From Meghimatium bilineatum (Eukaryota > Mollusca > Gastropoda > Stylommatophora > Philomycidae), in NCBI GenBank assembly GCA_034231615.1, contig CM067312.1, positions 2,025,001-2,089,000 of the forward strand: a DNA stretch of 64,000 bases, written 5' to 3'. A program made the position numbers and the translations under genes. Positions within the stretch are counted from its first letter, which is position 1. Each line of letters begins with the position of its first letter. This document shows positions 1 through 64,000 of the stretch, in pieces. The notes beneath the pieces were generated by a model. That model was given only the letters and a program-made list of their open reading frames with translations, ran no database searches and was not told where the DNA came from.

Positions 1-710
1 AGTTCGATTCCAAAGACTGCGATTTTTGTCTCCCTTTTTGCTTTGCAGATAAATATCGTTTTCGGACTTGCAGAATAACTCCAGTTTGTCATGTGTTCGT
101 TTTGTGTTATTGTAAAATGATGTTCTTCAAAACTGCGGGGAAATATTTTTGTCTACTTGGGTAGTCCAACTAGAGGGGCCAAACCATAATGACAATTTCT
201 GCGCTTGTCCATAAATCGGACTATCGAATCTTTACAAATTTTAAATAGGCTATGCATTTACAGTCTTAATGCACGGCATTCGTTTTCTATTATTACTTTG
301 AAGTTGTGTCTCTATCTTGTAAAAAAAAATATGTGTTTGTTTCACAAGGAAGGTAATATGCTCGTACCTACCCATTTTCAGGGTCATATCTGCGGGACAT
401 CGTGTTTCACGTGAAGTTTTCATTGTTTTCGTCTAGTCGTTTATGTTCAACACAGACTCGTGGGTTGACTTATGTACATTTCATTCTGGTAGCAATTCGT
501 TCTCTGCCTAATGGCAAACACGGAGAACATTCATTATTATTCTTTCACTTTTACTCCAGCTTCTACGGCAGCAGTAAATATAATAGCCATGTACATTAAT
601 TTACTTCGGTATGCATATATATATATATATATATATTGTATTAGTCATTACATTTGAACAAAAAATGTGCAATGCAGCCTTAACTAAACAAAACTTGTTT
701 CACATTGCAG
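1..710. other. non-coding, putative intron upstream of first exon
   Basis: I see no supported gene in this stretch. Two short open frames at 205-414 and 402-599 show no family signature and no splice context. A short TA microsatellite lies at about 615-636. The stretch ends in a splice acceptor (TTGCAG at 705-710) that opens the first recognisable exon. If the exon call is right, the N-terminal part of the same protein domain lies upstream of this window. Confidence 0.5.
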
Positions 711-920
711 ATGTTCCACAATCGGACGAAGCTTTCTTTATGAGTGCGCTTGATGAAGAAGATAAGCTACAAAAAACAGTTGAACTATTTAGTAATGATA
801 GTACATTTTTCATGACACTCAATAATTTTACCAAATATTCGTACGGCATTCACATTGATCAATTAGTACATGCATCTGATGATGAAATGATGATGGATAT
901 CTGTGAAGTTGAAATATATG
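711..920 (+). CDS. internal exon, possible C-terminal part of an F5/8C or fucolectin-like domain
   Basis: This is a 210-bp open stretch between a TTGCAG acceptor and a GTAGTG donor, phase 1 at both ends and encoding 70 residues. It finishes in ICEVEIYG, which resembles the last strand of discoidin/F5/8C and fucolectin-type domains that typically close with a CEV-V-G signature. The middle carries possible N-glycosylation sites (NDS, NNFT). In multi-EGF receptors of molluscs such a domain commonly precedes the EGF repeats, and EGF exons of the same phase follow on the same strand here. The domain call rests mainly on the closing motif and the context. No internal cysteine is present and the rest of the exon matches nothing I recognise, so it could be another domain. 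Reading through the donor would give a 150-residue frame that degenerates after the motif. Confidence 0.5.
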
Positions 921-1108
921 GTAGTGAGTATCTGTGTGTTAACGTTTGTTTTGTGTTTTTTGTACCATGTTTGATTGTGGTACAGGGCAATGGGGCACTA
1001 AATCCGACAACTAACTATTACCTTGGTTCTAATATTATGTTTAATAAAAAGAAAAGAAAATAACATGGAGAAATTATTGGTTATGTTAATGTATAACATC
1101 ATCATCCG

Positions 1109-1192
1109 CCATAGACAAGTATGAATTTCAAGATAACCATAGACAAGTATGAATTTCAAGATAACCATAGACAAGTATGAATTTCAAGATAA
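1109..1192. repeat. 28-bp tandem repeat, 3 copies
   Basis: Three perfect head-to-tail copies of a 28-bp unit containing ATAGACAAGTATGAATTTC. It lies 150 bp before the 52-bp array and shares the string ACAAGTATGA with it. Confidence 0.95.
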
Positions 1193-1338
1193 GCTTATTT
1201 GTCCAAACATTAAACTCTCAAACTACGATACTTTTTTATAAGCATTCTTATCGGTGGGGTTCGTATGTGGTCAACTATTTAATTTAACTAAAAACTTTAT
1301 ATTTATATAGAAATTATGTGATTCTACATGTAATAATC

Positions 1339-1706
1339 ATTACATCATTTTTATATAAATAAATTAGTAAATATTTTATTTACAAGTATGATTACATCAA
1401 ATTTATATAAATAAATTAGTAAATATTTTATTTACAAGTATGATTACATCATATTTATATAAATAAATTAGTAAATATTTTATTTACAAGTATGATTACA
1501 TCATATTTATATAAATAAATTAGTAAATATTTTATTTACAAGTATGATTACATCATATTTATATAAATAAATTAGTAAATATTTTATTTACAAGTATGAT
1601 TACATCATATTTATATAAATAAATTAGTAAATATTTTATTTACAAGTATGATTACATCATATTTATATAAATAAATTAGTAAATATTTTATTTACAAGTA
1701 TGATTC
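1339..1706. repeat. 52-bp AT-rich tandem repeat, about 7 copies
   Basis: A 52-bp unit containing AAATTAGTAAATATTTTATT and then ACAAGTATGATTACATCA is repeated about seven times. The first copy is slightly diverged and the later ones are nearly identical. It lies in a putative intron and has no coding signal. Confidence 0.95.
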
Positions 1707-1742
1707 CTGCATAGACTCTTGAAAGTTACGCAGTGCAGTGGT

Positions 1743-3113
1743 CGCAATGTTCTTATGCTGGTCACAAACAATTTTCTCATGCTGGTCACAAACAATTTTC
1801 TCATGCTGGTCACAAACAATGTTCTTATGCTGGTCACAAACAATTTTCTCATGCTGGTCACAAACAATTTTCTCATGCTGGTCACAAACAATGTTCTTAT
1901 GCTGGTCACAAACAATTTTCTCATGCTGGTCACAAACAATTTTCTCATGCTGGTCACAAACAATGTTCTTATGCTGGTCACAAACAATTTTCTCATGCTG
2001 ATCACAAACAATTTTCTCATGCTGGTCACAAACAATTTTCTCATGCTGGTCACAAACAATTTTCTCATGCTGGTCACAAACAATGTTCTTATGCTGGTCA
2101 CAAACAATTTTCTCATGCTGGTCACAAACAATGTTCTTATGCTGGTCACAAACAATTTTCTCATGCTGGTCACAAACAATTTTCTCATGCTGGTCACAAA
2201 CAATTTTCTCATGCTGGTCACAAACAATTTTCTCATGCTGGTCACAAACAATTTTCTCATGCTGGTCACAAACAATGTTCTTATGCTGGTCACAAACAAT
2301 TTTCTCATGCTGGTCACAAACAATGTTCTTATGCTGGTCACAAACAATTTTCTCATGCTGGTCACAAACAATGTTCTCATGCTGGTCACAAACAATTTTC
2401 TCATGCTGGTCACAAACAATTTTCTCATGCTGGTCACAAACAATGTTCTCATGCTGGTCACAAACAATTTTCTCATGCTGGTCACAAACAATGTTCTCAT
2501 GCTGGTCACAAACAATTTTCTCATGCTGGTCACAAACAATGTTCTCATGCTGGTCACAAACAATTTTCTCATGCTGGTCACAAACAATTTTCTCATGCTG
2601 GTCACAAACAATTTTCTCATGCTGGTCACAAACAATTTTCTCATGCTGGTCACAAACAATGTTCTCATGCTGGTCACAAACAATTTTCTCATGCTGGTCA
2701 CAAACAATGTTCTTATGCTGGTCACAAACAATTTTCTCATGCTGATCACAAACAATTTTCTCATGCTGGTCACAAACAATTTTCTCATGCTGGTCACAAA
2801 CAATTTTCTCATGCTGGTCACAAACAATGTTCTTATGCTGGTCACAAACAATTTTCTCATGCTGGTCACAAACAATGTTCTTATGCTGGTCACAAACAAT
2901 TTTCTCATGCTGGTCACAAACAATTTTCTCATGCTGGTCACAAACAATTTTCTCATGCTGGTCACAAACAATTTTCTCATGCTGGTCACAAACAATTTTC
3001 TCATGCTGGTCACAAACAATTCTCTCATGCTGGTCACAAACAATGTTCTCATGCTGGTCACAAACAATTTTCTCATGCTGGTCACAAACAATTTTCTCAT
3101 GCTGGTCACAAAC
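1743..3113. repeat. 24-bp minisatellite array, about 57 copies
   Basis: Head-to-tail 24-bp units built on GCTGGTCACAAACAA occur with two main variants, TTTTCTCAT and TGTTCTTAT (plus the hybrid TGTTCTCAT). A rarer GCTGATCAC unit occurs twice, near 1999 and near 2743, inside the same local order of variants, which marks a segmental duplication of about 744 bp (31 units). Because 24 is divisible by three, frames of about 500 codons stay open on both strands (8-residue repeats such as FSHAGHKQ). I treat these as artefacts. The array is flanked by unique DNA on both sides. Confidence 0.95.
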
Positions 3114-3354
3114 ATATTTGTTGCAAGTATAACAAACGTTTCTACATTTTCTGCCGATCTTTCATGGGCAAAATGGCAGGCACCTCGTTTTCTAGACCGA
3201 CAAGGATTCATTTCTAGTTTAGGTTGAATTATCCAGGGTTAACATGCCTGGCCTATTGGAATGAGTTGAATCAGAAACATTCGGAGTTTATGTGACTTGC
3301 TATGTTACATTCAGTATCTGGGGAAGGGTACATCCACAAAGTATATGCATTTAT

Positions 3355-3460
3355 GGAAGAAACATCTAGCATGATGTAGAAAATGGAAGAAACATCTAGC
3401 ATGATGTAGAAAATGGAAGAAATATCTAACATGATATAGACAATGGAAGAAATATCTATC
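3355..3460. repeat. left remnant of the 30-bp array, about 3.5 copies
   Basis: Units of the 30-bp family (core CATGATGTAGA, spacer AATGGAAGAA) precede the reverse-transcriptase fragment. The same family resumes at about 4583, so the retrotransposon fragment lies within one array. Confidence 0.9.
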
Positions 3461-4575
3461 ATTATCTGCATGTATTTGAAGGTACGCCCGTGCACGGCAA
3501 TACTGTAATCTATGCTCAGCTGTTGGACAGTCAATTAGGTATCGCATAGCTCTTGTCGATGTGTCTCTTGTGCATCCCAGAATGATACGCATTGCTGCAT
3601 TCTGGACTCTATCCAGTCTTTCGATCTGAGTTTGGCTAAGAGTCAGAATTGCCAGTGCATATTCCACCACAGCCACAACCAAACCCTGGTACAAAAGAAA
3701 TAACAATCTTTTCTCACACTGCGCAGCAGCCATAACCTTCATTGCTGCTAAGCCTTTGCCTGCCCTTATGATAATGTGGTCAACATGTTCCCTGAAACTC
3801 AGGCTTCTGTCAAAAAACACACCCAGATATCTCATTGTGCTAGTTCTTTCTAAACTTTTCCCGGACAACGAAACTTGTGGCATGGGTGTCTTTACCATGT
3901 GATTGTTCAAGGAAAACGACGTCACGAATGCCATAGACGGATTAACCACTGCTCCCGTATCTCGACACCAATTTGTCAGAATGTCCAGCTCCTTCTGTAG
4001 TTCCACGACGCACTCTTCTCGATTTCTGCCCTGTCTATACACCAGGATATCATCGGCATATGACATCCTTCTGCCAACACCAGTGATTTGATTGCCAGTA
4101 CTGTGTATACATTGAAAAGTACAGGAGATAGAGGCGATCCCTGTGGCAGGCCAGGGCTAATAACCGTTGGTGTAGATATCCAGTTACCACACTTAAGCAC
4201 TACAACCCTGTGCATCAGGGCGGCGCCAACCCAAAGGACGACATAAGGATTAACTGCAAGATTTAACAGCTGGTGCATCAAGATATCCAAGGACACCCTA
4301 TTTTATGCATCCTCAAGGTCTATTGCGACCGCACATGTCTCCATGCGCGAATCGAACCCCTCAAAAACATCCTGCGCAAATATGGCTGCATTCTGCCATG
4401 TCTTCTTTCCTGGACGATATCCTCCTAACAATGTTGGTAAACACTTATTTCTTTCAAGATAACAAGATACCTTCCGGGCCACAATTTTTTTCCAAACGCT
4501 TGCCAATCGTATTCTGCATAATTATTATTCTGTAGCCATGTATACTGGTGTGGTCCTTCCCAGGTGTGGGTAGTT
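3461..4575 (-). pseudogene. LINE reverse-transcriptase fragment, family A
   Basis: On the - strand this encodes the central reverse-transcriptase domain of a non-LTR retrotransposon. Visible are a GYR-type entry near 4540, GGYRPGKKTWQN, the first catalytic aspartate region AVAIDLEDA, GLPQGSPLSPVLFNVY, the catalytic box SYADDILVY near 4035, and a thumb ending in LSQTQIERLDRVQNAAMRI. It is broken by a stop directly after AIDLEDA (4300-4302) and a frameshift between the GLPQGSPLS and YADD segments (about 4090-4105), plus a further shift near 4500. The endonuclease and RNase H ends are missing: the left end stops around 3461 just after CRARAYLQIHA. The sequence is related to the fragment at 61520-62808 (for example VVAVVEYALAILTLSQTQ against VVAVVGHALAILTLSQTQ), so both belong to one family. 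The RNase H-bearing style suggests a Jockey/I/R1-like clade, but I cannot place it exactly. Confidence 0.88.
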
Positions 4576-4582
4576 GAACTAA

Positions 4583-7500
4583 ACATGATGTAGAAAATGG
4601 AAGAAATATCTAACATGATGTAGACAATGGAAGAAATATCTAACATGATGTAGACAATGGAAGAAACATCTAACAAGATGTAGACAATGGAAGAAACATC
4701 TATTAAGATGTAGAAAATAAAAGAAACATCTAACATGATGTAGACAATGGAATAAACATCTATTAAGATGTAGAAAATAAAAGAAACATCTAACATGATG
4801 TAGACAATATAAGAAACATCTAACATGATGTAGACAAAGGAAGAAACATCTAACATGATGTAGACAATGGAATAAACATCTATTAAGATGTTGAAAATAA
4901 AAGAAACATCTAACATGATGTAGACAATATAAGAAACATCTAACATGATGTAGACAATGGAAGAAACATCTAACATAATGTACACAATGGAAGAAACATC
5001 TAACATGATGTAGAAAATGGAAGAAATATCTAACATGATGTAGACAATAAAAGAAACATCTAACATGATGTAGACAATAAAAGAAACATCTAACATGATG
5101 TAGAAATGGTAGAAACATCTAACATGATGCAGACAATGGAAGAAACATGTAACATGATGTAGAAAATGGAAGAAACATCTTACATGATGTAGACTTTGGA
5201 AAAAACATCTAACATGATGTAGACAAAGGAAGAAACATCTAACATGATGTAGACAATGGAAGAAACATCTAACATGATGTAGACAATGGATGAAAAATGT
5301 AACATGATGTAGAAAATGGATGAAATATCTAACATGATGTAGACTATGTAGAAATATCTAACATGATGTAGACAAAGGAAGAAACATCTAACATGATGTA
5401 GACTATGTAGAAACATCTAACATGATGTAGACAATGTATGAAATATGTAACATGATGTAGAAAATGGATGAAATATCTAACATGATGTAGACTATGTAGA
5501 AACATCTAACATGATGTAGACAAAGGAAGAAACATCTAACATGATGTAGACTATGTAGAAACATCTAACATGATGTAGACAAAAGAAGAAACATCTAACA
5601 TGACGTAGACAAAAGAAGAAACATCTAACATGACGTAGACATCTAACATGATGTAGACATTGGATGAAATATGTAACATGATGTAGACAATGGATGAAAT
5701 ATCTAACATGATGTAGACAATGGAAGAAATATCTAACATGATGTAGACATCTAACATGATGTAGACAATGGAACAAATATCTAACATGATGTAGACATCT
5801 AACATGATGTAGACAATGGATGAAATATCTAACATGATGTAGACATCTAACATGATGTAGACAATGGATGAAATATCTAACATGATGTAGACAATGGATG
5901 AAATATCTAACATGATGTAGACAATGGAAGAAATATCTAACATGATGTAGACAATAGAAGAAACATCTAACATGATGTAGACAATGGAAGAAATATCTAA
6001 CATGATGTAGACAATGGAAGAAATATCTAACATGATGTAGACAATGGAAAAAATATCTAACATGATATAGGCAATGGAAGAAACATCTAACATGATGTAG
6101 AAAATGGAAGAAACATCTAACATGATGTAGAAAATGGAAGAAACATCTAACATGATGTAGACAATGGAAGAAACATCTAACATGATGTAGACTATGTAAG
6201 AAACATCTAACATGATGTAGACAATGGAAGAAACATCTAACATGATGTAGGCAGTGGATGACAAATCTAACATGATGTAGACATTGGATGAAATATCTAA
6301 CATGCTGTAGACTATGGAAGATACATCTAACATGATGTGGACAATAAAAGAAACATCTAACATGATGTAGACAATAAAGAAATGTCTAACATGATGTAAG
6401 CAATAAAAGAAACATCTAACATGATATAGACAATAAAAGAACCATCTAACATGATGTAGACAATAAAAGAAACATCTAACATGATTTGGACAATAAAAGA
6501 AACATCTAACATGATGTGGAAAATGGAAGAAACATCTAACATGATGTTGACAAAGGAAGAAACATCTAACATGATGTAGACATTAAAAGAAACAGCTAAC
6601 ATGATGTAGAGAAAGGAAGAAACATCTAACATGATGTAGAAAATATAAGAAACATCTACCATGATGTAGAAAATATAAGAAACATCTAACATGATGTAGA
6701 CAAAGGAAGAAACATCTAACATGATGTAGACAATGGAAGAAACATCTATTAAGATGTAGACAATAAAAGAAACATCTAACATGAAGTAGACAATGGAAGA
6801 AACATCTAACATGATGTAGGCAGTGTATGACAAATCTAACATGATGTAGACATTGGATGAAATATCTAACATGATGTAGACAGTGGATGACCAATCTAAC
6901 ATGATGTTACAATGGAAGAAATATCTAACATGCTGTAGACTATGGAAGAAACATCTAACATGATGTGGACAATAAAAGAAACGTCTAACATGATGTAGAC
7001 AATAAAAGAAATGTCTAACATGAATTGGACAATAAAAGAAACATCTAACATGATGTGGAAAATGGAAGAAACATCTAACATGATGTAGTCAAAGGAAGAA
7101 ACATCTAACATGATGTAGACATTAAAAGAAAAATCTAACATGATGTAGAGAAAGGAAGAAACATCTAACATGATGTAGAAAATGTAAGAAACATCTACCA
7201 TGATGTATAAAATATAAGAAACATCTAACATGATGTAGACAAAGGAAGAAACATCTAACATGATGTAGACAATGGAAGAAACATCTAATAAGATGTAGAC
7301 AATAAAAGAAACATCTAACATGAAGTAGACAATAAAAGAAACATCTAACATGATGTAGAAAATGGAAGAAACATCTAACATGATGTAGAAAATGGAAGAA
7401 ACATCTAACATGATGTAGACTATGGAAGAAACATCTAACATGATGAAGAAAATGGAAGAAACATCTAACATGATGTAGACAGTAGATGAAAAATCTAACA

Positions 7501-10500
7501 TGATGTAGACAATGGATGAAATATCTAACATAATGTAGACAATGGAAGAAACATCTAACATGATGTAGACAATGGATGAAATATCTAACATGATGTAGAC
7601 AATAAAAGAAACATCTAACATCATGTAGACAATAAAAGAAATATCTAACATGATTTGGAAAATGGAAGAAACATCTAATATGATGTAGAAAATGGAAGAA
7701 ACATCTAACATGATGTAGAAAATAAAAGAAACATCTAACATGATGTGGTAAATGGAAGAAACATCTAACATGATGTAGACAGTGTAAGAAAATCTAACAT
7801 GATGTAGACAAAGGAAGAAACATCTAATAATGATGTAAACAATGGAAGAAACATATAACATGATGTAGACAATGAAAGAGACATCTAACTCTATGTAGAC
7901 AATAAAAGAAACATCTAGCATGATGTAGACATTAAAAGAAACATCTAACATGATGTAGACATTAAAAGAAACATCTAACATAATATAGACATTAAAAGAA
8001 ACATCTAACATGATGTAGACATTAAAAGAAACATCTAACATGATGTAGAAAAGGGAAGAAACATCTAACATGATGTAGACATTAAAAGAAACATCTAACA
8101 TAATGTAGACAATAAAAGAAACATCTAACATGATGTAGACAATGGAGTAAACATCTATTAAGATGTAGACAATAAAAGAAACATCTAACATGATGTAGAC
8201 AATAAAAGAAACATCTAACATGATGTAGACAATAAAAGAAACATCTAACATGATGTAGACAATAAAAGACACATCTAACATGATGTGGTAAATGGAAGAA
8301 ACATCTAACATAATGTAGACAATAGAAGAAATATCTAACATGATGTGGAAAATGGAAGAAACATCTAACATGATGTAGACAATAAAAGAAACATCTAACA
8401 TGATGTAGACAATAAAAGAAACGTCTAACATGATGTAGATAGAGAAAGAAATATCTAACATGATGTAGACAAAGGAAAAAACATCTAATAATGAAGTAGA
8501 CAATGAAAAAATCATCTAACTATATGTAGACAATAAACGAAACATCTAACATGATGTAGACAAAAGAAGAAACATCTTTTAAGATGTGGACAATAAAACA
8601 AACATCTAACATGAAGTAGACAATAAAAGAAACATCTAACATGATGTAGACAATGGAATAAATATCTATTAAGATGTAGACAATAAAAGAAACATCTAAC
8701 ATGATGTAGACAATAAAAGAAACATCTAACATGATGTAGACAATAAAAGAAACATCTAACATGACGTAGACAATATAAGAAACATCTAACATGATGTAGA
8801 CAAAGGAAGAAACATCCATTAAGATTTAGACAATGGAAGAAACATTTATCAAGATGTAGACAATGGAAGAAATATCTAACATGATGTAGACAAAGGAAGA
8901 AACATCTAACATGATGTTGTCAATAAACGAAACATCTAACATGATGTAGACAATAAAAGAAACATCTAACATGATGTAGAAAATGGATGAAATATCTAAC
9001 ATGATGTAGACAATGGAATAAACATCTATTAAGATGTAGACAATACAAGAAACATCTAACATGAAGTAGACAATAAAAGAAACATCTAACATGATGTAGA
9101 CAATGGAATAAACATCTATTAAGATGTAGACAATAAAAGAAACATCTAACATGATGTAGACAATAAAAGAAACATCTAACATGATGTAGACAATAAAAGA
9201 AACATCAAACATGATGTAGAAAATGGAAGAAACATCTAACATGAAGTAGACAATAAAAGAAATATCTAACATGATGTAGAAAATGGAAGAAATATCTAAC
9301 ATGATGTAGACAATAAAATAGACATCTAACATGATGTAGACAATGGAAGAAACATCTATCTAGATGTAGACAATGGAAGAAATATCTAACATGATGTAGA
9401 CAAAGGAAGAAACATCTAACATGATGTAGACAATAAAAGAAACATCTAACATGATGTAGATAATAAAAGAAACATCTAACATGATGTAGAAAATGGAAGA
9501 AATATCTAACATGATGTAGACAATAAAAGAAACATCTAACATGATGTAGATAATAAAAGAAACATCTAACATGATGTAGAAAATGGAAGAAACATCTAAC
9601 ATGATGTAGATAATAAAAGAAACATCTAACATGATGTAGAAAATGGAAGAAACATCTAACATGATGTAGACAATAAAAGAAACATCTAACATGATGTAGA
9701 CAATAAAAGAAACATCTAACATGATGTAGAAAATGGAAGAAATATCTAACACGATGTAGACAATAAAAGAAACATCTAACATGATGTAGACAATATAAGA
9801 AACATCTAACATGATGTAGACAATGGAAGAAATATCTAACATGATGTAGACAATGGAATAAACATCTAACATGATGTAGACAATATAAGAAACATCTAAC
9901 ATGATGTAGACAATAAAAGAAACATCTAACATGATGTAGACAATATAAGAAACATCTAACATGATGTAGACAATAAAAGAAACATCTAACATGATGTAGA
10001 CAATATAAGAAATATCTAACATGATGTAGACAATGGAAGAAAAATCTAACATGATGTAGACGATATAAGAAACATCTAACATGATGTAGACAATATAAGA
10101 AACATCTAACATGATGTAGACAATAAAAGAAACATCTAACATGATGTAGACAATATAAGAAACATCTAACATGATGTAGACAATGGAAGAAACATCTAAC
10201 ATGATGTAGACAATATAAGAAACATCTAACATGATGTAGACAATATAAGAAACATCTAACATGATGTAGACAAAGGAAGAAACAGCTAACATGATGTAGA
10301 CAATGGAATAAACATCTATTAAGATGTAGACAATAAAAGAAACATCTAACATGATGTAGACAATAAAAGAAACATCTAACATGATGTAGAAATTGGAAGA
10401 AATATCTAACATGATGTAGACAATAAAAGAAACATCTAACATGATGTAGAAAATATAAGAAACATCTAACATGATGTAGACAATGGATGAGACATATAAC

Positions 10501-12105
10501 ATGATGTAGACAATGGAATAAACATCTAACATGATGTAGACAATAAAAGAAACATCTAACATGATGTAGACAAAGGAAGAAATATCTAACATGATGTAGA
10601 CAATAAAAGAAAAATCTAACATGATGTAGACAATATAAGAAACATCTAACATGATGTAGACAAAGGAAGAAACATCTAACATGATGTAGACAATGGAATA
10701 AACATCTATTAAGATGTAGACAATAAAAGAAACATCTAACATGATGTAGACAATAAAAGAAACATCTAACATGATGTAGACAATAAAAGAAACATCTAAC
10801 ATGATGTAGACAATAACAGAGACATCTAACATGATTTAGACAATATAAGAAACATCTAACATGATGTAGACATAGGAAGAAACAGCTAACATGATGTAGA
10901 CAATGGAATAAACATCTATTAAGATGTAGGCAATAAAAGAAACATCTAACATGATGTAGACATAGGAAGAAACAGCTAACATGATGTAGACAATGGAATA
11001 AACATCTATTAAGATGTAGGCAATATAATAAACATCTAACATGATGTAGACATAGGAAGAAACAGCTAACATGATGTAGACAATGGAATAAACATCTATT
11101 AAGATGTAGACAATAAAAGAAACATCTAACATGATGTAGACAATAAAAGAAACATATAACATGATGTAGACAATAAAAGAAACATCTAACATGATGTAGA
11201 AAATGGAAGAAATATCTAACATGATGTAGACAATAAAAGAAACATCTAACATGATGTGGACAATAAAAGAAATATCTAACATGATGTAGAAAATGGAATA
11301 AATATCTAACATGATGTAGACAATAAAAGAAACATCTAACATGATGTAGACAATAAAAGAAACATCTAGCATGATGTAGACAATAAAAGAAACATCTAAC
11401 ATGATGTAGAAAATAAAAGAAATATCTAACATCATGTAGACAATAAAAGAAACATCTAACATGATGTAGACAATAAAAGAAACATCTAGCATGATGTAGA
11501 AAATGGAAGAAATATCTAACATGATGTAGAGTAATAAAAGAAACATCTAACATGATGTAGAAAATGGAAGAAATATCTAACATAATATAGACAATAAAAG
11601 AAACATCTAACATGATTTAGAAAATGGAAGAAATATCTAACATGATGTAGACAATAAAAGAAACATCTAACATGATGTAGACAATAAAAGAAACATCTAA
11701 CATGATGTGGAAAATTGTAGAAACATCTAACATGATGTGGAAAATGGAAGAAACATCTAACATGATGTAGACAATAAAAGAAACATCTAACATGATGTAG
11801 AAAATGGAAGAAATATCTAACATGATGTAGACAATAAAAGAAACATCTAACATGATGTAGACAATAAAAGAAACATCTAACATGATGTAGACAATAAAAG
11901 AAACATCTAACATGATGTGGAAAATGGTAGAAACATCTAACATGATGTAGACAATAAAAGAAACATCTAACATGATGTAGACAATAAAAGAAACATCTAA
12001 CTTGATGTGGAAAATGGTAGAAACATCTAACATGATGTAGAAAATGGAAGAAATATCTAACATGATGTAGAAAATGAAAAACAACACCCAACATGACGTA
12101 GAAAA
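4583..12105. repeat. 30-bp satellite array, about 250 copies
   Basis: This is a 7.5-kb array of 30-bp units, core ACATCTAACATGATGTAGA followed by a variable AT-rich spacer (CAATGGAAGAA, CAATAAAAGAA, AAAATGGAAGAA, CAAAGGAAGAA). Each core contains the short inverted repeat ACATC-N6-GATGT. Variants such as ACATCTATTAAGATGT recur at intervals. A 90-bp higher-order unit marked by CATAGGAAGAAACAGC occurs three times at 10871, 10961 and 11051. Truncated units (a CATGATGTAGACATCTAACATG dimer form, split here as CATGATGTAGA plus CATCTAACATG) occur at about 5640-5850. Since 30 is divisible by three, frames up to 802 codons stay open on the - strand. The right end decays near 12060-12105. Confidence 0.97.
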
Positions 12106-12639
12106 TGCATTGTAATTTATCATTGATAATTTTCCATGTCGCATTGTATGTAAATATTTTGAAGTGGGCAGGTAGAAAAACAACAAACATAGTTTATTGA
12201 AATATGTTTTCTTTCACCCATGTAAGATAACACTCTATTGGTACTAGGTAGAACAATGCAAATTTGATCATTCACGAAATCCAATGTTTGAGGCGCTACT
12301 AAAGTATATCTCTAGGATTCGCTTCTCAATTCCTTTTGATGATGTGGAATGTGCCTTAATTTTCAAAGATTTTGAAACAACATGATAATATTGATTATAT
12401 TTTGTAGAATCGATGTTCAGAATAACCATCGTACAGAAAGTTACTGAAAATTGCATTGACACATTTTTAGTTGCCCAAAATTTCCATTAGTTGAAACTGA
12501 AAAAACCCAATGTGTATCATATTGTTTCTGTATTATATACGCGCTTTGAAAGAAATCGTATTGTCTACGCTGTCAGTTCGGTTGTGAGCGAGTAAGTCTG
12601 TACTTAAGAAGGTTGCCTCTGTATGTATGAACGTAAGGG
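12106..12639. other. no gene seen
   Basis: AT-rich single-copy-looking DNA between the 30-bp array and the LINE 3' fragment. A 64-codon open frame on the - strand at 12268-12462 has no recognisable features. The last 100 bp may be 3' untranslated sequence of the neighbouring LINE fragment. Confidence 0.4.
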
Positions 12640-12960
12640 TGTTAAGGAAAATAAAAGAATATAACAACTTGCCAGAGTGAGCACGGCGACACGCGGTAGT
12701 TCTAAGGTCATGTGGCGTATTCCTTTCAGAACGTTGTCTTCCCAATGAATTCTCGGAACCTCTCTGTCTTGGTCAATGTGGCTTGCATTTTCTAGCGGTG
12801 TATCCATGTTATCTTTAATGTCGTCAGTCCGTCGTCTTCTTTGTCTGTCCTTTCTCCTCTTCCCAGTTACTCTTCCCTCCATTATTTGTCTTTCTAAACA
12901 GTTGAGTCTCTTTATATAACCAAACAGGCGAAGTTTTCTTTTTGTTGTTGTGTTTAGTAA
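12640..12960 (-). pseudogene. LINE C-terminal fragment (endonuclease/RT type)
   Basis: Read on the - strand, the translation contains KLRLFGYIKRL, ERQIMEGRVTGKRRKDRQR and RRTDDIKDNMDTPLENASH, followed by a degraded RDREV-like segment. This basic GKR-GRQR-DNIK block is the usual C-terminal end of LINE polymerases of the RTE/CR1/L2-like group. The frame shifts once near 12870. Everything upstream (reverse transcriptase, endonuclease) is absent, so this is a 5'-truncated, dead copy. The clade is not resolved. Confidence 0.65.
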
Positions 12961-13934
12961 TCAACACTCTGGAATCTTCAATGTGTTTATAATATGTTAC
13001 GGAAATCTACGGGAATATTGTGCCTAGAAATTTCAAATGGTAGTTCTAAAACAGCGTCAATTTGAATAACTAAATTCATATGTGCAATTATATACTTGTG
13101 GATATGAAACGGGTGAGATAAGACAACGTGTTTGTTACTGTTCATTAACAAGTGTTAATTAATATAGTAAGTTGTATAGACATAATCGATTAGGTTGTAT
13201 ATTTCATGTTATAATTTGACAATAATAAAATCTTCCTACAACTGAAACAAATTCTACATTATAATCTCAGTGTGATTTTAACGCATTTTCTCGGAAACTG
13301 AACGCTTTTGTTTCGCCTTTGCTTAATAACATCATTGACGTGATTTGTCTTAACAAAATATAACATAATCTACTGCGGTCGTAGATATCGTTGTAGGTAA
13401 CTTAAATAAACAGGTAATGTCCTAGTTGTGTGTGTAACTTGCTTCTTCTTCTTCTTGATCCGCAAATAATAATCATGAATTGCATGATTCTTAGAGATAT
13501 TGTACTAAGTTGTGCTGCCGTTACAATTTGTGAATGTAAGTCCAACACATGAAAATTCTGCATGTTTAAAATTAAAAAAATCTTCTCTATCACGTGACAA
13601 CATGCATATCTGTCACTAGACAAACACATTTTATCAACTACGTTACGACGATTGTTCCCTATGTGCAATTATAGTTTACAGCAAAACATATAATTTGTTG
13701 GAAGTCTATAAGAAATTGGAAAGAATAGATTTGAACTTGGGACGACTACACATATCTCGCACAATGCCAGTGAAACTATTTCATTTATTTAGACGGCATA
13801 TTGTCACATGTACTCTTGAGTACTGAACTGATGTTTCCCTTTCTCAAGATGTGTTTACAATGTATTTTTGAAAGCAATAATTTTTGATACGGGAGATGCG
13901 TTAATCCACTTTTTAGTTAGCTACTTATTGATAA
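12961..13934. other. no gene seen
   Basis: AT-rich DNA with no convincing frame. An 88-codon open frame on the - strand at 13402-13668 carries no recognisable motif and includes a short CTT run. I take the stretch as intronic filler. Confidence 0.4.
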
Positions 13935-14210
13935 ATGCAATGTTTAGTCTTAGCGCTAAATGTAATATTTTGTCGTATTTCTAAATGTAATGTTCTGTCT
14001 TAATAAATACATGTAATGTGTTGTCTACGTATTAAATGTAAGGTATTTCTTAGTGTTAATGTAATTGTTTATTTTAGTGTAATGATATGTCTTTGTTTTG
14101 CATGTACTTTTTAAAATATGTTTTGTCTTAGTACTAAATGTACTGTTCTGATTTAGCAGTACTAAATGTACTGTTCTGATTTAGCAGTACTAAATGTACT
14201 GTTCTGATTT
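13935..14210. repeat. degenerate AATGTA-rich repeats ending in a 28-bp triplet
   Basis: From 13935 to about 14129 the sequence consists of loosely periodic segments with TAAATGTAATGTT and TTGTCTTAG themes. At 14130-14210 this resolves into nearly three perfect copies of a 28-bp unit (contains GTACTAAATGTACTGTTCTG). It looks like an old minisatellite with one recently re-expanded section. Confidence 0.75.
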
Positions 14211-14301
14211 CCTAATTGGGTGTAGGTTGAATCACACCATCAACATATCTTTACTTGTACGCATGTAATCCACTATAATTATTTCATCACTTATCTTGCA
14301 G

Positions 14302-14538
14302 TGCCATTGTGTCCAGATAACCATTTCGGATTAAGATGTGAAAAGGTGTGCGCGTGTGAGAAAAATGAATCATGCAATACCTTGACAGGTGCATGTGGCC
14401 CGGGATGTCCTGCAGGATTTTATGGTTTTAGATGTAATTCCTCATGTAGTAAGAATTGTGCGGATGGTATCTGTCATCCATTCTCTGGGAACTGCTCACC
14501 ATGCTCAGCTAACTTCCTGGGACCGAAGTGCGACCGAG
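14302..14538 (+). CDS. exon encoding 14-cysteine EGF-like block of a multi-EGF receptor
   Basis: A 237-bp exon with acceptor TTATCTTGCAG and donor GTAGGA, phase 1 at both ends, gives 79 residues. It opens with CPDNHFGLRC and continues with CNTLTGACGPGCPAGFYGF and CSPCSANFLGPKC. The C-x-x-GFYG-x-x-C and G-x-x-C-D themes are those of the EGF/laminin-EGF repeats in MEGF10/SREC-like and related molluscan receptors. These are extracellular disulphide-bonded modules, and the gene product is expected at the cell surface or secreted. There is no signal peptide or membrane segment in this exon. In such proteins this block directly follows an F5/8C-type domain, consistent with exon 711-920 upstream. 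Family-level assignment is firm; the exact orthologue is not. Confidence 0.8.
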
Positions 14539-14685
14539 GTAGGACACTTTTTTATTTTCATTTTTTTATACTGTAACTATTATTTTCATGAATATATTTA
14601 TTTCAGGTACATAAATATGTTTCTCAATGTTTACATGATAAAACACGTTTAAAAAAAATCAGATGTGTTCAAATGATATACACAG

Positions 14686-14818
14686 GATGTGACTATCTCA
14701 TTCAAACATAGATTTCCAAATGTACACATGACACTATCTCCTTCAAGCACAGATTTCCAAATGTACACATGGCACTATCTCCTTCAAACACAGATTTCTA
14801 AATGTACACATGGTACTA
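14686..14818. repeat. 41-bp tandem repeat, about 3 copies
   Basis: Three diverged copies of a 41-bp unit containing CAGATTTCCAAATGTACACA, just downstream of the EGF exon in the following intron. Confidence 0.9.
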
Positions 14819-14902
14819 TTGGAAAGGCCTTAACTACAAAAATTAAATATAATTTATATTAGCAAAAAGAAATAATAGACATTCCATAGGATATGCAAGA
14901 GT

Positions 14903-15192
14903 AATTTAAAATATGTACAAGACACCGATTACAAAGCTGTAATAATATCAGTTAAAATATGTACAAGACACCGATTACAAAGCTGTAATAATATCAGTTA
15001 AAATATGTACAAGACACCGATTACAAAGCTGTAATAATATCAGTTAAAATATGTACAAGACACCGATTACAAAGCTGTAATAATATCAGTTAAAATATGT
15101 ACAAGACACCGATTACAAAGCTGTAATAATATCAGTTAAAATATATTCAAGACACCGATTAGAAAGCTGTAATAATATCAGTTAAAATATAT
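14903..15192. repeat. 46-bp tandem repeat, about 6 copies
   Basis: Six nearly identical 46-bp units containing ATGTACAAGACACCGATTAC and then AAAGCTGTAATAATATCA. The last copies carry substitutions (ATATTCAAG, GATTAGAAAG). Confidence 0.95.
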
Positions 15193-15419
15193 CAAAAGAA
15201 AAACAATAAGGAAAGCAACACATCATACAAAATAAGCATACAAGCTAAAGCTCAAGAACCGTTCAGATTAACACAATAATGAATATAAACGCATATTCTT
15301 AGAATAATTTGAAAAGCTACCAATAACTACCAATTCAATTGAATAATAATGTGAAATATTCAAGACAACTATAACCTAAATAACAGGAGAAACTTGTGGA
15401 TACATGAAACATAAATGTA

Positions 15420-15841
15420 TAAAGCCCAACGTAACGCCATAGTGGAACGAAGAACTACAATTTTCTATAACAGATAAGAAACAATATTTCAAGAAATGGA
15501 CAGCAAGCTAATTCCCAAAAGATTATATACATATATAGTTCAGGACAGTTAAATCCATTTATAAGAAATTCATTAAAGATGCGAAAACAAAAGCGTAGCA
15601 AGACTATATTTGAATAATTAAATACATAGTATAAACTTACACATACGAAATTCTGCAAGAACATTAAGAACATGAGAAACAGAGAAGATATTTATGAGCC
15701 ATCCAACATTATAAATGATGAACATGGAAAGATAATTAGTAACTCGAGACCAATCGCGGAAAGGTGTCAACTTTATTATTTTAAAAATGTTAAATCTTAA
15801 GGAACGAGGGGCGACAACATAGAACACAATATAGCGGAAGA
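15420..15841 (+). pseudogene. LINE fragment on + strand, region before the RT domain (family B, left half)
   Basis: The + strand translation shows WNEELQFSITDKKQYFKKW, then a KSIYKKFIKDAKTKA-like stretch, then NREDIYEPSNIINDEHGK and a YYFKN end. This is the linker between endonuclease and reverse transcriptase in many LINEs (a WW-x-EE block, a KRA-like helix, and an I-DE-GK...RW-YF block). Stops and frameshifts are numerous. The copy is split by the family A insertion at 15842-16693 and continues at 16704. Confidence 0.65.
15832..15841. repeat. target-site duplication, left copy (TAGCGGAAGA)
   Basis: This 10-bp string abuts the TTAG-type tail of the inserted LINE and recurs perfectly at 16694-16703 on its other side. 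Confidence 0.9.
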
Positions 15842-16693
15842 TAGTTAGTTAGTTAGTCGTCGGATCATCATCCCTGCAAACTGGACACGTCCATAGTTGC
15901 TCCGATCTCTCCTTGAGTGTATCCGCAATTACACTTCTGCTGACAGTACCGGTCCTATGCTGGTTGACCATCATTCTTCTGCGCCCTCCAAAATGTTCAC
16001 CTCTAGCAACACCGCATCTCAATCCCTGATCTTTAATCCTAGCCATTGAAAAGGAATCATCATCCACATTAGTCTCACTCTCTCGTGTTACATCTCTTAA
16101 GGAGTTCAAAACGTTAGCGCGATCCATTGCCCCAAAGCCTTGTGCCACAATCGCGCACGATGCCAGTTGATCCGCTCTTTCCTTGCCTCGAACGCCCACA
16201 TATCCCGGTACGAAAATAAATGTAACCACTTTCAAGCTCGCCTTTCTCAAGGCCTCAATCCACTGTTCGCGAACGAGACCCACTTGTACCTTCTTAATCA
16301 TACTCATAGAGTCACTCAAGATGCAGACCTGCGTTACCTTCTGTGTGCGTAGCCACTCAAATGCCTTGGTCACCGCCATAGTCTCCATGGTCATACTACT
16401 CGTAGTGACCGCAAAGGCACCACTTTCCTCCTTGATCGTTTTACCTGCGTACTGAGCTGTAAAGGCCCAAGCACTGCGAACATGCCTAATTACAAATCCA
16501 TCAGTGTATATAATCACATCCCCCTCTTTGGTATTCTCACTGATTAAAGCCTGCACGTTTTTCTCCACAGCTGTGGGAAACCATTCTCTGCATTCCCTGC
16601 TAAGTGATATTACTACTCTCAAACAAGTTTCAGAATCTGTAGGTAGACCTATCCATTCCGCACCTGCTGCCACATCCTGCAATCTGCACACTG
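15842..16693 (-). mobile_element. 5'-truncated LINE insertion with intact RNase H frame (family A)
   Basis: An 852-bp insertion flanked by the 10-bp direct repeat TAGCGGAAGA. On the - strand it encodes 281 uninterrupted codons ending at 15849. The RNase H fold is visible: IIYTDGFV (first aspartate), SSMTMETMAVTKA (glutamate), CILSDSMSM (aspartate) and FVPGYVGVRGKERADQLA (closing aspartate; the usual histidine of a PGHxG motif is tyrosine here). The C-terminus is LWTCPVCRDDDPTTN. The stop codon lies inside a CTAA tail (TTAG on the + strand), so there is almost no 3' untranslated region. The reverse transcriptase and endonuclease were lost by 5' truncation at insertion. The target was the older + strand LINE. 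The open frame suggests a recent insertion. An ATG at 16764-16766 belongs to flanking DNA and is not a real start. Confidence 0.92.
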
Positions 16694-16703
16694 TAGCGGA
16701 AGA
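16694..16703. repeat. target-site duplication, right copy (TAGCGGAAGA)
   Basis: A perfect repeat of 15832-15841 that bounds the 5' truncated end of the inserted LINE. Confidence 0.9.
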
Positions 16704-17280
16704 ATTACAATCAAACATATTATGAGAAGAAATTGAAAACGCAATACAAACAGTTCCACGAAACAAATCCCCATGACCCTACAAAATACACAAAATCAAA
16801 GAAGCAGCAGATTAAGGGATGAATGTTTGCATAGACTGTTTAACATAATATGGAATACGCAAGACGACTGGACAAATCGCCATATTTGGAAGAAATATGG
16901 CAGGATACGAGATGTTTCAAAATACAGAGATGCCTGACTTCGAAACTACAGTTGAAACATTTTCAATATAATTCTTGACAGAAGAAGATTACGAGCCACA
17001 ATTTAATTACGAGCATTCATTGAACCACAATTTAACAACTCTCAGACAACTGGCAGAAAAAATAACAGAAAACATCCAAGAACTGTACATCGCGTTTGTC
17101 CTTCAAGACAAACTATTAGACAGGGTAGACATGTCAAAATACTGAATCCCACAACACCTAATCAACTTGTGCAGGCGTAGTTACACAACAAGTCAATGTG
17201 CAGTTAGAACGAGTGCTGGTCTTTCAGGCAAATTTACGAACCACTCTGGAGTACGACAAGGATGTGGCATACACCCTACA
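16704..17280 (+). pseudogene. LINE fragment on + strand, RT finger and palm (family B, right half)
   Basis: The continuation of 15420-15841 after the inserted element. The + strand translation shows a decayed reverse transcriptase: KLLDRVDM (a relic of the catalytic FD-RV aspartate motif), IPQHLINLCRRSYTTSQC, AVRTSAGLSGKF and GVRQGCGIHPTL (the GVRQGC-LSP motif). Several stops and frameshifts interrupt it. The segment ends at about 17280, before the YADD box, exactly where a second LINE in opposite orientation begins. Confidence 0.75.
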
Positions 17281-17283
17281 TTA

Positions 17284-18347
17284 TGACTCTTGGTAAAGAT
17301 GGTATAAACAGTTTTCTCACAGTTTATTTTTAGCTTCCATGTTTGACAGTATTCATGTAGTCTTCTTAAATCTCCATTTAGTCTTTTGGCAGCACTTTCA
17401 ACATTCTCATGGCTCTGCCATATTGTTAAGTCATCAGCATAAAGGGATTTTTCAGCTTTGATATGTTTGGTAAGGTCATTGATGTAAATGAGAAAGGGGG
17501 TGCAGCTTAAAGCAGAACCCTGTGGTAAGCCTTTCTCTAGAACTTCTTTAGATGAAATTGCATCATTTATCTTTGTCTGGATTGTTCTGTCAATGAGGAA
17601 GTATTTTATCCAGTTGTATAACTTTCCACTAATTCCCATCTCAATCATTTTCATCAAAAGACCCTTTCTCCATACTCGATCATAAGCCTGTTGTAAGTCA
17701 AAGAAGATGGCTACAGTGTGTTTGTTTTCCTGGAATTCATCATCGGTTTTATGTGTCAACCTAAATAGTTGGTCTTCTGTGCAACTGCCTTTTCTGAAGC
17801 CAGACTGCTCATGGCAGAGGATGTTTGGGCTCTCGAGGAACCAGTAAAGTTGTGCGTTAATCATTCTTTCTGCTAATTTCCCAAGACATGATGTTATTGA
17901 TATGGGGCGGTAGCTTTTGGGTTCATCTGGAGGTTTGTTACTTTTCAGGATGGGAAAGATGTGAACATTTCTCCAATGTTTAGGCAGTTTTCCATTTCTC
18001 CAGGTCATATTTATTAGTGTAAGGAGTACTTCTTTCCCTGATGTGCTCATGTGTATTAACATTTCATTATAAATTGTATCTGGTCCAGGAGACTTTCTTG
18101 GCTTTAGTTTCTTCAGCCCTTGTAGGAGTTCCTGCATACTGAAGACATCATCAAATATGGTTGAGCCAGAGGTTTGGACTTTCTCTTGCTGCTTCAGGCG
18201 CTTCTTGTTAGCCTCGGACAGCTTCCCTACTCTGCTCTCACTGGCAAAAAAAGTGTTTAAAGTGTTCTGCCTTTTACTGATCTGTGGTGATATTCTGTTT
18301 CCATATATCACAGGTTTATCGTTTGTTCTTCTTCTTTTCCCAGACAA
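17284..18347 (-). pseudogene. LINE reverse-transcriptase fragment (family C)
   Basis: About 355 codons remain open on the - strand. Visible are KPRKSPGPDTIYNEML (RT entry motif), SYRPISITSCLGKLAERMI, HEQSGFRKGSCTEDQL, AIFFDLQQAYDRVWRKGL (first catalytic aspartate), EKGLPQGSALSCTPFLIYI and the catalytic box KSLYADDLTIW. The frame ends in WKLKINCEKTVYTIF, after which sequence from the neighbouring + strand LINE is read antisense. The endonuclease (5') and the C-terminal domain (3') are missing. The frame probably does not start at 18347, since only a TTG is available there, so this is an internal fragment with an open frame. It is Jockey/CR1-like in general style and the clade is unresolved. 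It differs from family A in sequence and lacks the CTAA tail here. Confidence 0.85.
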
Positions 18348-18472
18348 ATTAGTTTATTCCCAATATACATTTCTAATCAGCCTACAGTCTTTTCCATGTA
18401 TGACTGTCTTGAAGTCATTAAATTAAGTTTCTGTATTAGACTCTGTCAGAGGCCATGCTGTAACATATGCAG

Positions 18473-18508
18473 CAAATATATACATATATAATATATATAT
18501 ATATATCC
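18473..18508. repeat. TA-rich microsatellite
   Basis: A short run of ATATAT with one interruption, upstream of the RT fragment. Confidence 0.85.
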
Positions 18509-18749
18509 ATCAGTAGCAGGATATTCAGTTTAATTTATCTGGTTTCTTTGTGTTTCTTAAAACCAAATAACTCTTCACCGACCTCAATGTCCGCCTTGTT
18601 TTTAACTATTTCATGTATTATCGTGAGTACTGTTTTCATTATTTGGCTCATCAAACGCATTTTATGTATTCTGTGCAATCAATAGCCATGGACTTCTTAC
18701 ATAGTGCAACATTGTGTCTTCCTATATGTGACCTGGTTCATATATGTCA

Positions 18750-18960
18750 GTGCAACATTGTGTGATCATTTCCACACCAAATTCATCTAGATTTTTTTTA
18801 CTATTTCTGATGTTATGTTGTCGTAGTCTGCGGTCTTTCCACATCGTATTGATGATGTGATTTCTACTTCTGCTTTCAGTAAAGCTGGTTAATGATTGTT
18901 GTGTATTGTAGGTTTTCTGGTCCGTTTTTCATCAGATAGGTCTGTAAGATAATATTAATA
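18750..18960 (-). pseudogene. LINE linker fragment
   Basis: The - strand translation reads LLKAEVEITSSIRCGKTADY, DNITSEIVKK and, after a one-base shift at a run of A, NLDEFGVEMITQCCTDIYE. This is the helix before the RT domain in LINEs (an EVE-AI-LK-GKA-GPD-I-EM pattern). It is degraded and short. It may belong to the same old insertion as one of the neighbours, but no overlap proves that. Confidence 0.65.
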
Positions 18961-19690
18961 TTGTGTAAGTATGTCGGTTCTATTAATTTATAGTTGTTTT
19001 TTTTTTCACCTTTATATTTCATTAAGAGAGAAGGTAGACCTAGGAGACGGTAGGGTTACACAAAAATTCATATATAAAATATGGTTAAAGTTATATGGCT
19101 GCAACTTTCGCAATGGACACCTGAATGAATACACTATAGTTAAAAGGTTACTTTCTGTATAACAGTTAATAGAATTATTTGATCTTGAACAAAAATATTA
19201 AGATTTTCATGTTCAAAATGTTAATGTCAGTTGTGTAAAAGTTTTGAGAAGATATTAAGTACAATGTGTAATTATTTAAATTTATACATACAAATGGAAT
19301 AGCTATGTCACAGATTACGGATATTAGAATATATTTTCAAACATTTCATACAGATGTGTTCAAGTCTCACTCATTTTTGGGTCAACATTTTCCACATTTG
19401 AATGGTTGTAATAATTGTAAATATACATAGATATCAAAGTTCTTAGTTTGCGATATTTGGAAACTATGTAAGCAATTACATGCCAAATGTCATCAATATT
19501 GGTTATTATTTGGAAAAACAAAAGTTATGAGCGCAGAAGTGACAATTACATCAGAATACACCACCAATCTCTTGCACAACAGGCAGAACAGTCAGGGTTA
19601 GAAAAAAAAACACACTCAGAAGAACACTAGTGAGATAAATTAAAAGAAACATTATTGATAATATTCAAGAACTGGCCAGAATAGCTTTGA
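18961..19690. other. no gene seen
   Basis: AT-rich intronic DNA without a convincing open frame or repeat. A 63-codon open frame at 18971-19162 has no family signature. Confidence 0.4.
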
Positions 19691-19918
19691 ATGGACATAA
19701 TTGGAGAGATCTGACCTCTTACTCATCAGCCCTATGTGGACATAATTGGAGAGATCTGACCTCTTACTCATCTGCCCTATGTGGACATAATTGGAGAGAT
19801 CTGACCTCTTACTCATCTGCCCTATGTGGACATAATTGTAGAGATCTGACCTCTTACTCATCTGCCCTATGTGGACATAATTGGAGAGATCTGACCTCTT
19901 ACTTATCAGCCCTATGTG
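19691..19918. repeat. 45-bp tandem repeat, 5 copies
   Basis: Five copies of a 45-bp unit containing TGGAGAGATCTGACCTCTTA. The unit includes an AGATCT palindrome. Both strands stay open because 45 is divisible by three, and I do not treat this as coding. Confidence 0.95.
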
Positions 19919-20330
19919 CTAACTTTAGCGCTAAAGGAAAATGATTGAATGAATTATCTAGACTCAACGGATTTATCACAGCAGTCTCTACTAATGTGGA
20001 TTTTAAGGTATCAATGATTTTAGCTTATGTGAAAAATGTATTTTACAGTAATTGCTGATATAGAAGTAGTTAGAATGTAATATTGTTTTTCTTCCGTTGT
20101 ATTGAGATTATATGCCGCGAGATTTACAATTTAGAGTTAAACTTTTTTATTTAAATATTATTATTATTTGCATTCATCTTAATTTAAAGTATTTTACTTG
20201 TCATAATCATCATCATGTGTGCCCTAGTATGAACTGTATAAGTATTAGTGGTTGCATTCTGGAATCTGTGACTAAAATATGTTCTGATTTCATGTTACAA
20301 TGCTGAGAGGTTCAATCATGTTCTGCCTTT

Positions 20331-20442
20331 CATCTTATCTTATCTTATCTTATCTTATCTTATCTTATCTTATCTTATCTTATCTTATCTTATCTTATCT
20401 TATCTTATCTTATCTTATCTTCTCTTATCTTATCTTATCAGT
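20331..20442. repeat. pentanucleotide microsatellite (TTATC)n
   Basis: About 22 copies of TTATC with a single C variant near 20422. It lies immediately before the 24-bp array. Confidence 0.95.
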
Positions 20443-20470
20443 ACATACCTTATTTTTCACACATTATTTG

Positions 20471-21644
20471 TATCATTGTACACATCTATGATTGTATCAT
20501 TGTACACATCTATGATTGTATCATTGTACACATCTATGATTGTATCATTGTACACATCTATGAATGTATCATTGTACACATATATGATTGTATGATTGTA
20601 CACATCTATCATTGTATGATTGTACACATCTATAATTGTATGATTGTACACATCTATCATTGTATGATTGTACACATCTATAATTGTATGATTGTACACA
20701 TCTATGAATGTATGATTGTACACATCTATGATTGTACTATTGTACACATCTATGAATGTATGATTGTACACATCTATGATTGTACACATCTATGATGTAC
20801 TATTGTACACATCTATGATTGTATCATTGTACACATCTATGATTGTATCATTGTACACATCTATGATTGTATCATTGTACACATATATGATTGTATGATT
20901 GTACACATCTATGATTGTATCATTGTACACATCTATGATTGTATCATTGTACACATCTATGATTGTATGATTGTACACATCTATGAATGTATCATTGTAC
21001 ACATCTATGATTGTATGATTGTACACATCTATCATTGTATGATTGTACACATCTATAATTGTATGATTGTACACATCTATCATTTTATGATTGTACACAT
21101 CTATAATTGTATGATTGTACACATCTATGAATGTATGATTGTACACATCTATGATTGTACTATTGTACACATCTATGAATGTATGATTGTACACATCTAT
21201 GATTGTACACATCTATGATGTACTATTGTACACATCTATGATTGTATCATTGTACACATCTATGATTTTATCATTGTACACATCTATGATTGTATCATTG
21301 TACACATCTATGATTTTATCATTGTACACATCTATGATTGTATCATTGTACACATCTATGATTGTATGATTGTACACATCTATGATTGTATGATTGTACA
21401 CATCTATGATTGTATTATTGTATACATCTATGATTGTATGATTGTACACATCTATCATTGTATGATTGTACACATCTATGATTGTATGATTGTACACATC
21501 TATGATTGTATGATTGTACACATCTATGATTGTATGATTGAACACATCTATGATTGTATCATTGTACACATCTATGATTGTACATATCTATGAATGTATG
21601 ATTGTACACATCTATGATTGTATGATTGTACACATCTATGATTG
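20471..21644. repeat. 24-bp minisatellite array, about 49 copies
   Basis: Units built on TGTACACATCTATGATTGTA have a variable four-base slot (TCAT, TGAT, CTAT, TTAT). A short aberrant unit (CTATGATGTACTATTG) occurs at about 20800 and again about 423 bp later, with the same variant order around it, so a block of roughly 423 bp was duplicated. It is unrelated in sequence to the other 24-bp array at 1743-3113. The 8-residue open frames on both strands are artefacts of the period. Confidence 0.95.
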
Positions 21645-21999
21645 CAGTTGGTTGAATTAAGTGTAACCCATCCGTCGTCTGCCAATATTCTTCTTCCACT
21701 TTCAACATGTGGTATTCACATTTTCCCGATTTCTTTGTTAATGGAGGAGAACATAGTATATGCAATTTTCTGAGCATCATTAAATTATAACATTTATTTC
21801 CCTTTGTCACTTCTCATTTAATTTTATGCTAAACATAATATATTGGATTTAAATGTGAATGATACGATGGTATTCGCATGATTATCTATGTCCATGCCCC
21901 TCTATAATTGTATCAATGTGGACAGTCTTTGCTCTGTGTGCATTCTTTAACAACAACAGTAGCTCCGGTTTCGTGTTCATTTCAGGAAATATAATATGT
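21645..21999. other. no gene seen
   Basis: Single-copy-looking sequence between the 24-bp array and the transposase relic. No frame or motif could be supported. Confidence 0.35.
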
Positions 22000-22770
22000 T
22001 CTTTTTTTAAGGCACATTTTTAGCTCGTCCGTCTCGTCCATGTTGGAATCTTTTCTTCACATACAATAACATCATTGTAGGAACGTTGTCCATAAAAAGA
22101 CATGGGTGTCTATTTAATGATGCGAGAACTATTTCCTGTATCCACTCTTTCAATATATGCCATTTATCAGCAGCATGATATTCTCGATTATAGGTTGATG
22201 TGAACATGAACATTAGTTCAACAATTCTGTAAAATGAAAATTAGTTCAACAATTCTGTAAAATGTTCATTTTTCTTCTATCTGCATTAGCTATTCATATT
22301 TGACTTTTGCTGCTTGGCACACATCTCTTGATAGCTTCATCTGCATATTGTCATTGCATTCCATTTCATTAGTACGACGAGCGTTTATCCATGCTCCATC
22401 TATATATACAATAGCATAATTTTCTATACGCATCTCCCTAATGTGTCTCTAATATTTACTTCTGATAGTTACTCATTGATGTTTCTCAGAAATACGCTGC
22501 TGCCACATGTATATTTGCGAAATGTAAAACCATCTTTTCTTATTTCCAAATGTAATTTTAGAGATGTGAATGTCATTGTCTTTTCAAGATACGTGTTCAA
22601 TGTCTTTATTGTCACTGCTTTTTTGCAATTTAAAAATCTATGAATTGCTTTTAAATATGTTCTTCATCGAAGTTATCTATAATATCATGTCCTCCTCTCG
22701 TTTCTTTTGCTTTTGTAAAATTATGGTTATCTTCTCGTAAGCACATTGATAGGGGTGTGCGGTTTATACC
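22000..22770 (-). pseudogene. decayed DDE transposase (IS630/Tc1-like DDE_3 type)
   Basis: On the - strand, fragments in shifting frames match the order of an IS630/Tc1-like transposase family common in invertebrates. They are IDNFDEEHI (N-terminal helical region), FTFRKYTCGSSVFLRNINE (the F-F-K...N-R-LIE block before the catalytic core), ENYAIVYIDGAWINARRT (in place of the VYLDETWVN core with its first aspartate), then TYNREYHAADKWHILKEW and HPCLFMDNVPT (the DYH...F-W and IVMDNA-YH blocks with the second aspartate). The sequence GAW replaces ETW, the frame changes repeatedly and there are many stops, so no active enzyme is expected. I did not find terminal inverted repeats. Assignment is from motif order by eye. 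Confidence 0.6.
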
Positions 22771-23535
22771 CATGCCATGTTTTGGTCTTTCAGTTGGCTC
22801 AGAAATACTATAAAATAATTGTACATTTAAACAACATAGTTTTCAGTGTAACGAATTTAACTTTCAAAGACATAGCTATAATATAGTTGTTAATTATGTT
22901 TTATGATACAGTGTGAATGTATGGAACAAAGCGACATGTTGTAAACAAAGAACAATCAAAATTAGCATTATGTAACTTAATATTCTGTAATGATACACAT
23001 CAATGTAGATACACCCAAAACTCATATTTATTTCATATACATAAAGTTGCTCAAAAATATATATATACGACAAATATCATTAGTGTTGTCAAATAAACCA
23101 ATCAACCTCGCGCTACTTTACGGTACTTTACGTGTATCTTACCGATATGAATTGACCGCGTAAAATAAACAGTAGACATAGTAATTTATACCGTAAAACC
23201 GTTTACTTGTTTGACTATTAACAAACAAGTATTACTACCTAAAAAACCAAATGTGTAGTGACTATTACGACAAATCCGTCCAGTTTAGATAATAGTTAAT
23301 CATACATTTTTGACGTTGTTAATAAAATAATACCTGCATGTCAAATATGAAGCCCAAACGCACATTAATTATGGAGATAATAGACAATACCGGCGATGAC
23401 TTCTTGATGAACACACTATATCTAGTATCCACTAGTATCAAATGGTTAATTCTATCACACATGACTTTATTTTTATCTGTGTCTTTATTATTGCCATAAT
23501 TTTATTGTTATTTCATGGAATATTGTTTATTGTAG
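22771..23535. other. no gene seen; intron end
   Basis: AT-rich sequence leading to the acceptor TTATTGTAG at 23527-23535. A 77-codon open frame starting at 23442 runs through the acceptor and is hydrophobic before it. I regard the upstream part as intron read-through, because the exon boundary is in the conserved phase. Confidence 0.45.
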
Positions 23536-23667
23536 CTAACTGTAAGGAAGGAACGTTTGAAGATGGTCACAAATGCAGCCCATGCTCCCCCGGATGCAAT
23601 GATACATGTGACATATCAAATGGACACTGCACATGCAAGGATGGCTTTGCTGGAGATCGATGTGACG
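23536..23667 (+). CDS. exon encoding one 8-cysteine EGF module
   Basis: A 132-bp exon between acceptor TTATTGTAG and a weak donor GTTATT, phase 1 at both ends, gives 44 residues. The module starts CKEGTFEDGHKC, continues CSPGCNDTCDISNGHCTC and ends GFAGDRC. Eight cysteines with C-x-C near the end and G-x-C-x-C-x-x-G-x-x-G-x-x-C spacing are typical of laminin-type/MEGF EGF repeats in extracellular receptors. Module length and phase match the exons at 28591 and 34828, which supports a single gene. The donor is not a consensus GTAAG or GTGAG, so the exact 3' edge is slightly uncertain. Confidence 0.78.
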
Positions 23668-24003
23668 GTTATTAAGCTTCATATATAAATTCATTTCAAT
23701 ATACTGTCATTACCATGATCTGTCTATCTATTGGCTAAATATTTTATTGTCTTTCATGGGGTACAAGCGTTCTCTAGAGGTGGCCCTCGTGTTTGCTGCG
23801 TATATTGTGACATTTGTCGCCTCTTTTATTTCGGTGGTCCATCATTTTCGGGGTCGCCCTCTAGGTCTACTTCACTGTATCTGTGTAACATAGCTTGATG
23901 TGGTATGGTATCTGGTGGTAGTCTGCTGATGTGTATGCAAACCATTTGATCTGTTGGCTCTTAATATACTCCAAGATTAAGGAATTATTTTTCTTTCAAG
24001 AGT

Positions 24004-24019
24004 ATATATATATATATAT

Positions 24020-24101
<82 letters not shown>
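24004..24101. repeat. long TA microsatellite
   Basis: About 98 bp of nearly pure TA with one G interruption at about 24021. Confidence 0.95.
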
Positions 24102-24104
<3 letters not shown>

Positions 24105-24109
24105 CAAAT

Positions 24110-24320
24110 AATTGGACAAAAGAAGGAAATTAGTATTCTGTCTTTGTATGTGACGATTCCATTACAATACGCTGTTGTAACTGCAACTCTGGAAGCCTCT
24201 CGAATATGTGCAGGCAGCCCGACTTCTTCCAGTATTATGCTAAGAAAGTCGTTGACGGCATGTGTCCATCGTCGTCTAGATCAGCCTCGCGTTTTCTTTC
24301 CTAGAACTTGCCCTTCATAA
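24110..24320 (-). pseudogene. possible LINE C-terminal fragment
   Basis: The - strand translation includes YEGQVLGKKTRG, a stop, then SRRRWTHAVNDFLSIILEE and HIREASRVAVTTA. This resembles the G-RGR-RKRW-D-V--DL tail of LINE polymerases. A second stretch with RPRGRPRK on the same strand near 23850 may be another such tail. The evidence is short and partly degenerate. Confidence 0.4.
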
Positions 24321-24329
24321 TTATTTTTT

Positions 24330-25010
24330 TGTAAACCACTGTGGTCTATTTACATGTTGAAAAAATGTTAGCTTGCGTTTTTTATTAGTTTTGACAATAC
24401 AAGAGATAGAGAATCGGTGAGAAACTTGATTGCATACGGCATTCAACAGCGTACTTGATTGATTGTTGCAGACCTAGACTAAAGTGAGTAATTAATGCAT
24501 TATTGTACCTACAGTACGAAACAGCGCATTACACAAAGATAATAGCATTTGAGGACGGACGAATTGTAGCCACAAATACCATGCATGTGTGATACTTGGC
24601 AACGTGTCATTTTATGATGTACAATGTTGTCTGCCGCATACATCCCATGAGTCGACGTTTGACGAAATATTTAGATAAGAAAATCGGAAATCAGACATAG
24701 AGAGCAATTCATCGTTATACGAAAAAAATAATACACAAAAATAATATCCATGTGGTCATATTAGCTACGGCCGCCACATCACCACATGTGTTGAATTAAC
24801 AGGAAATAATCATGCAATTTTATTTGATTTACATTTTAGAAATAAATACATTAAAATAAATAAAAAGAATTAACGTTCGTGGAAAATAAACTCCGAACTA
24901 CCATTGTAACAGTAACATGGTCTGCACTTATGTGTGACAGAAACAACTTGTTACCGAAAACATATAGTTGACTGTCTGTCCTGGACAGACTAGTGTGACA
25001 GAAAGAAGAT
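24330..25010. other. no gene seen
   Basis: AT-rich intronic DNA with no repeat or frame I can support. Confidence 0.35.
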
Positions 25011-25012
25011 CT

Positions 25013-25875
25013 GCAGCGTCACAATAATTTGCGACGGAAGAAAATGCCTTTTAGGACTTACTGTAATACTGGTGCTGTGACCAGGTCTAAATATGTGTAA
25101 TACTGCTCGACATCAATCAGTTAACCAAAGCACTCCTTCACAAGAATATGAGGTTTATTTACACAAGTTGATATACATCAATTAATAGCATCATACTCAT
25201 GAGAGAGGCAAATAAACACAAGGCACAAGTCCCAATCTAGTCTTATTCGAGTCCGTCCTCAACTCTACAGACTAATCCTAAATTGTCTGCAACTGGGCAA
25301 TAATATAACAATCACCGATTAGAAATTACGCTAGCACATCCAGGAATTGTTTCACTCGGGTTATAAGCTAAGTCTTAGAGATTATACACCGACTGACTAT
25401 CTGGCTCTGATTCTTCGTCATCCCTGGGAGACCGAAGACTCTGTCTCAGCTGCAAGACTAACTAGGACTTGTCTCTCCTGGGAGACAAGTACTGACTTCT
25501 GACCCGGAGACTACTGTCTCAGCTGCTTCACCCTCTTTTCTGTGCTCAGGTGAGGTCCTCAACCCCGCCCTTATTTTTACTCCCCACCTATCATCTTCTC
25601 TTCTCGGTCCGCACTTCTACTGCGTCTGACTCCGCCTCTACATTATCACCTGTCAAACTCCTGTATGCGTTTATTAAACCATGCGTAACGTTAGATGTTC
25701 CTCTCTGGTAAGAGGCTATGCCCCTAGCGTTACGTAACTTAATCGTCTTGCCGATTCTATTGTCTGGTTTTTGTGCGTAGCAACAATTTCAGTCTGACTC
25801 CTTGTAGACACTCGTCTATTCCAGTTCAAACATCTCATTGTCCTTCATGAGGTATGGTATAGCAGCGTCACAATA
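25013..25875. mobile_element. possible solo LTR or other non-coding element
   Basis: The 14-bp string GCAGCGTCACAATA occurs at 25013-25026 and again at 25862-25875. Between the two copies the base composition is richer in G and C than the surroundings, with duplicated words such as CTGGGAGAC and CTGTCTCAGCTGC. A segment from TGTGAC (25076) to GTCACA (25873) has LTR-like inverted ends, an AATAAA near 25209 and a TATAA-type word near 25363. I found no matching target-site duplication outside that segment and no protein coding. It could equally be a fragment of some other element. Confidence 0.3.
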
Positions 25876-26428
25876 GTTTTTCTGCTTCTGTAGTTTCGTC
25901 ATGTCTACCTCCCGTGTCTAGAGTGCGTAAGATGCAGACTTGTGATAAATAATATTGTCTTTAGCTAAAGCGTACTAGCTTGTCTCATATCTTGCTGTCT
26001 GACATGTGTGCGAACAACTCGTCTGCAATTTCCAGTATTAGTGCAAACAAACCGTCTGTCACCCCTGATACTATTACAACATGTCCGAGACGACAATCTA
26101 AGCAATAGGGCATTCTTAAATATTTCTAAGTTCCATGATGTGATAAGGCTTACCATTCTCGAAATCCAGATATAGAATACATGTTAGGAAACACGGATCA
26201 TGCATTGGTATATATTTCTAACACTGAATAGTTTGCAAGTTTGCATAGACTTGTATGCTATTAGAATGTGCTATATTACCATTTAATCGGACTTTGATTT
26301 AAACCACCCTCTCTCTGATACTGTCATGTATTATTTCACTGTATGTGCTCTTTTGTTATGCAATATATAAACAAAATGAAAGATAATTGTAGTGTAACTA
26401 TATCACCACATGGACAATGAAAATGCAT
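25876..26428. other. no gene seen
   Basis: Intronic sequence. A 63-codon open frame on the - strand at 25965-26156 has no recognisable family. Confidence 0.35.
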
Positions 26429-26436
26429 GTTTCTTT

Positions 26437-27700
26437 ATTGTAGCTTATATTTAGGATATAATCATCTTTACTTCTATAAATGTCGTTTATTGTATTAATT
26501 ATTGCAGCTTATATTTAGGATATAATCATCTTTACTTCTATAAATGTCGTTTATTGTATTACATATTGCAGCTTATATTTAGGATATAATCATCTTTACT
26601 TTTATAAATCTCTATGTGACACTTTATGAACTACAAAAGACAGTAAGTTTTATTAAGGAGACAGAATTACAGATAAAGACATGTTTCAAGTGAACGAAAG
26701 AAGAAGAAGAAGAAGAACTTCTATAAATATCATTTATTGTATTACATATTGCAGCTTATATTTAGGATATAATCATCTTTACTTCTATAAATATCATTTA
26801 TTGTATTACATATTGTAGCTTATATTTAGGATATAATCATCTTTACTTCTATAAATGTCGTTTATTGTATTAATTATTGCAGCTTATATTTAGGATATAA
26901 TCATCTTTACTTCTATAAATGTCGTTTATTGTATTACATATTGCAGCTTATATTTAGGATATAATCATCTTTACTTCTATAAATGTCGTTTATCGTATTA
27001 CATATTGCAGCTTATATTTAGGATATAATCATCTTTACTTCTATGAATGTCGTTTATCGTATTACATATTGCAGCTTATATTTAGGATATAATCATCTTT
27101 ACTTCTATAAATGTCGTTTATCGTATTACATATTGCAGCTTATATTTAGGATATAATCATCTTTACTTCTATAAATGTCGTTTATCGTATTACATATTGC
27201 AGCTTATATTTAGGATATAATCATCTTTACTTCTATAAATGTCGTTTATCGTATTACATATTGCAGCTTATATTTAGGATATAATCATCTTTACTTCTAT
27301 AAATGTCGTTTATTGTATTACATATTGCAGCTTATATTTAGGAGATAATCATCTTTACTTCTATAAATGTCGTTTATTGTATTACATATTGCAGCTTATA
27401 TTTAGGATATAATCATCTTTACTTCTATAAATGTCGTTTATCGTATTACATATTGTAGGTTATATTTAGGATATAATCATCTTTACTTCTATAAATATCA
27501 TTTATTGTATTACATATAGTAGCTTATATTTAGGATATAATCATCTTTACTTTTATAAATCTCTATGTGACACTGTATGAACTACAAAAGACAGTAAGTT
27601 TTATTAAGGAGACAGAATTACAGATAAAGACATGTTTCAAGTGAACGAAAGAAGAAGAAGAAGAAGAACTTCTATAAATATCATTTATTGTATTACATAT
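26437..27700. repeat. 64-bp tandem array with a duplicated unique block
   Basis: About 15-16 units of 64 bp, each with ATTGCAGCTTATATTTAGGA, ATAATCATCTTTACTTCTA and a variable TAAATGTCGTTTAT or TAAATATCATTTAT end. A non-repeat block of about 135 bp (starts TCTCTATGTGACACT, contains a GAAGAAGAAGAAGAAGAA run) interrupts the array at about 26609-26735 and recurs almost identically at about 27561-27690, 951 bp later. Each unit contains a TTGCAG, so the array presents a series of acceptor-like sites inside the intron. Confidence 0.93.
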
Positions 27701-27989
27701 GGATGCATTCTTTTCGGTGAGTAGAATTTTCCATATATATCACAATTATAGTTTTTGTGACTGTCCTTAACGTGACAAAAACATTGTGGTCGAAACACTG
27801 AGTGTGTTCATCCTGCTTTTAAAACTGACATGTATTTTTGTTTTTCTATCGTAAATGTTGTATGTCAAATTACACATAAGTAATGTTCATGTGTGCGTGG
27901 TCCCGAAGACATTCTATATTCGTCTGACAGCTAGTAACAAAGTTACTTGGAAAAATGATGAGCACCACCAAGTCATTCTCTCCGACAAG

Positions 27990-28375
27990 ATATATATATA
28001 TATATATCTCAACAATGTATGTGACACACGTAAGATATATATATATCTCAACAATGTATGTGACACACGTATGTGACACGTATGTGACACAGGTATGTGA
28101 CACACGTAAAATATATCTCTCAACAATGTATGTGACACACGTATGTGACACGTATGTGACACAGGTATGTGACACACGTAAAATATATCTCTCAACAATG
28201 TATGTGACACACGTAAGATATATATCTCAACAATGTATGTGACACACGTAAGATATATATCTCAACAATGTATGTGACACACGTAAAATATATCTCTCAA
28301 CAATGTATGTGACACACGTAAAATATATCTCTCAACAATGTATGTGACACACGTAAGATATATATATCTCAATAA
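27990..28375. repeat. compound VNTR with about 33-bp units
   Basis: Units contain CTCAACAATGTATGTGACAC followed by ACGTAAGATATATAT or ACGTAAAATATATCT. Some carry an extra GTATGTGACACGTATGTGAC insert, giving a modular array. TA runs are built into the unit ends. Confidence 0.9.
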
Positions 28376-28424
28376 TGATGTTTCAACAGTGGCACACGTA
28401 AGGCACCGAAGAGCTATGGGTTTA

Positions 28425-28484
28425 GTAGTGTTGATGATGATGATGTTGATGATGATGATGTTGATGATGATGATGATGATGATA
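28425..28484. repeat. trinucleotide microsatellite (GAT)n with GTT variants
   Basis: A run of GATGAT interrupted by GTTGAT, about 20 triplets. Confidence 0.9.
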
Positions 28485-28590
28485 CATACATGCGCTTTCA
28501 AGGTCACATAATAACCATATTTTTGTTTGATGATAACTTATATAATTAATAACGGGCGTATTGTTTACATATGGTCAATTATTATTGCAG

Positions 28591-28719
28591 AATGTATACC
28601 TGGAACCTATGCACCATTAAAGTTATGTCCTAGCTGTGCAATAGGTTGTTCAAATACTTGTGACATCGTTACTGGCCACTGCGTGTGCAAACCTGGATAT
28701 GAAGGACTGCTGTGTACAG
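28591..28719 (+). CDS. exon encoding one 8-cysteine EGF module
   Basis: A 129-bp exon between acceptor TTATTATTGCAG and donor GTTCGT, phase 1 at both ends, gives 43 residues. It begins ECIPGTYAPLKLCPSC, continues AIGCSNTCDIVTGHCVC and closes with GYEGLLC. The eight-cysteine pattern and the NTCD-I--GHC-C core match the exon at 23536 closely, suggesting tandem exon duplication in a multi-EGF receptor. Extracellular location is inferred from the family. Confidence 0.8.
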
Positions 28720-28973
28720 GTTCGTTCCAACACTAATCTATCACGATATCCATGTGTACGAGCATATACGTTTATATATACATGAGCTTAGTGAGGACAT
28801 TTTCGCAAAATAAGACATGCAGAACAAGGAACTAGATCTTCATTAACCAGGATTTATTAGTTGAAATGTCCGTAACGGACGTGTACAATACTGATGATGT
28901 TCGTCCGTCGTAATCGACGATGACCAAAAACAACCATAATAATAATAGCAATAAGTAATAAAAAATAATAAAG

Positions 28974-30060
28974 TTAATATTGCGTTTTTAAATGACTAAC
29001 AAGTCCAATGCGCGCACAAAATGTTCTTCTACAGATTTGACAACTGTAGAGTGTGTCTATGGGACGTTGAGATGTTTTTTTTTCTGTTATACGTGCCGGA
29101 TTCTGTCTTGTAGTATCTTGTCTGAGTTCTTCCGCCGCTAGTGCTCCTGTTCTAAGTATGTAGCGACATGCTGCTCTATATTGAGCGATGCTCTCCCAAG
29201 CAGCTATGTCAATTTTAAGATGTTTCAGTGATGACTTGAGCGTGTCTTTGTTGCGCTTTTTCTGTCCTGCAGCCTTTCGAACTCCTGCCTTCACTGCTCC
29301 ATAATATAATTGTTTTGGCAGACGCGAGTCCTCCATACGCACAAGATGACCTACCCAGCGTTGTTGCGCCTTCATAAGTATTGTGTGGATGCTTATTGAG
29401 GTTGATTTTTCCAAGACCTCATAATCTTGTACTTTGTCTCACCAATGGATGTTTAGTAATTTAGGTAGGCATGTAAGATGGAAATGATTTAATTTTCTTG
29501 TATGTCTAGCATACACTGTCCACGTTTCACAAGCGTATAGTACGGTTGGTATAACAGCCGCATGGTATATTTGAAGTTTGGTGGTTGTTCTTATACCTCT
29601 TCTGTCCCATACATTGTTGCATAATCTACCAAATACAGTACTAGTTTTTGCCAGTCTATTGTTAATTTCCACATCGATGTTGACATCCCGAGAGAGATTG
29701 TCTCCAAGGTAAGTAAAATTGGTGACTACTTGCAGGTTTTACCTGCTTGACGATGATGGAAGTAGCAGTACGTTGGCTTGGTGCATACTTCTGTTTTTTT
29801 TTGTTTTGGTGTTAACAGTGAGACCACGGTTGTTGCAGGCCCGTGAGAAGCAGTCCTATCCAGAAGAATGTATACCAACCACCTCTCACTGTTAACTGAC
29901 CCTCATCTGCAAACCGTGTTTAACTCAGTGCAACAATATCCAGATTATAACGGGTCAATTCTTTAGCAATTAGTGTTGTTCTTCTTTCTGGTATGTTTAC
30001 ATCTGAATGATCCGTAGGTGTCCAAACAGTCCATGAACCAACTAGGTTTGATTCACACTT
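28974..30060 (-). pseudogene. internally deleted LINE, endonuclease start joined to RT C-terminus
   Basis: From the 5' side (30060 downwards on the - strand) the translation gives WTVWTPTDHSDVNIPERRTT, LIAKELTRYNLDIVALS, then a stop in place of the E of the endonuclease SETR motif, then RFADEGQLTVRGGWYTFFW. This is the start of the exonuclease/endonuclease/phosphatase domain. It is followed within about 100 bp by RT thumb sequence (FSRACNNRGLTVNTK), NFTYLGDNLSRDVNIDVEIN, RTTTKLQIYHAAVIPTVLYA and a C-terminal CQICRRTFCARIGLVSHLK zinc-finger-like end. The rest of the endonuclease and the catalytic RT are deleted. A frameshift near 29435 separates the two C-terminal frames. It is a dead copy of a RTE/CR1-like LINE, different from families A and C. 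Confidence 0.82.
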
Positions 30061-31239
30061 TTTTTTCAATTTTCATATTTACTTAGCAAAGATAAGTGAA
30101 TAAATGTGTTGAGAAATGACTAGCGATAAAGTCGGCTTACAATGTGGAACAGTTGCGCTAATCTTCAACCAAACTATTTCTCCTGAGATTTATCTTGGTC
30201 CAGTGGCAAGACAAAGTCGAGACAACTGGGAGAAAAAACAGGTACAGTGGATGGCCAGAGCGTATGATGTGTATAGCTGTGCCCTATGCTGTCCACACAG
30301 CTGTGCTATTAGCGACTATGTACCCGTTAAATTACCTTTCAACTTCGTCCGCGTATTTCGCCACAAACAGACTTTTTAAGCCTAGGTAGACAAAGCCTTT
30401 GTTTACGATACTAGGATGGCTTATTTCTTAGCACCGTGAGTGTCCATAATAGCTACATTGTGTTGCCCAACTTTACCCAACTGTAACAGGTTGACACCGT
30501 GTAAAAATAGGGCAGACCATTTTCACACGGTCAGTGAACCTGCCCTGTACAATTCTATGAAAATGGTAAAATGTACTTTGTTCATCTCTATTTGACATTT
30601 GTTTCTTGAATATCAACTCACATGACCTACAGTTCCTTAATGGCATTCTGTCGGGAACATACCACTATCAACAATATCAGCAGATCTTAACAATAATTGA
30701 CTCTGTATCTCTCGTCAAATATCAGTGGTACAAACAAACCCACGTCCCAAAACCACCTTATCATATTTTTGCGACAGTAATGATTGCCCACATTCTTGTT
30801 ACTCTCTGTTCCAATCTATAGTGTGATAACCTAATGTAGCATAATACATAAATACGTTCAATAATCTTCCTGTTATGACGATTTTATTAACAATCTTCCT
30901 GTTATGACGTTTTATTTTAAAATATAATATTCCTGTTATGATGTCTGTTTGAGAATTGTATATTTCATTAGGAACTTCACATAAGGCATACTAATCGAGA
31001 AAACACGACGTGTTTGTGCAGCATCATTTGATGATCAAATGATAAATTTCAATAGAGTTGCACATGGCTATATCTCCCATCTCCTCCTGCATTATATGAG
31101 CACTGTCCAAAAAAGACCTTTGCACAGATGTCATTATGTGTTTTTACTAGATGGCAGTGTTTTAGATATTGTATTTGATAAGTTGGTTAATTTTTCCGTG
31201 GTCTGGTGTCCTGATATCATTCGCGCCGTAGACTGTGAC
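30061..31239. other. no gene supported
   Basis: An 87-codon open frame at 30116-30379 on the + strand (contains KKQVQWMARAYDVYSCALCC) has no family I recognise and no splice signals that fit. An imperfect palindrome lies at 30486-30542. At about 30859-30945 the phrase TCTTCCTGTTATGACG recurs about three times. I see nothing else. Confidence 0.35.
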
Positions 31240-31590
31240 GTTGATGTTATTGTTGCCGTTGTCTGTTGTATTAAGGTGTTTTTTCCTGTAATCTCATGTA
31301 CTGAGTATGTTTTTAACATATTGTGAAGTAATGCGGTTATTGTTGCTGTAGTCAGTGGTAAAGAGGTTCGTTTTGCTTTAGTCTTGAGTGTTGAGGTTAT
31401 TATTGCAATAGTCGGCTGTGTTAAGGTTATTTTGCCTCAGTCTGGTGTGGTAGGGTTATTTTTAATCTGTGGTGTTATGGTTATGCTTGTCTTAGTCTGT
31501 GTTTTAAAAAATAGAAATTATATTATGTTTGCCGCAATCAGTCCGTTGAGGTTATTTGTGACACAATCTGGTGTGTCGTTGTTTTTGTAA
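31240..31590. repeat. degenerate minisatellite, GTTATTGTTGC-type units
   Basis: Phrases such as AGGTTATTATTGCAATAGTC, TCTGTTGTATTAAGGT and AGTCTGGTGTG recur at irregular spacing of about 30-45 bp. The sequence reads as an old, diverged tandem array. Open frames across it are low complexity. Confidence 0.55.
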
Positions 31591-31599
31591 CGTTTCTCT

Positions 31600-32770
31600 T
31601 AATATTTTTATGTATAAAATTAGAATATCAATTTATTATTATTAATTTAGCTGAAAGACATCTTCATCTTCTTCTTCTTCTTCTTCTGCTGTTGGCACTC
31701 TCTTGTAACCACAACGAATATATCGAGTAATTTCCGCCGGGTATCGTGAAGTATACTATTTACGTATAGTTGCGAGTATGGCTGGTTGAATCACAATATC
31801 TTTCTTGGCTTCTGTAGTACTTTACTGCTATGGGATATAGTGATATAATCTACCTGCTAGTTATATAACCAATTTAAAGAAATTACAAATAAAATATGTA
31901 CATACATTTACTCTTTCCTTAAAAATGTTACAACATCTCAATAATTCATAATCATAAACATGGAGCTTATAATATCAAACAATGGAACACCGCGTACGAT
32001 ATGATGCTTACATAACATGGACAGATAGTTATAATAGCACAATGATAGAAAACATAGAAGTGGATCAACAATTCCAACCTTAGCTGCATACTTCTACTTA
32101 ACTGGTCTCTTGAAAAAAATATCTATCTCGTCTATAAGCCACCCTCACCCCCATCCTACAGTTTCAATTTCCGTTGACAATTATCTCATGTCGACCATGT
32201 GATTGCAATTAGCAACTATTGGATGCCAATCAAGTTTATGTAATCCGCTAGTTATCAGCATGTTTTTGTAAACAAAGCTAGGAATGCTATAATGAAATCA
32301 GCAACAGACAATATCCTCTAATAGTTCTCAATGTTCAGCTATGTCATATGGTAATTCATCGTTGTTGTTTGGAAAGACGAGTTAAAGATGGCAATCTTCT
32401 CCAGGCTGACCCTATAGGTGTCTAGTCAGGTATCTTGAAGATAAATGACATTGGCTAACACAAAATTGAAAACTGTCAATCATTCCAGTGTGATTCTTCG
32501 GGTTAAATTCCTCGGGACTATATAACGAATAACAAATCGCATCCATAAATGTCAACTTTCTTCACGCTAGTCTAGTCAACACATTCCACCTACCACTACG
32601 TCATTGTTGATAGTGGGTACACACACAATCATAAATCACAGTTGGGCATCTTCACATTCAAAGATTCAGTACAATTATTTCTGTTGACGTAAGCTTATAG
32701 TGTATAATAAAAACACACAAAAAACGTATGGTTTCGAAATCACATGCTAGACGCTTTTCCTACATTTGCT
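31600..32770. other. no gene seen
   Basis: AT-rich intronic DNA with a short CTT microsatellite at about 31668-31688. I could not support any coding region or mobile element. Confidence 0.35.
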
Positions 32771-32958
32771 CAATATATCACTCATGTTGTCCTAGGTCAA
32801 TATATCACTCATGTTGTCCTAGGTCAATATATCACTCATGTTGTCCTAGGTCAATATATCACTCATGTTGTCCTAGGTCAATATATCACTCATGTTGTCC
32901 TAGGTCAATATATCACTCATGTTGTCCTAGGTCAATATATCACTCATGTTGTCCTAGG
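32771..32958. repeat. 27-bp tandem repeat, 7 copies
   Basis: Seven practically identical 27-bp units containing CAATATATCACTCATGTTGT and CCTAGG. The high identity implies recent expansion. Confidence 0.96.
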
Positions 32959-34193
32959 AGTAAACCTAGAATAGTCTTCAACGCTTATTATGCATGCGTG
33001 TTCACGTCGTTCTCTTCTATTCTGTGTCTTCTATTTCACAACGACCAGATTTAGCATTTGAACGAATTGATTGATTCCATGCAATATGGTCATCGAAATG
33101 TGGTACTCGGCGATGTAATCAGCGGCAAAGTGGTTTCATCAGCCAGTTTGTTCCAATTTGTATAGTCGGATGCTTTTATAATACATTAACTCTCAAATGA
33201 CAACAGGTGCAGGTAATTATAAATAAGGATGGAAAGAACAAGCAAAATAATACCTCCGAGGAATTCAGGGCGAGTTTCAATTACTTTCTATATGTAGTGG
33301 TTGGTGTTTTCTATATGTAGTGGTTTCTCTGACCTTTTGTTTTATACACAGGAGACTTAGACATTCTCTATTTTTGCACTGCATTTCCTTATTGAAAAAA
33401 AAACACACAAAAACTTCTTCTCGGGGGGGGGGGGGCGAGTGTATATAAGACCAATATAATAATTCCATGCATGCCGTAGGATGTCACTAAGAAAAGTTGG
33501 AGATTAGATTTAAAATCAACCGAAGTTGAATGTGGCAGTCCATTGGCGCAACTAAAACGGCGATAGAGCGCATTTTCATTCTGTGGACAACATTCTGCTG
33601 GAGATTTAGTAGGACCAGTGTTAGGACCTACAAGAGAGATCCAGTGGGAGTTTGGGAATGAACGCTGAAGAAGAAGAAGATTGAAAACCTGTTCCCTGTG
33701 AAAAACTCATCACTGATTGCCATGTCTGAATTACTCATTTTGTTCCGTTCTGTGAAATGGCTCTCATGGACGATGAAGAGATGCATTCAAGTCAACATTC
33801 AAGTCAACATTCAACTGCACTGTTTCTTCTTGTGTACAGTCATCTAGGTGGCGGAAAATGCTAGATGTGTCATCACTGTATATGTGCCATCACTGTGTAT
33901 GTGTCATCACTGTATATGTGTTATCGCTCGATTTTATCATCATTGTTGATGGGTCAATGAATTTGAAAGACGAACGGTTAAGTAGTTTGCACCGACACAT
34001 GCGCAGTGTTACTGGCATTATATTATGTTCATGGGATACTGCAGCAGTGCAATACTTCCCTTCCGGAATAATCATGCAGCTGTAATCGTCCCCTACCATA
34101 ACCTAATACAGCCATATCTATGATACAGCAAGTCATATGCGAGATTGACTGTGACCCAGTGTACCAAATTCATGAGGACCAATGCTTTTGTCA
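32959..34193. other. no gene seen
   Basis: Intronic sequence with a 13-G run at about 33423-33435, a short duplicated phrase TTTCTATATGTAGTGGTT (33286-33326) and a GAA run near 33665. Small open frames here have no recognisable content. Confidence 0.35.
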
Positions 34194-34300
34194 AGTAAGA
34201 CGCATGCTGTCAGGTGCTAGGTATTCACAGTAAGACACATGCTGTCACGTGATAGGTGTTCACAGTAAGACAAATGCTGTCAGGTGATAGGTGTTCACAG
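34194..34300. repeat. 35-bp tandem repeat, 3 copies
   Basis: Three copies of a 35-bp unit containing AGTAAGACACATGCTGTCA and GGTGATAGGTGTTCAC, with a few substitutions. Confidence 0.93.
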
Positions 34301-34827
34301 GTAAAGGGATTATTTCTTCATTACAATCCTTATTAAATTTAAAATTCAAATAACTTTCAAGAATGTTCTACCATAATCATATCTTTGTACACAATTCATC
34401 AACTATTTTCTTATTGCAAATCTACGTTTCATATATGACTATATCACTATTGTATAGTATCCAATGTCTCCTACATGGATACTCTCAAACAGCAAGTACG
34501 TATAGTTTTCTATTTATCTATAATATCAACTTCGTTTTTTATACGATGTCTCTCGGTATCATTTGCATTCATTAAATAATCTATTTATAATATCAACTCT
34601 GTGAATTATAGACAATACCTAAAACATCAAATCTATGACTATATATAGACTACATATAAAATAATCATGTCTATGTATTCTATTTTGTATCTTTACTATA
34701 AACCCGGTTAATTACAGAATAAATGCATCTCAAATATAAAATCTGATAATTTTTGTATGCATGTCTAGTAGCACTTGTATATGCGAATAGTATAATGATC
34801 TTTTTTCGCATGTGGTTCTCCATGTAG

Positions 34828-34953
34828 ACTGTGCGCCAGGCGTTATCAAAGTAACTTGTAATTTCAACTGTTCCAAGGGATGTCCTCACAGATGTAACAT
34901 TGAACGGGAACTCTGCTCATGCGATATCGACTACAAAGGACCTCTTTGTTCAG
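34828..34953 (+). CDS. exon encoding one 8-cysteine EGF module
   Basis: A 126-bp exon between acceptor CTCCATGTAG and donor GTTTGT, phase 1 at both ends, gives 42 residues. It reads CAPGVIKVTCNFNCSKGC, then PHRCNIERELCSCDIDYKG and ends PLC plus a split glycine. It has eight cysteines, with C-x-C and a Y-G-x-x-C close as in the other modules. Length, phase and strand agree with the exons at 23536 and 28591, so I assign it to the same gene. It is the last exon I can see. Further exons would lie beyond the large satellites or outside the window. Confidence 0.78.
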
Positions 34954-35459
34954 GTTTGTTTACAAATATACACCAATAATGTTTGTTGAATTTATATCAT
35001 TGCATCTAACACAAATGCTGTTACTTTTTTTTCTGTGTATATTTATACGGTTTGTGGTTTTATAAATATACGCGTAAACATTTCTGTTGCTTTATCCGAA
35101 TTATCGTTTACTGAATTGTTAAAGGTAAAAGTAGCCGAGTTCTCTAGAGATGTATTTCTTGTATGATTGATAACTATGTCTGTTTCCATGTCTTCTATTC
35201 TTTATAAAATCCACATTGTGTATTGTCACATTCTGGTATTGCATTATCTGCGTTTGTATATTTTTTGTTTGTTTTGTAGGTTGGTTTCTCACAGTAGTGT
35301 AGTCACTTTTTCTAATCATTAATATTTGCCTTCTAATCTAATCCACAATTGGCATTTTGTTATTTAGTCCAATGTTTTCATTTCGAATACAATCTCCTAA
35401 TGTTACGGTACAATTTCTACTGATATATTTGTACGTAGAAACTATATGTGTACGTAATC
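34954..35459. other. no gene seen; start of the next putative intron
   Basis: AT-rich intronic DNA. A 66-codon frame on the - strand at 35119-35319 has no recognisable family. Confidence 0.35.
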
Positions 35460-35720
35460 ATGACGTGTCTAGAAAAACCTGACACTTCTACGTAAACTAG
35501 ATTATTGCTACCATAAATGCGTACGCATACCTGTCATATGTATGTAATCTAGACATATCTATGTAATCTAGACATATCTATGTAATCATGTTGTTTCCAC
35601 ATAAACATTACATACATATGTTAATATGACACGCCTACGTCAACGTGACAGAACTACGTCAACACGGCATGTCTACATAAAGATGACATGTCCATGTAAA
35701 CATGACATGTACATCTTGAC
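35460..35720. repeat. degenerate short tandem repeats
   Basis: Phrases such as TCTATGTAATCTAGACATA and CTACGTCAACGTGACA recur about every 19-22 bp. Identity is highest at about 35545-35590 and decays towards both ends. Confidence 0.65.
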
Positions 35721-35797
35721 GAACTTTCGTCCATCTCTTCCATCTGTATCATAATTTCCGATTTGTAGCACACATAATAATGTAAATATAATCGTAT

Positions 35798-37343
35798 TCT
35801 ATAACGTTAACTTTTGCGTTGAAGTTCTGGGTTTATTTATTCTATAATTTTAACTTTTGTGTTGAATTCCTGGGTTTGTTTATTCTATAATGTTAACTTT
35901 TGTGTTGAATTCCTGGGTTTGTTTATTCTATAATGTTAACTTGTGTGTTGAAGTTGTGGGTTTATTTATTCTATAATTTTAACTTTTGTGTTGAATTCCT
36001 GGGTTTGTTTATTCTATAATGTTAACTTTTGTGTTGAATTCCTGGGTTTGTTTCTTCTATAATGTTAACTTTTGTGTTGAATTCCTGGGTTTGTTTATTC
36101 TATAATGTTAACTTTTGTGTTGAATTCCTGGGTTTGTTTATTCTATAATGTTAACTTTTGTGTTGAAGTTCTGGGTTTATTTATTCTATAATGTTAACTT
36201 TTGTGTTGAATTCCTGGGTTTGTTTATTCTATAATGTTAAATTTTGTGTTCAATTCCTGGGTTTGTTTATTCTATAATGTTAACTTTTGTGTTGAATTCC
36301 TGGGATTGTTTCTTCTATAATGTTAACTTTTGTGTTGAATTCCTGGGTTTGTTTATTCTATAATGTTAACTTTTGTGTTGAATTCCTGGGTTTGTTTATT
36401 CTATAATGTTAACTTTTGTGTTGAATTTATGGGTTTGTTTATTCTATAATGTTAACTTTTGTGTTGAATTTATGGGTTTGTTTCTTCTATAATGTTAACT
36501 TTTGTGTTGAATTCCTGGGTTTGTTTATTCTATAATGTTAACTTTTGTGTTCAATTCCTGGGTTTGTTTATTCTATAATGTTAACTTTTGTGTTGAATTC
36601 CTGGGATTGTTTCTTCTATAATGTTAACTTTTGTGTTGAATTCCTGGGTTTGTTTATTCTATAATGTTAACTTTTGTGTTGAATTCCTGGGTTTGTTTAT
36701 TCTATAATGTTAACTTTTGTGTTGAATTCCTGGGTTTGTTTATTCTATAATGTTAACTTTTGTGTTGAATTTATGGGTTTGTTTATTCTATAATGTTAAC
36801 TTTTGTGTTGAATTCCTGGGTTTGTTTATTCTATAATGTTAACTTTTGTGTTGAATTCCTGGGTTTGTTTATTCTATAATGTTAACTTTTGTGTTGAAGT
36901 TCTGGGTTTATTTATTCTATAATGTTAACTTTTGTGTTGAATTCCTGGGTTTGTTTATTCTATAATGTTAAATTTTGTGTTCAATTCCTGGGTTTGTTTA
37001 TTCTATAATGTTAACTTTTGTGTTGAATTCCTGGGATTGTTTCTTCTATAATGTTAACTTTTGTGTTGAATTCCTGGGTTTGTTTATTCTATAATGTTAA
37101 CTTTTGTGTTGAATTCCTGGGTTTGTTTATTCTATAATGTTAACTTTTGTGTTGAATTCCTGGGTTTGTTTATTCTATAATGTTAACTTTTGTGTTGAAT
37201 TTATGGGTTTGTTTATTCTATAATGTTAACTTTTGTGTTGAATTCCTGGGTTTGTTTATTCTATAATGTTAACTTTTGTGTTGAATTCCTGGGTTTGTTT
37301 ATTCTATAATGTTAACTTTTGTGTTGAATTCCTAGGTTTGTTT
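35798..37343. repeat. 43-bp tandem array, about 36 copies
   Basis: Units contain TTCTATAATGTTAACTTTTG and TGTTGAATTCCTGGGTTTGT. Variant units (AAATTTTGTGTTCAATTCC, CCTGGGATTGTTTC, GAATTTATGGG) recur in the same order about 731 bp (17 units) apart, for example near 36240 and 36970. This indicates block duplication within the array. Confidence 0.96.
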
Positions 37344-38139
37344 ATGATAAAAAGAGGAAATCTCCTTTAATGCCTAGTATATTTTGTTTATTTATTATAT
37401 ACGTATTCCATTGAGAGCAAATCAGGTAGCCATAGTATAAGGAGCATCTGTAAGAAGGATTGGAACTATAATTTTAAAATAACCATGATTAGTGAAACTA
37501 GTTTGGGTTTTCTGTGATACAGCTAACATATATGTGTTTGCCCAGAGACATTCACATGAAATTCCGCCACATGAAAATCCGGAAAACAGACTGAAATGAA
37601 CCGTGACATATTATGAATAATAGAGTTGATGGCGGATAATTGCTAGGTATCCTAGTACAATAACTAATGCTATATCCCATGTGATGTTTATTGGAAGTTG
37701 ATTTTAAACTCTGTGTCCAGAGCCAATAACAATCTCGAGAAAAGCCAAAAAAAGGTCATTCAAGAAGGATGTTTTTGCAAGTAACTAATGAATATTCTAT
37801 TGCCGATGGAGACTAAAGATGCCACTCACAGAAATTGTTTCTAGGAATTTCTGAGCTGTTCTTTTGCTTTCGTTCTCAAACTCATACCGGGTGTACGATT
37901 TCCAGAACGATGTATTTCAGGGAATGTAAATGCGTTATGTCGCTGTTGTATTTGCTTAACTGCCAGTTATATCCGACTACAATGATATTTCTGCACTCAA
38001 GGTAGATATGAAGTAGTTTCTTCATAAACCCGTACACCTTCAGGGTCGTATGTGTACCACATTAAATACTTCAGCACACCGAGTCCTCCAGAAATTTATA
38101 TGCTTAGCGATGCGGGTGAGTGAGGAAAAATCTTGATAT
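37344..38139. other. no gene seen
   Basis: Non-repetitive sequence between two arrays. I translated it mentally in several frames and found no family motif. It may contain an undetected exon, but I cannot support one. Confidence 0.35.
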
Positions 38140-38238
38140 GTCCATTCCTTGATGTTGTTTGTCCATTCCTTGATGTTGTTTGTCCATACCTTGATGCTGT
38201 TTGTCCATGCCTTGATGCTGTTTGTCCATACCTTTATT
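38140..38238. repeat. 21-bp tandem repeat, about 4.7 copies
   Basis: Units of TCCATTCCTTGATGTTGTTTG, with CATACC and GATGCT variants in the later copies. Confidence 0.92.
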
Positions 38239-38320
38239 TGCCCCCATCCTTGTTTTCCAGAATAGTCCCTATATCATATAAATTAACATGATCAAATTTA
38301 AACACATACCAGTGATTGTA

Positions 38321-41300
38321 CAAGTAGCATGAACTAAGTTAGTTAGTTAGTCGTTGGATCAGCGTCATTGTACTTCAGACAAGTAGCATGAACTATGTTA
38401 GTTAGTTAGTCGTTGGATCATCGTCATTGTACTCCAGACAAGTAGCATGAACTATGTTAGTTAGTTAGTCGTTGGATCATCGTCATTGCACTCCAGACAA
38501 GTAGCATGAACTAAGTTAGTTAGTTAGTCGTTGGATCATCGTCATTGTACTTCAGACAAGTAGCATGAACTATGTTAGTTAGTTAGTCGTTGGATCATCG
38601 TCATTGTACTCCAGACAAGTAGCATGAACTATGTTAGTTAGTTAGTCGTTGGATCATCGTCATTGCACTCCAGACAAGTAGCATGAACTAAGTTAGTTAG
38701 TTAGTCGTTGGATCATCGTCATTGTACTCCAGACAAGTAGCATGAACTATGTTAGTTAGTTAGTCGTTGGATTATCGTCATTGTACTCCAGACAAGTAGC
38801 ATGAACTATGTTAGTTAGTTAGTCGTTGAATCATCGTCATTGTACTCCAGACAAGTAGCATGAACTATGTTAGTTAGTTAGTCGTTGGATCATCGTCATT
38901 GCACTCCAGACAAGTAGCATGAACTATGTTAGTTAGTTAGTCGTTGGATCATCGTCATTGTACTTCAGACAAGTAGCATGAACTATGTTAGTTAGTTAGT
39001 CGTTGGATCATCGTCATTGTACTTCAGACAAGTAGCATGAACTATGTTAGTTAGTTAGTTGGATCATCGTCATTGTACTCCAGACAAGTAGCATGAACTA
39101 TGTTAGTTAGTTAGTCGTTGGATCATCGTCATTGTACTTCAGACAAGTAGCATGAAGTATGTTAGTTAGTTAGTTGGATCGTCGTCATTGTACTTCAGAC
39201 AAGTAGCATGAACTATGTTAGTTAGTTAGTCGTTGGATCATCGTCATTGTACTTCAGACAAGTAGCATGAACTATGTTAGTTAGTTAGTTGGATCGTCGT
39301 CATTGTACTCCAGACAAGTAGCATGAACTATGTTAGTTAGTTAGTCGTTGGATCATCGTCATTGTACTTCAGACAAGTAGCATGAACTATGTTAGTTAGT
39401 TAGTCGTTGGATCATCGTCATTGTACTTCAGACAAGTAGCATGAACTATGTTAGTTAGTTAGTCGTTGGATCATCGTCATTGTACTTCAGACAAGTAGCA
39501 TGAACTATGTTAGTTAGTTAGTTGGATCGTCGTCATTGTACTCCAGACAAGTAGCATGAACTATGTTAGTTAGTTAGTCGTTGGATCATCGTCATTGTAC
39601 TCCAGACAAGTAGCATGAACTATGTTAGTTAGTTAGTCGTTGGATCATCGTCATTGTACTTCAGACAAGTAGCATGAACTATGTTAGTTAGTTAGTTGGA
39701 TCATCGTCATTGTACTCCAGACAAGTAGCATGAACTATGTTAGTTAGTTAGTTGGATCATCGTCATTGTACTCCAGACAAGTAGCATGAACTATGTTAGT
39801 TAGTTAGTCGTTGGATCATCGTCATTGTACTTCAGACAAGTAGCATGAACTATGTTAGTTAGTTAGTTGGATCATCGTCATTGTACTTCAGACAAGTAGC
39901 ATGAACTATGTTAGTTAGTTAGTCGTTGGATCATCGTCATTGTACTCTAGACAAGTAGCATGAACTATGTTAGTTAGTCGCTGGATCATCGTCATTGTAC
40001 TTCAGACAAGTAGCATGAACTATGTTAGTTAGTTAGTTGGATCATCGTCATTGTACTTCAGACAAGTAGCATGAACTATGTTAGTTAGTTAGTTGGATCA
40101 TCGTCATTGTACTTCAGACAAGTAGCATGAACTATGTTAGTTAGTTAGTTGGATCATCGTCATTGTACTTCAGACAAGTAGCATGAACTATGTTAGTTAG
40201 TTAGTTGGATCATCGTCATTGTACTTCAGACAAGTAGCATGAACTATGTTAGTTAGTTAGTCGTTGGATCATCGTCATTGTACTTCAGACAAGTAGCATG
40301 AACTATGTTAGTTAGTTAGTTGGATCATCGTCATTGTACTTCAGACAAGTAGCATGAACTATGTTAGTTAGTTAGTCGTTGGATCATCGTCATTGTACTT
40401 CAGACAAGTAGCATGAACTATGTTAGTTAGTTAGTCGTTGGATCATCGTCATTGTACTCCAGACAAGCAGCATGAACTATGTTAGTTAGTTAGTCGTTGG
40501 ATCATCGTCATTGTACTTCAGACAAGTAGCATGAACTATGTTAGTTAGTTAGTCGTTGGATCATCGTCATTGTACTTCAGACAAGTAGCATGAACTATGT
40601 TAGTTAGTTAGTCGTTGGATCATCGTCATTGTACTTCAGACAAGTAGCATGAACTATGTTAGTTAGTCGTTGGATCATCGTCATTGTACTTCAGACAAGT
40701 AGCATGAACTATGTTAGTTAGTTAGTCGTTGGATCATCGTCATTGTACTTCAGACAAGTAGCATGAACTATGTTAGTTAGTCGTTGGATCATCGTCATTG
40801 TACTTCAGACAAGTAGCATGAACTATGTTAGTTATTTAGTCGTTGAATCATCGTCATTGTACTTCAGACAAGTAGCATGAACTATGTTAGTTAGTCGTTG
40901 GATCATCGTCATTGTACTCCAGACACGTAGCATGAATTATGTTAGTTAGTTAGTCGTTGGATCATCGTCATTGTACTCCAGACAAGTAGCATGAACTATG
41001 TTAGTTAGTTAGTCGTTGGATCATCGTCATTGTACTCCAGACAAGTAGCATGAACTATGTTAGTTTGTTAGTCGTTGGATCATCGTCATTGTACTTCAGA
41101 CACGTAGCATGAACTATGTTAGTTAGTCGTTGGATCATCGTCATTGTACTTCAGACAAGTAGCATGAACTATGTTAGTTAGTCGTTGGATCATCGTCATT
41201 GTACTTCAGACAAGTAGCATGAACTATGTTAGTTAGTTAGTCGTTGGATCATCGTCATTGTACTTCAGACAAGTAGCATGAACTATGTTAGTTAGTTAGT

Positions 41301-44300
41301 CGTTGGATCATCGTCATTGTACTCCAGACAAGTAGCATGAACTATGTTAGTTAGTTAGTCGTTGGATCATCGTCATTGTACTTCAGACAAGTAGCATGAA
41401 CTATGTTAGTTAGTTAGTTGTTGGATCATCGTCATTGTACTCCAGACAAGTAGCATGAACTATGTTAGTTAGTCGTTGGATCATCGTCATTGTACTTCAG
41501 ACAAGTAGCATGAACTATGTTAGTTAGTTAGTTGTTGGATCATCGTCATTGTACTCCAGACAAGTAGCATGAACTATGTTAGTTAGTCGTTGGATCATCG
41601 TCATTGTACTTCAGACAAGTAGCATGAACTATGTTAGTTAGTTAGTTGTTGGATCATCGTCATTGTACTCCAGACAAGTAGCATGAACTATGTTAGTTAG
41701 TCGTTGGATCATCGTCATTGTACTTCAGACAAGTAGCATGAACTATGTTAGTTAGTCGTTGGATCATCGTCATTGTACTTCAGACAAGTAGCATGAACTA
41801 TGTTAGTTAGTTAGTTGTTGGATCATCGTCATTGTACTCCAGACAAGTAGCATGAACTATGTTAGTTAGTCGTTGGATCATCGTCATTGTACTCCAGACA
41901 AGTAGCATGAACTATGTTAGTTAGTTAGTCGTTGGATCATCGTCATTGTACCTCAGACAAGTAGCATGAACTATGTTAGTTAGTTAGTCGTTGGATCATC
42001 GTCATTGTACTCCAGACAAGTAGCATGAACTATGTTAGTTAGTTAGTCGTTGGATCATCGTCATTGTACTTCAGACAAGTAGCATGAACTATGTTAGTTG
42101 GTTAGTTGGATCATCGTCATTGTACTCCAGACAAGTAGCATGAACTATGTTAGTTAGTTAGTTGGATCATCGTCATTGTACTCCAGACAAGTAGCATGAA
42201 CTTTGTTAGTTAGTTAGTCGTTGGATCATCGTCATTGTACTTCAGACAAGTAGCATGAACTATGTTAGTTAGTCGTTGGATCATCGTCATTGTACTTCAG
42301 ACAAGTAGCATGAACTATGTTAGTTAGTTAGTCGTTGAATCATCGTCATTGTACTTCAGACAAGTAGCATGAACTATGTTAGTTAGTCGTTGGATCATCG
42401 TCATTGTACTCCAGACACGTAGCATGAATTATGTTAGTTAGTTAGTCGTTGGATCATCGTCATTGTACTCCAGACAAGTAGCATGAACTATGTTAGTTAG
42501 TTAGTCGTTGGATCATCGTCATTGTACTCCAGACAAGTAGCATGAACTATGTTAGTTTGTTAGTCGTTGGATCATCGTCATTGTACTTCAGACACGTAGC
42601 ATGAACTATGTTAGTTAGTCGTTGGATCATCGTCATTGTACTTCAGACAAGTAGCATGAACTATGTTAGTTAGTCGTTGGATCATCGTCATTGTACTTCA
42701 GACAAGTAGCATGAACTATGTTAGTTAGTTAGTCGTTGGATCATCGTCATTGTACTTCAGACAAGTAGCATGAACTATGTTAGTTAGTTAGTCGTTGGAT
42801 CATCGTCATTGTACTCCAGACAAGTAGCATGAACTATGTTAGTTAGTTAGTCGTTGGATCATCGTCATTGTACTTCAGACAAGTAGCATGAACTATGTTA
42901 GTTAGTTAGTTGTTGGATCATCGTCATTGTACTCCAGACAAGTAGCATGAACTATGTTAGTTAGTCGTTGGATCATCGTCATTGTACTTCAGACAAGTAG
43001 CATGAACTATGTTAGTTAGTTAGTTGTTGGATCATCGTCATTGTACTCCAGACAAGTAGCATGAACTATGTTAGTTAGTCGTTGGATCATCGTCATTGTA
43101 CTTCAGACAAGTAGCATGAACTATGTTAGTTAGTTAGTTGTTGGATCATCGTCATTGTACTCCAGACAAGTAGCATGAACTATGTTAGTTAGTCGTTGGA
43201 TCATCGTCATTGTACTTCAGACAAGTAGCATGAACTATGTTAGTTAGTCGTTGGATCATCGTCATTGTACTTCAGACAAGTAGCATGAACTATGTTAGTT
43301 AGTTAGTTGTTGGATCATCGTCATTGTACTCCAGACAAGTAGCATGAACTATGTTAGTTAGTCGTTGGATCATCGTCATTGTACTCCAGACAAGTAGCAT
43401 GAACTATGTTAGTTAGTTAGTCGTTGGATCATCGTCATTGTACCTCAGACAAGTAGCATGAACTATGTTAGTTAGTTAGTCGTTGGATCATCGTCATTGT
43501 ACTCCAGACAAGTAGCATGAACTATGTTAGTTAGTTAGTCGTTGGATCATCGTCATTGTACTTCAGACAAGTAGCATGAACTATGTTAGTTGGTTAGTTG
43601 GATCATCGTCATTGTACTCCAGACAAGTAGCATGAACTATGTTAGTTAGTTAGTTGGATCATCGTCATTGTACTCCAGACAAGTAGCATGAACTTTGTTA
43701 GTTAGTTAGTCGTTGGATCATCGTCATTGTACTTCAGACAAGTAGCATGAACTATGTTAGTTAGTTAGTTGGATCATCGTCATTCTACTCCAGACAGGTA
43801 GCATGAACTATCTTAGTTAGTTAGTCGTTGGATCATCGTCATTGTACTCCAGACAGGTAGCATGAACTATGTTAGTTAGTTAGTCGTTGGATCATCGTCA
43901 TTGTACTCCAGACAAGTAGCATGAACTATGTTAGTTAGTTAGTCGCTGGATCATCGTCATTGTACTTCAGACAAGTAGCATGAACTATGTTAGTTAGTTA
44001 GTTGGATCATCGTCATTGTACTTCAGACAAGTAGCATGAACTATGTTAGTTAGTTAGTTGGATCATCGTCATTGTACTTCAGACAAGTAGCATGAACTAT
44101 GTTAGTTAGTTAGTTGGATCATCGTCATTGTACTTCAGACAAGTAGCATGAACTATGTTAGTTAGTTAGTTGGATCATCGTCATTGTACTTCAGACAAGT
44201 AGCATGAACTATGTTAGTTAGTTAGTCGTTGGATCATCGTCATTGTACTTCAGACAAGTAGCATGAACTATGTTAGTTAGTTAGTTGGATCATCGTCATT

Positions 44301-47300
44301 GTACTTCAGACAAGTAGCATGAACTATGTTAGTTAGTTAGTCGTTGGATCATCGTCATTGTACTTCAGACAAGTAGCATGAACTATGTTAGTTAGTTAGT
44401 CGTTGGATCATCGTCATTGTACTCCAGACAAATAGCATGAACTATGTTAGTTAGTCGTTGGATCATCGTCATTGTACTTCAGACAAGTAGCATGAACTAT
44501 GTTAGTTAGTTAGTCGTTGGATCATCGTCATTGTACTCCAGACAAGTAGCATGAACTATGTTAGTTAGTTAGTCGTTGGATCATCGTCATTGTACTTCAG
44601 ACAAGTAGCATGAACTATGTTAGTTAGTTAGTCGTTGGATCATCGTCATTGTACTTCAGACAAGTAGCATGAACTATGTTAGTTAGTCGTTGGATCATCG
44701 TCATTGTACTTCAGACAAGTAGCATGAACTATGTTAGTTAGTTAGTCGTTGGATCATCGTCATTGTACTTCAGACAAGTAGCATGAACTATGTTAGTTAG
44801 TTAGTCGTTGGATCATCGTCATTGTACTCCAGACAAGTAGCATGTACTATGTTAGTTAGTCGTTGGATCATCGTCATTGTACTTCAGACAAGTAGCATGA
44901 ACTATGTTAGTTAGTTAGTTGTTGGATCATCGTCATTGTACTCCAGACAAGTAGCATGAACTATGTTAGTTTGTCGTTGGATCATCGTCATTGTACTCCA
45001 GACAAGTAGCATGAACTATGTTAGTTAGTTAGTCGTTGGATCATCGTCATTGTACTTCAGACAAGTAGCATGAACTATGTTAGTTAGTTAGTCGTTGGAT
45101 CATCGTCATTGTACTCCAGACAAGTAGCATGAACTATGTTAGTTAGTTAGTCGTTGGATCATCGTCATTGTACTTCAGACAAGTAGCATGAACTATGTTA
45201 GTTAGTTAGTTGGATCATCGTCATTGTACTCCAGACAAGTAGCATGAACTTTGTTAGTTAGTTAGTTGGATCATCGTCATTGTACTCCAGACAAGTAGCA
45301 TGAACTATGTTAGTTAGTTAGTTGGATCATCGTCATTGTACTTCAGACAAGTAGCATGAACTATGTTAGTTAGTTAGTCGTTGGATCATCGTCATTGTAC
45401 TCCAGACAAGTAGCATGAACTATGTTAGTTAGTTAGTCGTTGGATCATCGTCATTGTACTCCAGACAAGTAGCATGAACTATGTTAGTTAGTTAGTCGTT
45501 GGATCATCGTCATTGTACTTCAGACAAGTAGCATGAACTATGTTAGTTAGTTAGTTGGATCATCGTCATTGTACTTCAGACAAGTAGCATGAACTATGTT
45601 AGTTAGTTGGATCATCGTCATTGTACTTCAGACAAGTAGCATGAACTATGTTAGTTAGTTAGTCGTTGGATCATCGTCATTGTACTTCAGACAAGTAGCA
45701 TGAACTATGTTAGTTAGTTAGTCGTTGGATCATCGTCATTGTACTTCAGACAAGTAGCATGAACTATGTTAGTTAGTTAGTTGGATCATCGTCATTGTAC
45801 TTCAGACAAGTAGCATGAACTATGTTAGTTAGTTAGTCGTTGGATCATCGTCATTGTACTTCAGACAAGTAGCATGAACTATGTTAGTTAGTTAGTCGTT
45901 GGATTATCGTCATTGTACTCCAGACAAATAGCATGAACTATGTTAGTTAGTCGTTGGATCATCGTCATTGTACTTCAGACAAGTAGCATGAACTATGTTA
46001 GTTAGTTAGTCGTTGGATCATCGTCATTGTACTCCAGACAAGTAGCATGAACTATGTTAGTTAGTTAGTCGTTGGATCATCGTCATTGTACTTCAGACAA
46101 GTAGCATGAACTATATTAGTTAGTTAGTCGTTGGATCATCGTCATTGTACTTCAGACAAGTAGCATGAACTATGTTAGTTAGTTAGTCGTTGGATCATCG
46201 TCATTGTACTTCAGACAAGTAGCATGAACAATGTTAGTTAGTCGTTGGATCATCGTCATTGTACTTCAGACAAGTAGCATGAACTATGTTAGTTAGTTAG
46301 TCGTTGGATCATCGTCATTGTACTTCAGACAAGTAGCATGAACTATGTTAGTTAGTTAGTCGTTGGATCATCGTCATTGTACTCCAGACAAGTAGCATGA
46401 ACTATGTTAGTTAGTTAGTCGTTGGATCATCGTCATTGTACTCCAGACAAGTAGCATGAACTATGTTAGTTAGTTAGTCGTTGGATCATCGTCATTGTAC
46501 TTCAGACAAGTAGCATGAACTATGTTAGTTAGTTAGTCGTTGGATCATCGTCATTGTACTTCAGACAAGTAGCATGAACTATGTTAGTTAGTCGTTGGAT
46601 CATCGTCATTGTACTTCAGACAAGTAGCATGAACTATGTTAGTTAGTTAGTCGTTGGATCATCGTCATTGTACTTCAGACAAGTAGCATGAACTATGTTA
46701 GTTAGTTAGTCGTTGGATCATCGTCATTGTACTTCAGACAAGTAGCATGAACTATGTTAGTTAGTTAGTCGTTGGATCATCGTCATTGTACTCCAGACAA
46801 GTAGCATGAACTATGTTAGTTAGTTAGTCGTTGGATCATCGTCATTGTACTTCAGACAAGTAGCATGAACTATGTTAGTTAGTTAGTTGTTGGATCATCG
46901 TCATTGTACTCCAGACAAGTAGCATGAACTATGTTAGTTAGTCGTTGGATCATCGTCATTGTACTCCAGACAAGTAGCATGAACTATGTTAGTTAGTTAG
47001 TTGTTGGATCATCGTCATTGTACTCCAGACAAGTAGCATAAACTATGTTAGTTAGTCGTTGGATCATCGTCATTGTACTTCAGACAAGTAGCATGAACTA
47101 TGTTAGTTAGTCGTTAGATCATCGTCATTGTACTTCAGACAAGTAGCATGAACTATGTTAGTTAGTTAGTTGTTGGATCATCGTCATTGTACTCCAGACA
47201 AGTAGCATGAACTATGTTAGTTAGTCGTTGGATCATCGTCATTGTACTCCAGACACGTAGCATGAACTATGTTAGTTAGTTAGTTGTTGGATCATCGTCA

Positions 47301-50300
47301 TTGTACTCCAGACAAGTAGCATGAACTATGTTAGTTAGTCGTTGGATCATCGTCATTGTACTCCAGACAAGTAGCATGAACTATGTTAGTTAGTTAGTCG
47401 TTGGATCATCGTCATTGTACTTCAGACAAGTAGCATGAACTATGTTAGTTAGTTAGTCGTTGGATCATCGTCATTGTACTTCAGACAAGTAGCATGAACT
47501 ATGTTAGTTAGTCGTTGGATCATCGTCATTGTACTTCAGACAAGTAGCATGAACTATGTTAGTTAGTTAGTCGTTGGATCATCGTCATTGTACTCCAGAC
47601 AAGTAGCATGAACTATGTTAGTTAGTTAGTCGTTGGATCTTCGTCATTGTACTTCAGACAAGTAGCATGAACTATGTTAGTTAGTTAGTTAGTCGTTGGA
47701 TCATCGCCATTGTACTTCAGACAAGTAGCATGAACTATGTTAGTTAGTTAGTTGTTGGATCATCGTCATTGTACTTCAGACAAGTAGCATGAACTATTTT
47801 AGTTAGTTAGTCGTTGGATCATCGTCATTGTACTTCAGACAAGTAGCATGAACTATGTTAGTTAGTTAGTCGTTGGATCATCGTCATTGTACTCCAGACA
47901 AGTAGCATGAACTATGTTAGTTAGTTAGTCGTTGGATCATCGTCATTGTACTTCAGACAAGTAGCATGAACTATGTTAGTTAGTTAGTTGGATCATCGTC
48001 ATTGTACTCCAGACAAGTAGCATGAACTATGTTAGTTAGTTAGTTGGATCATCGTCATTGTACTCCAGACAAGTAGCATGAACTATGTTAGTTAGTTATT
48101 CGTTGGATCATCGTCATTGTACTTCAGACAAGTAGCATGAACTATGTTAGTTAGTTAGTTGGATCATCGTCATTGTACTTGAGACAAGTAGCATGAACTA
48201 TGTTAGTTAGTTAGTCGTTGGATCATCGTCATTGTACTCCAGACAAGTAGCATGAACTATGTTAGTTAGTTAGTCGTTGGATCATCGTCATTATACTCCA
48301 GACAAGTAGCATGAACTATGTTAGTTAGTTAGTCGCTGGATCATCGTCATTGTACTCCAGACAAGTAGCATGAACTATGTTAGTTAGTTAGTCGCTGGAT
48401 CATCGTCATTGTACTCCAGACAAGTAGCATGAACTATGTTAGTTATTTAGTTGGATCATCGTCATTGTACTTCAGACAAGTAGCATGAACTATGTTAGTT
48501 AGTTAGTTGGATCATCGTCATTGTACTTCAGACAAGTAGCATGAACTATGTTAGTTAGTTAGTTGGATCATCGTCATTGTACTTCAGACAAGTAGCATGA
48601 ACTATGTTAGTTAGTTAGTCGTTGGATCATCGTCATTGTACTTCAGACAAGTAGCATGAACTATGTTAGTTAGTTAGTTGGATCATCGTCATTGTACTTC
48701 AGACAAGTAGCATGAACTATGTTAGTTAGTTAGTCGTTGGATCATCGTCATTGTACTTCAGACAAGTAGCATGAACTATGTTAGTTAGTTAGTCGTTGGA
48801 TCATCGTCATTGTACTCCAGACAAATAGCATGAACTATGTTAGTTAGTCGTTGGATCATCGTCATTGTACTTCAGACAAGTAGCATGAACTATGTTAGTT
48901 AGTTAGTCGTTGGATCATCGTCATTGTACTCCAGACAAGTAGCATGAACTATGTTAGTTAGTTAGTCGTTGGATCATCGTCATTGTACTTCAGACAAGTA
49001 GCATGAACTATATTAGTTAGTTAGTCGTTGGATCATCGTCATTGTACTTCAGACAAGTAGCATGAACTATGTTAGTTAGTTAGTCGTTGGATCATCGTCA
49101 TTGTACTTCAGACAAGTAGCATGAACTATGTTAGTTAGTCGTTGGATCATCGTCATTGTACTTCAGACAAGTAGCATGAACTATGTTAGTTAGTTAGTCG
49201 TTGGATCATCGTCATTGTACTTCAGACAAGTAGCATGAACTATGTTAGTTAGTTAGTCGTTGGATCATCGTCATTGTACTTCAGACAAGTAGCATGAACT
49301 ATGTTAGTTAGTTAGTCGTTGGATCATCGTCATTGTACTCCAGACAAGTAGCATGAACTATGTTAGTTAGTTAGTCGTTGGATCATCGTCATTGTACTCC
49401 AGACAAGTAGCATGAACTATGTTAGTTAGTTAGTCGTTGGATCATCGTCATTGTACTTCAGACAAGTAGCATGAACTATGTTAGTTAGTTAGTCGTTGGA
49501 TCATCGTCATTGTACTTCAGACAAGTAGCATGAACTATGTTAGTTAGTCGTTGGATCATCGTCATTGTACTTCAGACAAGTAGCATGAACTATGTTAGTT
49601 AGTTAGTCGTTGGATCATCGTCATTGTACTTCAGACAAGTAGCATGAACTATGTTAGTTAGTTAGTCGTTGGATCATCGTCATTGTACTTCAGACAAGTA
49701 GCATGAACTATGTTAGTTAGTTAGTCGTTGGATCATCGTCATTGTACTCCAGACAAGTAGCATGAACTATGTTAGTTAGTTAGTCGTTGGATCATCGTCA
49801 TTGTACTTCAGACAAGTAGCATGAACTATGTTAGTTAGTCGTTGGATCATCGTCATTGTACTCCAGACAAGTAGCATGAACTATGTTAGTTAGTTAGTTG
49901 TTGGATCATCGTCATTGTACTCCAGACAAGTAGCATGAACTATGTTAGTTAGTCGTTGGATCATCGTCATTGTACTCCAGACAAGTAGCATGAACTATGT
50001 TAGTTAGTCGTTGGATCATCGTCATTGTACTCCAGACAAGTAGCATGAACTATGTTAGTTAGTTAGTCGTTGGATCATCGTCATTGTACTTCAGACAAGT
50101 AGCATGAACTATGTTAGTTAGTTAGTCGTTGGATCATCGTCATTGTACTTCAGACAAGTAGCATGAACTATGTTAGTTAGTCGTTGGATCATCGTCATTG
50201 TACTTCAGACAAGTAGCATGAACTATGTTAGTTAGTTAGTCGTTGGATCATCGTCATTGTACTTCAGACAAGTAGCATGAACTATGTTAGTTAGTCGTTG

Positions 50301-53300
50301 GATCATCGTCATTGTACTTCAGACAAGTAGCATGAACTATGTTAGTTAGTTAGTCGTTGGATCATCGTCATTGTACTCCAGACAAGTAGCATGAACTATG
50401 TTAGTTAGTTAGTCGTTGGATCATCGTCATTGTACTTCAGACAAGTAGCATGAACTATGTTAGTTAGTTAGTTGTTGGATCATCGTCATTGTACTCCAGA
50501 CAAGTAGCATGAACTATGTTAGTTAGTTAGTTGTTGGATCATCGTCATTGTACTTCAGACGAGTAGCATGAACTATGTTAGTTAGTCGTTGGATCATCGT
50601 CATTGTACTCCAGACAAGTAGCATGAACTATGTTAGTTAGTTAGTCGTTGGATCATCGTCATTGTACTTCAGACAAGTAGCATGAACTATGTTAGTTAGT
50701 TAGTCGTTGGATCATCGTCATTGTACTTCAGACAAGTAGCATGAACTATGTTAGTTAGTTAGTCGTTGGATCATCGTCATTGTACTCCAGACAAGTAGCA
50801 TGAACTATGTTAGTTAGTTAGTCGTTGGATCATCGTCATTGTACTCCAGACAGGTAGCATGAACTATGTTAGTTAGTTAGTTGTTGGATCATCGTCATTG
50901 TACTTCAGACAAGTAGCATGAACTATGTTAGTTAGTTAGTCGTTGGATCATCGTCATTGTACTTCAGACAAGTAGCATGAACTATGTTAGTTAGTTAGTT
51001 GTTGGATCATCGTCATTGTACTTCAGACAAGTAGCATGAACTATTTTAGTTAGTTAGTCGTTGGATCATCGTCATTGTACTTCAGACAAGTAGCATGAAC
51101 TATGTTAGTTAGTTAGTCGTTGGATCATCGTCATTGTACTTCAGACAAGTAGCATGAACTATGTTAGTTAGTTAGTCGTTGGATCATCGTCATTGTACTT
51201 CAGACAAGTAGCATGAACTATGTTAGTTAGTTAGTCGTTGGATCATCGTCATTGTACTCCAGACAAGTAGCATGAACTATGTTAGTTAGTTAGTCGTTGG
51301 ATCATCGTCATTGTACTTCAGACAAGTAGCATGAACTATGTTAGTTAGTTAGTTGGATCATCGTCATTGTACTCCAGACAAGTAGCATGAACTATGTTAG
51401 CTAGTTAGTTGGATCATCGTCATTGTACTCCAGACAAGTAGCATGAACTATGTTAGTTAGTTAGTCGTTGGATCATCGTCATTGTACTTCAGACAAGTAG
51501 CATGAATTATGTTAGTTAGTTAGTCGTTGGATCATCGTCATTGTACTTCAGACAAGTAGCATGAACTATGTTAGTTAGTTAGTCGTTGGATCATCGTCAT
51601 TGTACTCCAGACAAGTAGCATGAACTATGTTAGTTAGTTAGTCGTTGGATCATCGTCATTGTACTTCAGACAAGTAGCATGAACTATGTTAGTTAGTTAG
51701 TCGTTGGATCATCGTCATTGTACTTCAGACAAGTAGCATGAACTATGTTAGTTAGTTAGTTGGATCATCGTCATTGTACTTCAGACAAGTAGCATGAACT
51801 ATGTTAGTTAGTCGTTGGATCATCGTCATTGTACTTCAGACAAGTAGCATGAACTATGTTAGTTAGTTAGTTGGATCATCGTCATTGTACTTCAGACAAG
51901 TAGCATGAACTATGTTAGTTAGTTAGTTGGATCATCGTCATTGTACTTCAGACAAGTAGCATGAACTATGTTAGTTAGTTAGTTGGATCATCGTCATTGT
52001 ACTTCAGACAAGTAGCATGAACTATGTCAGTTAGTTTGTTGGATCATCGTCATTGTACTTCAGACAAGTAGCATGAACTATGTTAGTTAGTTAGTCGTTG
52101 GATCATCGTCATTGTACTCCAGACAAATAGCATGAACTATGTTAGTTAGTCGTTGGATCATCGTCATTGTACTTCAGACAAGTAGCATGAACTATGTTAG
52201 TTAGTTAGTCGTTGGATCATCGTCATTGTACTCCAGACAAGTAGCATGAACTATGTTAGTTAGTTAGTCGTTGGATCATCGTCATTGTACTTCAGACAAG
52301 TAGCATGAACTATATTAGTTAGTTAGTCGTTGGATCATCGTCATTGTACTTCAGACAAGTAGCATGAACTATGTTAGTTAGTCGTTGGATCATCGTCATT
52401 GTACTTCAGACAAGTAGCATGAACTATGTTAGTTAGTTAGTCGTTGGATCATCGTCATTGTACTCCAGACAAGTAGCATGAACTATGTTAGTTAGTTAGT
52501 CGTTGGATCATCGTCATTGTACTTCAGACAAGTAGCATGAACTATGTTAGTTAGTTAGTCGTTGGATCATCGTCATTGTACTCCAGACAAGTAGCATGAA
52601 CTATGTTAGTTAGTTAGTTGTTGGATCATCGTCATTGTACTTCAGACAAGTAGCATGAACTATGTTAGTTAGTTAGTCGTTGGATCATCGTCATTGTACT
52701 TCAGACAAGTAGCATGAACTATGTTAGTTAGTCGTTGGATCATCGTCATTGTACTTCAGACAAGTAGCATGAACTATGTTAGTTAGTTAGTCGTTGGATC
52801 ATCGTCATTGTACTTCAGACAAGTAGCATGAACTATGTTAGTTAGTCGTTGGATCATCGTCATTGTACTTCAGACAAGTAGCATGAACTATGTTAGTTAG
52901 TTAGTCGTTGGATCATCGTCATTGTACTTCAGACAAGTAGCATGAACTATGTTAGTTAGTTAGTCGTTGGATCATCGTCATTGTACTTCAGACAAGTAGC
53001 ATGAACTATGTTAGTTAGTTAGTCGTTGGATCATCGTCATTGTACTCCAGACAAGTAGCATGAACTATGTTAGTTAGTTAGTCGTTGGATCATCGTCATT
53101 GTACTTCAGACAAGTAGCATGAACTATGTTAGTTAGTTAGTTGTTGGATCATCGTCATTGTACTCCAGACAAGTAGCATGAACTATGTTAGTTAGTTGTT
53201 GGATCATCGTCATTGTACTCCAGACAAGTAGCATGAACTATGTTAGTTAGTTAGTCGTTGGATCATCGTCATTGTACTTCAGACAAGTAGCATGAACTAT

Positions 53301-56300
53301 GTTAGTTAGTTGTTGGATCATCGTCATTGTACTTCAGACAAGTAGCATGAACTATGTTAGTTAGTCGTTGGATCATCGTCATTGTACTTCAGACAAGTAG
53401 CATGAACTATGTTAGTTAGTCGTTGGATCATCGTCATTGTACTTCAGACAAGTAGCATGAACTATGTTAGTTAGTTAGTCGTTGGATCATCGTCATTGTA
53501 CTTCAGACAAGTAGCATGAACTATGTTAGTTAGTTAGTCGTTGGATCATCGTCATTGTACTCCAGACAAGTAGCATGAACTATGTTAGTTAGTCGTTGGA
53601 TCATCGTCATTGTACTCCAGACAAGTAGCATGAACTATGTTAGTTAGTTAGTTGTTGGATCATCGTCATTGTACTCCAGACAAGTAGCATGAACTATGTT
53701 AGTTAGTCGTTGGATCATCGTCATTGTACTTCAGAGAAGTAGCATGAACTATGTTAGTTAGTCGTTGGATCATCGTCATTGTACTTCAGACAAGTAGCAT
53801 GAACTGTGTTAGTTAGTCGTTGGATCATCGTCATTGTACTTCAGACAAGTAGCATGAACTATGTTAGTTAGTTAGTCGTTGGATCATCGTCATTGTACTT
53901 CAGACAAGTAGCATGAACTATGTTAGTTAGTCGTTGGATCATCGTCATTGTACTTCAGACAAGTAGCATGAACTATGTTAGTTAGTTAGTCGTTGGATCA
54001 TCGTCATTGTACTCCAGACAAGTAGCATGAACTATGTTAGTTAGTTAGTTAGTCGTTGGATCATCGTCATTGTACTCCAGACAAGTAGCATGAACTATGT
54101 TAGTTAGTTAGTCGTTGGATCATCGTCATTGTACTTCAGACAAGTAGCATGAACTATGTTAGTTAGTTAGTTGTTGGATCATCGTCATTGTACTCCAGAC
54201 AAGTAGCATGAACTATGTTAGTTAGTTAGTTGTTGGATCATCGTCATTGTACTCCAGACAAGTAGCATGAACTATGTTAGTTAGTCGTTGGATCATCGTC
54301 ATTGTACTTCAGACAAGTAGCATGAACTATGTTAGTTAGTTGTTGGATCATCGTCATTGTACTCCAGACAAGTAGCATGAACTATGTTAGTTAGTTAGTC
54401 GTTGGATCATCGTCATTGTACTTCAGACAAGTAGCATGAACTATGTTAGTTAGTTGTTGGATCATCGTCATTGTACTTCAGACAAGTAGCATGAACTATG
54501 TTAGTTAGTCGTTGGATCATCGTCATTGTACTTCAGACAAGTAGCATGAACTATGTTAGTTAGTCGTTGGATCATCGTCATTGTACTTCAGACAAGTAGC
54601 ATGAACTATGTTAGTTAGTTAGTCGTTGGATCATCGTCATTGTACTTCAGACAAGTAGCATGAACTATGTTAGTTAGTTAGTCGTTGGATCATCGTCATT
54701 GTACTCCAGACAAGTAGCATGAACTATGTTAGTTAGTTAGTCGTTGGATCATCGTCATTGTACTTCAGACAAGTAGCATGAACTATGTTAGTTAGTTAGT
54801 TGTTGGATCATCGTCATTGTACTCCAGACAAGTAGCATGAACTATGTTAGTTAGTCGTTGGATCATCGTCATTGTACTCCAGACAAGTAGCATGAACTAT
54901 GTTAGTTAGTTAGTTGTTGGATCATCGTCATTGTACTCCAGACAAGTAGCATGAACTATGTTAGTTAGTCGTTGGATCATCGTCATTGTACTTCAGACAA
55001 GTAGCATGAACTATGTTAGTTAGTCGTTGGATCATCGTCATTGTACTTCAGACAAGTAGCATGAACTATGTTAGTTAGTTAGTTGTTGGATCATCGTCAT
55101 TGTACTCCAGACAAGTAGCATGAACTATGTTAGTTAGTCGTTGGATCATCGTCATTGTACTCCAGACAAGTAGCATGAACTATGTTAGTTAGTTGTTGGA
55201 TCATCGTCATTGTACTCCAGACAAGTAGCATGAACTATGTTAGTTAGTTAGTCGTTGGATCATCGTCATTGTACTTCAGACAAGTAGCATGAACTATGTT
55301 AGTTAGTTGTTGGATCATCGTCATTGTACTTCAGACAAGTAGCATGAACTATGTTAGTTAGTCGTTGGATCATCGTCATTGTACTTCAGACAAGTAGCAT
55401 GAACTATGTTAGTTAGTTAGTCGTTGGATCATCGTCATTGTACTTCAGACAAGTAGCATGAACTATGTTAGTTAGTTAGTCGTTGGATCATCGTCATTGT
55501 ACTTCAGACAAGTAGCATGAACTATGTTAGTTAGTTAGTCGTTGGATCATCGTCATTGTACTCCAGACAAGTAGCATGAACTATGTTAGTTAGTTAGTCG
55601 TTGGATCATCGTCATTGTACTTCAGACAAGTAGCATGAACTATGTTAGTTAGTTAGTTGTTGGATCATCGTCATTGTACTCCAGACAAGTAGCATGAACT
55701 ATGTTAGTTAGTCGTTGGATCATCGTCATTGTACTCCAGACAAGTAGCATGAACTATGTTAGTTAGTTAGTTGTTGGATCATCGTCATTGTACTCCAGAC
55801 AAGTAGCATGAACTATGTTAGTTAGTCGTTGGATCATCGTCATTGTACTTCAGACAAGTAGCATGAACTATGTTAGTTAGTCGTTGGATCATCGTCATTG
55901 TACTTCAGACAAGTAGCATGAACTATGTTAGTTAGTTAGTTGTTGGATCATCGTCATTGTACTCCAGACAAGTAGCATGAACTATGTTAGTTAGTCGTTG
56001 GATCATCGTCATTGTACTCCAGACAAGTAGCATGAACTATGTTAGTTAGTCGTTGGATCATCGTCATTGTACTTCAGACAAGTAGCATGAACTATGTTAG
56101 TTAGTTAGTCGTTGGATCATCGTCATTGTACTTCAGACAAGTAGCATGAACTATGTTAGTTAGTCGTTGGATCATCGTCATTGTACTTCAGACAAGTAGC
56201 ATGAACTATGTTAGTTAGTTAGTCGTTGGATCATCGTCATTGTACTTCAGACAAGTAGCATGGACTATGTTAGTTAGTCGTTGGATCATCGTCATTGTAC

Positions 56301-59300
56301 TTCAGACAAGTAGCATGAACTATGTTAGTTAGTTAGTCGTTGGATCATCGTCATTGTACTCCAGACAAGTAGCATGAACTATGTTAGTTAGTTAGTTAGT
56401 CGTTGGATCATCGTCATTGTACTCCAGACAAGTAGCATGAACTATGTTAGTTAGTTAGTCGTTGGATCATCGTCATTGTACTTCAGACAAGTAGCATGAA
56501 CTATGTTAGTTAGTTAGTTGTTGGATCATCGTCATTGTACTCCAGACAAGTAGCATGAACTATGTTAGTTAGTTAGTTGTTGGATCATCGTCATTGTACT
56601 CCAGACAAGTAGCATGAACTATGTTAGTTAGTCGTTGGATCATCGTCATTGTACTTCAGACAAGTAGCATGAACTATGTTAGTTAGTCGTTGGATCATCG
56701 TCATTGTACTCCAGACAAGTAGCATGAACTATGTTAGTTAGTTAGTCGTTGGATCATCGTCATTGTACTTCAGACAAGTAGCATGAACTATGTTAGTTAG
56801 TTAGTCGTTGGATCATCGTCATTGTACTTCAGACAAGTAGCATGAACTATGTTAGTTAGTTAGTCGTTGGATCATCGTCATTGTACTTCAGACAAGTAGC
56901 ATGAACTATTTTAGTTAGTTAGTCGTTGGATCATCGTCATTGTACTTCAGACAAGTAGCATGAACTATGTTAGTTAGTTAGTCGTTGGATCATCGTCATT
57001 GTACTTCAGACAAGTAGCATGAACTATGTTAGTTAGTTAGTCGTTGGATCATCGTCATTGTACTTCAGACAAGTAGCATGAACTATGTTAGTTAGTTAGT
57101 CGTTGGATCATCGTCAATGTACTTAAGACAAGTAGCATGAACTATGTTAGTTAGTTAGTCGTTGGATCATCGTCATTGTATTCCAGACAAGTAGCATGAA
57201 CTATGTTAGTTAGTTAGTTAGTCGTTGGATCATCGTCATTGTACTCCAGACAAGTAGCATGAACTATGTTAGTTAGTTAGTCGTTGGATCATCGTCATTG
57301 TACTTCAGACAAGTAGCATGAACTATGTTAGTTAGTTAGTTGTTGGATCATCGTCATTGTACTCCAGACAAGTAGCATGAACTATGTTAGTTAGTTAGTT
57401 GTTGGATCATCGTCATTGTACTCCAGACAAGTAGCATGAACTATGTTAGTTAGTCGTTGGATCATCGTCATTGTACTTCAGACAAGTAGCATGAACTATG
57501 TTAGTTAGTCGTTGGATCATCGTCATTGTACTCCAGACAAGTAGCATGAACTATGTTAGTTAGTTAGTCGTTGGATCATCGTCATTGTACTTCAGACAAG
57601 TAGCATGAACTATGTTAGTTAGTTAGTCGTTGGATCATCGTCATTGTACTTCAGACAAGTAGCATGAACTATTTTAGTTAGTTAGTCGTTGGATCATCGT
57701 CATTGTACTTCAGACAAGTAGCATGAACTATGTTAGTTAGTTAGTCGTTGGATCATCGTCATTGTACTTCAGACAAGTAGCATGAACTATGTTAGTTAGT
57801 TAGTCGTTGGATCATCGTCATTGTACTTCAGACAAGTAGCATGAACTATGTTAGTTAGTTAGTCGTTGGATCATCGTCAATGTACTTAAGACAAGTAGCA
57901 TGAACTATGTTAGTTAGTTAGTCGTTGGATCATCGTCATTGTATTCCAGACAAGTAGCATGAACTATGTTAGTTAGTTAGTCGTTGGATCATCGTCATTG
58001 TACTCCAGACAAGTAGCATGAACTATGTTAGATAGTTAGTCGTTGGATCATCGTCATTGTACTTCAGACAAGTAGCATGAACTATGTTAGTTAGTTAGTC
58101 GTTGGATCATCGTCATTGTACTCCAGACAAGTAGCATGAACTATGTTAGTTAGTTAGTCGTTGGATCATCGTCATTGTACTCCAGACAAGTAGCATGAAC
58201 TATGTTAGTTAGTTAGTCGTTGGATCATCGTCATTGTACTTCAGACAAGTAGCATGAACTATGTTAGTTAGTTAGTCGTTGGATCATCGTCATTGTACTT
58301 CAGACAAGTAGCATGAACTATGTTAGTTAGTCGTTGGATCATCGTCATTGTACTTCAGACAAGTAGCATGAACTATGTTAGTTAGTTAGTCGTTGGATCA
58401 TCGTCATTGTACTTCAGACAAGTAGCATGAACTATGTTAGTTAGTTAGTCGTTGGATCATCGTCATTGTACTTCAGACAAGTAGCATGAACTATGTTAGT
58501 TAGTTAGTCGTTGGATCATCGTCATTGTACTCCAGACAAGTAGCATGAACTATGTTAGTTAGTTAGTCGTTGGATCATCGTCATTGTACTTCAGACAAGT
58601 AGCATGAACTATGTTAGTTAGTTAGTTGTTGGATCATCGTCATTGTACTCCAGACAAGTAGCATGAACTATGTTAGTTAGTCGTTGGATCATCGTCATTG
58701 TACTCCAGACAAGTAGCATGAACTATGTTAGTTAGTTAGTTGTTGGACCATCGTCATTGTACTCCAGACAAGTAGCATGAACTATGTTAGTTAGTCGTTG
58801 GATCATCGTCATTGTACTTCAGACAAGTAGCATGAACTATGTTAGTTAGTCGTTGGATCATCGTCATTGTACTTCAGACAAGTAGCATGAACTATGTTAG
58901 TTAGTTAGTCGTTGGATCATCGTCATTGTACTTCAGACAAGTAGCATGAACTATGTTAGTTAGTCGTTGGATCATCGTCATTGTACTTCAGACAAGTAGC
59001 ATGAACTATGTTAGTTAGTTAGTCGTTGGATCATCGTCATTGTACTTCAGACAAGTAGCATGAACTATGTTAGTTAGTTAGTCGTTGGATCATCGTCATT
59101 GTACTTCAGACAAGTAGCATGAACTATGTTAGTTAGTTAGTCGTTGGATCATCGTCATTGTACTCCAGACAAGTAGCATGAACTATGTTAGTTAGTTAGT
59201 CGTTGGATCATCGTCATTGTACTTCAGACAAGTAGCATGAACTATGTTAGTTAGTTAGTTGTTGGATCATCGTCATTGTACTCCAGACAAGTAGCATGAA

Positions 59301-61566
59301 CTATGTTAGTTAGTCGTTGGATCATCGTCATTGTACTCCAGACAAGTAGCATGAACTATGTTAGTTAGTTAGTTGTTGGATCATCGTCATTGTACTCCAG
59401 ACAAGTAGCATGAACTATGTTAGTTAGTCGTTGGATCATCGTCATTGTACTTCAGACAAGTAGCATGAACTATGTTAGTTAGTCGTTGGATCATCGTCAT
59501 TGTACTTCAGACAAGTAGCATGAACTATGTTAGTTAGTTAGTCGTTGGATCATCGTCATTGTACTTCAGACAAGTAGCATGAACTATGTTAGTTAGTTAG
59601 TCGTTGGATCATCGTCATTGTACTTCAGACAAGTAGCATGAACTATGTTAGTTAGTTAGTCGTTGGATCATCGTCATTGTACTCCAGACAAGTAGCATGA
59701 ACTATGTTAGTTAGTTAGTCGTTGGATCATCGTCATTGTACTTCAGACAAGTAGCATGAACTATGTTAGTTAGTTAGTTGTTGGATCATCGTCATTGTAC
59801 TCCAGACAAGTAGCATGAACTATGTTAGTTAGTCGTTGGATCATCGTCATTGTACTTCAGACAAGTAGCATGAACTATGTTAGTTAGTTAGTCGTTGGAT
59901 CATCGTCATTGTACTTCAGACAAGTAGCATGGACTATGTTAGTTAGTCGTTGGATCATCGTCATTGTACTTCAGACAAGTAGCATGAACTATGTTAGTTA
60001 GTTAGTCGTTGGATCATCGTCATTGTACTCCAGACAAGTAGCATGAACTATGTTAGTTAGTTAGTTAGTCGTTGGATCATCGTCATTGTACTCCAGACAA
60101 GTAGCATGAACTATGTTAGTTCGTTAGTCGTTGGATCATCGTCATTGTACTTCAGACAAGTAGCATGAACTATGTTAGTTCGTTAGTCGTTGGATCATCG
60201 TCATTGTACTTCAGACAAGTAGCATGAACTATGTTAGTTAGTTAGTCGTTGGATCATCGTCATTGTACTTCAGACAAGTAGCATGAACTATGTTAGTTAG
60301 TTAGTCGTTGGATCATCGTCATTGTACTTCAGACAAGTAGCATGAACTATGTTAGTTAGTTAGTCGTTGGATGATCGTCATTGTACTCCAGACAAGTAGC
60401 ATGAACTAAGTTAGTTAGTCGTTGGATCATTGTCATTGTACTCCAGACAAGTAGCATGAACTATGTTAGTTAGTTAGTTGTTGGATCATCGTCATTGTAC
60501 TTCAGACAAGTAGCATGAACTATGTTAGTTAGTTAGTCGTTGGATCATCGTCATTGTACTCCAGACAAGTAGCATGAACTATGTTAGTTAGTCGTTGGAT
60601 CATCGTCATTGTACTTCAGACAAGTAGCATGAACTATGTTAGTTAGTTAGTCGTTGGATCATCGTCATTGTACTTCAGACAAGTAGCATGAACTATGTTA
60701 GTTAGTTAGTCGTTGGATCATCGTCATTGTACTCCAGACAAGTAGCATGAACTAAGTTAGTTAGTCGTTGGATCATTGTCATTGTACTCCAGACAAGTAG
60801 CATGAACTATGTTAGTTAGTTAGTTGTTGGATCATCGTCATTGTACTTCAGACAAGTAGCATGAACTATGTTAGTTAGTTAGTCGTTGGATCATCGTCAT
60901 TGTACTTCAGACAAGTAGCATGAACTATGTTAGTTAGTTAGTCGTTGGATCATCGTCATTGTACTTCAGACAAGTAGCATGAACTATTTTAGTTAGTTAG
61001 TCGTTGGATCATCGTCATTGTACTTCAGACAAGTAGCATGAACTATGTTAGTTAGTTAGTCGTTGGATCATCGTCATTGTACTTCAGACAAGTAGCATGA
61101 ACTATGTTAGTTAGTTAGTCGTTGGATCATCGTCATTGTACTTCAGACAAGTAGCATGAACTATGTTAGTTAGTTAGTCGTTGGATCATCGTCAATGTAC
61201 TTAAGACAAGTAGCATGAACTATGTTAGTTAGTTAGTCGTTGGATCATCGTCATTGTACTCCAGACAAGTAGCATGAACTATGTTAGTTAGTTAGTCGTT
61301 GGATCATCGTCATTGTACTCCAGACAAGTAGCATGAACTATGTTAGTTAGTTAGTCGTTGGATCATCGTCATTGTACTCCAGACAAGTAGCATGAACTAT
61401 GTTAGTTAGTTAGTCGTTGGATCATCGTCATTGTACTTCAGACAAGTAGCATGAACTATGTTAGTTAGTTAGTCGTTGGATCATCGTCATTGTACTCCAG
61501 ACAAGTAGCATGAACTATGTTAGTTAGTTAGTCGTTGGATCATCGTCATTGTACTCCAGACAAGTC
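38321..61566. repeat. 23-kb satellite derived from a LINE 3' junction, about 400 copies
   Basis: Head-to-tail monomers, mostly 59 or 55 bp (rarely 51 or 63). Each consists of three parts: a 34-bp part beginning TCGTTGGATCATCGTC and ending CAGACAAGT; a 13-bp part AGCATGAACTATG; and a TTAG run of two, three or four copies. The 34-bp part is the antisense of the last codons (TCLEYNDDDPTT) of the LINE fragment at 61520-62808, and the TTAG run is that LINE's 3' tail. The 13-bp part is not LINE sequence and is present once at the left border (38326-38338). Variants include TACTTCAG or TACTCCAG, TCGTTGG or TTGTTGG or TTGG, CAAATAGC and CTATATTAG. Several marker variants repeat at constant offsets, showing block duplications. 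The array has no open frame of interest. It lies in what would be an intron downstream of the last visible EGF exon. Confidence 0.97.
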
Positions 61567-62808
61567 CATAGATGCTCGGGTCTTTCCTTGAGTGTATCCG
61601 CCATTACACGCTGACTGACAGTCCCAGTACGTTGTTGATTGACCATCATTCCTTTTCGCCCACGAAAACTTTCCTTTCTAGCGACACCACATTTCAAAAC
61701 AAGGTTCTTTATTTTAATCATGGAACAAGAGTCATCGTCACTTGTACAGTCATTTGTTCGTTCGTTTTCCTGTAGGGCATTCAAAATGTCTGCCCGATCC
61801 ATCGCTCCACTAACAGCCGTAGTAGCAGCGTGGGCGGCCAACCTATCTGCCCTTTCATTACCCCGGACTCCCGCGTATCCCGGCACAAAAATAAAAGTCA
61901 CTGTACGCACATTATTCACTGCATCCAGCCACTGTTCTCGAACATACCCCGTCTGAACTTTCACAATCATGTTCATGGAGTCACTGAGTATACAGGTATG
62001 CTCGCAGACGGTCTGTGAGAAGACCCATTGCAAAGCTTTGGTCACCGCCAGAATCTCCATTGTCAAGCTGCTTGTTGTCGTCTGAGCGAATGCACCACTT
62101 TCCTCTGATAGTCTCCCCCCACCTTTGAGCCATGAAAGCCCAGGAACTCCTGATGTGTCTCTCAACCGACCCATCTGTATATATAATTATATCACCTTCC
62201 CTGGAATTCTCACTGATCAGAGCGAGCACCTCCGACTCGACTACTGTCGGACACCATTCCCTGCACTCTCTATTGAGTGTTATTAATCCCTCGAAGGCTG
62301 TTTGGTAATCCGAGGGTGCCAGACTCCATTCAGCACCAGGTAGTACATCCTCCAATCTGCAGACACTCTGTATAGCGTCCTCTGCGCGCCCCATCCACGA
62401 CTTTCCTCTCTTTAGTCGACTGCCTTTCACTTTGATCATTTCTGGGTGTAGAGGGTGCTCTTTATCAGAGGTGATGTTTAGGTAGTCCGCGCCCTGCACA
62501 TTTGTATTCTTTGCTCCACAGTTGGGCAATCAAGTAGGTATCGCATAGCCGGAGCGTACGTATCTCTCGTGCAGCTCAAAATAATTCGCATTGCCGCATT
62601 CTGGATTCTATCCAATCTTTCTGTTTGAGTTTGACTCAGTGTCAGAATTGCCAGTGCGTGCCCTACCACCGCCACCACCAATCCATGATACAGCAGACTT
62701 CGGTCCAACATGACCGCCCAAGTACTTCATTGTGATGGTTCTCTCGAGGACATCCCCTCTCAAAGTAACCGATGGCATGGACGTCTTCACTATGTGATTG
62801 ATTAGGGA
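61520..62808 (-). pseudogene. LINE fragment, RT thumb to RNase H and tail (family A)
   Basis: Read on the - strand it starts at about 62808 with thumb sequence (HIVKTSMPSVTLRGDVLERT, ITMKYLG). A jump to RSLLYHGLVVAVVGHALAI follows, where about 40 residues present in the related copy at 3461-4575 are missing. Next come LSQTQTERLDRIQNAAMRI, a linker, ECREWCPTVVES, IIYTDGSV (RNase H first aspartate), ESGAFAQTTTSSLTMEILAV (glutamate), CILSDSMNM (aspartate), FVPGYAGVRGNERADRLA, and LWTCLEYNDDDPTTN at the end. At least three frameshifts break it. The stop (61524-61526) lies inside the TTAG tail at 61520-61531. The C-x-x-C of the related copy (CPVC) is lost here (CLEY), and the satellite monomers carry the CLEY version, so this copy or a very close relative is the source of the array. 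No target-site duplication is recognisable. Confidence 0.9.
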
Positions 62809-63236
62809 TAATGTTGGCTATAATTTGTAATTTCACTCAAACATCACATCTGAGAACTTCATGTTAGTTTCTAATGTTGGCTATAATTTGTCATTTCACT
62901 CAAACATCACATCTGAGAACTTCATGTTAGTTTCTAATGTTGGCTATAATTTGTCATTTCACTCAAACATCACATCTGAGAACTTCATGTTAGTTTCTAA
63001 TGTTGGCTATAATTTGTCATTTCACTCAAACATCACATCTGAGAACTTCATGTTTCTAATGTTGGCTATAATTTGTCATTTCACTCAAACATCACATCTG
63101 AGAACTTCATGTTAGTTTCTAATGTTGGCTATAATTTGTTATTTCACTCAAACATCACATCTGAGAACTTCATGTTAGTTTCTAATGTTGGCTATAATTT
63201 GTCATTTCACTCAAACATCACATCTGAGAACTTCAA
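62809..63236. repeat. 63-bp tandem array, 7 copies
   Basis: Seven units containing TAATGTTGGCTATAATTTGT and ACTCAAACATCACATCTGAG. One unit (about 63051) lacks six bases. It abuts the 5' truncated end of the LINE fragment directly. The open frames are period artefacts. Confidence 0.95.
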
Positions 63237-63503
63237 GAATCTTCTCCATGGACACATTACTGTAATATTAGATACACCAACGTCTAATCAACTAGCATAC
63301 TATATATTTGAAGTGGTAAAACATCGTGTTTCCATATGTAATAATTAAAATTCTGACAACTATCAAATTATTTAATTCGTTTATAAAAATATTTTAAAAA
63401 CTGGTCATGATGCAAACATGTAAAGTATATATTTATGGGTATAACCAAATATAACATCATATGCAGAAAAACAGATATTAATACGCTAGATGGCAAATCA
63501 AAT
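63237..63503. other. no gene seen
   Basis: AT-rich DNA between the 63-bp array and the degenerate repeats at the end of the window. Confidence 0.35.
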
Positions 63504-63740
63504 ACTAGTGAAACGTGCTATATAGGAGGTTAGTTAGTTGGATATTAATAATTAAATGTGGGTGGGGACAAATTTAGTGAAACGTGCTAATCCTGGTTAG
63601 TAAATTGGATATTTGAAGGTAAAGTTAGTGAAGGGCACTATTGCATGCTTAAATGCGATGCAGAGATTAATAATTACATTTGTGTGATAGTAAAGCTAGT
63701 GAAACGTGCTATAGTATGTTAGTAAGTCGGAGATTGTTAA
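63504..63740. repeat. degenerate tandem repeat, roughly 3 copies
   Basis: The phrase CTAGTGAAACGTGCTAT recurs with divergence (TTAGTGAAACGTGCTAA, TTAGTGAAGGGCACTAT) at about 70-80-bp spacing, together with GGTTAGTTAGTTGGATATT-like segments. It is an old array. Confidence 0.6.
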
Positions 63741-64000
63741 CGTAACACGTTGTATCTCAATTAGGGGATGCAAATTTCATTTTGTCAACCTTGTCATAGC
63801 AGTTATTGCCTCCTCCTACCTCTCAATGATAATAAGTGTCACCATTTCAGAGATCACCCCTCAATCTGCATAATTATGTTAAAAATATAAGACCCCCCTC
63901 ACACACACAATAATTAGTAGAAGTACGAGCAGACTTACGGTGTTTTCTGACTTCCAGAATTGTTGTTTTCAAATGTAAACAACTTGACACCAATTCATAA
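63741..64000. other. no gene seen
   Basis: Short stretch with a CA-rich run near 63895 and no coding signal. Confidence 0.35.

Follow-up and report, generated by a model that had tools for sequence, protein, structure and literature searches.

Tandem arrays built from transposable elements are known in several forms. In the model of Haber and Louis, and in the Alu-derived minisatellites of Jurka and Gentles, minisatellites are born between short direct repeats of 5-10 bp (PMC3389668, PMC6947457). The maize arrays CRM1TR and CRM4TR were made from LTR elements, with units that combine LTR and UTR sequence; their initiation was ascribed to successive deletions, and the short repeats required for a one-step origin were not found by the authors, in the portion of that account used here (PMC3648361). 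LINE-related satellites include the Common Cetacean Satellite, the chicken HinfI satellite from CR1, PROsat, and the HeT-A-derived 18HT (PMC9659126), while tandems of P-elements and hobo arise by multiple insertion into target-site duplications (TSDs) (PMC9659126, PMC12628747).

The window analysed here, 64,000 nucleotides of contig CM067312.1 from Meghimatium bilineatum, contains an array of about 400 copies spanning ~23 kb, detected by TRF with a period of 59 and 402.1 copies. An earlier note had reported the array from 38321; it begins one base further left. Segmentation resolved 402 units with 401 spacings between them (59 bp in 262 cases, 55 in 92, 56 in 41, 63 in five, and 52 in one). 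The features of the locus are as follows.

15845..16691, minus strand: second LINE copy in the window, of the same family, 67.9% identical to R and with an independent 3′ junction
38139..38319, no strand: left host flank, a 21-bp repeat (38139-38234) and then DNA up to ...AGTGATTGT (TRF and sequence)
38320..61565, plus strand: 59-bp tandem array of 402 units (TRF, segmentation)
38320..38325, plus strand: 6-bp direct repeat ACAAGT, the left one of the two copies bounding the unit (sequence)
38326..38338, plus strand: 13-bp target-site sequence, AGCATGAACTAAG here and AGCATGAACTATG in most units (identified by AGCATGAACTATGTTA, which in the second copy of the region follows the 5′ end of the LINE)
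38438..38909, plus strand: span with three LINE-ancestral TGCAC units, mutational intermediates (segmentation)
61501..61559, plus strand: last unit, made up of target-site sequence, tail and the 3′ end of the LINE; it runs without a break into the LINE reading frame
61560..61565, plus strand: right copy of ACAAGT, within the LINE coding end
61520..62808, minus strand: LINE copy R, with TTAG tail, C-terminal coding end and RNase H; the 5′ part and the right TSD are missing, and there is an internal deletion of ~100 bp
62809..63235, no strand: 63-bp tandem array (6.8 copies) adjoining R where its 5′ side is broken; the second copy of the region has this unit once

Each 59-bp unit consists of ACAAGT (6 bp), AGCATGAACTATG (13 bp), three TTAG repeats (12 bp), and 28 bp of LINE, or of 34 + 12 + 13 bp when ACAAGT is counted as LINE. 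This is the composition that the earlier note had claimed, namely 34 bp of the antisense C-terminal coding end of a LINE, its TTAG tail, and 13 bp of non-LINE flank. The flank is indeed non-LINE host DNA, but is more exactly the TSD of the LINE, because AGCATGAACTATGTTA follows the 5′ end of the LINE in a second copy of the region described below. The monomer aligned at both places where the note had expected it to, through continuity of the reading frame at the right-edge LINE and with a score of 48 at the copy near 15842 (15845-16691; 29 bp, two mismatches; at most 28 in 1000 shuffles). The latter match weakened when the TTAG run was left out (score 22, with 5 of 1000 shuffles as high), and LINE copies closer to R match the monomer far better than this copy does. 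The monomer is therefore homologous to a transposable element beyond chance, as expected of a transposon-derived satellite. Chance similarity is rejected on the score of 48 against at most 28 in shuffles together with the comparisons among family copies and between R and its counterpart R′, the tail-less match being the weaker one.

The element is a LINE (non-LTR retrotransposon) of the kind that inserts by target-primed reverse transcription and carries reverse transcriptase and RNase H domains. The open reading frame at 61524-62186 on the minus strand contains Pfam RNase_H (E 7.6e-9) and its stop codon falls within the CTAA tail; RNase_H was also found in the window copy at 15849, and RVT_1 was detected in family copies L002 and L005. 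Family copies show variable 5′ truncation, a 3′ end that is constant across 28 retrieved copies, and TSDs, with shared flanks of 9-15 bp in seven of 15 informative truncated copies (shuffle p ≤ 0.01) and none in the other eight. The 28 copies, retrieved for 3′-end comparison from 39 that were scored, retain the unit-end motif TGCACTC in 27 cases and CTCCGGA in 26; the (TTAG)3 tail is intact in 22, and the 30-bp flanks are all different (28/28). The 13-bp target sequence was found within 60 bp before the tail in none of the 28. Because family 3′ ends are constant, flanks differ and the 13-bp sequence is absent from family copies, the boundary between LINE and host DNA is exact. The same comparison bears on whether the array belongs to a mobile element, as a tandemly repeated 3′ tail moving with the LINE. 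LINE tails can be repetitive and the length of (TTAG)n varies among these copies, but with the target sequence missing from all 28, and with about 1,890 exact copies of the LINE 3′-end 20-mer outside the arrays (2283 minus 392) and an exact pattern for tandem 3′ ends with units of 56-86 bp matching only two arrays on C15 and one on C25, we consider this explanation extremely improbable.

The LINE at the right edge remains in place and in register, as previously proposed, but its 5′ part and right TSD are gone, so that only the second copy has the insertion in full. No TSD was found beside the window LINE (left against right flank score 16, with 191 of 500 shuffles as high) or on the far side of the 63-bp array, where 428 of 500 shuffles did as well, because the 5′ part of the LINE is deleted. 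The 63-bp and 59-bp arrays align locally with a score of 28, reached by none of 500 shuffles (largest 27) and driven by GAACT..ATGTTAGTT. In the second copy of the region the 63-bp unit occurs only once, as host DNA.

This second copy is diverged and lies ~186 kb from the window copy, with a 149-match array and the LINE R′ in register. The two copies are homologous and collinear across much of the compared range (C15:2.016-2.097 Mb vs 2.200-2.290 Mb). R and R′, across 754 aligned LINE columns, have six shared derived states, 20 private to R and 19 private to R′; the shared states therefore indicate one LINE insertion before the two copies split. The two arrays have nine unit types in common and no net divergence (pi 0.0192 and 0.0235, dxy 0.0222). 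No fixed difference between them was noticed, 59 bp being too short to prove exchange. Both arrays contain repeated internal blocks, of 24 and 27 units, and in both the left edge, but not the right, has an excess of rare unit types. The second copy could be an alternative haplotype that the assembly has joined on in series, which would make the array difference allelic and would dispense with a segmental duplication. Same-order homology fits this, as do arrays without net divergence beside LINE bodies that differ at 41 of 754 columns, as exchanging alleles would. A divergence of ~5% with many insertions is nonetheless high for alleles, and a control locus on C3, partly repetitive, showed no second copy near 95% identity and hence, at that one locus, no sign of a whole-genome duplication at 95%. 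We regard the haplotype explanation as a real possibility, if a somewhat doubtful one.

The direction of change, from LINE to monomer, follows from the second copy, whose LINE-attached unit keeps the ancestral LINE bases TGCACTCCGG as in the family, and from three window units with LINE-ancestral TGCAC (TGCACTCCAG) that start at 38438, 38615, and 38851, within the first ten units from the left edge, where units of this type are confined. These three look like one locally duplicated state and count as one observation, for which back mutation is possible. The unit at R itself carries derived bases and so had to be homogenised. With LINEs in register at both arrays, these units bear out the derivation of the array from a LINE 3′ junction.

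Across both strands of the 1.61-Gb assembly, a 28-bp monomer pattern allowing up to two mismatches gave 551 forward matches and one reverse match, the latter a different LINE insertion on C3. The forward matches divide between the window (402) and one array at C15:2,248,951-2,257,594 (149), both with the LINE in register. A satellite older than the LINE, into which the LINE inserted or from which it captured a unit, would by the reasoning of the earlier note appear at many loci with no LINE beside it; in this one assembly all 551 forward matches lie in the two LINE-adjoining arrays, and LINE coding sequence and tail are present in all 402 window units and in the units of the second array. Family copies do sit in tandem arrays (by eye, for example, in the flanks of L008, L021, L033, L038, and L039), as does the copy at ~3470-4578 of the window, which lies between 30-bp repeats, but an older satellite is contradicted by the LINE-containing units and by the two LINE-adjoined arrays, and is very improbable. 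Classical satellites form large, homogeneous arrays that occupy many loci or lie in heterochromatin, whereas only two loci on one contig were found here, so the label of satellite did not survive: the array is a local minisatellite and is not dispersed. In keeping with a minisatellite bounded by direct repeats of 5-10 bp, ACAAGT is present at both array borders and the sequence outside differs.

The array was probably founded by insertion of the LINE followed by ACAAGT-bounded duplication and unequal exchange. A LINE with reverse transcriptase and RNase H would have inserted, 3′ end leftward, at ...ACAAGT|AGCATGAACTATG(TTA), producing the 13-16 bp TSD seen in the second copy. The predicted empty site would read ...GATTGTACAAGT in the left flank, a single AGCATGAACTATGTTA, and then TCATTAAACAG...; the single-copy ancestral state is defined piecewise by the LINE family majority, the left flank and the right TSD. 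The stretch from the ACAAGT of the host flank to that of the LINE coding end would then have been duplicated head to tail through pairing of the 6-bp repeat, by slippage, unequal exchange or microhomology-mediated repair. As judged from the intermediates, the first units would have changed from CCGG to CCAG (G-to-A) and next from TGCAC to TGTAC (C-to-T), a later C-to-T giving CTTCAG. Block duplication, to which the repeated blocks point, together with unequal exchange would have led to 402 and ~150 units in the two region copies. No allele lacking the array at the LINE site was found in this assembly, where the left-border 23-mer GATTGTACAAGTAGCATGAACTA gave one match at zero mismatches and three at three mismatches (reversed controls, 2 + 2).

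Of the direct repeats shared between 60 bp of flank and 60 bp of LINE end, ACAAGT is the longest, and sharing of at least 6 bp at random breakpoints has a probability of 0.0022 (0.0074 in another sample). It is not exceptional, since the longest comparable repeats at 28 other LINE junctions measure 4-8 bp. It also counts against this reading that the single units to which three other window arrays correspond in the second copy are bounded by exact repeats of only 3-4 bp. A severely truncated LINE inserted into the TSD, as at C25 and C3, would yield a product identical to that of the first duplication step. Such a stub is the main rival first step: the first extra unit would be a second insertion, an early-cut cDNA of ~40-46 nt at the same nick in the TSD, giving TSD-stub-TSD-LINE, with the TSD and its neighbours then serving as repeats for expansion. 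Stubs of this kind do exist. At C25, nine 62-bp units combine a stub of ~50 bp, from the 3′ end of the same LINE, with their own TSD ACCTCGTTACAT; there are ten TSD copies and no LINE body, and joining the flanks gives an uninterrupted frame. C3:5729940 carries one stub, 56-59 bp long, with TSD ATGAATTATG. LINE breakpoints, read by eye, are also near one another, at 34 bp inside the tail for the window, 38 for C25 and 36-39 for C3. The window array, however, is bounded by ACAAGT and not by the TSD proper, so that a stub TSD would need 19 bp, compared with 9-15 bp in the seven measured copies. CCAT is followed by a base other than A at 29 sites, and in 17 of these by G, a pattern that mutation of the LINE would produce and that gives no sign of a hot spot, and the RNA fold is ordinary (z -0.4); a truncation hot spot in the LINE thus finds no support in either. 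A stub as first step is accordingly unlikely, and ACAAGT-bounded duplication is the reading that we retain.

The C25 array is unrelated to the window locus and is an independent birth, so that array birth of this sort is not unique. Exact patterns for tandem LINE 3′ ends with units of 56-86 bp matched only at the two C15 arrays and at C25. With the ancestral CATTGCACTCCGG and gaps of 10-40 bp none was found by an exact pattern that missed C25, whose units have CACTG; with gaps of 44-66 bp none was found by an exact pattern that misses mutated copies; and a related exact-pattern search for LINE 3′-end units matched only the three intermediate window units. We tentatively raise the possibility that LINE 3′ junctions are recurrent nurseries of tandem repeats, where reverse transcription that stops very early would place a stub of ~50 bp between TSDs, leaving a unit flanked by direct repeats from which re-insertion or slippage may start a minisatellite, the window and C25 being two independent products of one route driven by the element; we hold this to be unlikely. 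For three other arrays of the window, the second copy of the region has just one unit; array turnover is therefore common there, and repeat turnover, in a genome where such arrays come and go, most likely produced the 59-bp array as a by-product, with no sign of function.

The earlier note had described an intact genealogy, with founder and both borders, as rarely seen; founder and borders are readable, but the founder is complete only in the second copy, and the array at C25 arose independently. Whereas a transposon origin of satellites is usually inferred from similarity, founder, TSD, ancestral and intermediate units, second copy and replicate can here all be read. Short-repeat slippage, nested insertion and unequal exchange, as models of array birth, thereby become testable base by base, and array copy numbers within one genome change fast enough for comparison inside a single contig.

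Compared with the described systems, in so far as the cited sources cover them, the array resembles the minisatellites of Haber and Louis and of Jurka and Gentles in its short bounding repeat (6 bp here), its transposon-derived sequence and its growth by unequal exchange; unlike those, its unit spans the host target site and the LINE 3′ end, and the founder, TSD, intermediates and second copy are kept. With CRM1TR and CRM4TR it shares tandem arrays made from a retrotransposon and gene conversion between units, although the source here is a LINE and not an LTR element. The LINE-related satellites likewise have monomers similar to LINE 3′ ends or ORF2, but the relevant parts of PMC9659126 describe them as similarity between monomer and element, with no mention there of an in-register founder or of a TSD inside the monomer. 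As in the P-element and hobo tandems, the TSD forms the junction between tandem units at C25, but those are DNA transposons, whereas the units here are LINE 3′ stubs of ~50 bp for which TSD slippage is as likely as repeated insertion. The kind of array is already known; what is unusual is that founder, TSD, intermediates, and replicate are all preserved.

The window corresponds to C15:2,025,001-2,089,000. Its 59-bp array spans 38320-61565 (TRF) and contains 402 units by segmentation. On the plus strand the unit reads ACAAGT + AGCATGAACTATG + TTAG x3 + TCGTTGGATCATCGTCATTGTACT(T/C)CAG, and on the minus strand its last part closes an open reading frame that carries a Pfam RNase_H domain; this frame extends into the last array unit and stops within the CTAA tail. 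A search of the assembly (1.61 Gb, 32 contigs) with a 28-bp monomer pattern, allowing up to 2 mismatches, returned 551 forward matches and one reverse match. Of the forward matches, 402 lie in the window; the other 149 form one array elsewhere on C15, located by an exact variant of the pattern and measuring 150 units by segmentation or 151.1 copies by TRF. The sole reverse match, on C3, comes from another copy of the LINE family, a stub that has its own target-site duplication (TSD).

The LINE in register with the right edge of the array (R, 61520-62808, minus strand) belongs to a family whose copies carry a reverse transcriptase. Of 7858 first-look candidates, 39 copies were scored, and 28 of those were fetched and aligned. 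The (TTAG)3 tail is intact in 22 and shortened or altered in 6; because the 30-bp flanks differ among all 28 and the 13-bp target sequence precedes the tail in none, tail and flank can be separated cleanly. R differs from the majority at 49 of 1175 positions, and the fetched copies differ at 1.0-2.4%, a figure that says little on relative age given that they were chosen as best matches. A TSD scan of 27 copies, queried with one family copy (L002), left 15 informative copies, the other 12 ending within 2 bases of L002's own end; 9-15 bp are common to the two flanks in 7 of the 15 (shuffle p <=0.01), and no shared sequence was found at this threshold in 8.

The second array lies within a diverged copy of the window region. 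Megablast pieces of at least 300 bp link C15:2.016-2.097 Mb with 2.200-2.290 Mb in mostly conserved order. Long gaps break the match, some pieces are inverted, and insertions are numerous. Pieces of this second copy (L044-L056) are 86-99% identical to the window region; it is either a segmental duplication or an unpurged haplotype. Its array is likewise followed in register by a LINE, R', which is broken by ~1.3 kb of other DNA and then continues to an end in ...GTAGTCCTG, 8 further bases, and then AGCATGAACTATGTTA and host DNA. The interrupting DNA may be a recent repeat insertion; ~1 kb of it (C15:2258295-2259330) is 99% identical to C15:2004652-2005686. An earlier note had derived the array from the LINE 3' junction, and this genealogy is correct and stronger than was stated. 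The 13 bp it described as non-LINE flank are indeed non-LINE, but since AGCATGAACTATGTTA recurs beyond the end of R', they are more exactly the TSD. Across 754 columns compared among the family majority, R and R', 707 are identical, 6 are shared derived, 20 are private to R, 19 are private to R', and 2 differ in all three, which indicates one insertion before the split and most divergence after it. R itself lacks its 5' part and right TSD and there abuts a 63-bp array; in the second copy the unit of that array occurs just once, ~21 kb past R'.

Unit ends show the polarity, from LINE to monomer. TGCACTCCGG is the reading of the family majority and of the unit attached to R', and TGCACTCCAG is found in window units 3, 6 and 10 from the left edge, three intermediates that look like a single local duplication and hence one observation. 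None of the 402 window units ends in CGG; 240 end in TGTACTTCAG, 147 in TGTACTCCAG and 12 in other variants. Rare unit types (present at most twice in their own array) make up 5 of the first 10 units in each array (hypergeometric P 0.012 and 0.002) and none of the last 10 in either. The arrays contain exact internal repeats of 24 and 27 units, and the longest run common to both arrays is 4 units, no longer than in 20 shuffles (3-6), so unit order is not conserved between them. Nine exact unit types, of 67 and 24, are common to both. Array dxy (0.0222) falls between the two pi values (0.0192 and 0.0235; 401 and 150 units), in contrast to the LINEs, where R and R' differ at 41 of 754 columns. 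The pattern fits exchange between the two arrays, allelic or ectopic, but a unit of 59 bp gives little power.

Tandem LINE 3' ends with a unit length of 56-86 bp were also sought with an exact pattern. It matched 254 times forward, 210 in the window and 44 in the second copy, and 8 times in reverse; a search placed 7 of the reverse matches on C25, and the locus fetched there accounts for all 8. Two other sites with 3' stubs of this family are relevant:

C25:93664700-93665240, minus strand (L057): array of 9 LINE 3' stubs with a 12-bp TSD
C3:5729940, minus strand (L017): one LINE 3' stub (56-59 bp), TSD ATGAATTATG

The 9 C25 units are of 62 bp (one of 58), each a ~50-bp stub of R's LINE family plus ACCTCGTTACAT. 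In all, 10 copies of ACCTCGTTACAT separate the units and mark the two borders, and the fetched locus contains no LINE body. Joining the flanks without the array yields an uninterrupted 97-codon frame, perhaps the end of another transposon's ORF. Both the TSD and the LINE breakpoint differ from those of the window, which makes this array an independent birth. Such births are rare per copy, as ~1,890 more exact copies of the LINE 3'-end 20-mer lie outside the arrays (2283 minus 392). Because the patterns were exact, births are counted as a minimum. The flank of the C3 stub resembles the window target site at 17 of 19 bases, perhaps a sign of target preference.

Other arrays also differ between the window and the second copy:

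62809-63235: 63-bp array, 6.8 copies; single-copy in the second copy
1339-1705: 52-bp array, 7.1 copies; single-copy in the second copy
14906-15190: 46-bp array, 6.2 copies; single-copy in the second copy
26717-27560: 64-bp array, 13.2 copies against 7.0 in the second copy, ~two-fold
35795-37345: 43-bp array, 36.1 copies against 18.1 in the second copy, ~two-fold

The first three are either births in the window or contractions in the second copy, where their bounding repeats are only 3-4 bp exact. If they are treated as births, 3 per 64 kb over ~1,900 junctions of 60 bp gives a rough expectation of ~5, so that the two births at LINE junctions can be accounted for without a mechanism peculiar to LINEs. 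Separately, at 3353-12107 an R-family LINE fragment (~3470-4578) lies between 30-bp repeats and is followed by ~250 repeat copies; the matching place in the second copy has ~6 of the 30-bp repeats and no LINE fragment.

ACAAGT stands at both borders of the 59-bp array and is the longest direct repeat joining the flank to the LINE end. Sharing of at least 6 bp at random breakpoints has P 0.0022, or 0.0074 in another sample, and 28 other LINE junctions offer direct repeats of 4-8 bp; ACAAGT was thus available rather than special. Insertion of stubs into their own TSD is a possible alternative first step; a truncation hot spot, looked for at one position, was not found. In passages of PMC9659126, PMC6947457, PMC3648361, PMC3389668 and PMC12628747, which cover the field in part, no monomer spanning a LINE 3' end and TSD beside its founder is described. 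A first step at ACAAGT corresponds to the short-direct-repeat model of minisatellite birth, as set out in PMC3389668 and PMC6947457. The window array belongs to a known kind of local minisatellite; what is unusual is how complete a record of its own birth it retains.
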